Shown here: piece after piece, positions 1 through 60,527 of the stretch
How the letters are laid out: each line of letters begins with the position of its first letter
Numbering within the stretch: position 1 is the stretch's first letter
NCBI GenBank assembly: GCA_017694595.1
Contig: JADIMT010000080.1
Coordinates: forward strand, 1 to 60,527
DNA: 60,527 nt
Direction of reading: 5' to 3'
Origin: Candidatus Ornithospirochaeta stercoripullorum
GTDB taxonomy: Bacteria; Spirochaetota; Spirochaetia; Sphaerochaetales; Sphaerochaetaceae
Made by a program: the position numbers and the translations under genes
The notes under the pieces: generated by a model
Databases searched by the model: none
What the model saw: the letters and a program-made list of their open reading frames with translations, nothing else
What the model was told of the DNA's origin: nothing

Positions 1-549
1 TCTGTCATCTGGGCGCTCTCTGAAGTACTCTCTGGGCGGAAGGGCAAGCTGCTTCTGACACGACCTGTTGTTGAGGCTGGCGAGTCATTGGGATTTCTTC
101 CCGGTGATCTGAAGCAGAAGCTGGGGCCTTATCTGAATCCTCTCTACGATGCTGCTGAATACGTGCTTTCTCCTCAGCAGATTAAAAGAATGGAGGAAAA
201 CGGCACAATCGAAATAGCTCCACTTGCATATATGCGCGGCCGTTCCGTTAATAATGCTGTTATGATTCTCGATGAGGCGCAGAATGCAACAAGAGCACAG
301 ATCAAGATGTTCCTCACCAGGCTTGGCGAGAATAGCCAGGCGATTGTGACTGGAGATCCCTCGCAGACGGATCTTCCATTGAGAAAGGAATCAGGACTTG
401 ATGAAGCAATTGAGATACTCAGTGGAATCAAAGGAATATCGGTGGTAAGATTCACTCATAGCGATACTATACGCTCGCGGATTGTCAGGGAGATAGTCCG
501 GGCATATAGCGAGAAGGAGGAGAAGAGTGAAGGACAGACTGGTATCTGA
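1..549 (+). CDS. phoH: PhoH-family ATPase, 5' end cut by window
   Basis: This is the C-terminal part of a PhoH-like P-loop ATPase, a cytoplasmic protein usually linked to RNA metabolism and stress. The reading frame is open from base 1, so the start and the Walker A loop lie outside the window. Visible family motifs are RPVVEAGESLGFLPGD, then AYMRGRSVNNAVMILDEAQN, which carries the Walker B aspartate-glutamate, and TGDPSQTDLP. The order phoH, HD membrane protein, ybeY is a common block in bacteria. The stop overlaps the GTG start of the next gene by 23 bases, which suggests one transcript. The family assignment is firm; the cellular role is only inferred. Confidence 0.93.
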   Translation, partial: SVIWALSEVLSGRKGKLLLTRPVVEAGESLGFLPGDLKQKLGPYLNPLYDAAEYVLSPQQIKRMEENGTIEIAPLAYMRGRSVNNAVMILDEAQNATRAQIKMFLTRLGENSQAIVTGDPSQTDLPLRKESGLDEAIEILSGIKGISVVRFTHSDTIRSRIVREIVRAYSEKEEKSEGQTGI

Positions 550-2719
550 ATGTCTGAGGGCTTTCAGCAAGCGACAGAGGATGATCCTTTTCTTTCTGAT
601 GGCGCTTACTGTCTTCCTGGGCCTTCTGTTTCCTCTCCTGCTTTCTGCAGATCCACAGTCTGTCATGCCTCTCTCAAGAGAGTACAGGCCTGGAGAGCTT
701 TCCGATGAGGATGTGATTGCTCCGTCGGATTTCTCATATATCGATGATGAGGCGACTGCGGAAGGGACTGCGGAAGCTGCAAGGAGTGTTCTTCCTCAGT
801 TCTATTATTCGATTTCAGAGTCGATGGCAATCAGGGAAAGGGCAGAAGCGTTCTGCCAGGCTGTGCTTGTCTCAGGAGCGGAAGCGTTCCTGTCAGAAGA
901 GGGGATAAAAGATCAGGAGAGCGTTGGAAAACGCATCGATGAGACGCTAGAAGGCGATAAGCCCCTTCTTTCCTCTCTGATCCGAGAATGTGTAAATTAC
1001 TTGATTGATGAAGGCGTCTTTTCCGCAGAGGACTTGAATGAAGCTCTTTCCGGTGGCTATACAGCTGTGGAAATCGAAGAGACTGGCCTTCCGTTCCGCT
1101 ATGCAGGCAAAAGCCGCAACATAAGCAGCATCATCGTATCTGGCGAATCATATGAAGCTATCTCGCTGATGGCATCGGGGCGTTATCCCGACCTGCCTTC
1201 TGCATATTCATCCCTTGTCTCCGATGCAGTCTCTTTGCTTGTGACTGCGAATGTCTTCTATGATCCTGTGCTGACGACGAGCCTGAGGGAGGAGAAAGCC
1301 GCGACAGTGCCTCCTGTGCTGGTTGAAATACATAGGGGAGACTATATAATCCAGCGTGATACTGTAGTCACGGAGCAGCAGCTGAGGACTGTGCAGAGAA
1401 TCTATGATGCGGCAGTCGTCTCGATATCATTCCAGAGGGCAATGGGATATCTAGTATTCCTCATCTTCATGACGCTGATACTGATTTACCTCCTCTTTTT
1501 CTTCATTAAATACCGTTACAGGCTCTCGCTGTATACCACGATATTCCTTGTTGGCATAGATATAACGCTTGTGCTTTCATTTCTGTTTTCGAGATTCCTT
1601 CCAGAGGAGGGAGTGCATTACATCGATCCGTTCCTGCCTCTTATCCTGATGCCATCTCTCGCTTCTTCCATAACAGGGAGAAGAAGGGTAGGATTCTCAG
1701 TAGCGCTGTTGCTATCGGCATTTGTCTCCATCTATCCAGGAAGCAGAGCGTTCTCATTCTTCTATTTCATAGCTGTCATCGAATGCTGTCTGATGTTCAT
1801 CAGATTCGGCTCAGAGCGTATTGATATCATCTACCAGACGCTCTTCTCATCGCTTTCGGCAGCTGGTGTGACTGTTCTAGTCTCATTCATCTACGATCTC
1901 GATTTCCAGATAGTCTTCACAAGTGCTATCGCCTCAGCTCTGAATGTCGTATTCTCATACATTCTCATATCGATTGTCCTTCCTGTCGTAGAGAAGATCT
2001 TCAACATTCCTACAGCTTTCCGCCTCCATGAGCTCTCTTTCACGGATACACCGACGCTTAACAGGCTTAGCCAGGTTGCTCCCGGAACATTCAACCATTC
2101 GAAGAACGTCTCTGAGATGGCATATGATGCATGCAAAGCTATCAATGCTAATGCGGATCTTGCAAGAGTTGGTGGTCTCTATCATGATATCGGAAAAGCC
2201 GAGCATCCTGAGTACTTCATTGAGAACCAGACAGGCAAGAATGCACATGACGAGATCAACAAGACGCTTTCGGCTGCCATCATCAAATCGCATGTGAAGC
2301 TCGGTGTTGAGAAAGCTAAGGAAATCGGACTGCCGCAGGAAGTCATCGATATAATCTCTGAGCATCATGGCAATGACTTGATTAAATACTTCTACAATGA
2401 AGCTGTAAGGGAAGCGAAGGAGAACAGAAGCTCAATGGTCAGCGAAGAGGATTTCCGCTACAACGGCCATATACCGCAGACTGTTGAGAGCGCTGTAGTC
2501 ATGCTTGCAGACTGCACAGAAGCCGCTACCAGGACGATGAAGAATCCAAACCATCAGAAGTATGAGAAGTTCATCTCTAACATTATTATAGACAAGATGA
2601 ACTACAAGCAGCTGAACAATTCCCAGCTGACCATCAATGACTTGGATAAAATAAAGGAATCCTTCATTCATTATCTGCTTGGAAGAGACCATCAGAGAAT
2701 CGAGTACGGAAAGGAGTGA
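527..2719 (+). CDS. 7TM-HD family membrane phosphohydrolase (PgpH-like)
   Basis: This 730-residue protein has one N-terminal membrane helix (about residues 19-40), a long extracytoplasmic domain, a cluster of about seven helices (about 300-485) and a C-terminal HD domain. The HD signature is GGLYHDIGKAEHPEYF, with a downstream EHHGN. The architecture matches the 7TMR-HD family, whose best known member PgpH hydrolyses cyclic di-AMP; that substrate is an inference here. The start is GTG, chosen because an AAGGAGG ribosome site sits seven bases upstream inside the end of phoH. ybeY begins one base after its stop. Confidence 0.9.
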   Translation: MKDRLVSECLRAFSKRQRMILFFLMALTVFLGLLFPLLLSADPQSVMPLSREYRPGELSDEDVIAPSDFSYIDDEATAEGTAEAARSVLPQFYYSISESMAIRERAEAFCQAVLVSGAEAFLSEEGIKDQESVGKRIDETLEGDKPLLSSLIRECVNYLIDEGVFSAEDLNEALSGGYTAVEIEETGLPFRYAGKSRNISSIIVSGESYEAISLMASGRYPDLPSAYSSLVSDAVSLLVTANVFYDPVLTTSLREEKAATVPPVLVEIHRGDYIIQRDTVVTEQQLRTVQRIYDAAVVSISFQRAMGYLVFLIFMTLILIYLLFFFIKYRYRLSLYTTIFLVGIDITLVLSFLFSRFLPEEGVHYIDPFLPLILMPSLASSITGRRRVGFSVALLLSAFVSIYPGSRAFSFFYFIAVIECCLMFIRFGSERIDIIYQTLFSSLSAAGVTVLVSFIYDLDFQIVFTSAIASALNVVFSYILISIVLPVVEKIFNIPTAFRLHELSFTDTPTLNRLSQVAPGTFNHSKNVSEMAYDACKAINANADLARVGGLYHDIGKAEHPEYFIENQTGKNAHDEINKTLSAAIIKSHVKLGVEKAKEIGLPQEVIDIISEHHGNDLIKYFYNEAVREAKENRSSMVSEEDFRYNGHIPQTVESAVVMLADCTEAATRTMKNPNHQKYEKFISNIIIDKMNYKQLNNSQLTINDLDKIKESFIHYLLGRDHQRIEYGKE

Positions 2720-2720
2720 T

Positions 2721-3164
2721 ATGTACTATATCGAGGATAATAGTTCCAGCGTTAATCTGGAGAGCGTGAGGACATGGTTGGATAAGATTCTTTCTTATTT
2801 GTCAGAGAGCGGTGACTTCTCCCTCCATTTCATCTCAGATGAGGAGATGAGGGCGCTTAACAAGGAATACAGGGATAAGGACGAACCTACAGATATCCTC
2901 ACGTTCGCTATCAACGATGGTTTCGATTTTCCTTCTGTGGAAGGCGAGGAGAGGGAGCTCGGGGATGTCTTCATCTCTCTCGATTCAATGAAGCGCAATG
3001 CCCAGATGCTCGGTGTCGATGAGAGCGAGGAGCTTCGCAGATTGCTTGTCCATGGCGTCTTGCATCTAAGGGGCATGGACCATCAGACAAATGATTTTTC
3101 ATCGGAGCCAATGCTCATTGAGCAGGAGAGAATCATGAAGGATTTGGGCTTCCTTTCAACCTGA
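2721..3164 (+). CDS. ybeY: Endoribonuclease YbeY (rRNA maturation factor)
   Basis: YbeY is a zinc metalloprotein needed for rRNA maturation and ribosome quality control. The 147-residue product ends with the family signature HGVLHLRGMDH, which supplies the three metal-binding histidines. I chose ATG 2721 because AAGGAG lies four bases upstream and the frame upstream of it is inside the previous gene. It follows the HD membrane gene with one base between stop and start, so it is translationally coupled and probably the last gene of the phoH transcript. A promoter for gap lies downstream. Confidence 0.95.
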   Translation: MYYIEDNSSSVNLESVRTWLDKILSYLSESGDFSLHFISDEEMRALNKEYRDKDEPTDILTFAINDGFDFPSVEGEERELGDVFISLDSMKRNAQMLGVDESEELRRLLVHGVLHLRGMDHQTNDFSSEPMLIEQERIMKDLGFLST

Positions 3165-3201
3165 TATTCACTATTTGATGGTTGCATATTATATTAATTG
3201 A

Positions 3202-4311
<1,110 letters not shown>

Positions 4312-4342
4312 TTGCTGTTCCCGGCTTAATGCCCGGGGTTAC

Positions 4343-4372
4343 GGGCCTGCGTCTTTGCAGGCCCATTCTTTT
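4343..4372 (+). terminator. Intrinsic terminator or attenuator between gap and pgk
   Basis: GGGCCTGC and GCAGGCCC form a perfect 8-bp stem with a six-base loop, followed by ATTCTTTT. The pgk ribosome site starts four bases after the U-run, so there is no room for a new promoter and pgk must depend on read-through or processing. Confidence 0.75.
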
Positions 4373-4386
4373 AACAGGAGGGTTAT

Positions 4387-5565
4387 ATGGTACTTAATAC
4401 TATTAATGAGGCTGACCTCAAAGGTAAGAGGGTCCTCATCCGCGTTGATTTCAACGTTCCACTCAAAGACGGTAAGGTTACAGACAATACACGTATCAAG
4501 GCAGCTCTGCCTACAATCAAGTATATTCTCGACAATGGTGCTTCACTTGTTGTCATGACACACCTTGGAAGACCTAAGGGACAGAAGAACCCGCAGTTCT
4601 CCCTTGCTCCAGTAGCCGCTGAGTTCGAGAAGCTTCTCGGCAAGAAAGTAACGCTTGCTCCAGATGTAATCGGACCAGAGGTTGAAGCTGAGGTAAAGGC
4701 ACTGAAGCCAGGCGGTGTCCTTCTTCTTGAGAACGTAAGATTCTACGCAGAGGAAGAGAAGAACGATGAGACATTCGCAAAGACACTTGCTTCCTATGGT
4801 GATGTCTATTGCAATGACGCTTTCGGAACAGCACATCGCGCACATGCTTCTACAGAGGGTGTATCGCATTATCTGCCATCTTATGCTGGTTATCTCATCG
4901 AGAAGGAAGTCAAGTTCATGGCTCCTATTCTTGAGAGCCCGGAGAAGCCGCTTGTCGCTATCATCGGAGGCAGCAAGGTATCTTCGAAGATCACTGTTCT
5001 CGAGTCCCTCGCACGCACATGCGATACAATCGTAATCGGTGGTGGCATGGCTTACACATTCCTCCGCGTCCAGGGCTACACAATCGGCAAGTCTCTTTTT
5101 GAGGAAGACTTCCTTGACACAGCTAAGAGCTTCCTTGAGAAGGCTGAAGCAAAGGGCGTCAAAGTAATCCTTCCTGTAGATCATGTCGCAGCTGCAGAGT
5201 TCAAGGAAGATGCAGCTCCTGTATATGTCGATGGAAAGAACATTCCAGATGATCTGATGGGCATGGATATCGGTCCAAAGACTGTTGAGCTCATCAAAGA
5301 TGCTGTGAAGAGCGCAAAGACTGTTGTGTGGAACGGCCCAATGGGTGTCTTTGAGTTTGCTGCATTCAGCAAGGGAACAGAGGAAGTTGCTAAAGCTCTT
5401 GCAGCATCGGATGCAACTACAGTCGTAGGTGGTGGTGACAGCGTCGCTGCAATCAACAAGTTCGGTCTTGCTGACAAGATCAGCCATGTCTCCACAGGCG
5501 GTGGAGCTTCCCTCGAGTTCCTCGAAGGCAAAGTTCTGCCAGGCATCAAGGCATTGGAGAAATAA
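4387..5565 (+). CDS. pgk: Phosphoglycerate kinase
   Basis: This 392-residue two-domain glycolytic kinase transfers phosphate from 1,3-bisphosphoglycerate to ADP. Signatures seen are [13 protein letters not shown] near the N terminus, MTHLGRPKG, the hinge region with [11 protein letters not shown], and the nucleotide site GPMGVFEF with TTVVGGGDS near the C terminus. The ATG is six bases after AGGAGG. It sits between gap and tpiA as in many bacteria; two bases separate it from tpiA. Confidence 0.98.
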
Positions 5566-5567
5566 TC

Positions 5568-6326
5568 ATGAGACAGCCATATATCGCAGGTAACTGGAAA
5601 ATGAATCTCACACCTTCGGAGGGAAAGGCGTATGCTGCATCTCTTGCAGAAGCTGTGAAGGCCGCGGGAGTCTCCTGCCGCGTTATGATCGCTCCTTCTT
5701 TCGTTTCACTTCCTGGTGTTGTTGAGGCTGTCAAAGGCTCTGGTATCATTGTTGCTGCTCAGAATATGGCAAATCATCTCTCCGGTGCTTATACTGGAGA
5801 GGTCTCCCCTGAGATGCTCAAGGATATTGGAGTAAATACAGTCATTCTCGGACACAGCGAGAGAAGACAGTATTATGGTGAGACTGATGAGATTATCAAC
5901 TCAAAAGTACTGCTTGCTCTTTCTTTGAAGATGGAAGTCGTTCTCTGTGTTGGAGAGACTCTGGAGGAGAGGGAGAGCGGAAAGCTTGAGGAAGTACTTG
6001 AGAGACAGCTGAGAGTTGGCCTGAAGGATGTTCTTCCTACAGAGATGGGAGCTATCACAATCGCTTACGAGCCTGTATGGGCTATCGGAACAGGCAAGAC
6101 AGCTACTCCCGAGGATGCTGATTCAGCACATGCTTTTATCCGCGCTACAGTAGGTGCTATCTATAGCGAAGATATTGCAAATAATCTCATAATACAGTAT
6201 GGTGGTTCTGTTAAGCCCAGCAACATCAGGGCTTTGATGGAAAAGGAGAATATTGACGGCGCGCTGGTAGGTGGAGCCTCCCTCAAGCTTGATGATTTCC
6301 TGCCCATCATAACTTACAGCAAATAA
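5568..6326 (+). CDS. tpiA: Triosephosphate isomerase
   Basis: This 252-residue TIM-barrel enzyme interconverts dihydroxyacetone phosphate and glyceraldehyde-3-phosphate. The N terminus has GNWKMN with the substrate-binding lysine, ILGHSERR carries the electrophilic histidine, and YEPVWAIGTGK holds the catalytic glutamate. The phosphate-binding YGGSVKP and LVGGASL follow. Length is normal for the family. It starts two bases after pgk stops, with GGAGAAA upstream as the ribosome site, so it is co-transcribed with pgk. secG follows 18 bases after its stop. Confidence 0.98.
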   Translation: MRQPYIAGNWKMNLTPSEGKAYAASLAEAVKAAGVSCRVMIAPSFVSLPGVVEAVKGSGIIVAAQNMANHLSGAYTGEVSPEMLKDIGVNTVILGHSERRQYYGETDEIINSKVLLALSLKMEVVLCVGETLEERESGKLEEVLERQLRVGLKDVLPTEMGAITIAYEPVWAIGTGKTATPEDADSAHAFIRATVGAIYSEDIANNLIIQYGGSVKPSNIRALMEKENIDGALVGGASLKLDDFLPIITYSK

Positions 6327-6344
6327 GATCGGAGTTTAGTGGAA

Positions 6345-6740
6345 ATGGCTATTCTAGGTATCATCCTTCTTGTGTTCTTCTGCATCATCTCTCTGCTGCT
6401 CATTTTCCTTGTAGCAGTTCAGGATGAGAACAGTGTTGGTCTCGGTGGAATCTTCGGAGGAAGTTCTGATTCGGCTTTTGGCTCGAATACATCTTCGTTC
6501 CTCACAAAGACTACAACGATTCTTGCGATAATATTCATGGTTCTTTCACTTGTTGTTGCTATAATCAACAAGTCGTCAGACTCTGAAATCCAGGCTGCAA
6601 TTGCTGCAGAAGCAGCATCTGAAGCTGCAGCTACAGATTGGGCTGATGGCACAACTGAAGCTGAAGCAACAAGCTGGGTTGATAACGCTACTCAGAGTGA
6701 GAGCACAGAAGGAACTGCAGAGACTGTTTCTGCAGAGTGA
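6345..6740 (+). CDS. secG: Preprotein translocase subunit SecG
   Basis: SecG is a small two-helix accessory subunit of the SecYEG export channel. Helices are at about residues 3-26 and 60-79, and the conserved cytoplasmic loop GLGGIFGGSS lies between them. The product is 131 residues, longer than the usual 70-110, because of a tail rich in Ala, Glu, Thr and Ser. Start choice is uncertain: GTG 6339 has GGAG four bases upstream, whereas ATG 6345 is ten bases away and gives an N terminus more typical of SecG. The neighbouring triose genes are a common setting. A terminator follows directly. Confidence 0.88.
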   Translation: MAILGIILLVFFCIISLLLIFLVAVQDENSVGLGGIFGGSSDSAFGSNTSSFLTKTTTILAIIFMVLSLVVAIINKSSDSEIQAAIAAEAASEAAATDWADGTTEAEATSWVDNATQSESTEGTAETVSAE

Positions 6741-6751
6741 TTCCTTTTCGG

Positions 6752-6790
6752 AGCCGGTTGCATTTTCAGTGCCACCGGCTTATTCTTTTT
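6752..6790 (+). terminator. Intrinsic terminator after secG
   Basis: AGCCGGT and ACCGGCT form a 7-bp stem around a 15-base loop, followed by TATTCTTTTT. The next gene's ribosome site is only a few bases downstream, so the terminator may be partial. Confidence 0.7.
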
Positions 6791-6804
6791 AAAAGGGAGA
6801 TCAA

Positions 6805-7224
6805 ATGCAGGTTTGTATCGTATATGCGGGCGCAGACCGGAATGGAGCTAAGCTGAAAACTCTTTCTGAAGGCTTTGCTAAGGGGCTTGAAGCCCAAGGC
6901 CATCAGGTGGATATCATCAGTGCATATGACGAAGGAACCAGACTCACGCTCTATGATTATGTCATCATGGGGGCGGAGCCTGTTTCTTTTTTCTCAGCGA
7001 AAATTCCCGATGCTGTCTCAAAATTTCTTGCACAGGCCGGTACTGTTTCAGGCAAAAGATGCCTTGCGTTCATTCCGTCTTGCCTGAGGAAAGGAAAAAC
7101 ATTGCAGAATCTGATGAAAGCTATGGAAAGGGAAGGCATGATTCTCAAGCTTTCCGAGATCATCAGAAAGCCAGATGAGGCGATGGCTATCGGAAAACGT
7201 CTCAATGTAGAGAGGAATAACTGA
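6805..7224 (+). CDS. Flavodoxin-fold protein, function unknown
   Basis: This 139-residue protein looks like a flavodoxin-like alpha/beta domain. It has an N-terminal strand with VCIVYAGADRNG where flavodoxins bind FMN phosphate, then alternating helices and strands, and the sequence DYVIMGAEPVSFFSAKIP at the position of the second FMN loop. The usual T-x-T-G-x-T phosphate loop is not clear, so FMN binding is uncertain. AAAGGGAG precedes the ATG. The stop overlaps the start of the foldase gene by one base, so they are translated together. I cannot name a function. Confidence 0.6.
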   Translation: MQVCIVYAGADRNGAKLKTLSEGFAKGLEAQGHQVDIISAYDEGTRLTLYDYVIMGAEPVSFFSAKIPDAVSKFLAQAGTVSGKRCLAFIPSCLRKGKTLQNLMKAMEREGMILKLSEIIRKPDEAMAIGKRLNVERNN

Positions 7225-8261
7225 TGAGAAAACATAATATAATTGCTGTTCTTCTGGTATTGCTTTTAGCTTCTTCAATGCTTTCGGCAGCTTCGATTCT
7301 CTCGCGTCCTGCCGCAACTGTGAATCTGATCCGTAACGAAGCGATTACGACAGATGAACTGGATGCAGAGTATCAGAAATATATTGCACAAGGCGCTCAG
7401 AACATCACAAAGAGGGATGTTCTCGATGTTCTGATCAATAATGCTGTCTTTCTTCAAGGCGCAGAGCGCGATGGCGTTACTGTGTCAGATAGGCAAGTTG
7501 AGCAGCTTTATGCACAGGCTAGAGCAAATGCCAGCCAGCAAGCTGGATACTCAGTCAGCGACGATGAATTCGCAGCTGAAGCAACAAGGCAGTTCGGTTC
7601 AGTTGATGCTTATAAGAAAGCACTGAAGGAACAGATGATCCTTGAGCAGTATCTCATGCAGGAGAAGGGCTCTGAATTGCAGAATATCCCGCAGCCATCT
7701 GAAGGGGAGATTGCTTCTTTCTATCGCCAGAATCAGCAAGGCTTCTTCCAGGCTGAGAACGTGAAGCTTGCGCACATCTACATTCCAAAATCCGACGATG
7801 AGGCCAAGAACGCAGAGTCGATGGAGCTTCTGCAATCTGTCGCAACTGATATCAAAGCGGGCAATATCACATTCGAGAAGGCCGTTGCTCAGTACAGTGA
7901 GGATGAGAGCTCCAAGAATATCGGAGGGGATATCGGCTGGCTCACTGCAGATAACACTATCGCACGCCAAGGCTGGGGTGATGCATTCTGCGATCAGGTC
8001 CTATCAATGGAGCCTGGTGATGTATCGGATGCGCTTGAATCAAATACTGGTTACCATATCGTGAAAGTCTCTGTGCACAATGATGCTAAGATTCTCTCGC
8101 TCTCCGATCCAGTCTCTCCGGAAGAGTCTACAACAATCCATGATTACATTGCTCAGCTTCTCTATATGAGAAATTATCAGATAGCTATGAACAACGCTCT
8201 CAATGAGATGGTTGCAGAGCTGAGATCTGAAGCTCAGATCAACATCCTCTACGAGGAATAA
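7224..8261 (+). CDS. SurA/PpiD-like peptidyl-prolyl isomerase, exported
   Basis: This 345-residue periplasmic folding factor has an N-terminal signal peptide (about residues 1-22, ending SAA) and a SurA-type chaperone region starting near VNLIRNEAITTDEL. A parvulin domain covers about residues 175-280. The parvulin motif is seen in VKLAHIYIPKS, IGGDIGWLT and SNTGYHIVKV. The family catalyses proline isomerisation and helps outer-membrane proteins fold. The presence of BamA, TamB and an usher-like barrel elsewhere in the window gives it plausible clients. nusB starts one base after its stop. Confidence 0.88.
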   Translation: MRKHNIIAVLLVLLLASSMLSAASILSRPAATVNLIRNEAITTDELDAEYQKYIAQGAQNITKRDVLDVLINNAVFLQGAERDGVTVSDRQVEQLYAQARANASQQAGYSVSDDEFAAEATRQFGSVDAYKKALKEQMILEQYLMQEKGSELQNIPQPSEGEIASFYRQNQQGFFQAENVKLAHIYIPKSDDEAKNAESMELLQSVATDIKAGNITFEKAVAQYSEDESSKNIGGDIGWLTADNTIARQGWGDAFCDQVLSMEPGDVSDALESNTGYHIVKVSVHNDAKILSLSDPVSPEESTTIHDYIAQLLYMRNYQIAMNNALNEMVAELRSEAQINILYEE

Positions 8262-8262
8262 G

Positions 8263-8700
8263 ATGCAGAATAAAGCACGTCACCACGATAGAAGCATAGC
8301 TGTCTCAACTCTCTATTCTCTCGATTTCAGGGGGCTTCTCGATGCCCCCTTTGAGGAGATTGATCCGTTCCAGGGAATGAATGAGGAAGAGGTAGGTGCA
8401 TTGGATGAGGAAGACAGGGTGTTCATCCGCTTCCTCGTCTTTGGTACTCTGGAGAATAGGGAAGCTATCGATTCTCTTATTTCGAAGTATTCTTTGAACA
8501 GACCTATTGAAAAAATCGATGCAGTTGATAGAAACATACTGCGTGTGGCCTTCTATCAGCTGGAGTTCTCTCGCGATGTCCATCCAGCCATTGTGATAGA
8601 TGAAGCTGTCAAGCTTTCTCAGGAGCTTTCAAATGATGTCTCCTTTAAATTCATCAATGGCATACTCGATTCTGCGAGAAAGGACATGGAGAAGAAATGA
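8263..8700 (+). CDS. nusB: Transcription antitermination factor NusB
   Basis: NusB is a small all-helical protein that joins the rRNA antitermination complex with NusE. The 145-residue product has the typical start with RSIAVSTLYSLDF and the conserved C-terminal block FINGILDSARKDM, plus HPAIVIDEAVKLSQE in the middle. It begins one base after the foldase gene, and its stop overlaps the map start in an ATGA, so the three are co-translated. Confidence 0.92.
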   Translation: MQNKARHHDRSIAVSTLYSLDFRGLLDAPFEEIDPFQGMNEEEVGALDEEDRVFIRFLVFGTLENREAIDSLISKYSLNRPIEKIDAVDRNILRVAFYQLEFSRDVHPAIVIDEAVKLSQELSNDVSFKFINGILDSARKDMEKK

Positions 8701-9452
8701 TTCAGCTGAAGAGCGAAAAAGATATCGAAGGAATCAGAATAAGCGGAAAGCTGCTTGCTGAGCTTTTTGAGGAAGTTGGGCCTCAGATTGAGGCAGGAAT
8801 GAGCACGTTGGATGTGGATTCGCTCTGCCATGACTTCATGAAGCGCCATCATGCTACAGGGCCATGTAAAGGTTACATGGGCTATCCTAACGTTACATGC
8901 ATTTCCGTGAATGATATGGTAATCCATGGAATACCCTCAAAGCATGAGATACTCAAGGATGGTGATATCGTAAGCATCGATATCTGTCTTGAGAAGAATG
9001 GATACATCAGTGATTCAACACATACATATGAGATTGGCAAGGTCTCCGATGATGTGCATCAGCTGAATGAAGTAACGCACAAGTGTCTCTATCTTGGTAT
9101 TGAGGCTGCTGGAAAACAGCATGCAAGGATACAGGATATCGGGGCAGCTGTTTCAGGCTATGCGCGTAAATTCGGCTATGGCGTTGTCCGCGATTACTGC
9201 GGGCATGGTGTAGGCCTTGATATCCATGAAGAGCCAGAAGTGCCGAATTATGTTTCTCTTGCCAATCCTAATCCACGCCTTCGTCCTGGCATGGTCATTG
9301 CTATTGAGCCGATGATCAATATGGGGACGTATAAAGTTAAGACTCTCTCCGATGGCTGGGGAGTCAAGACGCTCGATGGTAAGCCTGCTTGCCACTGGGA
9401 ACACACAATTGCAATCACGGACAGTGGTCTGGAGATTCTTACGGAGCTCTGA
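8697..9452 (+). CDS. map: Methionine aminopeptidase, type I
   Basis: This 251-residue metalloenzyme removes the starting methionine from new proteins. Metal ligands are visible: aspartates in VSIDICLEK and GYISDSTHTY, the histidine in GHGVGLDIHEEP, the glutamate in VIAIEPMINMG and the final glutamate in HWEHTIAITD. The substrate histidine in DMVIHGIPS is also present. Length is standard for the short type I form. The ATG overlaps the nusB stop by four bases. The next gene follows after 11 bases with a GAGGAGG site. Confidence 0.96.
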   Translation: MIQLKSEKDIEGIRISGKLLAELFEEVGPQIEAGMSTLDVDSLCHDFMKRHHATGPCKGYMGYPNVTCISVNDMVIHGIPSKHEILKDGDIVSIDICLEKNGYISDSTHTYEIGKVSDDVHQLNEVTHKCLYLGIEAAGKQHARIQDIGAAVSGYARKFGYGVVRDYCGHGVGLDIHEEPEVPNYVSLANPNPRLRPGMVIAIEPMINMGTYKVKTLSDGWGVKTLDGKPACHWEHTIAITDSGLEILTEL

Positions 9453-9463
9453 GAGGAGGTTCT

Positions 9464-10078
9464 ATGAGCAAAGAATTCATCACTTGCGACATGATCAGGG
9501 ATGCAGCGCTGAAGCTGGTCTACAAAATGCACCATGAAGATCATTTTGTACCTGATGTCATCTATGACTCCCTTCGAGGAGGCGCTTACATGGCCAATGT
9601 GATGAGTGAGTATTACAAGCTCATGGCAATGAAGGAAGGCAAGACCCCTGTGTTCTATGCCGCTGTTGTTGCACGCTCCTACGGGGATGTAAGGGAGCAT
9701 TCATCACATGTTGATATCGATGGATGGACATGGTCTCCAAGAAATCTGAAGAAGGGGCAGAAAATCCTCATCGTCGATGATATCTTCGATACCGGCATGA
9801 CTGTCAATGCGCTTGTGAAGACTGTGATGGATGCAGGCATTCCAAGAGAGGATTTAAAAGTAGCTGTCTATGACTACAAAGTGCCTCTGTATAAGAATGA
9901 GGAGCCGTTGCCGATCCAGCCTGATTACTGGTGCCGCAAGCATGTGCTGAAAAAGCCAGAGGACAGCAGATGGATTCACTATACATGCCATGAATTCATC
10001 GGTCTTGATCATGATGAGATTGATGAGGTCTACAAAGATCCTGAAGTGAGGGAAATCCTTCACGAAATCCTAAGTTGA
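9464..10078 (+). CDS. Purine-type phosphoribosyltransferase
   Basis: This 204-residue protein has the PRPP-binding motif KILIVDDIFDTGMTVNAL at about residues 101-118 and an N-terminal loop YDSLRGGAYMANV, which together mark a type I phosphoribosyltransferase of the hypoxanthine/xanthine-guanine group. The likely reaction joins a purine base to PRPP in salvage; the base cannot be told from sequence alone. A second region, WCRKHVLKKPEDSRWIHY, resembles the base-binding part of archaeal-type hypoxanthine transferases. GAGGAGG precedes the ATG at 9464. A strong terminator follows, ending this operon. Confidence 0.85.
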   Translation: MSKEFITCDMIRDAALKLVYKMHHEDHFVPDVIYDSLRGGAYMANVMSEYYKLMAMKEGKTPVFYAAVVARSYGDVREHSSHVDIDGWTWSPRNLKKGQKILIVDDIFDTGMTVNALVKTVMDAGIPREDLKVAVYDYKVPLYKNEEPLPIQPDYWCRKHVLKKPEDSRWIHYTCHEFIGLDHDEIDEVYKDPEVREILHEILS

Positions 10079-10102
10079 AGAAAATCCCCTTTAGCTGTAT
10101 TG

Positions 10103-10145
10103 AACCCTTCAAGTTGGATCCAAAAACCAGTTTGAGGGGTTTTTT
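10103..10145 (+). terminator. Strong intrinsic terminator after the phosphoribosyltransferase
   Basis: A 15-bp stem including G-U pairs starts with AACCCTTCAAGTTGG and closes with CCAGTTTGAGGGGTT, then a run of T. It ends the 6.8-10.1 kb transcript. Confidence 0.8.
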
Positions 10146-10221
10146 CATGAAAGCAAGGGAAGAAACTCCTGCAAAGACACGCATACGTTGTGCATGTCGT
10201 CTGGGGATTGGCTTTAAGGAG

Positions 10222-10460
10222 CTATTGGCAAGAGCAAGGGAACATGGAATAGAAGCAGTCTTTCATTCCAATAGGCCTAATGTATATGCAGACTCGTTCT
10301 AAGCTGGAAAGCTACAGGGGTTGGATTAAAAAGATGTGCTATGAAGGAATTCAGAGCAATGGAGCAGCTAAAAAATGAATACATCGACTACTGCTGCAGC
10401 AGCGAGATGATACAGAAGAAACTAGGCTACCTTTCTCCGTTGATTTCAGAGAGAAGATAG
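10222..10460 (+). pseudogene. Decayed IS3-family transposase (orfB) remnant
   Basis: Two fragments of an IS3-type integrase remain. The first, ending at the stop at 10302, contains HGIEAVFHSNRPNVYADSF, which lines up with the DDE-domain motif FHSDRGSQY but has the catalytic aspartate changed to asparagine. The second (10341-10460, another frame) reads LKNEYIDYCCSSEMIQKKL followed by GYLSP, matching the conserved IS3 tail in which NNxRIQKKLGYLSP is typical. The middle of the domain is deleted and frames are broken, so it is inactive. Nothing else is seen between 10146 and 10508 except a weak hairpin near 10466-10495. Confidence 0.75.
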
Positions 10461-10508
10461 CCTAGCAGCTTTGATGGCTCTCATCAATTGAGCCAAAGGG
10501 GTTTTCCT

Positions 10509-11744
10509 TTAGTCAAGATATGTGCTTAACGCGCCATCTTTCTCGCTGTTATATTGATGTATCGTACTTTGCTGCCAATCATCATTGTCGTTGACCAGGC
10601 TGACAATCCAGAATCCATTCTCCTGCGTTGCCATGAGATAATTACCGTTTCCATCATCTCCAATCCAGCAAGATGTAACTAAGTCGTTGTCGTCGCTGAT
10701 ATTCACTTTGACAGGGAGCGCATCGCTTGCTCTGTTTGCCGGGTTGATGTAGATTCCCTCTTCATAGAGATAACCGATCTTATTGCCAGAGGCATCGGTA
10801 TACATCGGGATGATTGTGTTGTTGCGGTATGAAAGATCATTTGCAAAGTTCGTATCGACTGACTGGAAGTTTGTTCCAGTGATTCTGTAGAGATCACCTT
10901 CGAACGTGATGAAGAACTGGCTGTCAGTTCCCACTACGATGTTATCATAATTGATGTCGCCTACATCCAGAAGCGTTGAAGATGCACCGTTATCAGCGAT
11001 GAGATATAGCCTGTTTGTATCGCTAAGCGTTGCATCTCCGATCTCGATTTCAGAGTCCTCTGCATATGTCCTAACAGCCCTGTATCCGATGATTGTTGAT
11101 GAAGAATGGACAGGCGCACCACCTCTTATCGTGAATCTATCCGCAGCGGCATTATCTTTCTCGATGAATCCATAGTGAGTGATTTTATCATCGGGGTCTG
11201 TTATGCCCTGGTTATCGGTGGAAAGCGTATACAGCACAGCTGTTTCATCCATCGTGAAGTTGTAGAGGCCATTGAACTTGATGATCTCGCTGCCATCGCC
11301 TGATGGGAGTGTGACATCAACTTCATGGCGGTTCTCTGTTTTATCAAGGCCTTCTTTGATTTCGTCTAGCGATGAGCTGAAGAATCTGTAGCGGTCATCT
11401 GATTTATCATCAGCTGTGTTGTTGTCATCGACATAAGAGAAGAAGATTCGGCTATCAGCTGCCATGAATGGTACATATCCGTAACCACCATTTTGGCCGG
11501 TATAAGCTGAGAGATCCGCTTCTTTTTTCATCTCTTGACCACCATCGAACGAATAGAGATCATAATTCGCATAAATCATGATACGTCCATCGATAGTGCC
11601 AAGCACTGTCTGGATTTTTGGATAATTCTTAGCTGTATCATTGAAGACTTTCTGATAAACACCCTGTCCTGAATCCAGATTACATGAGACTGCAGCAATC
11701 AGAACAGAGAGCATGCAGAGCGCTATATATATGTTTTTTCTCAT
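10509..11744 (-). CDS. Secreted lipoprotein, function unknown
   Basis: The 411-residue product starts with a lipoprotein signal peptide ending in the lipobox IAAVSC, with Cys 21 as the lipidated residue. The mature part is rich in Asp, Asn, Tyr and Ser and has many short strand-like segments such as GTIDGRIMIYANYDLYSF and LTSCWIGDDGNGNYLMAT, suggesting a beta-propeller-like fold; this is inference. Twelve bases separate it from the upstream barrel gene, and GAGGAG precedes the start, so both form one minus-strand operon. No family name can be given. Confidence 0.75.
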   Translation of the reverse strand: MRKNIYIALCMLSVLIAAVSCNLDSGQGVYQKVFNDTAKNYPKIQTVLGTIDGRIMIYANYDLYSFDGGQEMKKEADLSAYTGQNGGYGYVPFMAADSRIFFSYVDDNNTADDKSDDRYRFFSSSLDEIKEGLDKTENRHEVDVTLPSGDGSEIIKFNGLYNFTMDETAVLYTLSTDNQGITDPDDKITHYGFIEKDNAAADRFTIRGGAPVHSSSTIIGYRAVRTYAEDSEIEIGDATLSDTNRLYLIADNGASSTLLDVGDINYDNIVVGTDSQFFITFEGDLYRITGTNFQSVDTNFANDLSYRNNTIIPMYTDASGNKIGYLYEEGIYINPANRASDALPVKVNISDDNDLVTSCWIGDDGNGNYLMATQENGFWIVSLVNDNDDWQQSTIHQYNSEKDGALSTYLD

Positions 11745-11756
11745 TTTCCTCTCCTC

Positions 11757-12368
11757 TCAGTGCCTGTATGAGACTGTGACTGTTGTAGGTATATAGGCCA
11801 TCGTGGACATCTTTGTGCTCTCGGATGTATATAGCTCAGGGAAGATGTAAAGACCGACATTGATACCAACGCCCCATTCGTCAGTGATGAAGTATCTGAT
11901 ACCTGCCTCCACCTCGCAGCCAAACGTGATCTTTGAGGCTCCGTCATAGCTTGCATATAAAAGGCCAGCTCCGATAGAGATAGGAACTTCGAATCTGCCT
12001 TGGACAGGTACTGTTGTTGCCTTGAAGAAGATAGGAACGTTAGTTTCCACAAGACCAGCCCTGGAGAAGTCGAACTGGAAACCCAGCTCTCCGCCGATGG
12101 CAAGATATGGATTTACGAATATCTGATAGGAAATGGCACCGACGCCACCTACGCTTCTATGTGTCTGCCCCGGTCCATTTCCAGGCCAGAATGTCCATTC
12201 CGGTCCGCTTTCTGAATCTCTGTCAGGGTAATTATAAAAGAATGGAACCGTTGCTCCAGCTGTTATGTTGAAGATCTGTGAACCCGCATCATAATAAGTT
12301 CCTGCGGCCCCTATGCTAAGCAATGGCAGCAGGAGTAGTGCGGCTAGCAGTTTGAGCGTTTTCTTCAT
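11757..12368 (-). CDS. Small outer-membrane beta-barrel protein
   Basis: The 203-residue product has a signal peptide (about residues 1-21, ending GAA) and then alternating amphipathic strands with frequent Gly and aromatic residues, for example VGGVGAISYQIFVNPYLAIG and GVGINVGLYIFPELY. This resembles 8- to 10-strand outer-membrane barrels of the OmpW/OprF-N type. It ends in VSYRH rather than a clean C-terminal aromatic residue. AAGGAG lies upstream of the ATG. It leads the operon with the lipoprotein and is divergent from folD. The exact family is unknown. Confidence 0.7.
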   Translation of the reverse strand: MKKTLKLLAALLLLPLLSIGAAGTYYDAGSQIFNITAGATVPFFYNYPDRDSESGPEWTFWPGNGPGQTHRSVGGVGAISYQIFVNPYLAIGGELGFQFDFSRAGLVETNVPIFFKATTVPVQGRFEVPISIGAGLLYASYDGASKITFGCEVEAGIRYFITDEWGVGINVGLYIFPELYTSESTKMSTMAYIPTTVTVSYRH

Positions 12369-12385
12369 TGAGAACTCCTTATGAG

Positions 12386-12413
12386 ATTATACAGAAAGTA
12401 TGGGGCCGGTAAA
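12386..12413 (-). promoter_or_regulatory. Probable promoter of the barrel-lipoprotein operon
   Basis: On the minus strand TTTACC and a perfect TATAAT are separated by 16 bases. The predicted start falls at the AAGGAG ribosome site of the barrel gene, giving a very short leader. Confidence 0.5.
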
Positions 12414-12421
12414 AGGCCTTC

Positions 12422-12450
12422 TTGCTCCTATCTGATATTTCATTTATGCT
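12422..12450 (+). promoter_or_regulatory. Probable promoter giving leaderless folD mRNA
   Basis: TTGCTC and TATGCT are 17 bases apart. The first base of the ATG at 12458 is exactly eight bases past the last -10 base, the usual start distance, so transcription is expected to begin at or within one base of the start codon. Confidence 0.45.
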
Positions 12451-12457
12451 CAATCCC

Positions 12458-13330
12458 ATGAAAAGATTAGGGTGCAAAGAAGTTGCGGCATCTGTGATGG
12501 ATAACCTGAAAAGAGAGACGGAACTCTTCATAGGTGAAGGAAATAAAGCTCCCGCATTGGCTGTTGTCCTAGTGGGGCATGATGCAGCGAGCGAGACATA
12601 TGTGAGAAAAAAAGCCGAGGCTGCGCTCTCTCTTGGCTTTATGCATTTTCAATATAGTTTTGATGAAGATGTGGAAGAAGCTGAGATTCTTGGCCTCATA
12701 GAGAATCTCAATAATGACGAGAATGTTGATGGCATTCTTGTCCAGCTTCCTCTTCCTCGTCATATCGATGAGCGAAAGGTCATCAACGCAATCAGCAGCG
12801 ATAAGGACGTGGATGGCTTCTCTCCTATCAACACTGGACGCCTCCTGATTGGGGATGATTGCTTTATTCCGTGCACTCCCAAAGGAATCCTTGAGACGAT
12901 GAGATTCTATGGCATAGAGACATGTGGGAAGAAAGCTGTAGTGATTGGCCGCAGCAATATCGTGGGGAAACCTATGGCAGCGCTGCTGATGCAGAAAGGC
13001 ATCGATGCAACTGTAACTGTGTGCAATACAAAAACCCCAGACTTGAAGGAGTATACGCTTGCTGCTGATATCATCATAGTGGCAACTGGGCATCCTGATA
13101 CAATCGATTCAAGCTATGTCAGAGATGGAGCTGTCGTAATCGATGTCGGAGTGAATCGCATAGAAGATGCAACAAAGAAAAACGGCTTCAGGCTTGTCGG
13201 TGATGCATCTTATCAATCGTTCAAAGATCGCGATGTGGCTATCACGCCGGTGCCAGGAGGAATTGGATTGATGACTGTTTCAATGCTGATGGCAAACACG
13301 CTTGAGGCCGCAAGGAGGAGAAGAGCATGA
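12458..13330 (+). CDS. folD: Methylenetetrahydrofolate dehydrogenase/cyclohydrolase FolD
   Basis: FolD is a cytoplasmic bifunctional enzyme of one-carbon metabolism, converting 5,10-methylene-THF to 10-formyl-THF. Signatures include SETYVRKKAEAA with the catalytic lysine, QLPLPRHID, DKDVDGFSPINTGRL, PCTPKGI and the nucleotide-binding GRSNIVGKPMA. No ribosome site precedes either candidate start (12446 or 12458). I chose 12458 because a well spaced promoter points to it and the protein then begins as expected for the family (290 residues). The end overlaps miaB by four bases. Confidence 0.93.
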   Translation: MKRLGCKEVAASVMDNLKRETELFIGEGNKAPALAVVLVGHDAASETYVRKKAEAALSLGFMHFQYSFDEDVEEAEILGLIENLNNDENVDGILVQLPLPRHIDERKVINAISSDKDVDGFSPINTGRLLIGDDCFIPCTPKGILETMRFYGIETCGKKAVVIGRSNIVGKPMAALLMQKGIDATVTVCNTKTPDLKEYTLAADIIIVATGHPDTIDSSYVRDGAVVIDVGVNRIEDATKKNGFRLVGDASYQSFKDRDVAITPVPGGIGLMTVSMLMANTLEAARRRRA

Positions 13331-14616
13331 GATTCCTCATTGAGTCCTATGGATGTCAGCTTAACATGGCGGAAAGCGATGCAATCGAGACAATGCTCAT
13401 CGGGAGAGGTTGGGAGAAGACTGAGGATCCTGATAAAGCTGATGCTGTGATCATAAACACATGCTCTGTCAGAAAGACTGCGGAGAACAGAGTCTGGGGA
13501 AGGCTAGGATTCTGGAGCGCAGAGAAGAAAAAGCATGCTCTCCAGCTTGTCGTGACAGGTTGCATGGCAGAGCGTCTTAAGGATGAGCTGAAGAAAGAAG
13601 CTCAATTCATCGATGCCGTAATCGGAACGGATGAAAAGGCTGAAATACCTGATTTTCTTTCAGGATCTCCTCTCGAACAGCATGATAGCTATCGTTTTCT
13701 CTCCTCATATTACAAAGAAGGTGAGTTCTCCAGCTATGTACCTATCATGAATGGATGCAACAATTTCTGTTCATACTGCATCGTACCATATGTCAGGGGA
13801 AGGGAAGTATCGAGGCCTGTTGAGGAGATTATCGAGGAAATCGGGCTATTGGAGCAGAAAGGCGTAAGGGAGATTACGCTCTTAGGACAGAATGTAAACT
13901 CTTATTCTTCCCAGTACAATGGCAAGCATGTCGACTTCCCGACGCTTCTCGAAATTATCCTCCCATATCTTCGTTCGATAGTCTTCGTCCGTTTTGAGTC
14001 TCCACATCCAAAAGATTTCTCCGATCATCTTATCTCGGTCATTGCGGATAACAGCAGAATAGCAAAGCATATCCATTTGCCTATGCAATCGGGTTCCACA
14101 CGCATTTTGCAGCTGATGAACAGAAAAACGACAAGGAAGGACTTCCTTTACCTTGTGCAGAAGATGAAGGACAGAATCCCGGCGCTAACGTTATCCACAG
14201 ATGTGATGACTGGTTTTCCCTCTGAGACTGAAGAAGAGTATGAGGATACGCTTTCCGCAATGGAAGAGATGGGATGCACTGAAGCGTTCATGTATTACTT
14301 CAATCCCAGAGAAGGGACTAGAGCTGCTGCTATGGATGGACAGATAGAGGAAAGTGTCAGAATCAAAAGGCTTGAGCGTCTTATCGATGAGCAGATCAAG
14401 AGACAGCAGGCAATAAAAGAGAAGATGCTTCCTTTCACAGCTCTTGCGATTGTAACAGGCATAAGCCGTGATGACAGCGATCGCTATCTTGCACGTGGTG
14501 AGCACAATGATTATTTCTCATTCTCATCTTCTGTTGCGCACAAGCCAGGCGACCTTGTTATAATAGATTCAGATGAGCTGAAGGGTAATACTTTCAGAGG
14601 GAGGGAGCGTGTCTGA
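13327..14616 (+). CDS. miaB: tRNA methylthiotransferase MiaB
   Basis: MiaB is a radical-SAM enzyme that adds a methylthio group to i6A37 of tRNAs. The N-terminal domain carries the three cluster cysteines in ESYGCQLN, NTCSVR and VTGCMAE. The radical-SAM loop is NGCNNFCSYCIVPYVRGREV. The C-terminal TRAM-like region covers about residues 365-429. Length 429 is typical. The start overlaps the folD stop as ATGA; an eight-base overlap leads into the sirtuin gene. MiaB rather than MtaB or RimO is supported by the RGREVSRP block and the overall length. Confidence 0.94.
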   Translation: MRFLIESYGCQLNMAESDAIETMLIGRGWEKTEDPDKADAVIINTCSVRKTAENRVWGRLGFWSAEKKKHALQLVVTGCMAERLKDELKKEAQFIDAVIGTDEKAEIPDFLSGSPLEQHDSYRFLSSYYKEGEFSSYVPIMNGCNNFCSYCIVPYVRGREVSRPVEEIIEEIGLLEQKGVREITLLGQNVNSYSSQYNGKHVDFPTLLEIILPYLRSIVFVRFESPHPKDFSDHLISVIADNSRIAKHIHLPMQSGSTRILQLMNRKTTRKDFLYLVQKMKDRIPALTLSTDVMTGFPSETEEEYEDTLSAMEEMGCTEAFMYYFNPREGTRAAAMDGQIEESVRIKRLERLIDEQIKRQQAIKEKMLPFTALAIVTGISRDDSDRYLARGEHNDYFSFSSSVAHKPGDLVIIDSDELKGNTFRGRERV

Positions 14617-15370
14617 TTTCGCTTCGTTTGCTAAACTGCTGGAAAGTTCAAAGCGTGTTGTGGTACTTACAGGTGCTGGAGTTTCAACTCTCTCCGGCAT
14701 CCCAGATTTCCGCTCTTCATCTGGCCTCTATTCGAAAGAGTTTGGTTCCATGAGCGTTGAGTCGATATTGGACATAGACTTCTTCTCATCGCATCCGGAT
14801 GTATTCTATGACTGGGCACGTGAATACTGGTTCCAGATGGATTCATATTCTCCTAACATCATACACAATGTGCTTGCGCAGATGGAGGGAGCGGGAAAGC
14901 TGAGCGAAGGAATATTCACACAGAACATCGATGGACTGCACCAGAAAGCAGGTTCAAAGAAAGTCTATGAACTCCATGGTTCTGTGCGCGACGGTTATTG
15001 CATGAAATGCCATGCTTACTATGGCTATAGCTACATGGCTGAAGCAGTGAATAATCATTGTCTTCCTCTTTGCAAGCAGTGCGGTGGGGTCGTTAAACCA
15101 GATATAGTTTTCTACGGAGAGAATCTCAATTCATCTATTCTAATGAGGGCTGAGAACGCATTCGCTAATGCGGATCTTGCTATCGTCCTGGGATCATCTC
15201 TGGTTGTCAACCCAGCGGCTTCTCTTCCATACATTTCAGCTCGCATGGGCAAGGATATTGTAATCGTGAATAGGGATAAGACATATATCGATGATTATGC
15301 AGTATTGAAATTCAATGATCTTGAATCATTCTTTGTAGAAGCTGCGAAGTATTTTAAAATAAAAGTATGA
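14609..15370 (+). CDS. NAD-dependent protein deacylase (sirtuin)
   Basis: This 253-residue SIR2-family enzyme removes acyl groups from lysines using NAD. Motifs are VLTGAGVSTLSGIPDFRS for NAD binding, TQNIDGLHQKAG and ELHGS with the catalytic histidine. A zinc site is made of CMKC and CKQC. The start is GTG, placed after GAGGGAG and overlapping miaB by eight bases, so it is the last gene of the folD operon. The 4-Cys zinc site and length fit bacterial sirtuins of the CobB type. Confidence 0.93.
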   Translation: MSDFASFAKLLESSKRVVVLTGAGVSTLSGIPDFRSSSGLYSKEFGSMSVESILDIDFFSSHPDVFYDWAREYWFQMDSYSPNIIHNVLAQMEGAGKLSEGIFTQNIDGLHQKAGSKKVYELHGSVRDGYCMKCHAYYGYSYMAEAVNNHCLPLCKQCGGVVKPDIVFYGENLNSSILMRAENAFANADLAIVLGSSLVVNPAASLPYISARMGKDIVIVNRDKTYIDDYAVLKFNDLESFFVEAAKYFKIKV

Positions 15371-15567
15371 TAACGATATAAAAATAGATGTTTACAATAT
15401 ATAAACTGTTAAATTAACAATAATTTTATATTGTTTTTGTATTATTTATAAAGGAAGAGCTATCAATTAATTTCAAGTGAAAATACTATTAAGCAATTTT
15501 TCTTCAGCAGATTTCAATTCCTTTACGCTTTTGCAAGACATCTTTTCTTTTCATCCTTCGATTTGTC

Positions 15568-15660
15568 TTTGCCATCATCTTGTTTGATTTAAGCGGCCTG
15601 AATCTGAAGGAAAGAGATGCAAAGAAGATAGATGAGAGAAGCTATGGCAGTGATCACAAT
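15568..15660 (+). pseudogene. Remnant of an AAA-ATPase/PD-(D/E)XK gene 3' region
   Basis: The translation ERDAKKIDERSYGSDHN resembles EEDAKKALRQIEERRYGSD in the intact protein encoded at 48646-50301. The preceding DNA, TTTGATTTAAGCGG followed by CCTGAATCTGAAGG, also matches that gene's segment for FELKRSESEG after one lost base. Frames are broken and no start or catalytic core remains. It shows that another copy of this family once lay here. Confidence 0.6.
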
Positions 15661-15875
15661 CTTCTATTGTGCAGTTTTCTCATCCTGCAAAACAGAAACT
15701 GGTTTTATTAAAAATTCTGTTGATAATCATTATTTCTCATGGAAATCAATTGTAAAACAAAATATAAACTAACTATTTTTACATATTAAACTATTTTGTT
15801 TATATCAAGTATTTGTATTGGAACAATATTTCTATAATATGTTTACTATGTTTTTTCCTATCATTATAGCTTCTA

Positions 15876-15904
15876 TTGTCTAGTAGGTGTTTTTTGGTTA
15901 TTCT
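15876..15904 (+). promoter_or_regulatory. Probable tmRNA promoter
   Basis: TTGTCT and TATTCT are separated by 17 bases. The predicted start near 15911 lies about nine bases before the mature tmRNA 5' end, leaving a short piece for RNase P to remove. Confidence 0.45.
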
Positions 15905-15919
15905 ATTACATAGAACACA

Positions 15920-16285
15920 GGGGGTGTTCTGGTTTCGACTGGCTTTGCCATGCCGTAGACTGCGGATCAAGCGCTGACTTGTAAAACCGGCACAAAAAAA
16001 TTAAATGCAAAGAAAGAAGACGAGTTCGTCTCTGACGAAGCATTTGCTCTTGCTGCTTAATCAGTTTTGAGCGGGAGACCTTGGATTAAGTCTCTGATCC
16101 ATTGCCTCCTTTACCGCAGGGGACTTGCCTTGGTCCATCTCACCGTGGATTGAGGGACACTCAGGTGATGCTGCACTTTTACGCCTGTCTCGCTGCTGAG
16201 AAGTGAGTAAGCCAGAACCGGGACTATATCCGTAGACGTTTATGGGTGGACTGTTAGGACGGGAGTTCGAGTCTCCCCACCTCCA
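15920..16285 (+). ncRNA. ssrA: Transfer-messenger RNA (tmRNA)
   Basis: This 366-base RNA rescues stalled ribosomes together with SmpB. The 5' end GGGGGTG pairs with CACCTCC at 16278-16284, leaving A16285 as discriminator. The T arm is GGGAG-TTCGAGT-CTCCC. The early segment GGTTTCGACTGG is diagnostic. The tag frame starts at GCA 16007 and ends at TAA 16060, encoding AKKEDEFVSDEAFALAA, whose hydrophobic ALAA end is the usual degradation signal. The CCA tail is not encoded: A16285 is followed by AAG. smpB lies 0.6 kb away on the other strand. Confidence 0.96.
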
Positions 16286-16295
16286 AAGAGGTAAT

Positions 16296-16883
16296 ATGGC
16301 ACCAAAGGTTGACATAAGGATTCAGAAGACAAAGGAGAGGCTGAAAGGTTCTCTCCTTTCCCTCTTGAACGAGAAGAGTATCGATCATATCTCCATCAGT
16401 GAGATATGTCGGCTTTCCGGAATAAATCGGAATACTTTCTATCAGCATTATAAGGATATAAGAGATTTATTGAGCGAGATAGAAGGGGATTTCATGGAGA
16501 CAATCTTCTCTACAATCGAGATTTCGGGCAGCAGTATCCAATCTGTAAAGGATTTCCTACGGGTTCTTCTCGAGAGAATCCGAGCCAATCAGGATCTCTG
16601 TCTTCTTCTGTTCTCCGACAACGGTGACAAGAATTTCTTCAGGAATATTCTTATGTATGCGCTTCCATCTGCTGTTGAGAACTGGACAAAGGAGCTGGGA
16701 ATGAACCCTGACGATGCAACGGTGCTCTATTTGTATGTGATGGGTGGTGCTGTGAATGTCATCGAAGCGTGGATGAAGGATAATATCAATGCCACGCTTG
16801 ACGATGTTGCAGAGAAGTTGAACGCTATGATTCTTGGTTCACAGTCAGGCATTTGCCTCAATACTGACTGCTCCCACAAATAA
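16296..16883 (+). CDS. TetR-family-like transcriptional regulator
   Basis: The 195-residue product has an N-terminal TetR-type helix-turn-helix, seen as ISISEICRLSGINRNTFYQHYKDI at residues 33-56, and a helical C-terminal domain like the TetR_C of the DhaS/YbiH-type group. It should bind DNA as a dimer; the ligand and targets are unknown. An in-frame GTG/TTG-type extension reaches into tmRNA, but ATG 16296 has AGAGG five bases upstream. That ribosome site starts three bases after the mature tmRNA end, so expression probably needs read-through from the tmRNA promoter. Confidence 0.8.
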   Translation: MAPKVDIRIQKTKERLKGSLLSLLNEKSIDHISISEICRLSGINRNTFYQHYKDIRDLLSEIEGDFMETIFSTIEISGSSIQSVKDFLRVLLERIRANQDLCLLLFSDNGDKNFFRNILMYALPSAVENWTKELGMNPDDATVLYLYVMGGAVNVIEAWMKDNINATLDDVAEKLNAMILGSQSGICLNTDCSHK

Positions 16884-16892
16884 GAGACATTC

Positions 16893-17351
16893 TTAATAGC
16901 TGTTAAGCTCTCTGAGCTGTCTTCTCGTATCTCTGTTGAGATCTCTTTCCTTTATGGCTTCTTTTTTATCGCGGACGTTCTTGCCTCTTGCAAGCGCTAT
17001 CTTCATTTTTATCAGATTGCCTTTCAGATAGATTTCCAGAGGAACGATCGTCAGTCCGCGTTCATTGACTTTTCTTGTGAACTTCTTGATTTCCTGTTTA
17101 TGGGCAAGAAGCATTCTGTTCCTGTCGCTTTTATGGTTGAAGATATTGCCATGCGAATAGGGCTGGATAATAAAACCAATGAGGATGAGTGAGCCGTTCT
17201 TGGGTGTGATATAGCTATCAGAGAAGGAGCATTTTCCTTCTCTGACAGATTTCACTTCTGTACCTACCAGCGCAATTCCCGTCTCAAGTTCCTCGAGGAT
17301 TTCGTAGTTGAAATAAGCTTTTTTATTCTTCTGTATAATCTTAATGTTCAT
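16893..17351 (-). CDS. smpB: SsrA-binding protein SmpB
   Basis: SmpB binds tmRNA and delivers it to stalled ribosomes. The 152-residue product shows the OB-fold motifs NYEILEELETGIALVGTEVK and VREGKCSFSDSYI, and the C-terminal tail rich in Lys and Arg (DKKEAIKERDLNRD) that enters the mRNA channel. The loop normally read as APYEQGNRFNH is QPYSHGNIFNH here. It overlaps the upstream PEGA/FGE gene by four bases. Proximity to ssrA is a common arrangement, but here on opposite strands. Confidence 0.96.
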   Translation of the reverse strand: MNIKIIQKNKKAYFNYEILEELETGIALVGTEVKSVREGKCSFSDSYITPKNGSLILIGFIIQPYSHGNIFNHKSDRNRMLLAHKQEIKKFTRKVNERGLTIVPLEIYLKGNLIKMKIALARGKNVRDKKEAIKERDLNRDTRRQLRELNSY

Positions 17352-18775
17352 CGAATAGCGACCCTGAATCCTACGTAAGGGCTGGTTGCGCTCTTATCTA
17401 CACAGCCAACGCTTTCACGGCTTATGCTTTCTTCTGTGTTGATATAGCTGCCGCCCTTAACGATTATGTCATCATAAGGATAAACCCCGGATAACTCAAC
17501 AGCTTTGCTGTAATCGCCAATGCGCATCAGAGGAATATATGGTGTTTCTGTCATCTCCCAGAGCTGCCCCATCATGAAAGATGGTGATGTTGGATCATTA
17601 TCAACAGCGACGAGCGATTTCGCATAACTCTTGGACGATGCAGAAAGAGCAGCTGTATACCATTCCACTTCGCTTGGAAGCACTATATTCTTTCCTGTTG
17701 CCTCTGAGAGCCATGCGCAGTACGCTTTGGCAGCGTAGTATGAGATGTTCCTTATCGGGCGGCCTGACATGACTGAAGATGAGAGGCTGATGCCTTCTAG
17801 GTAGTTGTCATCGACCATGCCGTCTTCGATGAGCTGTGCTTTATTGCTCTTCTTCCAGTATGGGACAGCTTCTGTGAAGAGTGCAAACTCATACTCGGAG
17901 ACAGGGTGGGAAGCAATCGCAAACGAATCTACGCTGAGCGTGATAGGTGCTGTATTGCTTTCAGGATAGGAGAGGGATGTTTCTTCTCCCATAGTGATTG
18001 TCATCTCTTCATAGCTGTAAAAACCATCGCTTAGCTTTGCCTTCACGGACGCATTTTCCGCTGGTGCTGAAGAGCTTGAAACGTTTTCTGAATAGATGGC
18101 TTCAAGCACTGCGCTGAGATCCTCGAGCTGTTTTGATAAATACTCTGTACTGCTTGTGCTAAGTATTGAAAGCGCAGAAAGATAGTCATCATACATAGCT
18201 TTGCTTGTGATGTGCAATGCGCCGTAATATAGTGCATCTTTCACATCTGCAAAGCCCAGTGCTTCTGCATTCGTTGCAAATGATGAGAAGAGTGGAGGAA
18301 AATGATAGTCATCACTGTAGTCGATGACTTCAGACCAGGCTGCTACATCGCTCGTGAATGTCTCAGTGACAGCTTTCTCGATTTCTGTCGTGTTCTCAGC
18401 TTGGAAGCTGACTTCATCAGTTCTGTGTGCAAACAGCGTGAAGAAGACTCTCTTCTTTACATGGTAATCAACACTGCCTGCGGGGGCACCATCTATGAAG
18501 AAATCGAAAGTATAATCTCCCGAAGGTAATCTGTAGACAGAGCCTTCGGAAGAGCCTATGTACTTCCCGTCTGAATATATTGCAGTGTTGACCGTATTCA
18601 GATTGAATCGTATCCAGCCGGAGGAAGAAATCAAGCCTGGCATGACACAGATGACGAAGAAGAGGAGTAAGGCTCCAAGCAGCAGTGATATCAATATGAT
18701 CAAGCCCGGACGCAAACCGAAGACAGGATGCAGCTTCACTGGTTCCACTTCCGGAAGTTCAACTTTTTTTCTCAT
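17348..18775 (-). CDS. Membrane-anchored PEGA and formylglycine-enzyme-fold protein
   Basis: The 475-residue product has a cytoplasmic N terminus, one membrane helix (about residues 24-48), a PEGA-like segment (about 52-100, with IYSDGKYIGSSEGSVYRLPS) and a C-terminal FGE/SUMF1-type domain. The latter shows ISYYAAKAYCAWLSEATGK, LPSEVEWYTAAL, MGQLWEMTETP and VKGGSY, and ends YVGFRVA. Many such bacterial proteins are not true formylglycine makers, so the function is open. ATG 18775 is chosen because a promoter with perfect TTGACA is spaced to start at it. smpB follows with a four-base overlap. Confidence 0.75.
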   Translation of the reverse strand: MRKKVELPEVEPVKLHPVFGLRPGLIILISLLLGALLLFFVICVMPGLISSSGWIRFNLNTVNTAIYSDGKYIGSSEGSVYRLPSGDYTFDFFIDGAPAGSVDYHVKKRVFFTLFAHRTDEVSFQAENTTEIEKAVTETFTSDVAAWSEVIDYSDDYHFPPLFSSFATNAEALGFADVKDALYYGALHITSKAMYDDYLSALSILSTSSTEYLSKQLEDLSAVLEAIYSENVSSSSAPAENASVKAKLSDGFYSYEEMTITMGEETSLSYPESNTAPITLSVDSFAIASHPVSEYEFALFTEAVPYWKKSNKAQLIEDGMVDDNYLEGISLSSSVMSGRPIRNISYYAAKAYCAWLSEATGKNIVLPSEVEWYTAALSASSKSYAKSLVAVDNDPTSPSFMMGQLWEMTETPYIPLMRIGDYSKAVELSGVYPYDDIIVKGGSYINTEESISRESVGCVDKSATSPYVGFRVAIR

Positions 18776-18781
18776 GTGAAC

Positions 18782-18810
18782 ATAGTGGACGAGTGGTGAT
18801 ACCTTGTCAA
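18782..18810 (-). promoter_or_regulatory. Probable promoter giving leaderless PEGA/FGE mRNA
   Basis: On the minus strand a perfect TTGACA (18810-18805) lies 17 bases from CACTAT (18787-18782), and six bases later comes the ATG at 18775. Its -35 overlaps that of the lepB promoter on the other strand. Confidence 0.45.
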
Positions 18811-18832
18811 CAAACATGCAGTGGTGTACTTT
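18804..18832 (+). promoter_or_regulatory. Probable promoter giving leaderless lepB mRNA
   Basis: TTGTCA and TACTTT are 17 bases apart, and the ATG of lepB begins six bases after the -10. No ribosome site precedes that ATG. The -35 shares five bases with the divergent promoter of the PEGA/FGE gene. Confidence 0.5.
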
Positions 18833-18838
18833 CTTCAT

Positions 18839-19846
18839 ATGGACAGGTTTCTTACATTTCTTGAGCGGACAGCTGAGAAGAAGCTGACAAAGCGCAAGAG
18901 AATCAAAGCATATAACAGTACAAAGAAGAGAACAGTTCTCTCAGAGATCTGGAGCTGGGTGGATGCCCTTGTATTCGCTATCTTCTGGGTGATTCTCATC
19001 AACCAGTATCTCTTTCAGCTTTTCGTCATTCCTTCACCTTCGATGGTCAGTACGCTCAATGTAGGGGATAGAGTCATTGTCAACAAGGACAGCTATGGAG
19101 TAGAGCTCTATCCGGCAGGCAAGAAAGTCCTCACTGGTTCACGCAGGGTGCAGCGCGATGAGATCATCACGTTCTACAACCCCGAGTATGATTCAAAAGG
19201 ACCTGTTTTCGATGTGCTCTCGCAGATTATCTACATGGGCACGCTTACACTGGTGAATATTGATAAGAACGATGATGGAACACCTGCGGAGAGATTGTAT
19301 GTCAAACGCGCGGTCGGCATGCCAGGCGATGTGATCAGGTTTGAGGATGGCAATGTCGAGATAAAACCATCGGGAAGTGCAGGCTTCGTGGAAGAGAATG
19401 ACTTCAGAGCTAGCTCAGATCTTGTCTCAGGACCTCACCGTTCCATCGATTTATCTTACTATCCTGCCCTTGAGGCCGCGGCGGCGCTTGATGCTTATGA
19501 GGAGGCCGGACTTTCTTCAGAGGCACCATCCTATTTGATATCTAAGCGTTCAGAGCTGATTGGAAGCGGCTATAACTATATATTCGACCGCTATGAATAT
19601 GACAAGGAAAGGACGGGAATGCTCGCTGAGCTTGATCCTTCAGATATGACAATCCGTTCAAGCCATGCGCATTATGTGAATGGCATCTATGTGCCGGAGG
19701 ATTATGTGCTTCCTCTTGGAGACAATAGGGATAATTCACGCGATGGCCGTTATTTCGGAGCTGTCAGCGAGAGTGATATCAATGGGCGTGTCGTGGGGAG
19801 ATTCTGGCCTGTAACAAGAATCTCATCTCTCTCCGATAATATATGA
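18839..19846 (+). CDS. lepB: Signal peptidase I
   Basis: Signal peptidase I cleaves signal peptides from exported proteins at the periplasmic face of the inner membrane. The 335-residue product has a basic N terminus, one membrane helix (about residues 40-62), then IPSPSMVSTLNVGD with the catalytic serine and YVKRAVGMPGDVI with the catalytic lysine. The GDNRDNSRDGRYFG box is near the C terminus. A large insert lies between the lysine box and the last box. No ribosome site is seen at ATG 18839. The stop overlaps hemW by four bases. Confidence 0.95.
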   Translation: MDRFLTFLERTAEKKLTKRKRIKAYNSTKKRTVLSEIWSWVDALVFAIFWVILINQYLFQLFVIPSPSMVSTLNVGDRVIVNKDSYGVELYPAGKKVLTGSRRVQRDEIITFYNPEYDSKGPVFDVLSQIIYMGTLTLVNIDKNDDGTPAERLYVKRAVGMPGDVIRFEDGNVEIKPSGSAGFVEENDFRASSDLVSGPHRSIDLSYYPALEAAAALDAYEEAGLSSEAPSYLISKRSELIGSGYNYIFDRYEYDKERTGMLAELDPSDMTIRSSHAHYVNGIYVPEDYVLPLGDNRDNSRDGRYFGAVSESDINGRVVGRFWPVTRISSLSDNI

Positions 19847-20964
19847 AAGGTCTGGATTATTCGCAGCCTCTGTCGCTTTACATCCACGTGCCTTTCTGCA
19901 CGCGTAAATGCGATTACTGTGCTTTCTACTCTGTGCCATATTCGAAAGTTCCTGAAAAATGGATTGATCGTTATGTGGATATCATCATTGCTGAAATTGA
20001 TGCGCTGAACAGGGATTATGGGAAAGCCTACTACACTGTATATATCGGTGGCGGCAATCCTGCGATGATAGGGTGGGAGAATATCAGGAGGATAGTTGAG
20101 AAAGCTTCTGAAAATGGCAGAGCTGAGGAAGTCACTGTCGAGATGAATCCCGAGAATGTAAGTGCCTCGATACTTTCTCTCTCAGATATCGTCACACGCG
20201 TCTCAGTCGGAATCCAGAGCATGGATGAGAATGTGCTGGGGATGCTTGGGCGTAACGCAAAGCGGGAGGATAATATCAGAGCGCTCTCTCTTCTTTCTTC
20301 ATCCCCGTTCAGATGGAATGCTGACATCATAACAGCAGTGCCTGGAGAGAGTGTTGAAACAACGCTTATGGATATCGAGGCTGTTGCGTCATATAACCCA
20401 GGACATATTTCCTTCTATTGCCTGACGTTCGAAGAGAATACGCCTCTGATTGCCAGGGCTAAGCCCATTGGAGAAGAAGAGGAGACTGCGTTTCTTTCAT
20501 CAGGTTGGGCTAAGCTCAAGGAGCTTGGCTATGAGCACTATGAAGTTTCTGCGTTTGCGAGGGCAGGTGAGAGAAGCAAGCATAACATGGTCTACTGGAA
20601 TCTTGGTCAATATGTTGGCTTTGGAGCAGGTGCAGAAGGCAGTATAGGGTGGCAGCGTGTAACGACGCTTCGTGATAGTGAAACAGTGGATGCTTTTGTT
20701 GCGGCTCCGGAGATGAAGTGCACTCCTCTTACTGCCACTGAGACAGAGGAAGAGTTCCTGCTTGTTGCGCTCAGAACGAAGGATGGAATCGACAAGAAGC
20801 TCTATGAAAACCGCTTCGGGCATTCTTTCGATAGTTTGTACAGCGAGGCTATCAAAAGAGTTAGCAAGGACTCTTATGTTGACTCTCCTGATTGCTTCAG
20901 AGTGACAGAAGAAGGTTTCATGTCGCTAGACTGGATCATCTTGCAGCTTGCAATGGGCTTGTAG
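19843..20964 (+). CDS. hemW: HemW-like radical-SAM protein
   Basis: This 373-residue radical-SAM protein of the HemN/HemW family has the cluster motif HVPFCTRKCDYCAFYS (CxxxCxxC followed by AF, as in HemW rather than HemN, which has another Cys there). YIGGGNPAM and VEMNPENV follow. HemW is thought to act as a haem chaperone; true coproporphyrinogen oxidase activity is unlikely. It overlaps lepB by four bases and has no gene immediately after it; the yebC promoter comes next. No other haem gene is visible in the window, so the role remains inferred. Confidence 0.9.
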   Translation: MKGLDYSQPLSLYIHVPFCTRKCDYCAFYSVPYSKVPEKWIDRYVDIIIAEIDALNRDYGKAYYTVYIGGGNPAMIGWENIRRIVEKASENGRAEEVTVEMNPENVSASILSLSDIVTRVSVGIQSMDENVLGMLGRNAKREDNIRALSLLSSSPFRWNADIITAVPGESVETTLMDIEAVASYNPGHISFYCLTFEENTPLIARAKPIGEEEETAFLSSGWAKLKELGYEHYEVSAFARAGERSKHNMVYWNLGQYVGFGAGAEGSIGWQRVTTLRDSETVDAFVAAPEMKCTPLTATETEEEFLLVALRTKDGIDKKLYENRFGHSFDSLYSEAIKRVSKDSYVDSPDCFRVTEEGFMSLDWIILQLAMGL

Positions 20965-20980
20965 TAATTGTGCCAAGCCG

Positions 20981-21008
20981 TTGACAGTAAAGATGCCATT
21001 GTGATAGT
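20981..21008 (+). promoter_or_regulatory. Probable promoter of yebC-ruvCAB
   Basis: A perfect TTGACA is followed after 16 bases by GATAGT. The predicted start near 21015 gives a leader of about 37 bases before the yebC ATG. Confidence 0.5.
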
Positions 21009-21051
21009 TTAAATCGGTATTTAAGATAGCTTAATAAAAGAAGAGGTAATT

Positions 21052-21789
21052 ATGTCTGGCCATAGCAAATGGGCAACTATAAAGCACAAGAAGGGAATTG
21101 CTGACGCAAAGCGCGGACAGAAATTCACAAAGCTTATCAAGGAAATCACAGTAGCCGCAAAGGCTGGAGCTGATCCAGAGGGCAATGCACGTCTCAGGAC
21201 TGCTATCCTCAAGGCGAAAGCCGAGAACATGCCTAAGGACAATATCGACCGCGCTATCAAGAAGGGAAGTGGCGAGCTTGCTAACGCTACATATTATGAG
21301 CTTACATATGAAGGCTATGCACCTGGTGGAGTCGCAATCATCATCGATACTCTTACAGACAACAAGAACAGAACTGCAGCGGATGTAAGGTCCACGCTCA
21401 CAAAGCTTGGTGGTTCACTTGGTGCAACAGGCTGTGTCAGCTACATGTTCCAGACAAAAGGTATCATCACATACGATGCTTCCAAATACACAGAGGATCA
21501 GATCTTCGAAGCTGCTCTGGAAAATGGTGCTGAGGATGTCTCCGCAGAAGATGGCATCATCGAAGTGACTACCAGCCAGGCTGATTTCGCGCAGGTTCTT
21601 GAAGCTATGCAGGCTGCAGGCTTTGAACAGGAGAGCGCAGATGTCACACGTGTCGCTGATCAGATGGTGTCACTCGACAATGAAAAAGCACAGAAGGTCA
21701 TGAACATTGTCAACAGACTCGAGGATCTGGATGATGTTCAGCAGGTTTCCACAAACCTTGATCTTCCTGATGATTTCCAGGAAGAGTGA
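21052..21789 (+). CDS. yebC: YebC/PmpR family protein
   Basis: The 245-residue protein matches the YebC/PmpR family, described both as a transcription regulator and as a translation factor that helps ribosomes pass proline stretches. Diagnostic motifs are MSGHSKWATIKHKKGIADAK, KAENMPKDNIDRAIKKG and YEGYAPGGVA. It heads the ruvCAB genes, which is a very common order. AGAGG lies before the ATG. The stop overlaps the GTG of ruvC. Confidence 0.97.
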   Translation: MSGHSKWATIKHKKGIADAKRGQKFTKLIKEITVAAKAGADPEGNARLRTAILKAKAENMPKDNIDRAIKKGSGELANATYYELTYEGYAPGGVAIIIDTLTDNKNRTAADVRSTLTKLGGSLGATGCVSYMFQTKGIITYDASKYTEDQIFEAALENGAEDVSAEDGIIEVTTSQADFAQVLEAMQAAGFEQESADVTRVADQMVSLDNEKAQKVMNIVNRLEDLDDVQQVSTNLDLPDDFQEE

Positions 21790-22277
21790 TAGTCCTTGGC
21801 GTTGATCCGGGATTGGCAGATACAGGCTGGGGTGTTGTTGAGTTCGATGGGCAGCATTACCGGCCTGTTTCATATGGTGTCATAAAGACATCAGCCAGCG
21901 ATGATATCCAGAAGAGAGTATATACAATCGCGATGGATCTGAGCGAGGTCTGTCAGCGTTTCTCAGCCTCCGTAGTTTCTATGGAGGACATATTCTTTAC
22001 TAAGAACATCTCCTCTGCCATTCCTGTCGCCAAAGTTATAGGAGCTGCTCTTTTCCGTTTTTCAGAGATGGGCATTCCAGTCCATCTCTTCTCTCCGCTT
22101 CAGGTGAAGACAGCTGTTACAGGCATGGGCAGAGCAGAGAAAGCCCAAGTGCAGGAGATGGTCAAAGTCATTCTGCGCCTGAAGAGCATCCCAAAGCCTG
22201 ATCATGCAGCAGATGCGCTCGCTGACTGCATATGCTATTGCTCCACACTGTCACTGCAGAGTAAACTTCAGCCATGA
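21786..22277 (+). CDS. ruvC: Holliday junction resolvase RuvC
   Basis: RuvC cuts Holliday junctions in recombinational repair. The 163-residue product has the first catalytic aspartate in VLGVDPGLADTGWG, the glutamate in VSMEDIFF, and the C-terminal DHAADALADC with the last acidic residues. The start is GTG overlapping the yebC stop, with GGAAG upstream. It overlaps ruvA by four bases, so the three ruv genes are co-translated. Confidence 0.97.
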   Translation: MIVLGVDPGLADTGWGVVEFDGQHYRPVSYGVIKTSASDDIQKRVYTIAMDLSEVCQRFSASVVSMEDIFFTKNISSAIPVAKVIGAALFRFSEMGIPVHLFSPLQVKTAVTGMGRAEKAQVQEMVKVILRLKSIPKPDHAADALADCICYCSTLSLQSKLQP

Positions 22278-22903
22278 TCAATGCAATTCATGGCCATGTT
22301 ATGGAAATCAAGCCAGACTATATCACAATACTTACTCCAGGTGGTGTGGAATACCGTCTGGAAGTTTCCAGAAACACTTCAGATAAAATAGCAGCATTGC
22401 CTCCATCTGATAGATCTTCGCTGAGAGTCCTTGCATCCTTGCAACACAGGGAGGATGCGATGACGCTCTTTGGATTTCAGTCTGAAGAGGAGAGATTCTG
22501 CTTTGAGCAGCTTCAGACAGTCCCCGGAATCGGAGCCAGGCAGGCTATCAAGATACTTTCAGGAATCACGGTCGTCAATCTGATCAAGGCTCTCGATTCA
22601 CAGGATGTGAAGACGCTTGCAAAAGTCTCAGGAATCGGTCCCAAGACTGCCCAGAAGCTTGTTCTGCAGCTCAGGAATGTCCTTGTGCTGGATGAGGATG
22701 GGGAAGAAGCGTCGGATTCAGCTCTTCCTGCTCAGGAATACAGGGATATGGTGGATTCCTTCGTGGCTATGGGCCATGACAGGCGTCTTGTCGTCCGTAC
22801 GCTCTCTGCTGTGATCAAGGAGAGCGAGGAGAAGATCAAAGGCAAGGACTACAGGCAGGTTGAGCCTCTGATTTTCTCCATCATGCTCAAGAGGCTTTCA
22901 TGA
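22274..22903 (+). CDS. ruvA: Holliday junction DNA helicase subunit RuvA
   Basis: RuvA binds four-way junctions and loads RuvB. The 209-residue product has the N-terminal OB-fold domain (about residues 1-65), the two helix-hairpin-helix motifs with [14 protein letters not shown] and [12 protein letters not shown], and a C-terminal RuvB-binding domain after an acidic linker near [10 protein letters not shown]. It overlaps both ruvC and ruvB by four bases. Confidence 0.97.
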
Positions 22904-23967
22904 TTTACGATAACTCAAGCGATATGGAAAGAGATGATGATATCTCCGTTATCCGTCCGGTAGATGCTACATTCCAGGAAGAGGATAAGCAGGAGAATAT
23001 CCTTCGTCCGAAATATTTGGAGGACTTTCAGGGACAGCAATCTGTCAAAGATAATCTCTCTGTCTTCATCAAAGCAGCTAGAAACAGGGGAGATGCTCTC
23101 GATCACACGTTCATCGTAGGTCCTCCAGGACTGGGAAAGACTACGCTCGCATCTATTATAGCGAACGAGATGCACAGCGAGATCAGGATGACATCAGCAC
23201 CAGCTCTCGATAAACCCAAGGATTTGGCTGGAATCCTGACCAATGTGGCTGAGAATTCAGTCTTCTTCATTGACGAGATACATCGCCTGAAGCCTGCATT
23301 GGAGGAGATGCTCTATATCGCTATGGAGGACTTCGAGATAGACTGGGTCATCGGGCAGGGACCTGCTGCGAGGACGATGAGAGTCCCTCTTCCTCATTTC
23401 ACGCTCATTGGTGCAACCACTAAAGCAGGTTCTGTCTCGTCCCCGCTTGCTTCGCGCTTCGGAATCAATATCCATATTGATTTCTATTCTCCAGAAGAAC
23501 TTTCCTCAATCATCTCAAGATCTGCAAAGATTCTGCAGACGAGGATTACGGATGGCGCTGTGCTTGCATTGGCTCGCTGCTCAAGAGGCACACCGCGAAT
23601 CGCGAACAGGCTCCTCAGAAGGCTCCGGGATTTTGCTTCTGTTCTTGGTGATGGAGAAATTACAGAGGAGATCGTAAGAGAAGGCCTGGGAAGGCTTGGA
23701 ATAGATGAGAACGGGCTTGAGAAGATGGATCGCACGATTCTGAAGACTATCATAGAGTTCTATGATGGCGGGCCGGTTGGAGCCGATACGCTTTCAATCT
23801 CTGTCGGTGAAGCTGTTGAAAGCCTTGAGGATTACTATGAGCCATATCTGATCCAGCAAGGCTATCTGAAGAGAACTCAGCGTGGTCGTTGTGTGACAGG
23901 CAAAGCCTATGAGCTTTTAGGAATGGAAAGGAGAGCGGGAGATGCTGACCAAGGATTACTTTTTTGA
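22900..23967 (+). CDS. ruvB: Holliday junction DNA helicase subunit RuvB
   Basis: RuvB is the AAA+ motor that drives branch migration. The 355-residue product has Walker [10 protein letters not shown], Walker B FIDEIHRL, sensor [11 protein letters not shown] and the arginine-finger region SPLASRFG, then a winged helix ending with [12 protein letters not shown]. The N-terminal acidic extension of about 30 residues before [12 protein letters not shown] is a little longer than in E. coli. The last 26 bases overlap the start of queA. Confidence 0.97.
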
Positions 23968-24985
23968 GCTTCCTCCTGAGCTGATTGCTCAGGAACCTTC
24001 CGAGAAGAGGGGAGAGGATAAGCTGCTTCTTATAGACCGTAAGCGTGGATGCTGGGAAGACCATATGATGAGTGATTTCCCATCGCTTCTCTATCCTGAG
24101 TCCGTCATCGTCGTGAATAATTCACGAGTTAGAAAAGCGCGTGTATATGGCGAGGCAGAGACTGGTGGAAAAGTCGAGTTCCTCTTTCTTGGCAAGGAGG
24201 ATGATGGTGCCTGGAAGTGCATGGTGACAAAGACAAAGCGCCAGAAGAGGGGAAAGCAATACGCCTTTCTCCTCCATGATGGAGAAAAGAGTGGTACCTG
24301 CGGTGAGATTATCCGTGAAAACAGCGACGGCACTAGATCAATCCGTCTCAGCGAAGATGATGGGGAAGTCTTTTTCCAGCGCTGCGGGCATGTGCCTCTT
24401 CCACCTTACATCAAGAGGGAAGATAACTGGTCCGATGAGTCCCGCTACCAGACTGTATATGCAAAGAAGATGGGGTCTGTCGCATCTCCGACAGCAGGTT
24501 TGCATTTCACTCCAGATCTGATGGATAAAGTCAAAGCCATGGGCATTGAAATCTACGAAGTGACACTTCATGTAGGAGCTGGTACATTCCTTCCGGTGCG
24601 GACGGAGAATATTGAGGATCATCACATGCATACAGAGCACTATGAAATAGAGGCTGGTACAGCTGAAGCTCTGATGAAAGCAAAAAGAGATGGCAAGAGG
24701 ATTGTTGCTATCGGTACGACATCGGTGCGCACTTTGGAGAGCGCTGCAGATGAGAACGGCAATCTCTTCCGGTTGACAGGCGACACAGATATCTTCATCC
24801 ATCCTGGCTATCGTTTCCGCTTCGTCGATGATCTGCTGACTAATTTCCATACGCCTGAATCGACTCTTCTGATGCTCGTTTCAGCGCTAGCTGGCAAAGA
24901 CTTGATCTTTTCAGCCTACCAGCATGCGATTGAGGATCGATATCGTTTCTTCAGTTATGGAGATGCTACCTTCATCAGAGGCTAA
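23942..24985 (+). CDS. queA: S-adenosylmethionine:tRNA ribosyltransferase-isomerase QueA
   Basis: QueA makes epoxyqueuosine on tRNA by transferring the ribosyl part of SAM to preQ1. The 347-residue product shows [27 protein letters not shown], the block [13 protein letters not shown] and [14 protein letters not shown], and ends with the [14 protein letters not shown] signature. It starts inside ruvB after GGAGAGCGGGAG. Its 3' end overlaps the 3' end of tmk on the other strand by 11 bases. tgt, which acts earlier in the same pathway, is also in the window. Confidence 0.97.
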
Positions 24986-25589
24986 TGGATGACAGGAAGC
25001 GTCTTATCTCGCTTTCTGTCTCCTCGATGCTTTTTCTGCCATCGACGACGAGGACATTCACTTCATCTGGCAGTCTTTTCAGCTCTTCCAGGTAGTTATT
25101 CCTTACAGCTCTGAGGAAGTTCTCTCTGTCGAAGAGTTCTTTCTCTTCTCCTCTTCTCTCGATTCGTTCAAGGCAGTCTTCGACAGGTGTGTCGATGAAA
25201 ATCAGAGCTTCTGGATGTGGGAATGCATTGATAGTCCTCACCAAGTCGATATCGCACTCAACTCCCTGATACGCGAGGGATGAGTAGAAATATCTGTCGG
25301 AGATGACGACGCGTCCCTCCTGAAGTATTCTGGCAATGCCATATGTAGGATTGTAAAGATGGTCGCTTCTGTCTGCTGCATAGAGATATGCAAGTGCTTC
25401 GGGTGTGGTTGTGACTTTCTTCTGCAGCACTTCCCTGACAAGCTTTCCTATTGGATTCGATGTCGGTTCTGCAGTTGCGAAGTAGGCTCTGCTGTTGAAT
25501 TCATAGTAGCGGGCAAGATTCCTTGCTTGTGTAGTCGTACCTGCTCCATCGAGGCCTTCAAAGACAATAAAAGACTTTAGTATGCTCAT
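24975..25589 (-). CDS. tmk: Thymidylate kinase with altered P-loop
   Basis: Thymidylate kinase converts dTMP to dTDP. The 204-residue product has the expected order: FEGLDGAGTTTQ (P-loop), AEPTSNPIGKLVREVL, the LID/DR motif region ISDRYFYSSLAYQG and LIFIDTPVEDCLERI. The Walker A lysine (GxxGxGK) is replaced by Thr 18, as read directly from the DNA. ATG 25589 is chosen by family alignment; upstream in-frame starts would add unrelated residues and no clear ribosome site exists. It converges with queA. Apart from the P-loop the protein looks intact. Confidence 0.9.
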   Translation of the reverse strand: MSILKSFIVFEGLDGAGTTTQARNLARYYEFNSRAYFATAEPTSNPIGKLVREVLQKKVTTTPEALAYLYAADRSDHLYNPTYGIARILQEGRVVISDRYFYSSLAYQGVECDIDLVRTINAFPHPEALIFIDTPVEDCLERIERRGEEKELFDRENFLRAVRNNYLEELKRLPDEVNVLVVDGRKSIEETESEIRRFLSSISL

Positions 25590-25640
25590 CTCTATCTGAT
25601 TCTCCCTTGTCGAGGAATATGCTATCCTTTGAGATAGGAG

Positions 25641-25646
25641 TATAAT
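25641..25646 (+). promoter_or_regulatory. Possible -10 element of tamB, overlapping a divergent -10
   Basis: A perfect TATAAT lies 15 bases before the tamB ATG. On the other strand the same bases give TATACT, placed to serve tmk. Neither has a good -35, so this is tentative. Confidence 0.3.
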
Positions 25647-25661
25647 GTTCTTGGGCCTTAG

Positions 25662-28600
25662 ATGAAATACCATTCGCCGCTTTCAGTGATTCTGATTTCC
25701 CTTGCAGTGCTGCTCGTATTTGCTGGTGTGGCATTGTTTGCTGTCTTCTCACTAGGCATGACTTCGCCTACGCTGATGATCACTGAGCGCTTGCTCTCTG
25801 AAATGGAGAGCATGGATTCTCCCATCTCTTTTTCCGTCGAATCTGCGGAGCGCTCATTCCGTGGAGGCTTTACGTTCAATGATGCTGAGATTGGCTACAA
25901 TGGGGAAATGATTGCACATTTGGAGAGCGTGCGTTTCCACATGGGAATCTGGGGGATGGTCCGGTATCTCTTCACTGGAAGCGGCAGGCTTGATATCGAA
26001 ATAGATGGAGGAGAGATCTCAGTGCCGCCTCTTGCTGTACCTGAAGGCGGTGGAGGGGAAGGCGGGGAATCTTCCATTCCATCATTCCTGACAGAGCATG
26101 ATATTTCTCTCCATGTCCATGATGTCTCATTCTCAGCTTTCTCATTTGAAGCTGATTCTCTTGAGTTCTCCGCGTATCTCGATTGGAGCGATTACGGCAT
26201 CCGTGTTGATATCAGCATGCCAGAGCTTCGCCGTGAAGACGGGAACAGCATGATTGTGGCACATGATATTGCTATGACAGCTACATGCAAAGAGAGGCTT
26301 TCATTCTCAGCATCTGTTTCATCAATAGAGATGGCAGGCGATGGGTACTCAATGCATCTTGACTCTCCTGTTATGAGAGGGGAGACATCGCTCTCTTTCG
26401 ATGATTATTCTGCACGTCTCTCTTTCTCTTCATTGTCAGGAAGTGCCGGAGATGTCTCTTTTGCTGTTGGCCGTTCCTCGCTGCGCGCGGATGAGATGGG
26501 CGCAGAGCTTGTGCTTCTTTCATCATCTCTCGATAGTGGAAGCTATCACGTTGAATTGGGCGAAGCTGACTTCTCTCTGTCGGAGAGCACATTCGAAGCT
26601 GCGCTGAATCAGATCAATGCAGATGATGGTGAGAGGGAGCTTGCGGATATCGAATTTGCTCTCTTTGAGTATGATATAAAGAACAGTTCATTCTCTTTCT
26701 CTGTCCCATCGCTGCTGTCTTCTGCATTCCTCTCTCCAGATGGTGGCTTTGTCATCAACGCTTCTCAGCTGCTTCTTGGTGGCAAGCTAGGAGATGAGAG
26801 CGATTTCACGTTCTCTGGCAATGTGAAAGCTGAAGCTGATGGTTCGCTGCTGAGCGGGACAGGGGGAATAATCTCTGCCTCCATGAAGACTCGTGGCACT
26901 GAGATTGAAAGTGCAGATGTCGAGATAACAGATTTGCATCTTCCTGGTATCGGAGAGAGCGCATCGGTTTTTGTAGATTATCATGGTGGTGTTTTCTCAC
27001 TTGACGCCAGCTATGGCGAATACGCGGAAATAAAAGGGAAGACAAGCGAAGATGGTCTAGCTGTCAGGGCATCTTACACATCCCTTCCGCTCTCACCATT
27101 CCTTCCGCTCGTTCGCGCATACATTCCAGTGCTTACTGCATATATACAGGATGAGACAGCTGTTACAGGAAGCTTCTCCGCAGATATCTCGAAAGATATG
27201 ACAGGTCCTGTCGATTTCTCCATCGCGTTTAGCGATATCGCATTCAACAATCTCTCATTCTCGCTTGCTGCTTCTGGCACTGCGATGTTCAATGAAGATG
27301 ATGTCGATATCGAGAACATCTCCCTGATAACCGATTGGGTAAGAGCTTCATATACAGGCAGAATCAGCTATCGGACAAGGCTCCCTGAAGGTCGCTTCGC
27401 GCTCTCGATGACGGATTCTGGCTATGAGCTTTTCGTTGCAGAGCTTGAGCTAGAGAGCGAGGAAGAGTATGTCTTCTCAGCAGAAATCCCGTATTTCTCT
27501 TCCAGCTATCTCCGTGGCAGTGTCAACTGGTCAGATGAAGATGTGATCGGCTCGGAAGCAACGCTGAAGATGGGTGATTATTACTATCCATTTGCACTGA
27601 CAGTGGACTTCAAGGAGAATCTCATCTTAATCGAGAACGAGAGGCTCCACGCGAGAGTGCTGTTAGGGGAGAACATCGAGGGAGAGCTTGTCATGGATCG
27701 GTTCCTGCTGCCTGTTTTCAGGGAAGGACTTGCGCAGTCATATCTCGATGGAATGGTTGAGGCATCATTCTCTTTCACAGAGCAGAAGCTCTCGATAGAT
27801 AGCGATGGCTTCACTCTCGGCTCGATTGGTATTCTGCCAGGTACTCCTGATCTCACATTCTCCATCACTGGAGATAATGACTCGCTCTCTCTTCATGATC
27901 TTTCCATCAGTTCCGATGTTTTCAGTGAGCTTGTAGGCAATATTGAAATCGGTTATTCATCTCCATCAATTGCCATGTATCTGTCATCCAGCAGCGGTGA
28001 GGCTCTGATGCTGTCCATCCTCCGTTCGTCGGATGGCATGTTCTCTGGGCTTTTGCGTGCAGGTGATTTCAATCTCGGCAGAGTTGGAATCGATGGAATG
28101 ATTGGGGATATAAACTTGACAGCGCGTGCTGGAAGCTGGGAAGCTCTATCGTTCAGCGGCAGCATCAGATCATTCTCTTCCGATATGATCAACAATCCTG
28201 CATCGCTTCTCGCAAATCTATATATCGACAGAGATGAGATAGTCCTAAGTTCACTCTCATATACTACAGATAATCTCTCATTGCGTTCCGATAGCTCCAG
28301 ATACTCATCTTCGGCAGGTCTGTTTGAAGCTGACTTCGCGCTTTCTGCCAGCATCAGCCGTGCGGATGGTCCTCTTCCTGTCGAGGCATCCGCAAATGTG
28401 AGCGTCGAGCTTCCTGCAGGTGAGAATCTTTCAGATGCCATCTCCACAGCTATTGGCAGCAGACTTGTTGGGACAAGAGCCAGGATCGATACAGGCAAGA
28501 TCAACCTTGGCAATCTGATGAGCATAGATGAGCGCTCGCTTGAGCTTGTTTACACTGAATCAGGGCTGAGCATTTCCGGAAGCCTTGCTGAAGGATATGT

Positions 28601-30206
28601 GCAGAGTGACGGGAAATACTCTTTCAAAGTGGATCTGCAACCTGTTGCGCTCTTCTCTGTCGATGGCGGATTAGGGGATGGAGCAATACGCTTCACGATT
28701 GACAGCTTTGAGATAAGCGTTGCTGACCTCTTCCTCACTCCTTCAATCTCATTCCTCTCTCCATCGCTGGCTAGGGGGGAGATCACAGCAAGGCAGGAAA
28801 GCACTGGTTGGAATCTGTTTGGCTATCTCATGGCTGATGAAGTCTCTTTTGATGTCTTCTGGATGCCGAATGAGAGAGTCATACTCCATAATCCGTATTT
28901 CCTCGTATGGGACAGTTCCTTCACCTCCATTGTCGATGACTGCACTGTATTGAATATGCAAACTTATGAAAGGATTCCTGGACGTGTTGGTCTGACGATA
29001 AATCTGGGAAGATCTCTTTCGATGGATGAATGGCGCGTCGATGTCTATGCTGATGATGATAACTGGATCGGCATCAGACTGCCTCTCACATCTTCTAATA
29101 TCGATATATGGGGAGATGTGATCGGAACACTCCACGTTGGACAGGGCAGTGATGGGGTTCTCTATCTCAATGGCGATTTGCACGCACGTGATCTGACTAT
29201 GTCAATCGGAATGGAGCCGATGCCAGAGTGGATGACAAGTGAGGCTGCTTCTTCAGCCACGGCTGCGACGACAGCTGACCTGAATCTTCTGCTGACTGAG
29301 AACGTCAAGTTCCTCTTCCCGCTCACAGGCGATCCTATCCTCCGCGCAGATCTTGCAGAAAACCAGAATCTCCGTGTCAGGGTTGATGACAAGGGCAATC
29401 TGGATGTCTCTGGTTCTCTCGATATACGTTCAGGAGAGATTTTCTATTTCCAGAAGAACTTCTATATCACTGAAGGAAACATCAGCTTTGCACGCGATCC
29501 ACTTGAAGCTTCATCGTTCAATCCAGTGCTTAACCTCAGGGCAAGGCTTAGGGATTTCGATGCAGATGGCAATAGCGTTGATATCTTCCTCGTTCTTCGA
29601 GACTCGACTCTCGATAACATCAGCCCGACATTCGAAAGCTCTCCGTCCAAGCCGCTTTCCGAGATCATGCAGATACTTGGACAGTCGATTCTGCCGACTT
29701 CCATCTATGGTGACATCACAGTCGGTTCGATGGTTTCGCTTGTCTCTGCCTCTGTCGATATCCTCTCCAGAATTGGCATCATCAGCTCTTCCAGGGAGGA
29801 TACCCTTGAGCAGTCGATTCGTTCATCGCTATCGCTCGATACGTTCTCGCTCCATACGAATATCATTGAGAACCTGCTTCTTGACACAGTCTCATATGCT
29901 TCATCGAATATCGATACGGAGCTCTCTCCGATGGCAAGGTATCTCGACGGGACAACACTTTACCTTGGCAAGTACATCTCTCCGGAGCTGTATCTGGAAG
30001 GCATGGTGCATCTCGATGCTGAGAATAATATTACAGAGAACAGACATACATTCCTTGCAGATGATCTCAATCTCGATATAGAGATCTCCTTGGAATGGAA
30101 TAATCCTCTGGCTGTATTCACTATCTTCACACGTCCTCAGAATGTCACTTTCTACGATCTCTTCGATTCATTTGGCTTTGGTTTTTCGAAGAGAATAGTC
30201 TGGTGA
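25662..30206 (+). CDS. tamB: TamB-like translocation and assembly module protein
   Basis: The 1514-residue protein has one N-terminal membrane anchor (about residues 7-31), a very long beta-rich region without Cys-rich or enzyme motifs, and a C-terminal DUF490/TamB domain. The latter contains LDVSGSLDIRSGEIFYFQKN, FYITEGNISFARD and LSEIMQILGQSILP. TamB proteins form a hydrophobic groove bridging inner and outer membranes and help outer-membrane proteins or lipids move. It lies directly before the BamA-type gene, an order also known in Borrelia, where the two proteins interact. The ATG lacks a ribosome site and lies close to a TATAAT. It ends with a Trp residue. Confidence 0.88.
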   Translation: MKYHSPLSVILISLAVLLVFAGVALFAVFSLGMTSPTLMITERLLSEMESMDSPISFSVESAERSFRGGFTFNDAEIGYNGEMIAHLESVRFHMGIWGMVRYLFTGSGRLDIEIDGGEISVPPLAVPEGGGGEGGESSIPSFLTEHDISLHVHDVSFSAFSFEADSLEFSAYLDWSDYGIRVDISMPELRREDGNSMIVAHDIAMTATCKERLSFSASVSSIEMAGDGYSMHLDSPVMRGETSLSFDDYSARLSFSSLSGSAGDVSFAVGRSSLRADEMGAELVLLSSSLDSGSYHVELGEADFSLSESTFEAALNQINADDGERELADIEFALFEYDIKNSSFSFSVPSLLSSAFLSPDGGFVINASQLLLGGKLGDESDFTFSGNVKAEADGSLLSGTGGIISASMKTRGTEIESADVEITDLHLPGIGESASVFVDYHGGVFSLDASYGEYAEIKGKTSEDGLAVRASYTSLPLSPFLPLVRAYIPVLTAYIQDETAVTGSFSADISKDMTGPVDFSIAFSDIAFNNLSFSLAASGTAMFNEDDVDIENISLITDWVRASYTGRISYRTRLPEGRFALSMTDSGYELFVAELELESEEEYVFSAEIPYFSSSYLRGSVNWSDEDVIGSEATLKMGDYYYPFALTVDFKENLILIENERLHARVLLGENIEGELVMDRFLLPVFREGLAQSYLDGMVEASFSFTEQKLSIDSDGFTLGSIGILPGTPDLTFSITGDNDSLSLHDLSISSDVFSELVGNIEIGYSSPSIAMYLSSSSGEALMLSILRSSDGMFSGLLRAGDFNLGRVGIDGMIGDINLTARAGSWEALSFSGSIRSFSSDMINNPASLLANLYIDRDEIVLSSLSYTTDNLSLRSDSSRYSSSAGLFEADFALSASISRADGPLPVEASANVSVELPAGENLSDAISTAIGSRLVGTRARIDTGKINLGNLMSIDERSLELVYTESGLSISGSLAEGYVQSDGKYSFKVDLQPVALFSVDGGLGDGAIRFTIDSFEISVADLFLTPSISFLSPSLARGEITARQESTGWNLFGYLMADEVSFDVFWMPNERVILHNPYFLVWDSSFTSIVDDCTVLNMQTYERIPGRVGLTINLGRSLSMDEWRVDVYADDDNWIGIRLPLTSSNIDIWGDVIGTLHVGQGSDGVLYLNGDLHARDLTMSIGMEPMPEWMTSEAASSATAATTADLNLLLTENVKFLFPLTGDPILRADLAENQNLRVRVDDKGNLDVSGSLDIRSGEIFYFQKNFYITEGNISFARDPLEASSFNPVLNLRARLRDFDADGNSVDIFLVLRDSTLDNISPTFESSPSKPLSEIMQILGQSILPTSIYGDITVGSMVSLVSASVDILSRIGIISSSREDTLEQSIRSSLSLDTFSLHTNIIENLLLDTVSYASSNIDTELSPMARYLDGTTLYLGKYISPELYLEGMVHLDAENNITENRHTFLADDLNLDIEISLEWNNPLAVFTIFTRPQNVTFYDLFDSFGFGFSKRIVW

Positions 30207-30298
30207 AGATGTTTGTTTTGTGAAGCCGCGTTTATAAGAGACTTTGCATATAGATGGAAATTGACCAATCTGCTAGTATTCACGCAGGAGATATGCCC

Positions 30299-32833
30299 AT
30301 GAAAATCACAGCGAGGAAGATTCTTCTCGTTTTAACTATACTGGTTTTATCTGCAGCAGCGCTTTTCGCCTCCGATGATGATGGAGTCTGGTGGGATGGC
30401 ATGAATATGACAACCTTCCGCTATAAAGGGCTTATGAATGTCAGCGAGAGGAGCGTGGATTCACTTCTTTCACCATATCTTGGACAGCCATTCTCGGATG
30501 CTGTTTTCTCTGAGATCATCAGTACGCTATATGCTGAACCTTGGCTCAATTACGTCTCTGCAGAGGCCTTGAGGGAAGGTGATGATGGGCATTTGGTCAT
30601 AGAGTTGACGTTCAGCGAGAATCCGATGGTCTCATCAGTGACAGTGGAGGGTGAGAGAAGAATTGGAGAGAATCCGCTTCTCCGTTCCCAGTCCATTGCC
30701 AAGAATGTCTTCTTCACGCCTTCAATGCTCTCGGTGAATGCAGATGCAATTCGCTCATACTACCTCGAGAGAGGCTACAGGGATGCCACTGTCACAGCTA
30801 GCTACAGCGAGGATGAGAGCACGAATACTGTCAGCGTTCTTTTCACTGTCAGCGAAGGCAAGCAGTACAAGGTTCGTGACATCCTCTTTTCAGGAATCTC
30901 CGGCCTGACAGCAAAGGATCTGACAGGCGTGATGACCCAGAAGAAGAGATCATTCTTCAATGCTGGAAATTTGATCATGACCAACATAGAGCCAGATAAA
31001 AGCGCTATCATCGCGCTCTATGGCGCCAAGGGCTATCCCGATGCCTCTGTCGTGAGCGTCGATGTCGTCTCCACAGGAGAAGAGGATGAGAATGTCATCT
31101 ATGTAAATCTTGAGTATACGATCTCAGAAGGGGATAGGTGGACAATCGGCACTGTGGCATTCAGCGGCAATGAAGTCTTCTCGAATGAGTCTATTGCAAG
31201 CCTGATCAATGTCGATACGGGGGATGCGTACAATGCTGAAGATATAGCTGCTATGCAGAATGCTATCAGTTCCCTCTATTATGACAACGGCTATATCCGC
31301 TCGCAGGTCATCTTCACGCCGCTTCGCGATGAGAGCACGCATACAATCAGCTACGATATACAGATATCGGAGGGTGAGCAGTCAGTTGTAGAGGATATCA
31401 TAATAACTGGACTGACAAAGACAAGGCCATATGTTCTCGAGCGTGAGATCACGCTCCATGTCGGCGATGTTTTCTCCCGTTCCGCACTGATACGAAGCCA
31501 GCAGAACATGATGAATACTGGACTTTTGTCGACAGTCAGGGCGGATCTCCTCTATGGAGAGACAGAGAATGGCGTCATCATTGAATTCACAGTGGAGGAA
31601 GGAAACCAGATGGAGCTTCAGTTCGGAGCCACATTCGGCGGTACTGTCGATGGGTTTCCCATTTCAGGCTTTCTCCAGTGGGCTAACAGAAATCTGGCAG
31701 GAACTGGTCGTGATCTCGCCATCTCCACGACATTATCTCCCGATACACAGTCTGTTTCTCTTTCACTCTCTGATGATTGGGTGGGGGACAGAAGATGGGC
31801 AAACTCCATCTCTCTCTCATTTGAGAGAAGCTATCGGGACAACACGCTGATGAAGAATCCGAACTCCGAGATGTTCGACGGAAGGGATGAGAACAAGGAG
31901 ACATTCCCTCTCGGTTACAACAGTGCAGATGAGTGGTATGCTACTGACAATCCTCTCTATCCATCGGATGCATATCTCATGGCTTATGATTACTACAGGA
32001 TCGCTCTTGGCTATACTACTGGATACACATTTGCTTTTGATCCCGGTTCGCTGACGCTCAGCGCAGGTATCTCAATAGGTATAAACCATGCTGTCTTCGA
32101 TGACTCCATGTATACGCCATATGAGGAGCTGATCTGGAAGTATCATCAGGATTGGCAGTGGTCCAACAGACTCACGCTCTCTGTCACATGGGATGGAAGG
32201 GACTTGAGGCAGAACACGACACGTGGCTATGTGCTCAGCGCATCATATACATATGCTGGCGGTATCCTGATGGGGCTTTCCAACTACAACAGGCTTTCGC
32301 TTTCGGGCTCTGTCTACCATTCGCTCTTCACTTACCGCGATGAGGAGGAGAGGCCATATAGCTTAGTTCTTTCCTATACAGGTTCTGTCTCCTTCATGTT
32401 CGATCAGTTCTGGGGCAAAGATGGAAAGTGGGGCTGGTATAACGCAAAGGAAGGCGCGACACGCTACGAGATGCTCTACATCGATGGAATGAACATCGGA
32501 AGAGGATTCGATGTCATCTACGACAAAGCATTCCTCTGGCATAATCAGATTGATCTGACTTATCCGATAGTCTATCAGATGGTCGCAGTTGAGGGCTTCG
32601 CATCTGCTACAGGCGTGACAGATGATATTTCCGATCTCTCTTCGTTCTGGAACATTGACTGGTATTTCGCTGCAGGCGTTGGACTGAAGATGCAGATTCC
32701 AGGATTCCCTCTCGGCCTTTACCTAGTTGAAAACTGGACATGGGACCAGCACAGGGGCTTTAGATGGGACTCTACAGGTATAGGCAATTCCGGCCTTAAG
32801 CTTGTACTTGCTATCACGACATCATATTATTGA
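30299..32833 (+). CDS. bamA: BamA-type outer-membrane assembly protein
   Basis: The 844-residue protein has a signal peptide (to about residue 23, ALFAS), about five POTRA domains (about residues 35-420) and a C-terminal surface-antigen barrel. POTRA features include YLERGYRDATVTASY, LYGAKGYPDASV and LYYDNGYIRSQV. The barrel starts near MELQFGATFGG. BamA folds outer-membrane proteins. It ends KLVLAITTSYY, with a C-terminal aromatic residue. ATG 30299 has AGGAG eight bases upstream. A TamA role is an alternative, but five POTRAs favour BamA. mutS begins four bases after its stop. Confidence 0.88.
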   Translation: MKITARKILLVLTILVLSAAALFASDDDGVWWDGMNMTTFRYKGLMNVSERSVDSLLSPYLGQPFSDAVFSEIISTLYAEPWLNYVSAEALREGDDGHLVIELTFSENPMVSSVTVEGERRIGENPLLRSQSIAKNVFFTPSMLSVNADAIRSYYLERGYRDATVTASYSEDESTNTVSVLFTVSEGKQYKVRDILFSGISGLTAKDLTGVMTQKKRSFFNAGNLIMTNIEPDKSAIIALYGAKGYPDASVVSVDVVSTGEEDENVIYVNLEYTISEGDRWTIGTVAFSGNEVFSNESIASLINVDTGDAYNAEDIAAMQNAISSLYYDNGYIRSQVIFTPLRDESTHTISYDIQISEGEQSVVEDIIITGLTKTRPYVLEREITLHVGDVFSRSALIRSQQNMMNTGLLSTVRADLLYGETENGVIIEFTVEEGNQMELQFGATFGGTVDGFPISGFLQWANRNLAGTGRDLAISTTLSPDTQSVSLSLSDDWVGDRRWANSISLSFERSYRDNTLMKNPNSEMFDGRDENKETFPLGYNSADEWYATDNPLYPSDAYLMAYDYYRIALGYTTGYTFAFDPGSLTLSAGISIGINHAVFDDSMYTPYEELIWKYHQDWQWSNRLTLSVTWDGRDLRQNTTRGYVLSASYTYAGGILMGLSNYNRLSLSGSVYHSLFTYRDEEERPYSLVLSYTGSVSFMFDQFWGKDGKWGWYNAKEGATRYEMLYIDGMNIGRGFDVIYDKAFLWHNQIDLTYPIVYQMVAVEGFASATGVTDDISDLSSFWNIDWYFAAGVGLKMQIPGFPLGLYLVENWTWDQHRGFRWDSTGIGNSGLKLVLAITTSYY

Positions 32834-32837
32834 TACG

Positions 32838-35414
32838 ATGGAAAAGAATGATAACCTGACGCCGATGATGCGTCAGTATTGGGAAATAAAGGAAAAGCAT
32901 CAGGATATGGTGCTTTTCTTCCGTCTTGGAGATTTCTATGAGATGTTCGGCTCCGATGCTGAGGAGGTCTCCAAGCTCCTTAATCTCACGCTTACTCACA
33001 GAGGCAAAGAGCGCATGTGCGGTATTCCATACCATGCAGCGAGAAATTACCTCAAGAGGCTTCTCGATGCTGGAAAGAAGGTCGCAATCTGCGAACAGCT
33101 TTCACTTCCTGAAAGCTCAAAGGAGCTTGCGAAGCGAAGCGTGACGGAAATCTACACTCCAGCCACTGTTGTCGATGACGAGTATCTTGATTCCCTTTCA
33201 TCATCATACGTGCTTTCACTCGATCTGAATAGCAAGGGCATATATGCTTCTTGGGCTGATATCTCAACTGGAATATTCCGTGTCCGTGTACTTCCAACTG
33301 AGCGCGAGTTCCTGTCCCTGGAAGCCCTGATAGAATCCATACAGCCGAAGGAGATTGTCGTCTCCGATGATTTGTACTTCACCGAGAAGCCATTCAGGGC
33401 CGTTCTCGACAGATCCGGTGCGATTGTCACAAAGCTGCCAGCTTGGTATTTCTCCGTGAGGGAAGGGCGGAGGGAGGCTGAGAAACAGTTCCCGGCCTCA
33501 TCGCTCGCTCTCTTTGGAATCGCGGAGAAAGATCCTCTTCTCTCTCCAATAGGGGCATTGCTGAAGTACATCAATGATAATGTCAAATCTGAGATGCCGC
33601 AGCTTAGGGCGATAGAGAGAATAGAGGATGATACATATCTTCTTCTCGACAGTGCAGCTGTAAGGAACCTTGAGCTCATCGCATCGCTTGTGAGTGGCAG
33701 GACGGAGGGCTCTCTCTTCGCAGCTATCAACAGGACAAAGACGGCCTCCGGTGGACGTTTCCTGAAGGATGCCATACTCCATCCTCTGCGTGACAAGGAA
33801 AAGATAGATAAGCGTCTCAGTCATGTTGATTTTTTCTACAACGACAAAGCTGAGATGGAGAGGGTACGGGAGCAGCTTTCGCTCTCTTCGGATCTGGAGC
33901 GCCTCAGTGCCAGGGCTTCGATGCGTAAGCTCACTCCACGCGATTTCATCGCTATCGCAGATTCAGTCACCGCATTCTTCTCAATCATAAGCGGAAGGGA
34001 AGAGTACTTGCATGATGTGGATGATTTCTCATCTTCGTTCGAGGCCCTTATTGATTTCTCAGCAGATGTGCTTAGAGCTATTAACAGGGAGTGCACAAAT
34101 GTACAGAATGAAGGAACTGTAATTCTCACAGGATTCGATGATGCACTCGACAGCGCAAGATCTTATCTTACTGATGGTGAGAAGCTCCTTGCTGAGTATA
34201 TGGAGAGGATAAAGAACGAGACAGGAATACAGAATATGAAGCTGGGGTCGAACAGGATCATCGGCTCGTATTTTGAAGTCTCGAAATCACAGGTCAGCAA
34301 AGTTCCTGAAAGCTTCATCAGACGGCAGACGCTGGTTGGCGGTGAACGTTTCACGACTGCAGAGCTAGATGCGATGAAGGAGAAGCTTGTAAGTGCGCAA
34401 AGCGAGGCTGCGGAGCGTGAGAAAGCTGTCTACTCATCATTCCTCGACAAAGCGTCAGAGCTTTCCGCTTCCATCGATAGCATGGGTAAAGTCCTTTCCT
34501 CTCTCGATTACTACTCATCTCTCGCGTTTCTCGCTCATGAAAGAGGATATGCAAAGCCTGAGATCATCGAAGAAGGGGAGCTGGAGATTGTAAACGGCAG
34601 GCATCCCGTAGTGGAAGCGTATGCTGGACGTGAGAATTATACAGCCAACTCCTTCTCATCCTCTCCGTCGCGCTTTGCTTTGATCACCGGTCCGAATATG
34701 GCGGGAAAGAGCACTTATCTGAGGGAAATCGCCATCATAACGCTGATGGCGCACATGGGGTCGTTTGTCCCCGCTGACAGCGCTATTGTTCCAGTGACAG
34801 ATAAGATCTACTGCCGTGTCGGTGCCTCTGATAACCTTGCCAGAGGCGAATCCACGTTCCTTGTTGAAATGGCTGAGACCGCGGCAATACTCAGAGGAGC
34901 GACGCGCCGCTCTCTTGTCATCATGGATGAGATTGGCAGGGGCACATCAACTCAGGATGGCATGTCGATAGCATATGCTGTGATGGCGTATCTCAGGACG
35001 CTCGGAGCGATAACGCTTTTCGCTACGCATTACCATGAGCTGACGATGCTCGACACATCAGGCATGCAGCTCTTGCATATGTCAGTGCTGGAAGAGAAGA
35101 ATACGATCACATTCCTTCGCAAGGCGGAGCCGGGGGCTGCTGCATCCTCTTATGGTATACATGTAGCTAAGCTGGCAGGTGTTCCCAGGGAAGTCATAAA
35201 GGAAGCCGTTTCATTCCAGAAGAAGCATTTTGCAGATTATTCTTTCAATTCCGATCAGGGGGATCTCTTCATTGACAGCAGCGGAGTAGAGAAAGAGAGC
35301 CTTGAGAAGGAGATTATCGAGGAGCTCGATGCTTTCGATACTGATTCTTCGACACCGCTTGAAGCTTTGATGTTCCTCTCACAGCTTAAGCAGAAACTGG
35401 AAGGTACTTGTTGA
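32838..35414 (+). CDS. mutS: DNA mismatch repair protein MutS
   Basis: MutS recognises mismatches and starts repair. The 858-residue product has the mismatch-binding FFRLGDFYEMFGSDA near the N terminus with the conserved Phe-x-Glu, a connector and lever region, the ATPase Walker A GPNMAGKSTYLRE and Walker B VIMDEIGRGTSTQDG, and a C-terminal helical tail. No ribosome site is seen; the start lies four bases after bamA, so it depends on coupling. Its stop is overlapped by the -35 of the rimP promoter. mutL is not in the window. Confidence 0.97.
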   Translation: MEKNDNLTPMMRQYWEIKEKHQDMVLFFRLGDFYEMFGSDAEEVSKLLNLTLTHRGKERMCGIPYHAARNYLKRLLDAGKKVAICEQLSLPESSKELAKRSVTEIYTPATVVDDEYLDSLSSSYVLSLDLNSKGIYASWADISTGIFRVRVLPTEREFLSLEALIESIQPKEIVVSDDLYFTEKPFRAVLDRSGAIVTKLPAWYFSVREGRREAEKQFPASSLALFGIAEKDPLLSPIGALLKYINDNVKSEMPQLRAIERIEDDTYLLLDSAAVRNLELIASLVSGRTEGSLFAAINRTKTASGGRFLKDAILHPLRDKEKIDKRLSHVDFFYNDKAEMERVREQLSLSSDLERLSARASMRKLTPRDFIAIADSVTAFFSIISGREEYLHDVDDFSSSFEALIDFSADVLRAINRECTNVQNEGTVILTGFDDALDSARSYLTDGEKLLAEYMERIKNETGIQNMKLGSNRIIGSYFEVSKSQVSKVPESFIRRQTLVGGERFTTAELDAMKEKLVSAQSEAAEREKAVYSSFLDKASELSASIDSMGKVLSSLDYYSSLAFLAHERGYAKPEIIEEGELEIVNGRHPVVEAYAGRENYTANSFSSSPSRFALITGPNMAGKSTYLREIAIITLMAHMGSFVPADSAIVPVTDKIYCRVGASDNLARGESTFLVEMAETAAILRGATRRSLVIMDEIGRGTSTQDGMSIAYAVMAYLRTLGAITLFATHYHELTMLDTSGMQLLHMSVLEEKNTITFLRKAEPGAAASSYGIHVAKLAGVPREVIKEAVSFQKKHFADYSFNSDQGDLFIDSSGVEKESLEKEIIEELDAFDTDSSTPLEALMFLSQLKQKLEGTC

Positions 35415-35439
35415 CATCTGCAAAGCTTTCTGGTATAAG
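35411..35439 (+). promoter_or_regulatory. Strong promoter of the rimP-nusA-infB operon
   Basis: A perfect TTGACA and TATAAG are 17 bases apart. The -35 overlaps the mutS stop codon. The predicted start near 35446 gives a leader of about 62 bases that contains a hairpin. Confidence 0.65.
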
Positions 35440-35465
35440 GACTACAGTTTCATTTAAAGTGATTT

Positions 35466-35494
35466 AAAGGGACCGGCTAGGGTCCCTTTATTCA
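35466..35494 (+). terminator. Leader hairpin before rimP, possible attenuator
   Basis: AAAGGGACC and GGTCCCTTT form a perfect 9-bp stem with a six-base loop, followed by ATTCAT. The hairpin lies between the promoter and rimP. It could end transcription early or sequester nothing more than the leader; the U-run is weak. Confidence 0.5.
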
Positions 35495-35507
35495 TGAATG
35501 GAGGAAT

Positions 35508-35993
35508 ATGCTGACAAGTGACGCTGCAGAGAGCACATTATACAGCCAGATAAGTTCTCTTCTGGACGGATTGGGGCTTAAGACTGTCGAAGCTCAGGAC
35601 ACAGTCCATCAGGGAACACACTCAATGAGAGTTGTTGTGTACAGAAATGACAGAGAAGTGAACACGGACGATCTCTCTCAAGCGTATAACATCATCTATC
35701 CGCGCTATAGCGTTATATTCTCAGACAGGGATCTGGAGCTTGAGGTTTCCTCTCCTGGACTGCAGAGAAGCTTCAAGGATACTGTTGAGTTCAGCATTTT
35801 CACCGGTAAGCTTGTAAGAGTATATGTCAATTCGTTCTCTTCATATGTTACGGGAACGATTGCAAGCTCCGATGAGAGCTCTGTGACGCTTACAGGCTGT
35901 AACATCGAAGATAAGGGAGAGGAACGGGAAAGCCTTACTGTTCCTTTCAGTGATATAGCAAAGGCAAAGCTGGAGTACAGATGGGAGGCATAA
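35508..35993 (+). CDS. rimP: Ribosome maturation factor RimP
   Basis: RimP helps mature the 30S subunit. The 161-residue product has the family pattern with LEVSSPGLQRSFKD in the middle and an Sm-like C-terminal domain containing FTGKLVRVYV. GGAGG lies just before the ATG. It is the first gene of the rimP-nusA-infB-rbfA-truB-ribF-rpsO operon, and nusA starts three bases after its stop. Confidence 0.95.
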   Translation: MLTSDAAESTLYSQISSLLDGLGLKTVEAQDTVHQGTHSMRVVVYRNDREVNTDDLSQAYNIIYPRYSVIFSDRDLELEVSSPGLQRSFKDTVEFSIFTGKLVRVYVNSFSSYVTGTIASSDESSVTLTGCNIEDKGEERESLTVPFSDIAKAKLEYRWEA

Positions 35994-35996
35994 GAC

Positions 35997-37478
35997 ATGC
36001 TTGACTTGACTGAAGAAATCAATTCGATGATAAGCGAAAGACATATGGATGAGGAGAAAGTGCTCTCCCTTATCCGCGATATGCTCGTCAGTGCATATAA
36101 GAGAAAGTTCGGAACTGATGAGAACTGTGTTGTCCGCTTCTTCCCTGGCAGGACTGGTGAGCTTGATAGAGCTGTAGAGATCTATTCAGTCAAGGAAGTT
36201 GTCAATGAAGAGGATTGGTATGACAACGTCCGTCAGATTCCTGTCGATGAGGCACAGGATCTTGTCGAAGGTGTAGAGGCTGGTGACTCTCTTGAGATTC
36301 CTCTTGATCCCAAGAGCTTTGAGTATTCAGCTGTACAGAGCGCGAAGCAACGTTCCCAGCAGGTTGTGAAAGAGTACAATACAGACCGTGTCTACGTCGA
36401 TGCCAAAGCTATGGAAGGCAAGCTTGTAATCGGTGAAATCAAGAAGACTACAAAAAGCGGCGATTATCTTGTGAACCTCAATCTTGAGGATACAGATGCA
36501 ATCTTCCCTGTACGCGGCCAGTCTCCTAGAGAGACATATGAGCTACAGGAAAAGCTCAAGTTCTTCGTAGAGAAAGTAGACAAAGGCGAGGACAGGGGCC
36601 GTGGAGACAAGAGAAGGAAGGGTGGTATCAGAATACTGCTTACTCGTTCCAGCAAGGAATTCGTCAAAGCCTTGATTGAGAATGAAGTTCCTGAGATCTC
36701 TTCTGGCGATGTCGAGATCAAAGCAATTGCAAGACACGCTGGAGTTAGAACGAAGGTCGCTGTCGATACACGCAAGACTGATATCGATCCAGTCGGTTCC
36801 ACAGTCGGAAAAGCTGGAACAAGAATCCAGACGGTGATGACTGAGTGCGAGGGAGAGAAGATCGATGTTGTCAGATACTCTGACGATCCGCTTGTCTTCA
36901 TTGCAAATGCGCTCATCCCTGCGCAGGTGAAGCGCGTTGTCACAATCGATCCGCAGACAAAGCATGTTGTCGCTATCGTTGATGACAACCAGCTTGGAAT
37001 AGCAATCGGGCAGGGGGGCGTGAACGTCAAGCTTGCCAAGACTCTTTGCGACTGGAATATTGAAGTCAAAACACAAGATCAGTTCAACGATATGGAAGAG
37101 ACACTCGAGATTTATCGCAATGTCGACAGTCTTTTCAAATCAGATGAGGAAGAGAAAGAGGAGAGACCTCTCACGAATGATGAGATCGGCATTGATCCTG
37201 ATGACACTCCTCTTACTGATATCGGGCTTGATGAAGCACTTGTCAAGAAGCTTCATGATATCGATATCTGGTCCATTCAGGAGTTCTTCGATTACAATGA
37301 TGATGAGCTCAGGGAGAAAGGTCTCTCTGATGAAGAGATCTCCACAGTACGCAATAGCGTGGAGATAACGGAGGAGGAAGAGGAAGGCGGCAGCTTCGAG
37401 TGTCCGATCTGCCATACTGAGCTTCCTGCTGGTACGGAAGTCTGTCCGAACTGCGGCGCTGAGTTCGAGTTCGAATGA
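35997..37478 (+). CDS. nusA: Transcription factor NusA with C-terminal zinc ribbon
   Basis: NusA controls RNA polymerase pausing, termination and antitermination. The 493-residue product has the N-terminal polymerase-binding domain, an S1 domain with KTTKSGDYLVNL, and two KH domains including VGKAGTRIQTV and IAIGQGGVNVKLA. A helix-hairpin-helix region follows (about residues 395-450). Unusually it ends with a CPIC/CPNC zinc ribbon in the last 27 residues. GGGAGG is upstream and the start is three bases after rimP. The infB start follows closely. Confidence 0.96.
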   Translation: MLDLTEEINSMISERHMDEEKVLSLIRDMLVSAYKRKFGTDENCVVRFFPGRTGELDRAVEIYSVKEVVNEEDWYDNVRQIPVDEAQDLVEGVEAGDSLEIPLDPKSFEYSAVQSAKQRSQQVVKEYNTDRVYVDAKAMEGKLVIGEIKKTTKSGDYLVNLNLEDTDAIFPVRGQSPRETYELQEKLKFFVEKVDKGEDRGRGDKRRKGGIRILLTRSSKEFVKALIENEVPEISSGDVEIKAIARHAGVRTKVAVDTRKTDIDPVGSTVGKAGTRIQTVMTECEGEKIDVVRYSDDPLVFIANALIPAQVKRVVTIDPQTKHVVAIVDDNQLGIAIGQGGVNVKLAKTLCDWNIEVKTQDQFNDMEETLEIYRNVDSLFKSDEEEKEERPLTNDEIGIDPDDTPLTDIGLDEALVKKLHDIDIWSIQEFFDYNDDELREKGLSDEEISTVRNSVEITEEEEEGGSFECPICHTELPAGTEVCPNCGAEFEFE

Positions 37479-37491
37479 TATAAGGATGAAA

Positions 37492-40179
37492 ATGGCTGAA
37501 GAAAACAAGAACGACGAAAAAATCAAGGTGAATGTGATTAAGAGGACAGTTCCACAGAAACCGCAGAAGGCAGCGGAGACTGAAGTGGCTGAGGTGGAGA
37601 AGAAGCATATTGTCCTCAAGAAGAAGCCTACAATCGTTGTCAAGGTCAAGGAGAAGGAAGAGGAAGTGAAGGACAAGGCGGCGAAAGCTGATGACTCCCG
37701 TCCACTTTCTGAAAGCACAGCTCCCTCTCCTCGTGTCATACCTTACGACAAGAGCAAGCTCCCTCCTATCAATCCTGAGCCAAAGAAAAGCCATAGCGAG
37801 AAGACTGCAGAGGCTAAGAAGGAGAGCGTGAAGGAGCATAAGGAGACTGTTGTCCTCACAGGCAAGAGTTTCATGACAAACACGGCTGTCCATCATCAGA
37901 ACTCGAGGATACAGTCCCCGCTTCACAATGGGCCTGTTATCATCAAAAGCGAGAATCTTCCACCGGTTCCAGGCCAGAAGGTCAATGGAGCTGAAAGCGG
38001 TGAGGCTCCCCATAAACCACGCGTTGCAGGCATCGTCGGTGGACGTCCGGCAGGTGGTTATCAGAAGGGGCAGAACGGCCAGAGACGATTCCAGAATGGC
38101 AATGGCAGGGGCGGACAGCAAGGCTTCCAGAGACAGGGTCAGGGCCAGAGAATGCCTCGTCCGGGCCAGAGCTACACTCCTCAGGGAGAGCGTGGACAGT
38201 TCAAGCCAGGGCAGAGGCCAGGGTTCTCTCGTCCAGGCTTCCAGAGACCTGGTGCGGCAGCTGCTCCTGAAATCAACCAGAAAGGACCTGGAAAGAAGCC
38301 TCAGAGCAGTTCAAGAAGAAAGGACTATTCTGACAAATACCAGAAAGATGAAGAGCTGGATTTTCAGTTCCAGAAGAAGAAGAGAGAGGAACTCAAGCTT
38401 GCTTCTGTGCCTAAGTCAATCGACATCATGGAGTCCATCACTGTCGCTGATCTGGCAAAGAAGATGAACCTCAAAGCTTCTGATATCATCTCGAAACTCT
38501 TCAATATGGGGCTGATGGTCACAATCAATCAGCAGATTGACCATGAGACAGCAGAGATCATCGCATCTGAATATGGCTGTGAAGTCCATCTTGTCTCACT
38601 CTACGATGAGACTATCATCGCTCAGGATGAAGATAAGCCAGAGGATATGGAACCGAGAGCTCCGATTGTCACTATCATGGGTCATGTAGACCATGGTAAG
38701 ACTAAGCTTCTCGATGCTATCAGGTCATCACATGTGGCTGAAGGCGAGTTCGGTGGCATCACGCAGCATATCGGTGCATACAAAGTGAGCGTGCCGGAGA
38801 AGGGCGATATCGTCTTCCTCGACACACCTGGCCATGCCGCATTCTCTATGATGAGAGCACGTGGTGCACAGGTGACAGATATCGTTGTCCTCGTCGTAGC
38901 TGCAAATGATGGCGTCATGCCTCAGACAAGAGAAGCGATTGACCACGCTAAGGCTGCGAAAGTACCAATCATCGTTGCCATCAACAAAGTCGATTTGGCA
39001 GATGCGAATCCAGAGAGAGTCATGCAGCAGCTCTCCGATCTTGGCCTTGTTCCTGAAGAGTGGGGCGGCCAGACGCTTTACTGCCGTATCTCTGCGCTGA
39101 AGAAGGAAGGCATCGATGATCTTCTTGATACAATCCTGCTGCAAGCTGAGATGCTTGAGCTGAAAGCTAATCCGCACTGCAGGGCTGTCGGCAAGATTCT
39201 CGAATCGAGAATCGATCAGGGCCGCGGTATCGTTGCGACAGTCATCATCGAGAAAGGTACGCTGCATCAGGGCGACTACTATGTCGCTGGTATCTATCCT
39301 GGACGCGTCAGGGCTATGTTCGATGATAAAGGGCGCAAGGTCAAAGTTGCAGGTCCATCCGACCCAGTTGAGATCATCGGTCTTTCAGATATCCCGTCCG
39401 CAGGCGATCCGTTCCAGGTTACGGAGGACGAGAAGCAGGCCAGGATGGTTGGTGCGAAACGCCAGGAGCTTGAGAGAATCGGCGAGAGCGGCAAGAACAA
39501 CAAGATCACTCTCGAGAACATCAACCAGAAGATCATGGAAGGCAAGATCACTGACTTCAATGTCATCATCAAAGGTGATGTGCAAGGTTCTGTCGAGGCA
39601 TTGCAAGGTGTGCTTGAGAAGCTCTCCAACAGCGAAATCCGTCTCAACGTGCTTCGCGCTTCCGCAGGTGCTATCATCGAATCGGATATCACGCTGGCGG
39701 CAGCATCCAACGCTATCGTCATCGGCTTCAATGTCCGTCCGACTCCAAGAGCCCAGGCTCTCGCAGAGCAGGAGAAAGTCGAGATCAAGAAGTACAACAT
39801 CATCTACGATGTTGTCGATGATATCCGCGATGCGATGGAAGGAAAGCTCTCCCCGGAGATCAAGGAAGTCGATATCGGCAAAGTGGAAGTCAGAGAGACC
39901 TTCAAAGTGCCTAAAGTCGGCCTGATTGCTGGATGCTATGTCACGGAAGGCAAAGTTAAGCGTTCTGCATTGGTGCGCGTAATCCGCGACTCCATCCAGA
40001 TCAACAAGGATATGATCCATATCTCATCTCTCAAGAGATTCAAGGATGACGCCAAGGAAGTCAACGAAGGCTTCGAATGCGGTATTGGACTGGAGAACTG
40101 GCAGGATCTGCAAGTTGGCGACGTGCTTGAGATTGTAGAGACAGAGGAAGTGAGAAGGAAGCTGGAAGTAAATGAGTGA
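37492..40179 (+). CDS. infB: Translation initiation factor IF-2
   Basis: IF-2 is the GTPase that places initiator tRNA on the ribosome. The 895-residue product has a charged N-terminal region and a low-complexity block rich in Gly, Gln, Arg and Pro (about residues 185-265). The IF2_N domain follows ([19 protein letters not shown]), then the GTPase with [28 protein letters not shown] and [12 protein letters not shown], and domains II-IV. ATG 37492 has AAGGA five bases upstream; 37486 is an in-frame alternative. It overlaps rbfA by eight bases. Confidence 0.97.
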
Positions 40180-40519
40180 GTTTTCACAGTCTAGGCTTGA
40201 ACATAGAATCATGGAGGCGATAGGACAGCTTATCGTCTCCGGTGCTATCAAGAATCCGCATCTCTCTCCATTCACATCTGTGACGAGAGTTGAGCTTTCT
40301 CCGGATAACGCTTCTGCGACAGTCTTCGTCTCTGCTGTCCCTGATAACCGTATCGATCCATCCGTGAAAGCGTTGGAGAGCGCTAAGGGCTTTATACAGT
40401 CACGCATCGCAGCCATCCTGAAAACAAGGAACACGCCCGTCCTCACATTCCGCCGCGATGATTCATACAGAGAGGCAGAACGGGTCAACAGACTCATTGA
40501 CGAGGCGCTGGGAAGGTGA
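40172..40519 (+). CDS. rbfA: Ribosome-binding factor A
   Basis: RbfA binds the 30S subunit and aids 16S rRNA processing. The 115-residue product has the KH-like fold with the terminal signature RRDDSYREAERVNRLIDEAL and the N-terminal RLEHRIMEAIGQLI. It overlaps the end of infB and the start of truB, as in the conserved bacterial cluster. Confidence 0.95.
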   Translation: MSEFSQSRLEHRIMEAIGQLIVSGAIKNPHLSPFTSVTRVELSPDNASATVFVSAVPDNRIDPSVKALESAKGFIQSRIAAILKTRNTPVLTFRRDDSYREAERVNRLIDEALGR

Positions 40520-41358
40520 TGCGCTCCTTCTCGATCCAGCTTCTCGATAAAGAGAAGGGAATCACATCCTTTCAGGCGCTTTCTCCTCTTAAGAGGGAGA
40601 TGAAAGGAGTTAAAGTTGGCCATGCTGGAACGCTTGACAGATTCGCATCCGGCATGATTGTCGCTTTGACAGGAGGAGCCACTAAGCTTAATCCGATCTT
40701 CTCTTCATTCGATAAGGAATATATTGCCTCAATCCGTTTCGGAGAGGAGACCGATACGCTGGATCCGGAAGGAAATGTCATAGCTTCCGCTGCATTGCCA
40801 TCCCAGGAGAGCGTCAGAGCTGTTCTTCCTTCATTCCTTGGACGCCAGATGCAGACGCCACCTGTCTACAGCGCTATCCATGTCGATGGGAAGAGAGCCT
40901 ATAAAGAAGCGAGAAAAGGAAAAGATGTCGAGATGCCAGAGCGTGAGATTGAAGTCTCATCCATCTTGCTGCTTTCGCAGAGTGATGATGAAGCTGTTAT
41001 CCGCGTCTCCGTCTCTAAAGGCACATATATAAGAGCGCTTGCCCGTGATATCGCACGCGCATGCGGATCGTGCGGCTACCTGACCGATCTCAGACGCATC
41101 CGTACAGGCCCATGGCAGCTTTCGGACAGTGGCAAGGATTCGATTGAGCTTCTCTCGATGACAGGACTGCTTTCCACCGTTGTCCTCTCCGAGAGAGAAA
41201 GGATAGCAGTGGAGAATGGCACAATAACGAGGCGGGCCGTGCTCTCAGACAGCGATAGCACTCTGCCTTATTGCTTTCTCTTCTTCGGCTCAGAGCTCTT
41301 TGGCATTGGAGAGAAGACTGATGGCCGTTATCGTATCCTTTCGAGGTTGGACAGATGA
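40519..41358 (+). CDS. truB: tRNA pseudouridine-55 synthase TruB
   Basis: TruB makes pseudouridine 55 in the T loop of tRNAs. The 279-residue product has LLDKEKGITSFQAL and the catalytic VGHAGTLDRFASGMIV with its aspartate, then IRFGEETDTLDPEG and PPVYSAIHVDGKRAY. ATG 40519 overlaps the rbfA stop; GTG 40516 is an alternative. The next gene overlaps by four bases. Confidence 0.96.
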   Translation: MRSFSIQLLDKEKGITSFQALSPLKREMKGVKVGHAGTLDRFASGMIVALTGGATKLNPIFSSFDKEYIASIRFGEETDTLDPEGNVIASAALPSQESVRAVLPSFLGRQMQTPPVYSAIHVDGKRAYKEARKGKDVEMPEREIEVSSILLLSQSDDEAVIRVSVSKGTYIRALARDIARACGSCGYLTDLRRIRTGPWQLSDSGKDSIELLSMTGLLSTVVLSERERIAVENGTITRRAVLSDSDSTLPYCFLFFGSELFGIGEKTDGRYRILSRLDR

Positions 41359-42173
41359 TAGAGATATCTTTTTCAAAGCTTGTTGAGAGCGGTGAATACA
41401 GGCATGTTCCTGTCGTCTTCTCTATCGGTGTCTTCGATGGCGTCCATCGTGGCCATAAGCTTGTGCTGGAGAAGCTTGTGAAGCTCAAAGAGGAACGCAA
41501 AGCGGAGAAAAGCGCAGTCATCACGTTCGCTACAAATCCAAAAGGAAGGGAAGGTGCGTTGGATACACTCCGCCTGAGGAGCGAATACATAGCTTCTTTT
41601 GGTGTGAATTTGCTTGCGGTGATTGACTTTTCTCCCATATTCAGTAAGATAACAGCTTGTGAGTTCACAGAGCTTTTGACAAAAGCTTTCCAGCCTTCCG
41701 GTGCTGTAGTCGGAGCTGATTTCCGCTTCGGGAATCCCTCTGCTGAAGCCGATGGACATGGCTTGGAGAGGTTTTTGAGGGAAATGGGCTGTGACGCACC
41801 AGTTGAAATAGCTGATTCCGTTCTGGACGGAAATGGAGAGAAAATCTCTTCAAGCCGTCTCAGACAGATGATAGAAAAAGGGGAGCTCGGGTGTTTCCTG
41901 AAGCTTTCCGGTCAATTCTACAGGGTTGATCTTGTGCCGTTACCTTACAGATTGGACTCTGGAGAACTGATTTTCAGCAGAGCATCGATTCATCAGCTCC
42001 TGCCGCCACCAGGGCTGTATGATGCCGCTATTCTTAGCTTGAAGGGAAAAGTGATTAAAGCTGAGGCTGAAATCGATGGAGAGTCTCTCCATGTTTTGCC
42101 GTCTTCTGGCTTTTATGAATGCGGGAAAGATGAGCTGCTCCTGGATTCTTTATATCTGGAGAAGAGAAGATGA
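41355..42173 (+). CDS. ribF: RibF-like FAD synthetase lacking a clear riboflavin kinase domain
   Basis: The 272-residue product has the FMN adenylyltransferase domain of bifunctional RibF: SIGVFDGVHRGHKLVL at the N terminus, FSPIFSKITACEF, and VVGADFRFGNPSAEA with SSSRLRQMIEKG. The following part should be the riboflavin kinase with the motif GxTLGFPTAN, but here I see only LSGQFYRVDLVPLPYRLDSG and LPPPGLYDAAI, with no such motif, and the protein is about 40 residues short. It likely makes FAD from FMN only. It overlaps truB and rpsO by four bases. Confidence 0.85.
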   Translation: MIEISFSKLVESGEYRHVPVVFSIGVFDGVHRGHKLVLEKLVKLKEERKAEKSAVITFATNPKGREGALDTLRLRSEYIASFGVNLLAVIDFSPIFSKITACEFTELLTKAFQPSGAVVGADFRFGNPSAEADGHGLERFLREMGCDAPVEIADSVLDGNGEKISSSRLRQMIEKGELGCFLKLSGQFYRVDLVPLPYRLDSGELIFSRASIHQLLPPPGLYDAAILSLKGKVIKAEAEIDGESLHVLPSSGFYECGKDELLLDSLYLEKRR

Positions 42174-42436
42174 TCACAAAGGAACAGAAGAAGGAAATCG
42201 TGGTCAAGTATGGCAATGATGCCAGGAACACAGGTGACGAGAAAGTGCAGGTTGCACTTCTTACAGCAAGGATCAATGACCTGCAGAATCATTTCAAGGT
42301 CAATCCAAAGGACCATGCATCAAGACGTGGACTCCTGAAGCTTGTCGGTCAGAGAAGACGCATTCTGAAATATATCAAGAATCGCGACATTGATGAGTAT
42401 CGCCAGCTGATTGCAGACCTCGGCCTGAGAAAATAA
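42170..42436 (+). CDS. rpsO: 30S ribosomal protein S15
   Basis: S15 is a primary binding protein of the 16S rRNA central domain. The 88-residue product shows the standard pattern, with GDEKVQVALLTARINDL, KDHASRRGLLKLVGQRRR and LKYIKNRDIDEY. It ends the rimP operon. A strong terminator follows, and pnp lies after it, the same rpsO-pnp order as in E. coli. Confidence 0.98.
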   Translation: MITKEQKKEIVVKYGNDARNTGDEKVQVALLTARINDLQNHFKVNPKDHASRRGLLKLVGQRRRILKYIKNRDIDEYRQLIADLGLRK

Positions 42437-42445
42437 GATTATATG

Positions 42446-42476
42446 GAAAGCCAGCTTTGTCTGGCTTTCTCTTGTG
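42446..42476 (+). terminator. Intrinsic terminator after rpsO
   Basis: GAAAGCCAG and CTGGCTTTC form a perfect 9-bp stem with a six-base loop, then TCTTGTGT. It overlaps the pnp promoter. Confidence 0.75.
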
Positions 42477-42485
42477 TAATATAAA
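42457..42485 (+). promoter_or_regulatory. Probable pnp promoter overlapping the rpsO terminator
   Basis: TTGTCT, which sits in the terminator loop, and TATAAA are 17 bases apart. The predicted start near 42492 gives a leader of about 23 bases. Confidence 0.5.
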
Positions 42486-42514
42486 GAACAAAAAAAGAAC
42501 AAAGAAGGAAGATT

Positions 42515-44653
42515 ATGGCAGAAGTACATTCAGTATCGGTCAAGATCGGGGATATCGACCTGGTGTTCGAGACCGGAAAAATCGCGAAGCAGGCAAATGG
42601 TGCAGTCTATGCTCATTATGCTGGCAGCGCAGTCATCGCTACAGTCTGCTGCGGCGATGCACCCTCAGAACCGATTGACTACGTCCCAGTGTCGGTTGAA
42701 TACAATGAGAAATATTACGCTGCGGGAAAGATTCCCGGAGGTTTTCTTAAAAGAGAGTCCAGACCAAAGGATAAGGAGATTCTCGTCTCACGTCTGATTG
42801 ACCGTCCGATGAGACCGCTCTTTGACAAGGCTTTCGGCCGCGAGATCCAGATTGTCCCTACAGTCGTTTCCTCTGATATGTGCCATACTCCTGATATCGT
42901 GGCTATCAACGCAGCTTCCTGCGCTGTGACTATCTCCGATATCCCATTCTATGGCCCGATTGCTGCTGTACGTGTTGCCAAGATCGGAAGCGAATATGTC
43001 ATCAATCCGACATTCCAGCAGATTCCAGCCGCTTCCCTCGATATCGTTGTAGCAGGTACTCATGATGGCATCACGATGGTTGAAGGCGGAGCTAAGGAAG
43101 TCAGCGAGGATGATATGCTTGGTGCTATTGCCGCCGCACAGCCTGTGATCGCAAAGATCTGCGAGGCTCAGGATGAGCTTAAGAGAATCTGTGGAAAGGA
43201 GAAGCTTCCTCTGATGGAAATCGAGGAAAAGGATCTTTCCTGGATGGAGCCTATCAAAGAGTATGCATATCCACTGGAGAAGGAAGCTTCATTTGTAAAG
43301 GGCAAGATGAACCGCTATGCAGCTCTCTCCGAAGTCCACAATGCTGTGAAAGAGAAGTTTGCTGATCTTCTTGCAGAGGATGAGAAGAGAAGCGGCGAGG
43401 TTGATAAAATGTTCGAGGATATGGAATACAACATCCTCCGCTCTTCAATCCTCAATGATGGCGTCAGGACCGATGGCAGAAAGGTTACAGAGATCAGGCC
43501 GATCACTTGTGAAGTTGGTCTTCTGCCATGCACACATGGCTCAGCGCTCTTCACTCGCGGAGAGACACAGTCTCTTGCTGTTACAACGCTTGGCACAGTC
43601 CAGGATGAGCAGCTCTTTGATAACATCGATGGTGAGAAGTCATATTCCAACTTCATGCTCCATTACAACTTCCCACCATACTCTGTAGGTGAGGTCGGAA
43701 GGCTTACAACAGGCAGAAGGGAAATTGGCCATGGACACCTTGCACAGCGTGCTCTCGAGGCAGTTATTCCTTCAAAGGATGAATTCCCGTATACAATCCG
43801 CGTAGTCTCGGAGATTATGGAATCAAACGGTTCTTCTTCAATGGCATCTGTGTGCGGTGGCTGTCTCTCCCTCATGGATGCTGGTGTGCCTATCAGGAAG
43901 CCAGTTGCTGGCATCGCTATGGGTCTCATCACAGAAGGTGCTGATTACTCAAGATATGTCATCCTTTCAGATATCCTCGGAGAAGAGGATCACCTTGGTG
44001 ATATGGACTTCAAGGTTGCTGGAACTAAGGATGGTATCACAGCGTTCCAGATGGATATCAAAATCGCTGGCGTCACACCTGAGATTATGAGGAAAGCTCT
44101 GCAGCAGGCAAAAGAAGGCAGGATGCACATCCTTTCAATCATGCTTCAGACGCTGCCAGCTCCTCGTGCTGATATCTCTGAGCTTGCTCCTAAGATTCTC
44201 TCACTCAAGGTGCCTGAGGATAAGATCGGTGCTGTTATCGGAACAGGCGGAAAGACAATCAAGTCCATCGCTGCCCAGTCCGGTGCGGAGATCAACATCG
44301 ATGATGATGGCACAGTGATGATCTACGGACGCAATAACAGCTCCGCGCAGGAAGCTAAGCGCCTTGTTCTCTCCATCATCGAGGAGCCAGAGGTGGGCAA
44401 AATCTACCAGGGAACAGTCAAGAGAATCGTTGACTTCGGCGCATTCATCGAGATTCTTCCAGGAAAGGAAGGACTCTGCCATATCTCCAAGCTGGCAAGA
44501 ACAAGAGTCAAGAACGTCTCCGATGTCCTCTCCGTAGGTCAGCAGGTTGATGTGAAGCTCATTGAAATCGACAGGATGGGACGTCTTAATCTCTCCTATA
44601 TCGATGCTCAGCCAGAGGCGGATAAGGACGAGAAGAAGGAAAAGAAGAACTGA
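42515..44653 (+). CDS. pnp: Polyribonucleotide nucleotidyltransferase (PNPase)
   Basis: PNPase degrades RNA 3' to 5' using phosphate. The 712-residue product has two RNase PH domains, with FLKRESRPKDKEILVSRLID and GHGHLAQRAL, a KH domain with GAVIGTGGKTIKSIA and a C-terminal S1 domain with GTVKRIVDFGAFIEI. GGAAG precedes the ATG. The stop overlaps the dut start. The charged tail of Lys, Asp and Glu is short. Confidence 0.98.
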   Translation: MAEVHSVSVKIGDIDLVFETGKIAKQANGAVYAHYAGSAVIATVCCGDAPSEPIDYVPVSVEYNEKYYAAGKIPGGFLKRESRPKDKEILVSRLIDRPMRPLFDKAFGREIQIVPTVVSSDMCHTPDIVAINAASCAVTISDIPFYGPIAAVRVAKIGSEYVINPTFQQIPAASLDIVVAGTHDGITMVEGGAKEVSEDDMLGAIAAAQPVIAKICEAQDELKRICGKEKLPLMEIEEKDLSWMEPIKEYAYPLEKEASFVKGKMNRYAALSEVHNAVKEKFADLLAEDEKRSGEVDKMFEDMEYNILRSSILNDGVRTDGRKVTEIRPITCEVGLLPCTHGSALFTRGETQSLAVTTLGTVQDEQLFDNIDGEKSYSNFMLHYNFPPYSVGEVGRLTTGRREIGHGHLAQRALEAVIPSKDEFPYTIRVVSEIMESNGSSSMASVCGGCLSLMDAGVPIRKPVAGIAMGLITEGADYSRYVILSDILGEEDHLGDMDFKVAGTKDGITAFQMDIKIAGVTPEIMRKALQQAKEGRMHILSIMLQTLPAPRADISELAPKILSLKVPEDKIGAVIGTGGKTIKSIAAQSGAEINIDDDGTVMIYGRNNSSAQEAKRLVLSIIEEPEVGKIYQGTVKRIVDFGAFIEILPGKEGLCHISKLARTRVKNVSDVLSVGQQVDVKLIEIDRMGRLNLSYIDAQPEADKDEKKEKKN

Positions 44654-45084
44654 TGGTGATTTCTATCAAGGCCGAGAAAGGAGCTGTTATTCCCAGCTAT
44701 AAAACAGAGGGGGCTGCTGGCGCTGATGTGTCAGCTCTCCTTCCTTCTCCCATCGTCCTTGAAAAGGGAGAGATCAAAGCTATTCCTACAGGTCTCTTCC
44801 TTGAGATACCTGAAGGCTATGAAGTGCAGGTCCGGCCACGTTCCGGGCTTGCTCTCTCATCTGGCGTCACTGTTCTCAACGCGCCAGGTACGATAGATTC
44901 AGATTACAGGGGAGAGGTCCGTGTCATACTGATCAATCTCTCCAATGAACCTTTCACGATTCATAATGGTGACAGAATCGCACAGCTTGTTGTTGCGCCA
45001 GTCACTAAATGCTGCTTTGAGGTGAAAGAGGAACTATCTCAGACAGCAAGAGGTACAGGAGGCTTCGGGTCCACCGGTGTCTGA
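44653..45084 (+). CDS. dut: dUTP diphosphatase
   Basis: dUTPase removes dUTP and supplies dUMP for thymidylate synthesis. The 143-residue product has motif 1 GAAGADVSAL, motif 2 RPRSGLALSSG, motif 3 LNAPGTIDSDYRGEV, motif 4 NGDRIAQLVV and the C-terminal motif 5 RGTGGFGSTG. It is coupled to pnp by an overlap of one base. A possible GTG start of lptF overlaps its end. Confidence 0.97.
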   Translation: MVISIKAEKGAVIPSYKTEGAAGADVSALLPSPIVLEKGEIKAIPTGLFLEIPEGYEVQVRPRSGLALSSGVTVLNAPGTIDSDYRGEVRVILINLSNEPFTIHNGDRIAQLVVAPVTKCCFEVKEELSQTARGTGGFGSTGV

Positions 45085-45106
45085 TAAACCGACAAGAGGC
45101 AGATTC

Positions 45107-46363
45107 ATGCTGCTATATCGCTTCATCCTCATCCAGTTTCTACAGAATTTCGCAGTAGCATTCTCATTCTTCTTCTGCATCTTCTTCATCAACTCAATAC
45201 TTCTGCTGGTGCAGAGGATATTGCTGAAGAATATAGATCTGATGACGATGCTGGAAATGGTGGCACTATCCATGCCGCAGTTCCTGATTTATACATTCCC
45301 TTTCGCATCTCTTGCCGCTTCATCGATGGTCCTTGGAGATCTTGGCTCTTCGAATGAGCTGCTTGCGATACGAAGCTCTGGTATAGCCTCCTCAAGAGTC
45401 TATCGTCCTCTGATTGCAGCATCGATTGTGCTGTCATTTGTCACATTCTTCTTTGCAGATGTCGTATTGCCCTGGTCAAGCGTTGTCTATGAAGAGCGGC
45501 TCCAGATTCTGATGCAGGAAATGCCGACCTTTGAGATAGAATCAAATACTGTGAATACAGTCGGCAATATCGTGCTCCAGAACGGTGAGACAGAGGGGAA
45601 TATCATTCACGATATAGTGCTCCTGTCAGAAGAGGAGGGCGAGAACCGCACAGTGCTTTCAGAGAGAGGAACGCTGACGCTGATTGATAGCTGGAACTAC
45701 ATATATTCGCTGAGGCTGGAGAATCCGGAGATCCTCATCACTGATAGCGATGATATCGAGTCATATGGGTTGTCACATGCTGATAGCGCTGAGTTCTTCC
45801 TCGATTTCTCTGAGCAGATTCCATCGCTGACAAGCTCTGCACCTGTCAATCTCTCTTCACGTGACCTGATTTCCGGAATTGCGGAACGAAGCGAAAGCGA
45901 GCGTGCAGATATGCTCTCGTGGCATGAGAGAAGGGAAGAGGAGAAGCTTGCACTCTCAGAAGCGCTGAAAGCTGTGTCGCGAGGCGAGGAGGATGGCAGC
46001 TATCTTATAAGTACGATTGCTGAAACTGACTCTGAAATCCAGAGCAGGGGTGATCATCCGCCACGCAATTTCTACTCGCAGTACTATAAAGCAGAACTTA
46101 CAAAGAAGTTCGTGCTTTCCGCAGCCTGCTTCTGCCTGACGCTGATTACGCTCCCCCTTTCCATGTTCCGCGTCAAACATGGCAAGCTGACAGGTTTTGC
46201 TATCTCGCTGCTGATAGCAGTCGCTTACTGGTATATGCTCTTTGCAGTTCAGCTGGAGATCTTCAATATACACTCATCTCCATATCTGCTGATTGCGCTG
46301 CCGGATATATTAATCACAGTGATAGCGCTTCTGCTGATCATGCGCTTCAGGAAGGCAAGATGA
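45107..46363 (+). CDS. lptF: LPS transport permease, LptF-like
   Basis: This LptF/LptG-family inner-membrane protein is predicted to form half of the permease that lifts lipopolysaccharide-like lipid to the outer membrane. The 418-residue product has six helices, three before and three after a large periplasmic domain (about residues 105-300), and the family start LLYRFILIQFLQNF. ATG 45107 has AGAGG seven bases upstream; GTG 45077, overlapping dut, is an alternative. It overlaps its partner gene by four bases. Whether this organism makes LPS is not known. Confidence 0.86.
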   Translation: MLLYRFILIQFLQNFAVAFSFFFCIFFINSILLLVQRILLKNIDLMTMLEMVALSMPQFLIYTFPFASLAASSMVLGDLGSSNELLAIRSSGIASSRVYRPLIAASIVLSFVTFFFADVVLPWSSVVYEERLQILMQEMPTFEIESNTVNTVGNIVLQNGETEGNIIHDIVLLSEEEGENRTVLSERGTLTLIDSWNYIYSLRLENPEILITDSDDIESYGLSHADSAEFFLDFSEQIPSLTSSAPVNLSSRDLISGIAERSESERADMLSWHERREEEKLALSEALKAVSRGEEDGSYLISTIAETDSEIQSRGDHPPRNFYSQYYKAELTKKFVLSAACFCLTLITLPLSMFRVKHGKLTGFAISLLIAVAYWYMLFAVQLEIFNIHSSPYLLIALPDILITVIALLLIMRFRKAR

Positions 46364-47439
46364 AAATACTTACGCGCTATACTATCTTCTCTATACTGAA
46401 GACAGCTGTTGTCACAATACTCATCTTCGCTTTGATACTTGCTGCTGTGGAGCTCTTTTCCAAGATGGACCAGATCATGCACAGTACTGTCGATCCGATA
46501 AGGCTGATTGAATACATAATCCTCTCCCTGCCTGAGTATCTGATGATGGCAGCTTCCATCTCGCTGCTTTTTTCCGTCACATATTTCTTGTCGACACTCA
46601 GCGCGAACAACGAGATGATTCCTATACTGAACGCGGGTGTAAGTCCGGTAAGACTCCGCATTCCAATCATCGTGCTGGCTATCATTCTGACGCTTCTTGG
46701 ATTTCTCTTCCAGGAGCATACAGTCATCGCGGCAGCTACACGCCATGATGAGCTGGAGACTGAGCTTTTCGGAGCATCATCGACACGTGACAGCCGCAAT
46801 ATAGTGCTAACTGATGATGATGGCTATATGATTTATACGCGCCGCTTCAGTGAAGCGACTGGCGTCATCTACGATCCAGTGCTTGTCAGAAGCGAGAACG
46901 GGAAGATAGCAGAACGCATCGAGAGCAGAAGAGCCAGATACGATGAAGAGAAAGGCTACTGGATCTTCGAAGATGCCAGGATATATACAGTATCAGGGCA
47001 GGATGTGCTTACAGATGTTCAGAGCGAACTGGAAGTGCCTCTCTTCGATCCAGAGCCACGTCTTTTCCGTACACAGAACACAACGATTGAGACTATGGAC
47101 AGGGAGACGGCTCGGGATTATCTGGACAGGCTCTATCATTCAAACCATCAGGCATGGCAGGCAAGCGCGACAGATTACATACGCCGTGTCTCATCACCAT
47201 TGGCTATACTCGTGCTGATGTTCATCTCTGTCTCCATGGGCTATAATTTCAAGAAGAACGTTCTCCTCTTCTCTATTATCCAATCGCTGTCAATTGCCGT
47301 TATCTACTATGTAGCGGATATGGTTTTCTCTATAATGGGGCATCAGGGAGCAGTTGCACCTGCAATGACAGTTGTCGCCCCGCTTGTTCTGACAGTGCTG
47401 CTGTCATTAGTGATTTCATTGCTTGGAAGAAAGATATGA
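46360..47439 (+). CDS. lptG: LPS transport permease, LptG-like
   Basis: The 359-residue product is the second member of the LptF/LptG permease pair, with the same six-helix layout and a periplasmic beta-jellyroll domain between about residues 100 and 265. The start LTRYTIFSILKTAVVTILIF and the helix 4 region RRVSSPLAILVLMFISVSMG are family-like. The four-base overlap with lptF supports a heterodimer. tgt follows with another four-base overlap. LptB is not seen here. Confidence 0.86.
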   Translation: MKILTRYTIFSILKTAVVTILIFALILAAVELFSKMDQIMHSTVDPIRLIEYIILSLPEYLMMAASISLLFSVTYFLSTLSANNEMIPILNAGVSPVRLRIPIIVLAIILTLLGFLFQEHTVIAAATRHDELETELFGASSTRDSRNIVLTDDDGYMIYTRRFSEATGVIYDPVLVRSENGKIAERIESRRARYDEEKGYWIFEDARIYTVSGQDVLTDVQSELEVPLFDPEPRLFRTQNTTIETMDRETARDYLDRLYHSNHQAWQASATDYIRRVSSPLAILVLMFISVSMGYNFKKNVLLFSIIQSLSIAVIYYVADMVFSIMGHQGAVAPAMTVVAPLVLTVLLSLVISLLGRKI

Positions 47440-48563
47440 GCATCATAAGAATACTTAAGAAAGACAAGAACACAGAAGCCCGTCTGGGCATCCTCTCACT
47501 CCCTCACGGAGATGTGGAGACGCCGGCATTCATGCCAGTCGGCACAAATGGAACAGTCAAAGGCATCTACCATGATACAGTCAGGAACATGGGCTATGGC
47601 ATCATACTTGGCAATACTTACCATCTCTATCTCAGGCCTGGTACCGAAGTGCTTGAAAATTATGGTGGTCTCCATAATTTCTCGCACTGGGACAGGAATA
47701 TATTGACAGATTCAGGTGGCTTCCAGGTATTCTCCCTCTCTGGTCTTAGGAAAATCAAGGAGAACGGCGTCACGTTCCAGAGCCATATTGATGGATCCAA
47801 GCATATATTCACTCCCGAGAAAGTCGTGAATATACAGCGCATCATCGGCTCTGATATCGCTATGATGCTCGATGTATGTACACCTCCAGGCATTGACCAC
47901 AGAGCGGCAGAAGAAGCTTGGCATATAACCAGAAGCTGGGCTGAGAGGGCGCTGAAAGAGAAGGAGAGGCTTGGGGAGAGCTTCCCTGGCAATCTCTTCG
48001 GCATCGTCCAGGGCAACTTCTATGAGGACCTGCGAAAAGATTCCGCTCAGACTATATCTGAGATGGATTTCCCTGGTGTGGCTATCGGAGGGCTGTCTGT
48101 TGGAGAGGAGAAGAGCGTATTCTGCGATTACCTGGCATATACAGCTGGCTATGTCACAAAAGACAAGCCACGATACGTGATGGGAATCGGAAGTCCCGAT
48201 TACATCCTTGAAGCGGTCGAGAATGGCATCGATCTCTTCGACTGCGTATTGGCAACACGCATGGCACGCAACGGCGGACTCTTTACAGATGATGGTGTGA
48301 TTGCACTGAAGAAGGCTGTCTATAAGTTCGATCATGGTCCAATACAGGAAGGCTGCAACTGCACTTGCTGCAGAGAGTACTCGCGCGGATATATGCACCA
48401 CTTGATCAAATGCAACGAGATGCTTGGAGGCATGCTTGCAACCGAGCATAATCTGCAATATCTCTATGACTTGATGATAAGAATCAGAAAAGCTATCGCA
48501 GAAGACAGATTCGCCGAATTCAAGAAAGATTATCTGGACAGGTTCTACAGAAACAAGCGGTAG
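47436..48563 (+). CDS. tgt: Queuine tRNA-ribosyltransferase (Tgt)
   Basis: Tgt swaps guanine 34 of certain tRNAs for preQ1. The 375-residue product has the TIM barrel with TPAFMPVGTNGTVKG, DSGGFQVFSL with the active aspartate, GGLSVGE and a zinc site CNCTCCREYSRGYMHHL. It ends the pnp-dut-lptF-lptG-tgt operon. queA in the same window handles a later step of queuosine synthesis. Confidence 0.97.
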   Translation: MSIIRILKKDKNTEARLGILSLPHGDVETPAFMPVGTNGTVKGIYHDTVRNMGYGIILGNTYHLYLRPGTEVLENYGGLHNFSHWDRNILTDSGGFQVFSLSGLRKIKENGVTFQSHIDGSKHIFTPEKVVNIQRIIGSDIAMMLDVCTPPGIDHRAAEEAWHITRSWAERALKEKERLGESFPGNLFGIVQGNFYEDLRKDSAQTISEMDFPGVAIGGLSVGEEKSVFCDYLAYTAGYVTKDKPRYVMGIGSPDYILEAVENGIDLFDCVLATRMARNGGLFTDDGVIALKKAVYKFDHGPIQEGCNCTCCREYSRGYMHHLIKCNEMLGGMLATEHNLQYLYDLMIRIRKAIAEDRFAEFKKDYLDRFYRNKR

Positions 48564-48599
48564 AGAAGATAGAGACTGATTGCATCTGTCCTCTTCGCT

Positions 48600-48628
48600 T
48601 TGTCCGGAAGCAGAATGTAATGTATACT
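48600..48628 (+). promoter_or_regulatory. Strong promoter of the AAA-ATPase gene
   Basis: TTGTCC and TATACT are separated by 17 bases. The start should fall near the GAGGAG ribosome site, giving a leader of about ten bases. A near-identical copy lies at 50326-50354. Confidence 0.6.
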
Positions 48629-48645
48629 CATATTGAGGAGTGGAT

Positions 48646-50301
48646 ATGGAGAAGAGGATAAAGTTGCCAATCGGAGTCACCGACTTCAGGGAGATCATAT
48701 CGAAGCGATGCTATTACATCGATAAGACCCATGCTATAAGCGAGCTTATCGAAGATGGTTCCCAGTCGATCCTCTTCACGCGTCCCCGCCGCTTCGGGAA
48801 GACGACGTTCCAGTCCATGCTCAGGGCGTTCTTCGATATAAGAGAGGACAACCGGGACATCTTTGACGGTCTCGAGATCATGGAAGACACTGTTGCGGTT
48901 GAGAACTGGATGAACAAGGTGCCAGTGATCTATCTCACACTTAAGGATGTTGATGGCCTTGACTTCGATTCAGCTTTCAACATGCTCAAAGGCAAGCTTA
49001 CAAGCCTCTTCCAGGACTATGATTTCATAAGCGTTCCTTCCGATGATGAGGAAGGAATGATATTCAGGAACATGTGTAAGGGAAGAGCAACAACGGGCGA
49101 TGCAAGCCGCTCGCTAGAAATCCTTGCAAAGCTTCTTTACAAGCATTATGGGAAGAAGGTGATCATCCTCATCGATGAGTATGATGTTCCTCTGGATAAA
49201 GCAGAGAAGAATGGCTACTACACGGAGATGCTTTCCTTGATGCGGACGATGCTCCTCTCGGTTCTCAAGGACTGCCCATATACGGAGAAGGGGATACTGA
49301 CAGGATGCCTGAGGATCTCGAAGGAGAGCCTGTTCACGGGGCTGAACAATCTCTCAGTCCATTCAGTCACAGGAGATGAGTATGCAGATGCATTCGGCTT
49401 CACAGAAGCTGAGGTTGCGAAGCTCTTGAAAGATGCTGAATTGGAAGACAAGGCAGGGATAATACAGGATTGGTATGATGGCTACAACATCGGCAAGGAG
49501 CATATATACACACCCTGGGATGTCATCTCATATGTCAACAGGTTGCAGGTGAACCGCGATGCAGAGCCTGAGAACTACTGGGCTAACTCGAGCGGCAATG
49601 ATGTGATAAGACGGCTGATAGACATCACAGACGCTGAAGTCGGGGATGATTATTCTTCGCTCATCGAAGGCAGGAGTATAAGGAAGAAGATAATCGAGAC
49701 GCTGACATATCACAATTTGTATTCATCAGAAGAGAATATCTGGAGCTTGTTGCTGATGACAGGCTATCTAACGCTAGCAGGTGGATACAATCCGAACGGA
49801 GAGACGGTGCTGAAGCTGCCGAATGAGGAGATAAGATATCTCTTTGCCTCGCTGGTCGATGAATGGTTCAAAGAGACGGTGAGGAAAAGCGACAGGAAAG
49901 GACTCTTTGAAGCGATCTGGAACGTTGATGCTGAAGAGCTGTCATCGGTGATAACCAGTTATCTGTTTGATACGATAAGCTACTATGACTACAGGGAAGA
50001 CTACTACCATGCGTTCCTAGCAGGACTGCTCTCCGGGGCAGGCTATACAGTCAAATCGAACAGAGAGACAGGATCTGGACGAGCTGACATCATCCTGCTA
50101 GATAAGCGGAACCGGCAAGTTGCGATCTTTGAGCTAAAGCGGTCAGAGTCAGAAGGGAAGATGGAGGAAGACGCAAAGAAAGCGCTTAGGCAGATAGAAG
50201 AGAGACGCTATGGAAGCGATCTGCAAGGCTACAAACGTATCATCCGCTATGGTGTGGCATTCTATCAGAAGGAAGCGCTTGTGAAGACTTTTCCTTCATG
50301 A
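48646..50301 (+). CDS. AAA-ATPase-like protein with PD-(D/E)XK nuclease domain
   Basis: The 551-residue product has an N-terminal AAA-ATPase-like part with Walker A RPRRFGKTTFQSM (about residues 44-56), Walker B VIILIDEYDVPLDKA and the conserved VTGDEYADAFGFTEAEV. A C-terminal nuclease-like domain follows with GRADIILLDKRNRQVAIFELKRS, matching the D...ExK active site. Proteins of this architecture are abundant in gut spirochaetes and Bacteroidetes; their role is unknown, perhaps defence or genome plasticity. ATG 48646 has GAGGAG five bases upstream; GTG 48640 is an alternative. A decayed copy of its 5' end follows at 50306. Confidence 0.85.
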   Translation: MEKRIKLPIGVTDFREIISKRCYYIDKTHAISELIEDGSQSILFTRPRRFGKTTFQSMLRAFFDIREDNRDIFDGLEIMEDTVAVENWMNKVPVIYLTLKDVDGLDFDSAFNMLKGKLTSLFQDYDFISVPSDDEEGMIFRNMCKGRATTGDASRSLEILAKLLYKHYGKKVIILIDEYDVPLDKAEKNGYYTEMLSLMRTMLLSVLKDCPYTEKGILTGCLRISKESLFTGLNNLSVHSVTGDEYADAFGFTEAEVAKLLKDAELEDKAGIIQDWYDGYNIGKEHIYTPWDVISYVNRLQVNRDAEPENYWANSSGNDVIRRLIDITDAEVGDDYSSLIEGRSIRKKIIETLTYHNLYSSEENIWSLLLMTGYLTLAGGYNPNGETVLKLPNEEIRYLFASLVDEWFKETVRKSDRKGLFEAIWNVDAEELSSVITSYLFDTISYYDYREDYYHAFLAGLLSGAGYTVKSNRETGSGRADIILLDKRNRQVAIFELKRSESEGKMEEDAKKALRQIEERRYGSDLQGYKRIIRYGVAFYQKEALVKTFPS

Positions 50302-50305
50302 AGCA

Positions 50306-50460
50306 GATTGCATATCCTCTTCGCTTTGTCCGGAAGCAGATTGTAATGTATACTCATATTGAGGAGTGGATATGGAGAAGAGGATATGCCAATCGGAGTC
50401 ACTGACTTAATGGAACACGATGCGGAGTATCCTGATAACAGAAGAGCATCTTCCAATTAT
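50306..50460 (+). pseudogene. Truncated second copy of the ATPase gene promoter and 5' end
   Basis: From 50306 to about 50409 the sequence is a close copy of 48578-48688, including promoter, ribosome site and the first codons. A four-base deletion shifts the frame, giving MEKRICQSESLT and a stop at 50408. Similarity fades after about 50410. It looks like the leftover of a tandem array reduced by recombination. Confidence 0.75.
50326..50354 (+). promoter_or_regulatory. Duplicated copy of the ATPase promoter
   Basis: TTGTCC, 17 bases, TATACT, identical in spacing and hexamers to the copy at 48600-48628. It would now transcribe the broken frame and possibly the YbaK-like gene. Confidence 0.5.
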
Positions 50461-50547
50461 CCACGACAAGCCAAAGATTCTTGATGTTCTCCTCAGTCTT
50501 GACTGCATTTTGTAGTATGATTTTATCATTGTGGGTAGGAAATAAGT

Positions 50548-51042
50548 ATGAAACGTGATGATATAATTGCCATTCTTGAGCAAAAAGACATCGAATATGA
50601 GAGCATCAAGCATAAGCGAGTCTTTTCGATTGCGGAGATGAATGATGTGAGCGTGAAGAACTCAGAACGAATCGCCAAGAATCTTTTCCTTCGCGATGAC
50701 AAAAAGAGGAATTACTATCTTGTCTCTGTCCGCAATGATAAATCTGTGGATTTGAAAGCATTGAGGAATGCTATCTCGTCACGACCTCTTTCGTTTGCAT
50801 CTGAAGATGATCTGAATGCTATTCTGTCTTTGGGAAAAGGGGAGGTCACTCCTTTTGGGCTTCTTGATGATAAAGAACATAAAGCAACTTATATCATCGA
50901 TGATTTCTTCTGTGATGGAATCATAGGAATACATCCTGATGACAACAGCGAGACAGTATTTTTGCATACAGAAGAGCTTCTCTCCCTCTTCAGGCAATAT
51001 TCAATAACATGTCTATCTATCGATGTGCCTGAAAAAGCTTGA
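50548..51042 (+). CDS. YbaK/ProX-type aminoacyl-tRNA deacylase
   Basis: The 164-residue product matches the YbaK-fold editing domains that hydrolyse mischarged tRNAs. The pattern fits the free-standing ProX/PrdX group (alanyl-tRNA(Pro)): SIKHKRVFSIAEM at the N terminus, AKNLFLRDDKKRNYYLVSV with the conserved lysines, and GEVTPFGLLDD followed by GIIGIHPDDNSETVFL. AGGAA precedes the ATG. TTGACT at 50499 with a weak TTTATC 17 bases on may be its own promoter. The exact substrate is inferred. Confidence 0.85.
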   Translation: MKRDDIIAILEQKDIEYESIKHKRVFSIAEMNDVSVKNSERIAKNLFLRDDKKRNYYLVSVRNDKSVDLKALRNAISSRPLSFASEDDLNAILSLGKGEVTPFGLLDDKEHKATYIIDDFFCDGIIGIHPDDNSETVFLHTEELLSLFRQYSITCLSIDVPEKA

Positions 51043-51127
51043 TTCTGTCCCTTCTTGTCGCAGATTTGTATTAGTTGGCCATTTTTCCCGAAAAACCACC
51101 TTAAATGTATTAAATCTCAGCTTTTTA

Positions 51128-51143
51128 AGGCTTTACAAAGCCT
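51128..51143 (+). other. Short perfect hairpin after the YbaK-like gene
   Basis: AGGCTT and AAGCCT form a 6-bp stem with a TACA loop. There is no U-run, so it is a poor terminator; it lies between the YbaK gene and the structured leader. Confidence 0.3.
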
Positions 51144-51159
51144 ATAACATACTTTAGAA

Positions 51160-51259
51160 TTTCTGGCAGCAGGTTGAAGGAAGGGGTTCTGAAAGCCTGC
51201 GAAACAGGGAGGTAAGCGCAGATAAACTGTTCTTAAACCTTCCTCCCTCCAGGAATTTT
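51160..51259 (+). promoter_or_regulatory. Structured element upstream of the chaperone-usher operon, class unknown
   Basis: TTTCTGG pairs with CCAGGAA and, inside it, AGGAAGG pairs with CCTTCCT. Between them lie short stems such as CTGCG/CGCAG or CCTG/CAGG. I compared it with cyclic-di-GMP, cobalamin, SAM, glycine and other riboswitch consensus motifs from memory and none fits. It ends 20 bases before the poly-G tract. Confidence 0.4.
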
Positions 51260-51279
51260 AAATCATGTTTTTACTACAT

Positions 51280-51288
51280 GGGGGGGGG
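51280..51288 (+). repeat. Poly-G tract of nine G, possible phase-variation switch
   Basis: Nine consecutive G lie between TTTACT (51270-51275) and TATTAA (51289-51294). With nine G the distance between these elements is 13 bases; 12 to 14 G would give 16 to 18 bases, the functional range for a sigma-70 promoter. The chaperone ATG is about 70 bp downstream. Confidence 0.6.
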
Positions 51289-51358
51289 TATTAATCGGGT
51301 AGTTAATCTCGCTTAGCTAATTCCATGTCAGGAAACAAATTCCTAGGGAGGGACATGA

Positions 51359-52096
51359 ATGAAAACTAAGCGATCAGTCTTTTTGCTGATTCTTCTGTTT
51401 TTCATAGTTGGTGGTTTGTATGCTTATCAGCTATCACCGCTTAATGTTACGTTTGACCCGACAGGGGCCGGAAGCGCCAGAGTCTATACGATAGTCAATG
51501 ATTCTGATGAACCTATTGCCATCGAAGTCTCTGCAGAGCAGAGAATCATCGATATTGATGGCAATGAAGTCAATCAGGATGGCTCTGCATATTTCTCTAT
51601 ACAGCCGTCCAGGATGATTATCCGTCCTGATTCAACACAGCTTGTGCGCGTACAGTACCGTGGCCCGCAGACAGTTACCAGAGAGCTTTCATTCAGGATA
51701 ATCTCTGAGCAGATTGCAATGCCACGCGGTGCTCAGGATGCAGCCCAGGGCCAGATGATCTCTTTCCTCTTTGTCTATTCGACATCTGCATATGTACGTC
51801 CGACAAGGGTAGTGGAGAGCGTTACTCCGACTGTAACAAAGACAAGCGATGGCAAGCTTGAGATTGTCCTGGAGAACACTGGCAGTGTCCACCAGATGCT
51901 CAATAGCCTTGCTATTACGCTTACTGGTGATAATGGTGCTGTGTACACTCTTTCGGAAGAGGAAGTTGGACCACTATCGGGACAGAACCTGCTGACAGAT
52001 TCAAAGCTGAGGACAATCATTGAGATTCCAGAAGCTCTTTCTTCTTCTGAGAATATCACAGCGACAATCAGCTACGACTACACATATTCAGTTTAA
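51359..52096 (+). CDS. PapD-like periplasmic fimbrial chaperone
   Basis: The 245-residue product has a signal peptide (about residues 1-22, ending YAY) and two immunoglobulin-like domains typical of chaperones of the chaperone-usher pathway. Domain 1 shows LSPLNVTFDPTGAGSARVYT, SIQPSRMIIRPDSTQLVRVQ and RELSFRIISEQI, the pattern of edge strand A, the P-x-R strand and the E-x-x-YR block. Domain 2 follows from about residue 145. Such proteins hold subunits by donor-strand complementation in the periplasm. GGGAGG is upstream of ATG 51359. It is followed 24 bases later by the usher-like gene. Several family residues differ, so the subclass is unknown. Confidence 0.78.
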   Translation: MKTKRSVFLLILLFFIVGGLYAYQLSPLNVTFDPTGAGSARVYTIVNDSDEPIAIEVSAEQRIIDIDGNEVNQDGSAYFSIQPSRMIIRPDSTQLVRVQYRGPQTVTRELSFRIISEQIAMPRGAQDAAQGQMISFLFVYSTSAYVRPTRVVESVTPTVTKTSDGKLEIVLENTGSVHQMLNSLAITLTGDNGAVYTLSEEEVGPLSGQNLLTDSKLRTIIEIPEALSSSENITATISYDYTYSV

Positions 52097-52120
52097 ACAA
52101 AATCGTATAGGAAGACACTT

Positions 52121-55100
52121 ATGATGCCCAAAAATAAGAGGGGAATTATTAAGTATGCCCTCATGACCTTATTTTCTATTGCAACTGCAGCAGGAACCGC
52201 TGTCTTGGCTTTCCAGAAAAGCATGACAGGGAGTTCTGTTGTGCTGTTGTCTTCTGCAGTTCTTTTGGTATCATCCGCACTGCTCGGTGTTTCCATCGCG
52301 GATAGTTCGGATGATACGAAGAGAACGGCTCTTCTTGTCTTCTCATTTGGTGTTCTTGCCTTGTTCTGCGGTGCTACATGGATTTTGTTCTCCCAGAATG
52401 AAGAAAGCACAAGCACTGGGCAGAAAACGGAGATTATCACCCCCGCTGAAGATATCAGTAGTAATCTTCCTCCCAAAGAGAGCATAGAAGAGGCGTTCTC
52501 AGATTTTGAAAATAGTGAAGACGATACAGTCATTGCCTCATCTCCGACAGTCTCAGCAGATGTCCTTGTCATCGCAGAACCTGAGATCATCAATGTAGAG
52601 CCTCGTCTTCCAATGCAGCCAGAAGTCATTTCAGGCTCTTCCCTCATTCCTGAAGAGATGCTTGTTGATATCGTTCCGGCATGGCCAGAGAAACCTGCTC
52701 TGACAGTATCGACAGCAGTAATAGAAGATGTTGAAGCAAGACTTCCATATGCAAGCAATATCGATGTGCATACTGTAATTTTGCCAGCTGTTTATTACAT
52801 CGAACCAGGCATACCTGAAAAAGCAGAACTTACAGCTTTTGCAGAAGTTCTTCCTGAGGCAAGAATCATTGATATCGAGCCAAAGCTGCCTCTTCCTGGA
52901 AGCGTGCAAGTAAGCGCTGAGATTCTTCCTTCTTCCCCAGCTGTGGAAGCTGAAGTGACTGCAATCAGTACAGAGACCCCATTCGTGAGTGATATTATTG
53001 TCCGCACCCCGCATCAGCCTGTTCTTGCAGTAAGCACTGCTGAAGCGATAGATGTCATCCCAGCTGAAACGCCTTCTGAAGCGGAAGTTGAAGCTTACTC
53101 ATCCATCAAAGCGGAGCCAGAGATAATCGATATAACGATTAAAGCGCCAGAGATAGCTTTGATGAAGTCGGAGACAGAGCTTTCAACTGATATTCTGCCA
53201 CGTGTTCCAGCTGCTACTTCCGTTGGCAGTGCTACAACCATAACTGGAATAGAAACTGTGAAAGACATCGAGCCAAGACTTCCAGAGCATATTGAGCTTA
53301 ATGTATCGACTGAGATAGTCCCGGATGCTTTCATCACCAATATTGAACCAAGGGTTCCTGAGAAAGCTTCTCTTGATAGTACAACAGCCATAGCTGCAAA
53401 GGAAGCTTCAATCGATATAATGCCAAGGCTTCCAAAGCCTATTGAGCTCAGTGTATCGACTGAGATAGTTCCAGATGCTTCTATCATCAATGTTGAACCA
53501 AGGATTCCTGATTCAGCTCTGCTTAGTGCTGCTGCATCTGTTGCTCCAAGTGTCAGTGAAATCATAGTTGAGCCTGAAGTTGAGATGGCTGAACAAATCT
53601 CAGAAGAGGTATATGCAGAACCTGTTTCCGAACCAGCTGTAGATGATTTCTTCTCAGGTCTCTCTCCTGAAGAGGCTGAATTCTGGGCATCTTTCTACAT
53701 AGAAGGTGAGGATGAGCTTACACTTGCAGATGGTATTTACTACATGGATCTCATTGTCAATGATTCATATGTAGGACAAATTGAAGTTGAGTCTGTAGCG
53801 GAAAATATTGCAATCAGAAGCAGTGAGTTGGAAGCTTATATTTCGGATTCGATTATTGATGAACTGAAGGACTCCATATTTGCAACAGATGATAAGTATA
53901 TTCCTCTTTCATATCTGGAGGAGCTTGGTATCATGGCATCTGCTGATATCAACACATATGAGATATTCATTGATTTCAATCCCTCAGATATGCCTGTGCA
54001 GGTACTCAGCATCAGAGGCAATTCCCGCAGGAGCACATTCCGTCCGATCACAGGTGGCTTGATGCTTGATCCAGCTGTATTTGTGCTTAGGACTAACTGG
54101 GAGCTTTCCGGTTATACAAATTCATTCAGGTATTTTGATTGGCGTGATTCTTTGCGGTTCACACTCTCCTCGAGCAATACAGGAAGGATAGTCGATGTGA
54201 ATTTTAACTTCAGTTACTATCTGAACTTCACATTCTCTTCGATTAGTTTCCGCATGGGAACCTATAGGTTCTATAAAGATTTCAAAGATGCGATGATTCG
54301 TCTCTCTTGGGGTAATGTTTCTTCGGATGTCTTAAGTCCACAGGGCAGGGCTTTCGGTATAAGATTCGACAAGAGCTATATTTATGGTGACTCAAACGCA
54401 AAGCAGAAAAGCTATCTTGAGAAGATGCTTATCATCGACAAAGAATCGGAAGTCACTATCTACAATGAAGGGAGAGAGATATTCCGCCGTACGCTTGATC
54501 CGGGCAGCTATAAGCTTGAGGACTTTGTGCTCTACACAGGTGCTAATATCATAACGATACATATACAGCCTCTGGATGGATCAGCTCCGAGCGAGCAGAC
54601 AATAGAGATAATGTATTCAGGTTCATTGCTCCCTCCTGGCGAAGTACGATTCGGAGGTGCGTTCCTCATGGGGCGTGAGACTTCATCAGTGAAGAGTTCC
54701 GCTAGCGATGTTCTATCGCTTAAGATAGGAAGACAGTACCTTGAATATGATTGGAAGAATGCTGTTCTTTCAGGATATATAAAAGCTGGCATCTCTGATT
54801 CTCTTACTATCAGCAGTACGCTCGCATTGCAGAACTATCCGCAAGATGACAGAGGCTGGAACCCCAGGATGGCTCTCAATACAGAGCTTACACATGCAAA
54901 CATACTGGGAACAACACGATATAATCTGAATCTCGGGGAATACATGAATGAGCAGGGCAAGTTCGGTATTCCAAGAATCTATGCGAGGGTAAGCCACCAG
55001 GTCTCAACAGGATGGAATCCGATATCATCATTCAATATCAGCTTTACTTACTCAAACCCTGAAGAGACTGGAAGAGACAATGGACATCGGTTCTCGCTTT

Positions 55101-56275
55101 CAACAAGCCTTTCAGGAAGAATCGGGCTGTTCTCATGGAGTACAAGCCTCTCAGGTTCAATCTATTCTGATATTCCTGAAAATTTCTCGTGGAGCTGGGC
55201 AAACACGTTGAGCTTCTCTTTCTCTCGCAACTTCTGGCTGACTGGCTCTATGATGCTTGGAGGCAGCGGAGTAAATAATGTTCCTGTAGTCAGTGGAAGA
55301 GTATATGCAACTGTGAGATTCGGAGGCGGATCTGTATCAGCTTCTTCCGGATTCAGCGATGCGAGCATCTCTGCGAACTACAGTTCAGGAGCTCATTCAG
55401 TATCTGCAAGCATTGGTACAAATGACTTCACAAGGCTTTCAGACTATGATGTTGATGCTGATTACAGCTATAACGGCAAGTGGGTTGATGTCTCTGTTGG
55501 AGCGGGTACATCACTTGCATTCAATGATGGAAGTGCAAACTTCTCGCTTTCTACTACTACAGTCTTTGCAGATGGGCTTTTTGCAGTTGGGGCATATATT
55601 CCATCTAACTTCCTTCTTATAAGGCAGTATGATGCCTTGAAGGGCAACACTCTCTCCGTAGGCTCAGCTGGCTCTTCAAGGACAGATAGCCTTGATTCTT
55701 CGTTTGGTACGTCTGTATATACAGGTCTTTCATCATCTAGAGGAAACGCATTCAGCCTTTATAGCTCGAATGAGAGTTCCTTCAGTGGCACTTCGATATT
55801 TGATATAAATGTGCCTCCATCGGATTTATATGGCTATGTGCTGAGACTCAGCGCAGATGCCAAGTATGCTGTTTCAGGAACTGTAACACTTCCCGATGGT
55901 ACTCTTCTTTATAATGGTTCCTCGCCGCTTTATCAGTATTCTGAGGATGAGGATGGAACTGTTGTTCTGACTCCGACTGAAGACTATATCTTCACCGATG
56001 CTGATGGAAGGTTTACTGTCTCGCATCTCGTTCCTGGCCGCTATGCGTTTGATATCATGTTCGATTCAAGCTGGATACTTGCTGTCTTCACAGTTGAGGA
56101 TATCGAAGCATCCGTTTCTGATATCCAGATATTGCAGCAAGGGGGAATAAGCACGCCTGAAGCTGGCAGTATTCCTGATGTTTATTCAGCTATCACATAT
56201 TTTGATTTCGATACTGTCATGACCAGTGAGGAATTCTGGAGAATGCTTTATCCGGAATTTGAGGAGGCTATATGA
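52121..56275 (+). CDS. Usher-like outer-membrane pore with inner-membrane anchor and proline-repeat region
   Basis: The 1384-residue protein has three membrane helices near the N terminus (about residues 9-31, 38-60, 69-90) with positive charges placed for N-in topology and the rest outside. Residues about 150-490 are proline-containing repeats of about 25 residues, for example DIEPRLPEHIELNVSTEIVP. Usher-like regions follow: a small domain with YYMDLIVNDSYVGQIEVE (about 540), a barrel with many strands (about 640-1240), a plug-like FRRTLDPGSYKLEDF (about 788-803), and a C-terminal beta-sandwich starting VSGTVTLPDGTLLYNG (about 1250). Ushers assemble and export fimbrial subunits. AGGAAG precedes the ATG. 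An overlap of four bases leads into the next gene. Confidence 0.75.
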   Translation: MMPKNKRGIIKYALMTLFSIATAAGTAVLAFQKSMTGSSVVLLSSAVLLVSSALLGVSIADSSDDTKRTALLVFSFGVLALFCGATWILFSQNEESTSTGQKTEIITPAEDISSNLPPKESIEEAFSDFENSEDDTVIASSPTVSADVLVIAEPEIINVEPRLPMQPEVISGSSLIPEEMLVDIVPAWPEKPALTVSTAVIEDVEARLPYASNIDVHTVILPAVYYIEPGIPEKAELTAFAEVLPEARIIDIEPKLPLPGSVQVSAEILPSSPAVEAEVTAISTETPFVSDIIVRTPHQPVLAVSTAEAIDVIPAETPSEAEVEAYSSIKAEPEIIDITIKAPEIALMKSETELSTDILPRVPAATSVGSATTITGIETVKDIEPRLPEHIELNVSTEIVPDAFITNIEPRVPEKASLDSTTAIAAKEASIDIMPRLPKPIELSVSTEIVPDASIINVEPRIPDSALLSAAASVAPSVSEIIVEPEVEMAEQISEEVYAEPVSEPAVDDFFSGLSPEEAEFWASFYIEGEDELTLADGIYYMDLIVNDSYVGQIEVESVAENIAIRSSELEAYISDSIIDELKDSIFATDDKYIPLSYLEELGIMASADINTYEIFIDFNPSDMPVQVLSIRGNSRRSTFRPITGGLMLDPAVFVLRTNWELSGYTNSFRYFDWRDSLRFTLSSSNTGRIVDVNFNFSYYLNFTFSSISFRMGTYRFYKDFKDAMIRLSWGNVSSDVLSPQGRAFGIRFDKSYIYGDSNAKQKSYLEKMLIIDKESEVTIYNEGREIFRRTLDPGSYKLEDFVLYTGANIITIHIQPLDGSAPSEQTIEIMYSGSLLPPGEVRFGGAFLMGRETSSVKSSASDVLSLKIGRQYLEYDWKNAVLSGYIKAGISDSLTISSTLALQNYPQDDRGWNPRMALNTELTHANILGTTRYNLNLGEYMNEQGKFGIPRIYARVSHQVSTGWNPISSFNISFTYSNPEETGRDNGHRFSLSTSLSGRIGLFSWSTSLSGSIYSDIPENFSWSWANTLSFSFSRNFWLTGSMMLGGSGVNNVPVVSGRVYATVRFGGGSVSASSGFSDASISANYSSGAHSVSASIGTNDFTRLSDYDVDADYSYNGKWVDVSVGAGTSLAFNDGSANFSLSTTTVFADGLFAVGAYIPSNFLLIRQYDALKGNTLSVGSAGSSRTDSLDSSFGTSVYTGLSSSRGNAFSLYSSNESSFSGTSIFDINVPPSDLYGYVLRLSADAKYAVSGTVTLPDGTLLYNGSSPLYQYSEDEDGTVVLTPTEDYIFTDADGRFTVSHLVPGRYAFDIMFDSSWILAVFTVEDIEASVSDIQILQQGGISTPEAGSIPDVYSAITYFDFDTVMTSEEFWRMLYPEFEEAI
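52576..53590 (+). repeat. 25-residue proline-repeat region in the usher gene
   Basis: At least ten degenerate units of the pattern [DN]IEPRxPxxxxLxxSTxI are encoded. The last four are exactly 25 residues each. At DNA level, 53281-53385 and 53431-53535 are near-identical with a 150-base offset, so pairs of units duplicated recently. Confidence 0.75.
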
Positions 56276-56955
56276 AAAAAATCAATATATTCATTCTCAT
56301 GCTTCTGATTCACTTGTGTGTTTTTGCTGCTAATACGGCTGAGCTTAATATCAAAGCGTTTAAGACAGGTTTTGACTACACAAATCTTGTTATAAACGAT
56401 CGGACGACTCAGAATGACGTACCGCTTAATGGACAGGGAGAAATTGAGCTTAATCCTGTTCTTGATAGGCTTTTAGGCTCTACTACCGCCTCTGACAATC
56501 TGACATCTTATGTTATCTTTTCTTATCGTCTGGAAAGCAATCAGGTAGGAAACTTCACGCTGAATATCACTCTATCAGACTTGGAGAGACAGAATATAAC
56601 AGCTCCAGCAGATAATGATTCAATTGACGTGCTTTATCAGATTGGAAATTTCAATGAGGTGTTTGAAACTCTTGGTAGTGATGATTCATCACCATCAAGT
56701 TCTGTTGGTAATTCAGAAATCAAGGGACCTGGAAATACTGAAGGAAATAAACCAGGTGATGTTAGCCAACTGGCAACTGATTCACAGAAAGCTTCTTTTG
56801 ACATGACTTATAACGCAACATCTGACAGTGATTCAACCGTTCGTACCTGGATAGCAAGAGGTGCTGTCGGAATGATTATCGACAACTATCAGTACAACAA
56901 AGCCAATTACGGAAATTACAAGGCAATAGTGACGGTGACGCTGACAAGTAATTAA
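56272..56955 (+). CDS. Secreted subunit-like protein of the usher operon (1)
   Basis: The 227-residue product has a signal peptide (to about residue 19, VFA) and a beta-rich mature part with no cysteine pair. A Ser/Gly/Pro linker (about residues 141-165, around DDSSPSSSVGNSE) splits it. The end NYGNYKAIVTVTLTSN resembles the last strand of fimbrial subunits, where a GxYxAxVxVT pattern is common. It starts with a four-base overlap with the usher. I infer a fimbrial subunit or adaptor but no family was recognised. Confidence 0.65.
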   Translation: MKKINIFILMLLIHLCVFAANTAELNIKAFKTGFDYTNLVINDRTTQNDVPLNGQGEIELNPVLDRLLGSTTASDNLTSYVIFSYRLESNQVGNFTLNITLSDLERQNITAPADNDSIDVLYQIGNFNEVFETLGSDDSSPSSSVGNSEIKGPGNTEGNKPGDVSQLATDSQKASFDMTYNATSDSDSTVRTWIARGAVGMIIDNYQYNKANYGNYKAIVTVTLTSN

Positions 56956-56968
56956 TAAGGAGGAAAGT

Positions 56969-57625
56969 ATGAATAGATATAGAAAACTGAATATACTGTT
57001 ATTGTTATTTATTGTATTCTCTCTTTATGCTGTTCCTCAGCCAGATGTCTCCAGGGAAATTGTTTTGCAAGGCTCTTATGGAGAAGTTATGTCTATCAGC
57101 GTGGAGCCAATTGCAGCACAGACGCAGGCTTATCGTTTTGGTATGCCTTTTGATATCCAAGACATTAGTGTGCAATCATCTGCTGCATTAGGAAGACCTA
57201 TAGCACACTGGTCATTCTTGTCAAATTCATCAACGCCATTCTCTATAAATGTTAATGCTGAAAAGCTAACATATGATGGATCAATTGAAACAGCTGTACC
57301 TCTCGATTACTGTCTTACGTTCAATTATAACGTTTCATATTCAATCGATGCTGAAGAATTGTCATATTCATCCAGCTTTACTCATTCAACTGATGACAAT
57401 CCTAAATCCTATGCAATCACATATGTAAATGGCGAAGGCAAGCCTGTTAATTCTTCCGATATTGATCTTTCACAGCTGAGAGGAAGTGTTGATGGCACTA
57501 TATTCTTCAAATTCCTAGAAAACCAGGGAGATAAAACCAGTGAAGAAATAATCAGTAATGATGATCTCACTCCACCCGGTAATTACTTTGCACGTGTCAC
57601 ACTAACGCTGGAGGTGAACGAATGA
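56969..57625 (+). CDS. Secreted subunit-like protein of the usher operon (2)
   Basis: The 218-residue product has a signal peptide (about residues 1-21, LYA) and a beta-rich mature part ending PPGNYFARVTLTLEVNE, which again looks like the final strand of a pilin-type Ig fold. It has one cysteine only. AAGGAGG lies upstream of the ATG, the strongest ribosome site of the operon, so this may be a major subunit. It overlaps the next gene by four bases. Function is inferred from context. Confidence 0.65.
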   Translation: MNRYRKLNILLLLFIVFSLYAVPQPDVSREIVLQGSYGEVMSISVEPIAAQTQAYRFGMPFDIQDISVQSSAALGRPIAHWSFLSNSSTPFSINVNAEKLTYDGSIETAVPLDYCLTFNYNVSYSIDAEELSYSSSFTHSTDDNPKSYAITYVNGEGKPVNSSDIDLSQLRGSVDGTIFFKFLENQGDKTSEEIISNDDLTPPGNYFARVTLTLEVNE

Positions 57626-58962
57626 AAAGAATTTCTTTAGCATTGCTTATTTTCTGCTTAATTATTCAGCAAGCTTTCAGCAGTCAATTGTATCTTGCAC
57701 CAAACAATTCTATTACAAATATCAATATGAATTCTCCAGCTTGGAGTGATGAGAAGGCACAGGAAGATTATAATAATATACGAGATGACGAAGACTTATT
57801 TGCCCCAAACCAATACGTAGTAACAGGTGCATTGTATGGTGTTAAGGAAAGTAGTGATTGGTTTGGTGATTCGGATGAAGATAAAGAGAAGCGTTATGGA
57901 ATAGAAGTATCTGTTAGTAGCGATAGTTGGGATGGTAAATACTTCTGGTTTACATCTCAAAGCAATCCTGATTCAAAGCGTCCTTTTATTCTTCAGGCAA
58001 CATTCCAGAATCGTGATTTTGGATATGCCAGAAATGTTAGCCATAATCGCGAAGTATATACCCTAAATGGCGGTGACTCATTTGCTTCATATTATTTTTA
58101 TGATAGGGATGATTGGCTAGTTCTTCGTAATAGGGCCCTTCTTTTCGATATCGCGATTGTCCTTCCGGGAACAATAAATAATGGGGTGCTTACGCTTGAT
58201 GATGGTCGAACATATCCAATCGCTTCTGCTGATGATTACTCTGCAGATTTATCTGTGATACTCAGACTTGTCAAAAGAAATGGTGAAACAAATAATCCGG
58301 ATGGCTGGACAGGTCCAGAGGATTTGTCATTTTCATTTCCTATCTCTGGATTTTATGATCCGACAATAGATTCTCCAGGAACGATTACTGAAGCAAATAG
58401 TTCGTTGAATATTCATATGCTACCTAAGGCTGCAAATATCGATTTGCAACTAGATCAGGGGCAGAGCAAGCTTATACCAATTGCTGATCTCTCATATGCT
58501 GTTTATAACATAAAAGGCAACGCTGAAGATGTACAGATAAGCGATGACGATATTTTTCTGTTCCTTTCCGCAAGTTCAAATCCTTTTACTAAGAATTCGA
58601 GAGGTTTTGAATTTGTACATGAAGATGTTACTTCTGAAGAGCAGAAAAACAATCAGAACACAATAGGCTTTGATATAACAGCAATAGCAACTGATGAGTC
58701 CGGGCAAAATATAAAATTTGATGGGACAGATTTCCTGTCGGGTGATGGAAGTGTAAATAATCCTGCAAAGAAAATCACTACGACTCATCATGACGATACA
58801 ATTCAACATATGGATCCTCCATCATACAGACATTGGCATTCCTATGATGGGACACTGTATTTGACGCTTGATGATAGATCGATGATGGATGCTGGATATT
58901 ACAAGGGCTATGTTTACGTCCACGCTATTGTCAATGGAGATAATGTAGGGGGTTCTGTATGA
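57622..58962 (+). CDS. Largest secreted protein of the usher operon, possible tip adhesin
   Basis: The 446-residue product has a signal peptide (to about residue 20, FSS) and is about twice the size of the other subunits. The mature part is rich in Asp, Asn and aromatic residues, for example YYFYDRDDWLVLRNRALLFD. It has no recognised domain. The extended size could fit a two-domain tip adhesin, with the C-terminal part (MDAGYYKGYVYVHAIVNG) similar in pattern to the other subunits' last strand. Its DNA looks more AT-rich than the core genes. Overlaps of four bases on both sides tie it to the operon. Confidence 0.6.
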   Translation: MKRISLALLIFCLIIQQAFSSQLYLAPNNSITNINMNSPAWSDEKAQEDYNNIRDDEDLFAPNQYVVTGALYGVKESSDWFGDSDEDKEKRYGIEVSVSSDSWDGKYFWFTSQSNPDSKRPFILQATFQNRDFGYARNVSHNREVYTLNGGDSFASYYFYDRDDWLVLRNRALLFDIAIVLPGTINNGVLTLDDGRTYPIASADDYSADLSVILRLVKRNGETNNPDGWTGPEDLSFSFPISGFYDPTIDSPGTITEANSSLNIHMLPKAANIDLQLDQGQSKLIPIADLSYAVYNIKGNAEDVQISDDDIFLFLSASSNPFTKNSRGFEFVHEDVTSEEQKNNQNTIGFDITAIATDESGQNIKFDGTDFLSGDGSVNNPAKKITTTHHDDTIQHMDPPSYRHWHSYDGTLYLTLDDRSMMDAGYYKGYVYVHAIVNGDNVGGSV

Positions 58963-59528
58963 TTAAGAGAATTATTCTGACTCTCTTCGTTTTTATATGT
59001 TTTGTTACTTGTCTTTTTGCATTTGATGAGAGATATCAGGAGCTGCTTTTCACTGTGACTATTCCTGAAGATTATGGTGTATTCAAGCCAATTGATGCCT
59101 TGTCATTGGATAAGTTTGTGTTTGAGATTGATGATCCTGATATCCTCCTTACTTCTGATAATCTCGATATAGGCACAATGTTTGACAACACAGGAAGCTT
59201 TGACTTCACGCTTCTGTACTATGGCAATCAGGAAATGCAATATGATGCTCGGATTGTCGTCAATACAGGAATGGGCTGGTATATGGAGAAGAATAATGAA
59301 TTCTATTCCATACCGATTTCTGTCACATACTCAGAACCTTCTGATATAGGAGAAGGCATCACTGTTGATAAATATGAAGTTAATGATGGTGTAGGTGTTC
59401 ATATTCCAGCAACTGGGCCAAGAAGGGGCGACTCTGTTCTCACGGTCTCCCTTGAGTGGGAAGATGACTTTGATGCGCCAGCTGGTGAGTATCAAGCTTC
59501 AATCGGCATAGCTGTGGAGGCGATATGA
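58959..59528 (+). CDS. Secreted subunit-like protein of the usher operon (3)
   Basis: The 189-residue product has a signal peptide (to about residue 21, LFA) and a beta-rich mature part ending PAGEYQASIGIAVEAI, the same last-strand pattern as its neighbours. No cysteines are seen in the mature part. It overlaps the upstream and downstream genes by four bases. No family recognised; inferred to be a minor subunit or adaptor. Confidence 0.62.
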   Translation: MIKRIILTLFVFICFVTCLFAFDERYQELLFTVTIPEDYGVFKPIDALSLDKFVFEIDDPDILLTSDNLDIGTMFDNTGSFDFTLLYYGNQEMQYDARIVVNTGMGWYMEKNNEFYSIPISVTYSEPSDIGEGITVDKYEVNDGVGVHIPATGPRRGDSVLTVSLEWEDDFDAPAGEYQASIGIAVEAI

Positions 59529-60085
59529 TGAGGATTATGAGCTTATTAATCATCCTTGTCTTGCTTTTTGCGGCTCTGCCAGCATTTTCTGCATACATTC
59601 CCGGGCCGAAAAGGATGACAATCACATTTAATCTTTCCGGCTTTTATGATGACAGTCTGTTCGGATTCACCGAAGAGATACCAACTGACTATGATTCAAT
59701 CTCGAATATTGATACATGGAGCATGTATGTCCGGGAAGTTGAGGAATTTGAATACACGCATGGAAACCAGAGCGTCTATGCATGGTGGAGAATCTCTATT
59801 CCTTCGAGATACTCATTAAGCTTATATGCAGAAGATAAGCTTTCTTCTGATTCCGGTGCTTCAATGGATTGGCAAGTAAGCTGGGAGACTGAAGATGAAA
59901 CAGTAACTATTGGTGGCGAGAATGGATATGGAATTGGGAATAGCAAAGAACTATACCGCAATTCATCCAACTTGTTTTCCAGAGAGATTGGATATAAAGA
60001 ACTTACCTTTGATGTGGATATCCCTGATAACGCTGTACCTGATAACTACACAGGGAGGCTGGTCATGAGATTGGCGACATTATAA
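59525..60085 (+). CDS. Secreted subunit-like protein of the usher operon (4)
   Basis: The 186-residue product has a signal peptide (about residues 1-19, AFS) and a mature beta-rich part ending VPDNYTGRLVMRLATL. It overlaps the previous stop by four bases. It is the last gene before a 176-base gap with several hairpins, so it probably ends the main transcript. No cysteines and no recognised family. Confidence 0.62.
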   Translation: MMRIMSLLIILVLLFAALPAFSAYIPGPKRMTITFNLSGFYDDSLFGFTEEIPTDYDSISNIDTWSMYVREVEEFEYTHGNQSVYAWWRISIPSRYSLSLYAEDKLSSDSGASMDWQVSWETEDETVTIGGENGYGIGNSKELYRNSSNLFSREIGYKELTFDVDIPDNAVPDNYTGRLVMRLATL

Positions 60086-60117
60086 GGAAGCTCTTTATTA
60101 GGTTTTGTTGATAATTC

Positions 60118-60250
60118 CCTCTTAGGAGGGTTGGGAAAGGGGATCGATCAGGATTTGCTGAGTAGCTGGATAATAAGCTCCCAGTTCAGCTGATGATAAT
60201 CCTGGTGGATGAGCAAATGACTCAGCCAGAGATTCTGGCAAATCAAATTG
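60118..60250 (+). promoter_or_regulatory. Multi-hairpin leader before the last gene
   Basis: CAGGATT (60149-60155) pairs with AATCCTG (60198-60204). Inside, GCTGA pairs with TCAGC and CTGG with CCAG. A second perfect hairpin, GCCAGA and TCTGGC (60225-60239), follows, and CCCTC/GAGGG lies before it. No U-run follows. It could be a leader regulating the next gene or an mRNA end stabiliser. Confidence 0.4.
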
Positions 60251-60261
60251 GAGGAAAACAA

Positions 60262-60527
60262 TGAAGCGTTTTATTGTTTTTGCATTGGTACTGTCTGTTG
60301 TTCTGTTCTCAAGCTTTGCAGCGACATTGACATTAGCAGAGTTTACAGAGATTAATGAGGCTAGCTCTAATCAAGCTGGCGTAAAGCTTAATTTTACTAT
60401 CGATGAAGATACAGGTTCTTTCAAGTTCGGCTTCAGCAGCTCAGAAGCTCATGAAGCTTATGCATCTGATACATTCAACCTTGCATATTCAGAGGGTAAG
60501 GTTACAAATACTGAACCTCTTTATGTC
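60262..60527 (+). CDS. Secreted protein of the usher region, 3' end cut by window
   Basis: The frame is open from ATG 60262 to the window end (88 codons seen). It starts with a signal peptide of about 20 residues (MKRFIVFALVLSVVLFSSFA) and continues with a beta-like NQAGVKLNFTIDEDTGSFKF. GGAGG is seven bases upstream. Its signal peptide and position suggest another exported subunit, possibly the major one since it has its own leader. The C terminus is outside the window, so this cannot be tested here. Confidence 0.65.

Follow-up and report, generated by a model that had tools for sequence, protein, structure and literature searches.

A chaperone-usher operon of probable archaic affinity in a spirochaete of the Sphaerochaetaceae

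The window, a 60,527-nucleotide stretch from the Candidatus Ornithospirochaeta genus group of the Sphaerochaetaceae, ends in an operon for what is very probably a chaperone-usher pathway of archaic affinity, which would export pilin-like subunits and assemble them into an adhesive fibre on the surface of the spirochaete. The initial annotation had read a chaperone-usher system here; this reading is now carried by profile-profile matches, matches to single annotated proteins, synteny in relatives and compact operons in other spirochaete families. It did not cover the archaic affinity, the extended N-terminus of the usher or how widely the system occurs in the family. In the proposed pathway, Sec would export the subunits, which have signal-peptide-like starts. 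The chaperone would grip the C-terminal carboxylate of each subunit through R113 and lend it the G1 strand (I134, F136, F138 and Y140), and the N-terminal domain of the usher would take the chaperone-subunit complex. Strand exchange would then join the subunits, and the fibre would exit via the usher barrel. Strand exchange, fibre and adhesion are proposed by analogy with the known pathway, and so is what w8 and the variable subunits would do. Other bacteria use operons of this type to make adhesive pili. A pilus would let such spirochaetes hold on to surfaces, and the gene pair in the named Sphaerochaeta strain S. halotolerans 4-11 (locus L118) makes the system testable.

The ORF check confirmed one tight operon, as first described: a PapD-like chaperone, an usher, five complete subunit-like genes and one that is cut (Table 1). 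The assignment of the host to the spirochaetes is also supported. The chaperone and usher genes are separated by 24 bp and w6 and w7 by 13 bp, the cut gene is preceded by a 175-bp gap, and all other neighbours overlap by 4 bp. The operon runs off the contig end. A search of the window's own genome did not recover its remainder, the other matches there covering only profile positions 1-43 to 1-68; signal peptides were included in the genome searches and in the ORF labelling by subunit alignments. Promoter and terminator scans stayed at chance level (26 against 23.4 and 7 against 6.5 by chance). Flagellin gave no match in the same genome, which is 83.5% complete, with no spirochaete among the named matching controls.

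Table 1. Positions of the operon features in the window
Feature	Coordinates	Strand	Length	Basis
Periplasmic chaperone, two-domain PapD-like, non-classical type	51359..52096	+	245 aa	PapD_N, family profile, residues
Usher	52121..56275	+	1384 aa	family and window-type profiles
Usher N-terminus, aa 1-95, candidate inner-membrane anchor	52121..52405	+		hydropathy
Usher linker, about aa 96-515	52406..53665	+		composition
Usher core, aa 522-1384	53684..56275	+		alignment with FimD and Leptolyngbya usher
Plug-domain region of usher, about aa 765-851	54413..54673	+		aligned to FimD 294-381
w6, subunit-like secreted protein	56272..56955	+	227 aa	same position in relatives
w7, pilin-like subunit	56969..57625	+	218 aa	pilin profile match
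w8, candidate two-domain tip subunit	57622..58962	+	446 aa	size
w9, pilin-like subunit	58959..59528	+	189 aa	profile matches
w10, first of variable subunit series	59525..60085	+	186 aa	labels in relatives
Second w10-type gene, cut by contig end	60261..60527	+		A3 profile, E 2.4e-11, positions 1-88

The first gene had been called a PapD-like chaperone, and it scores 25.0 bits with PapD_N (PF00345; cut-off 23); the PF00345 search of its own genome gave no match, though the protein itself scores 25 bits. Profiles of the window type were built from 20 window-type chaperones and ushers, and the alignments A1 (chaperone) and A2 (usher) also contain rows from other genera and families. The window-type chaperone profile matches four archaic chaperones at 99.8% (E 1.7e-27, 226 columns; reversed control 0.2%), and A1 matches a single annotated Leptolyngbya chaperone at 100% over 220 columns. 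PapD_N and these aligned lengths indicate the two-domain PapD-like chaperone of the chaperone-usher superfamily. In the PDB the chaperone family profile retrieves, at E<=0.1, one EcpB and two CsuC sequences and nothing else; EcpB is the best (E 7.7e-5) and matches A1 at 94.1%. In the alignment, R113 falls on CsuC R89, P83 is the other conserved residue, and the donor strand I134/F136/F138/Y140, followed by S141, corresponds to CsuC V110/F112/M114/Y116/S117. The roles of these non-classical residues (CsuC Arg89, the proline and the donor strand) follow PMC4654587. The arginine is found in 30/30 A1 rows and in 51 of the 53 members of a wider set (48 spirochaete, four archaic and EcpB), all 53 of which have the proline; archaic Novosphingobium US6-1 lacks the arginine in its row as printed. 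Arginine and donor strand together are common to archaic and alternative pathways. At the level of sequence, the protein is homologous to chaperone-usher chaperones over most of its length.

The second gene encodes the usher-like barrel protein of the initial annotation, and the family profiles with their reversed and unrelated-barrel controls uphold that call. The window usher's own Pfam matches are weak (PapC_N at E 0.014, no PF00577), so its identification rests on family profiles. Searches of Pfam, NCBIfam and PDB by single window proteins, some of them with chaperone and usher only, were too weak to decide on the usher. PF00577 gave no match in the window's own genome, and a PDB search with the usher alignment came back empty at E up to 0.1. 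In favour of the identification, three window-type ushers (G451, G001 and G014) do match PF00577 in a genome search, at E 4e-6 to 4e-4 and below its cut-off. The window-type usher profile matches four archaic ushers at 99.8% (E 2.4e-27, 712 columns; reversed control 1.0%), and A2 matches a single annotated Leptolyngbya usher at 99.9% over 754 columns and seven E. coli ushers together at 98.2%. Single E. coli ushers reach the family at only 7.8-89.6%. The unrelated barrels LptD, BamA, FhuA and FepA, each alone, reach A2 at no more than 0.6%; the higher reversed controls, 17.4% (A2 against E. coli) and 24.9% (window-type against compact-operon ushers), mean that barrel composition alone gives some signal. 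The core aligns with most of FimD (76-838 of 878) and of the Leptolyngbya usher (59-857 of 860). By sequence profile it is predicted to comprise an N-terminal domain, a barrel, a plug and C-terminal domains; about aa 765-851, which we take to be the plug, is the stretch that FimD on its own also matches. These alignments support homology with known ushers over most of the core. It is very improbable that a different secretion system (for example type IX, autotransporter or TonB-dependent) only resembles a chaperone-usher pathway here. The weak Pfam matches of the window usher and a weak autotransporter match (E 0.0063) in a single one of the 31 usher rows would fit such a system, but ushers and PapD-like chaperones are matched specifically and at length, with controls, and we set other systems aside.

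A contig scan with the single window usher found no relative. The chaperone alignment recovered 108 loci, of which the best 80 were taken, and in 77/80 an usher lies within 200 bp after the chaperone. The usher family occurs in 29 of the 36 listed genomes of the window's family and in 10 genomes from other families of the phylum, one of these a weak partial match. The family profile finds an usher in 39/392 genomes and PF00577 in only 8/392, so routine annotation will probably miss it. Compact operons occur at 13 usher-bearing loci of other spirochaete families (L052-L054, L168-L175, L180 and L181). L168 exceeds the cut-offs for both PapD_N (40.5 bits) and Usher (PF00577, 59.5 bits). In 6/13 the gene immediately 5' of the chaperone is pilin-like (151-215 aa), and in 11/13 the gene immediately 3' of the usher encodes a member of the same cluster with 310-350 aa; the short subunits match the C-terminal half of the long ones at 98.8%. 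The SCPU (spore coat U, PF05229) domain is typical of archaic (sigma) subunits, and it exceeds its cut-off in two of three long compact-operon proteins tested (L052, 46.3 bits; L173, 26.8 bits) and in none of five short ones. The compact operons appear from these matches to bridge the window operon to the known archaic system. In four Sphaerochaeta-type loci the gene ahead of the pair, c25, had been suspected to be a subunit, and its sequence reads as a TetR-type regulator. Separately, the genes after the pair in Sphaerochaeta-type loci look, by sizes and order, like a V-type ATPase operon.

The usher carries an unusual N-terminal extension. Hydropathy places three hydrophobic segments at about aa 12-31, 34-60 and 69-91, and aa 1-100 are 76% identical in L031. 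The linker that follows is rich in E, I, P, A, S and V and has imperfect EPRLP-type repeats; a DNA-level tandem repeat was not found in it. Family ushers have 129-521 residues ahead of the core, consisting of hydrophobic segment(s) and linker, compared with 16-107 residues (starts uncertain) in the 13 compact-operon ushers. From hydropathy and composition, the extension may tie the usher to the inner membrane via a flexible linker across the periplasm. The Sphaerochaetaceae usher would then be a two-membrane machine with hydrophobic inner-membrane segments, a flexible acidic proline-rich periplasmic linker and an outer-membrane pore, a tentative model to which we give rather less than an even chance. 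The competing explanation, that the hydrophobic part is an odd or cleaved signal peptide and the linker a periplasmic tail or a device for another purpose, comes close to an even chance. The median longest uncharged run speaks against it: it is 23 and 22 in extended ushers but 14 in those of compact operons, 16 in subunits and 14.5-18 in chaperones. So do the three segments of the window usher and their identity in L031. On the other hand, the membrane segments were called by crude hydropathy, and run lengths overlap among the groups (16-27 and 10-25 in ushers, 8-31 in subunits). An AxA test in the window-type loci did not separate ushers from signal peptides (5/21 ushers, 5/22 chaperone ORFs and 37/219 subunits). 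In 6/21 ushers the hydrophobic runs are even in number; were all of them membrane segments, the linker of these ushers would end up on the cytoplasmic side. We know of no usher of the two-membrane type, and an inner-membrane anchor would revise the view that ushers are platforms standing free in the outer membrane. A tethered usher could hold the assembly platform beside the Sec exit or sense fibre load, and in related genomes it would take subunits from unlinked gene clusters.

The downstream genes had been described as small secreted proteins with a GxYxAxVxVT-type last strand. We searched the last 22 residues of 219 subunit-like proteins from 21 window-type loci for [YF]x[small or D/N]x[hydrophobic]x[hydrophobic or T]. 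The motif occurs in 197/219 (200 shuffles: mean 29, maximum 41), and G.Y.[small] in 125/219 (shuffles: mean 7.6, maximum 15). The motif is thus real; the description fails for w8, which at 446 aa is not small and in which the motif is not at the very end. Subunits of the chaperone-usher superfamily have an incomplete Ig fold that a donor strand completes; here the sign of an N-terminal donor strand is limited to a raised mean alternation of hydrophobicity (1.90; shuffled 1.56, sd 0.03).

Neither Pfam nor NCBIfam profiles exceed cut-off in the window subunits, SCPU has no match in the five window subunits or in 49 w10-type rows, and the w10-type alignment finds nothing in the PDB below E 0.08 (lectins; AbpX 0.33). 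All subunit comparison values given here were obtained with signal peptides removed; matches looked stronger with them left on. Compared directly with archaic pilins, the window subunits match only weakly (w9 52%, w10 36%, w7 35%, w6 1.3%, w8 0.1%). Intermediates support a pilin ancestry of w7 and the w10-type proteins: the spirochaete pilin profile matches archaic pilins at 96.9% and w7 at 91.7% (148 columns), and w10 matches Sphaerochaeta-type pilin-like proteins at 95.1% (101 columns), a set that alone reaches archaic pilins at 65%. For w9, present in 17/21 loci, sequence argues moderately for such an ancestry; it matches unlinked clusters of a related genus at 96.4% and compact-operon pilins at 62.5%, and the clusters themselves reach pilins at 7%, that is, do not match. 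The indication is weak for w6, which has a signal-peptide-like start and a C-terminal strand and matches pilins at the last strand only (64%, 29 columns). Profile comparison found no pilin ancestry for w8 (best match only 35%, 67 columns). It is single-copy in 20/21 loci by label and in L176 by cluster, and its size makes it a candidate two-domain tip subunit.

The window-type operons of the 20 relatives contain 7-16 subunit-like genes, 3-12 of them labelled w10, and 45 of 48 w10-type proteins aligned to w10 are only 11-24% identical to it. Between the window and L031 the subunits, at 48-66% identity, diverge faster than the machine (chaperone 84%, usher core 78%). Such numbers and divergence would suit an export of small proteins as a non-fibrous coat or short oligomers, with many subunits acting as separate surface proteins. 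We consider this unlikely, since strand exchange links the subunits of known chaperone-usher systems into polymers, the subunits here retain the C-terminal strand, and the compact operons of relatives encode both of the usual proteins, a short pilin and a two-domain one. An adhesive fibre remains our preferred product.

Among known systems, the window-type profiles reach the seven members of the classical pathway at only 54% (usher, 365 columns) and 59% (chaperone, 149 columns), in contrast to 99.8% for the archaic ones; the plug region and the domain order are shared with FimC/FimD. In the alternative pathway of E. coli, EcpB is the best PDB match of the chaperone, and EcpC alone reaches the usher family at only 7.8%. 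The archaic reference set includes plasmid-borne systems of Leptolyngbya sp. BL0902 (cyanobacterium) and Novosphingobium (alphaproteobacteria), which we call archaic on the ground that PMC4654587 confines the classical and alternative systems to beta- and gammaproteobacteria; it reports archaic systems from Proteobacteria, Cyanobacteria and Deinococcus-Thermus. In the usher tree, 15 Sphaerochaetaceae ushers form one clade (100/100), with which 12 compact-operon spirochaete ushers and three archaic ones group at 87/57. The seven classical ushers stand apart (100/98) with a long-branched Mesorhizobium usher, and EcpC lies on the spirochaete side on a very long branch. The compact spirochaete operons have a homologous usher in 13/13 and a labelled chaperone in 11/13, but their ushers have 786-898 aa, unlike the 1384-aa window usher. 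With the archaic systems (Acinetobacter Csu, Leptolyngbya and Novosphingobium) the window shares the two-domain chaperone with its non-classical arginine, the aligned usher core and the chaperone-usher gene pair; it differs from them in the anchor-like usher N-terminus, with a linker that can reach some 420 aa, and in its many subunit genes, all 3' of the usher and without an SCPU match. Unusual among known systems are the usher extension, the 7-16 subunit-like genes per operon and, in related genomes, the subunit-like genes that sit in clusters apart from the chaperone-usher pair. Since its subunits have no SCPU match, we do not file the window system as a sigma system; by its sequences it is nearest to the archaic (sigma) chaperone-usher pathway.

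The window (contig C57 of G000, an assembly that totals 2.04 Mb, is 83.5% complete and yielded no match to flagellin, PF00669) carries the candidate system as a single co-oriented run of genes, in which w6 to w10 denote the subunit-like genes after the usher. Neighbouring genes overlap by 4 bp or are separated by gaps of 24, 13 and 175 bp, the last upstream of the final gene, and the tight operon described in the initial annotation is confirmed. The same gene order recurs in related spirochaetes. The window-type loci number 21: the window, 18 others from its genus group, and L041 and L176 from the related genus g12. In 19 of them, the labels follow the order chaperone, usher, w6, w7, w8; w9 is present in 17. 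The exceptions are L056, which has a different order, and L176, which has w10-type labels at the w6 and w7 places and w8 assigned by cluster. The split chaperone and altered subunit order of L056 may reflect a rearrangement or an assembly fault. The 20 window-type relatives contain 7–16 subunit-like genes per locus, with several series cut by the end of the stretch examined. In 77 of 80 named loci (the best 80 of 108), an usher lies within 200 bp after the chaperone; two of the remaining three have no adjacent usher and one has no labelled chaperone.

Coordinates of the operon and of other features in the window and in loci of relatives.
Stretch	Coordinates	Strand	Feature
Window	51359-60527	+	Chaperone, usher, w6, w7, w8, w9, w10 and a gene cut by the contig end
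Window	48640-50301		AAA-ATPase-like and PDDEXK_9 protein (PF09820, PF08011); related proteins (cluster c19) close to the L034, L037 and L040 operons
Window	25662-30206		TamB (PF04357, 65 bits)
Window	30254-32833		Omp85 protein with POTRA repeats, following TamB
Window	15920-16285		tmRNA gene, tag AKKEDEFVSDEAFALAA
L056	4-427 and 13887-14312		Two 142-aa chaperone pieces, ahead of the usher and at the far end of the stretch
L171	5552-6310 and 7096-7839		A pair of chaperone genes flanking a subunit-like gene, ahead of the usher
L175	7546-15838		Compact operon: one chaperone, one usher and six pilin-like proteins (two long, four short)

The chaperone, originally described as PapD-like, scores over the Pfam cut-off for PapD_N. 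In profile-profile comparison, 20 window-type chaperones match four archaic chaperones at 99.8% (E 1.7e-27) over 226 columns, with 0.2% for the reversed control, and seven classical chaperones at 59%. The label archaic for the four reference systems, which come from one cyanobacterium and alphaproteobacteria, is our own and was given because, according to a passage of PMC4654587, these host groups contain archaic systems only; the Mesorhizobium reference record also includes an annotated spore coat U gene. A search of the PDB with the family chaperone profile returned three distinct sequences at E≤0.1, EcpB (7.7e-5) and two CsuC (0.016 and 0.017). In the CsuC alignment, R113 is placed on Arg89, and I134, F136, F138, Y140 and S141 are placed on Val110, Phe112, Met114, Tyr116 and Ser117, respectively. 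According to PMC4654587, Arg89 is the carboxylate anchor, a hallmark of non-classical chaperones, and the donor residues run from Val110 to Tyr116. Among the anchor residues, which in the second domain include Tyr196 and Arg174, the comparison covers Arg89. The arginine is found in 30/30 rows of the family alignment and in 51/53 of a wider set, in which the proline is found in 53/53; in the alignment as printed, the arginine is missing from the archaic chaperone of Novosphingobium US6-1.

The window usher has no PF00577 match and gives weak hints only against Pfam. PF00577 is detected at E≤1 in 10 of the 31 members of the family usher alignment A2, which includes rows from other genera and families (best 2.3e-8), and a genome search recovered three window-type ushers at 4.4e-6, 4.0e-4 and 4.3e-4, all below the cut-off. 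The usher assignment is nevertheless upheld, as a profile of the last 880 aa of 20 window-type ushers (18 from the genus group, window included, and two from g12) reaches 99.8% over 712 columns against the four archaic ushers (E 2.4e-27), with 1.0% for the reversed control. Against the seven E. coli K-12 ushers taken together, A2 scores 98.2% over 694 columns (FimD 76-838; E 3e-14), with 17.4% for the reversed control. Its matches are 7.8–89.6% with E. coli ushers taken one at a time, ≤0.6% with single unrelated barrels, and 99.9% over 754 columns with a Leptolyngbya protein annotated as an usher. Window-type and compact-operon ushers match at 100% (E 1.5e-49) in true order and at 24.9% in the reversed control, which indicates that barrel composition by itself gives some signal, far under the true one. 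In an usher tree with long branches and uneven composition, the 15 Sphaerochaetaceae ushers form a single clade (100/100), which groups at 87/57 with three archaic ushers and 12 ushers of compact spirochaete operons; seven classical ushers separate (100/98) together with the Mesorhizobium usher, and EcpC falls on the spirochaete side. The abstract of PMC5717340 reports that TAM helps ushers to fold.

The residues ahead of the usher core number 260–521 in the 21 window-type loci, 129–214 in 17 other family loci and 16–107 in 13 compact operons from other spirochaete families, with starts uncertain. Within the first 110 residues, the longest run without a charged residue has a median of 23, 22 and 14 in these three groups, compared with 14.5–18 in chaperones and 16 in subunits, and the ranges of the groups overlap. 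Three hydrophobic segments are located at the N-terminus of the window usher, which shares 76% identity with the L031 usher over the first 100 residues, 43% over the linker and 78% over the core. An AxA test failed to tell the groups apart; in 6 of the 21 window-type ushers, the number of segments is even. One possible reading is that the usher is anchored in the inner membrane.

The subunit role first proposed for the small proteins is supported for part of them. After removal of signal peptides, w7 reaches 91.7% against the spirochaete pilin profile over 148 columns. For w10-type proteins, the match is to pilin-like proteins from Sphaerochaeta-type genomes (95.1%, 101 columns), a set that alone matches archaic pilins at 65%. 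w9 matches related-genus clusters at 96.4% over 107 columns and compact-operon pilins at 62.5% over 114 columns; by themselves the clusters fail to match the pilin profile (7%), and pooled with w9 they reach 78.8%. Reversed controls for the w7, w10 and w9 comparisons are ≤0.3%. Through intermediates, these matches support pilin ancestry of w7 and w10, and they argue moderately for that of w9. Pilin ancestry has weak support for w6, which matches at the last strand only (64%, 29 columns), and was not found for w8 (best 35% over 67 columns, ≤15% in a second comparison). Directly against archaic pilins, w9, w10, w7, w6 and w8 reach 52%, 36%, 35%, 1.3% and 0.1%, respectively.

No subunit-like label follows the chaperone-usher pair in the 17 other family loci; at L051, a 203-aa gene before the pair matches weakly in the w9 search (E 3e-4). 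The w10-type alignment, searched in eight selected genomes, matches seven, over most of its profile in G424, G449, G384, G398 and G388 and over a signal-peptide length in G049 and G358, with no match in G314. Labelled subunit-like genes number three in stretch L211, five in L214 (plus a weak match), eight in L215, nine in L217 and four in L218, where w8 and w7 stand alongside two w10-type genes; L212, L213 and L216 have one each, the last plus a weak match. None of the stretches L211–L218 has a chaperone or usher label at E≤0.01. Both arrangements occur within g12: the window-type operon L041 and the separate pair L044 come from the same genome, G058.

The usher was found in 36/47 other genomes of the genus, 8/12 of other genera in the family and 3/40 of other families. 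Across Spirochaetota, A2 matches 39 of 392 genomes, which belong to 15 of the 166 genera. The window's family accounts for 29 of these, out of 36 family genomes listed, and other families for 10, including one with a weak and partial match; PF00577 matches 8 of the 392, two over the cut-off. Among the open-licence papers listed, no account of a chaperone-usher system in spirochaetes was recognised by title or abstract, which is weak evidence of absence given this coverage.

The 13 compact loci encode ushers of 786–898 aa. A cluster c5 protein of 310–350 aa stands immediately after the usher in 11, and one of 151–215 aa immediately before the chaperone in six. At L168, the chaperone reaches 40.5 bits for PapD_N and the usher 59.5 bits for PF00577. 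SCPU is over the cut-off in two of three long proteins tested (L052, 46.3; L173, 26.8), under it in the third (L168, 13.5), and found in 0/5 short proteins tested. A match of 98.8% over 131 columns places the short proteins on the C-terminal half of the long ones. Against archaic pilins, the spirochaete pilin profile reaches 96.9% over 135 columns. A short pilin with a long two-domain protein is the plan of archaic pili, and its presence in the compact operons ties the divergent window system to the known archaic one. Sequence comparison supports a spirochaete chaperone-usher system with archaic affinity, which would form a fibre. It departs from the archaic plan in three respects: a possibly anchored usher, the many subunit-like genes counted in its loci, and subunit-like genes that are, by position, unlinked in relatives.
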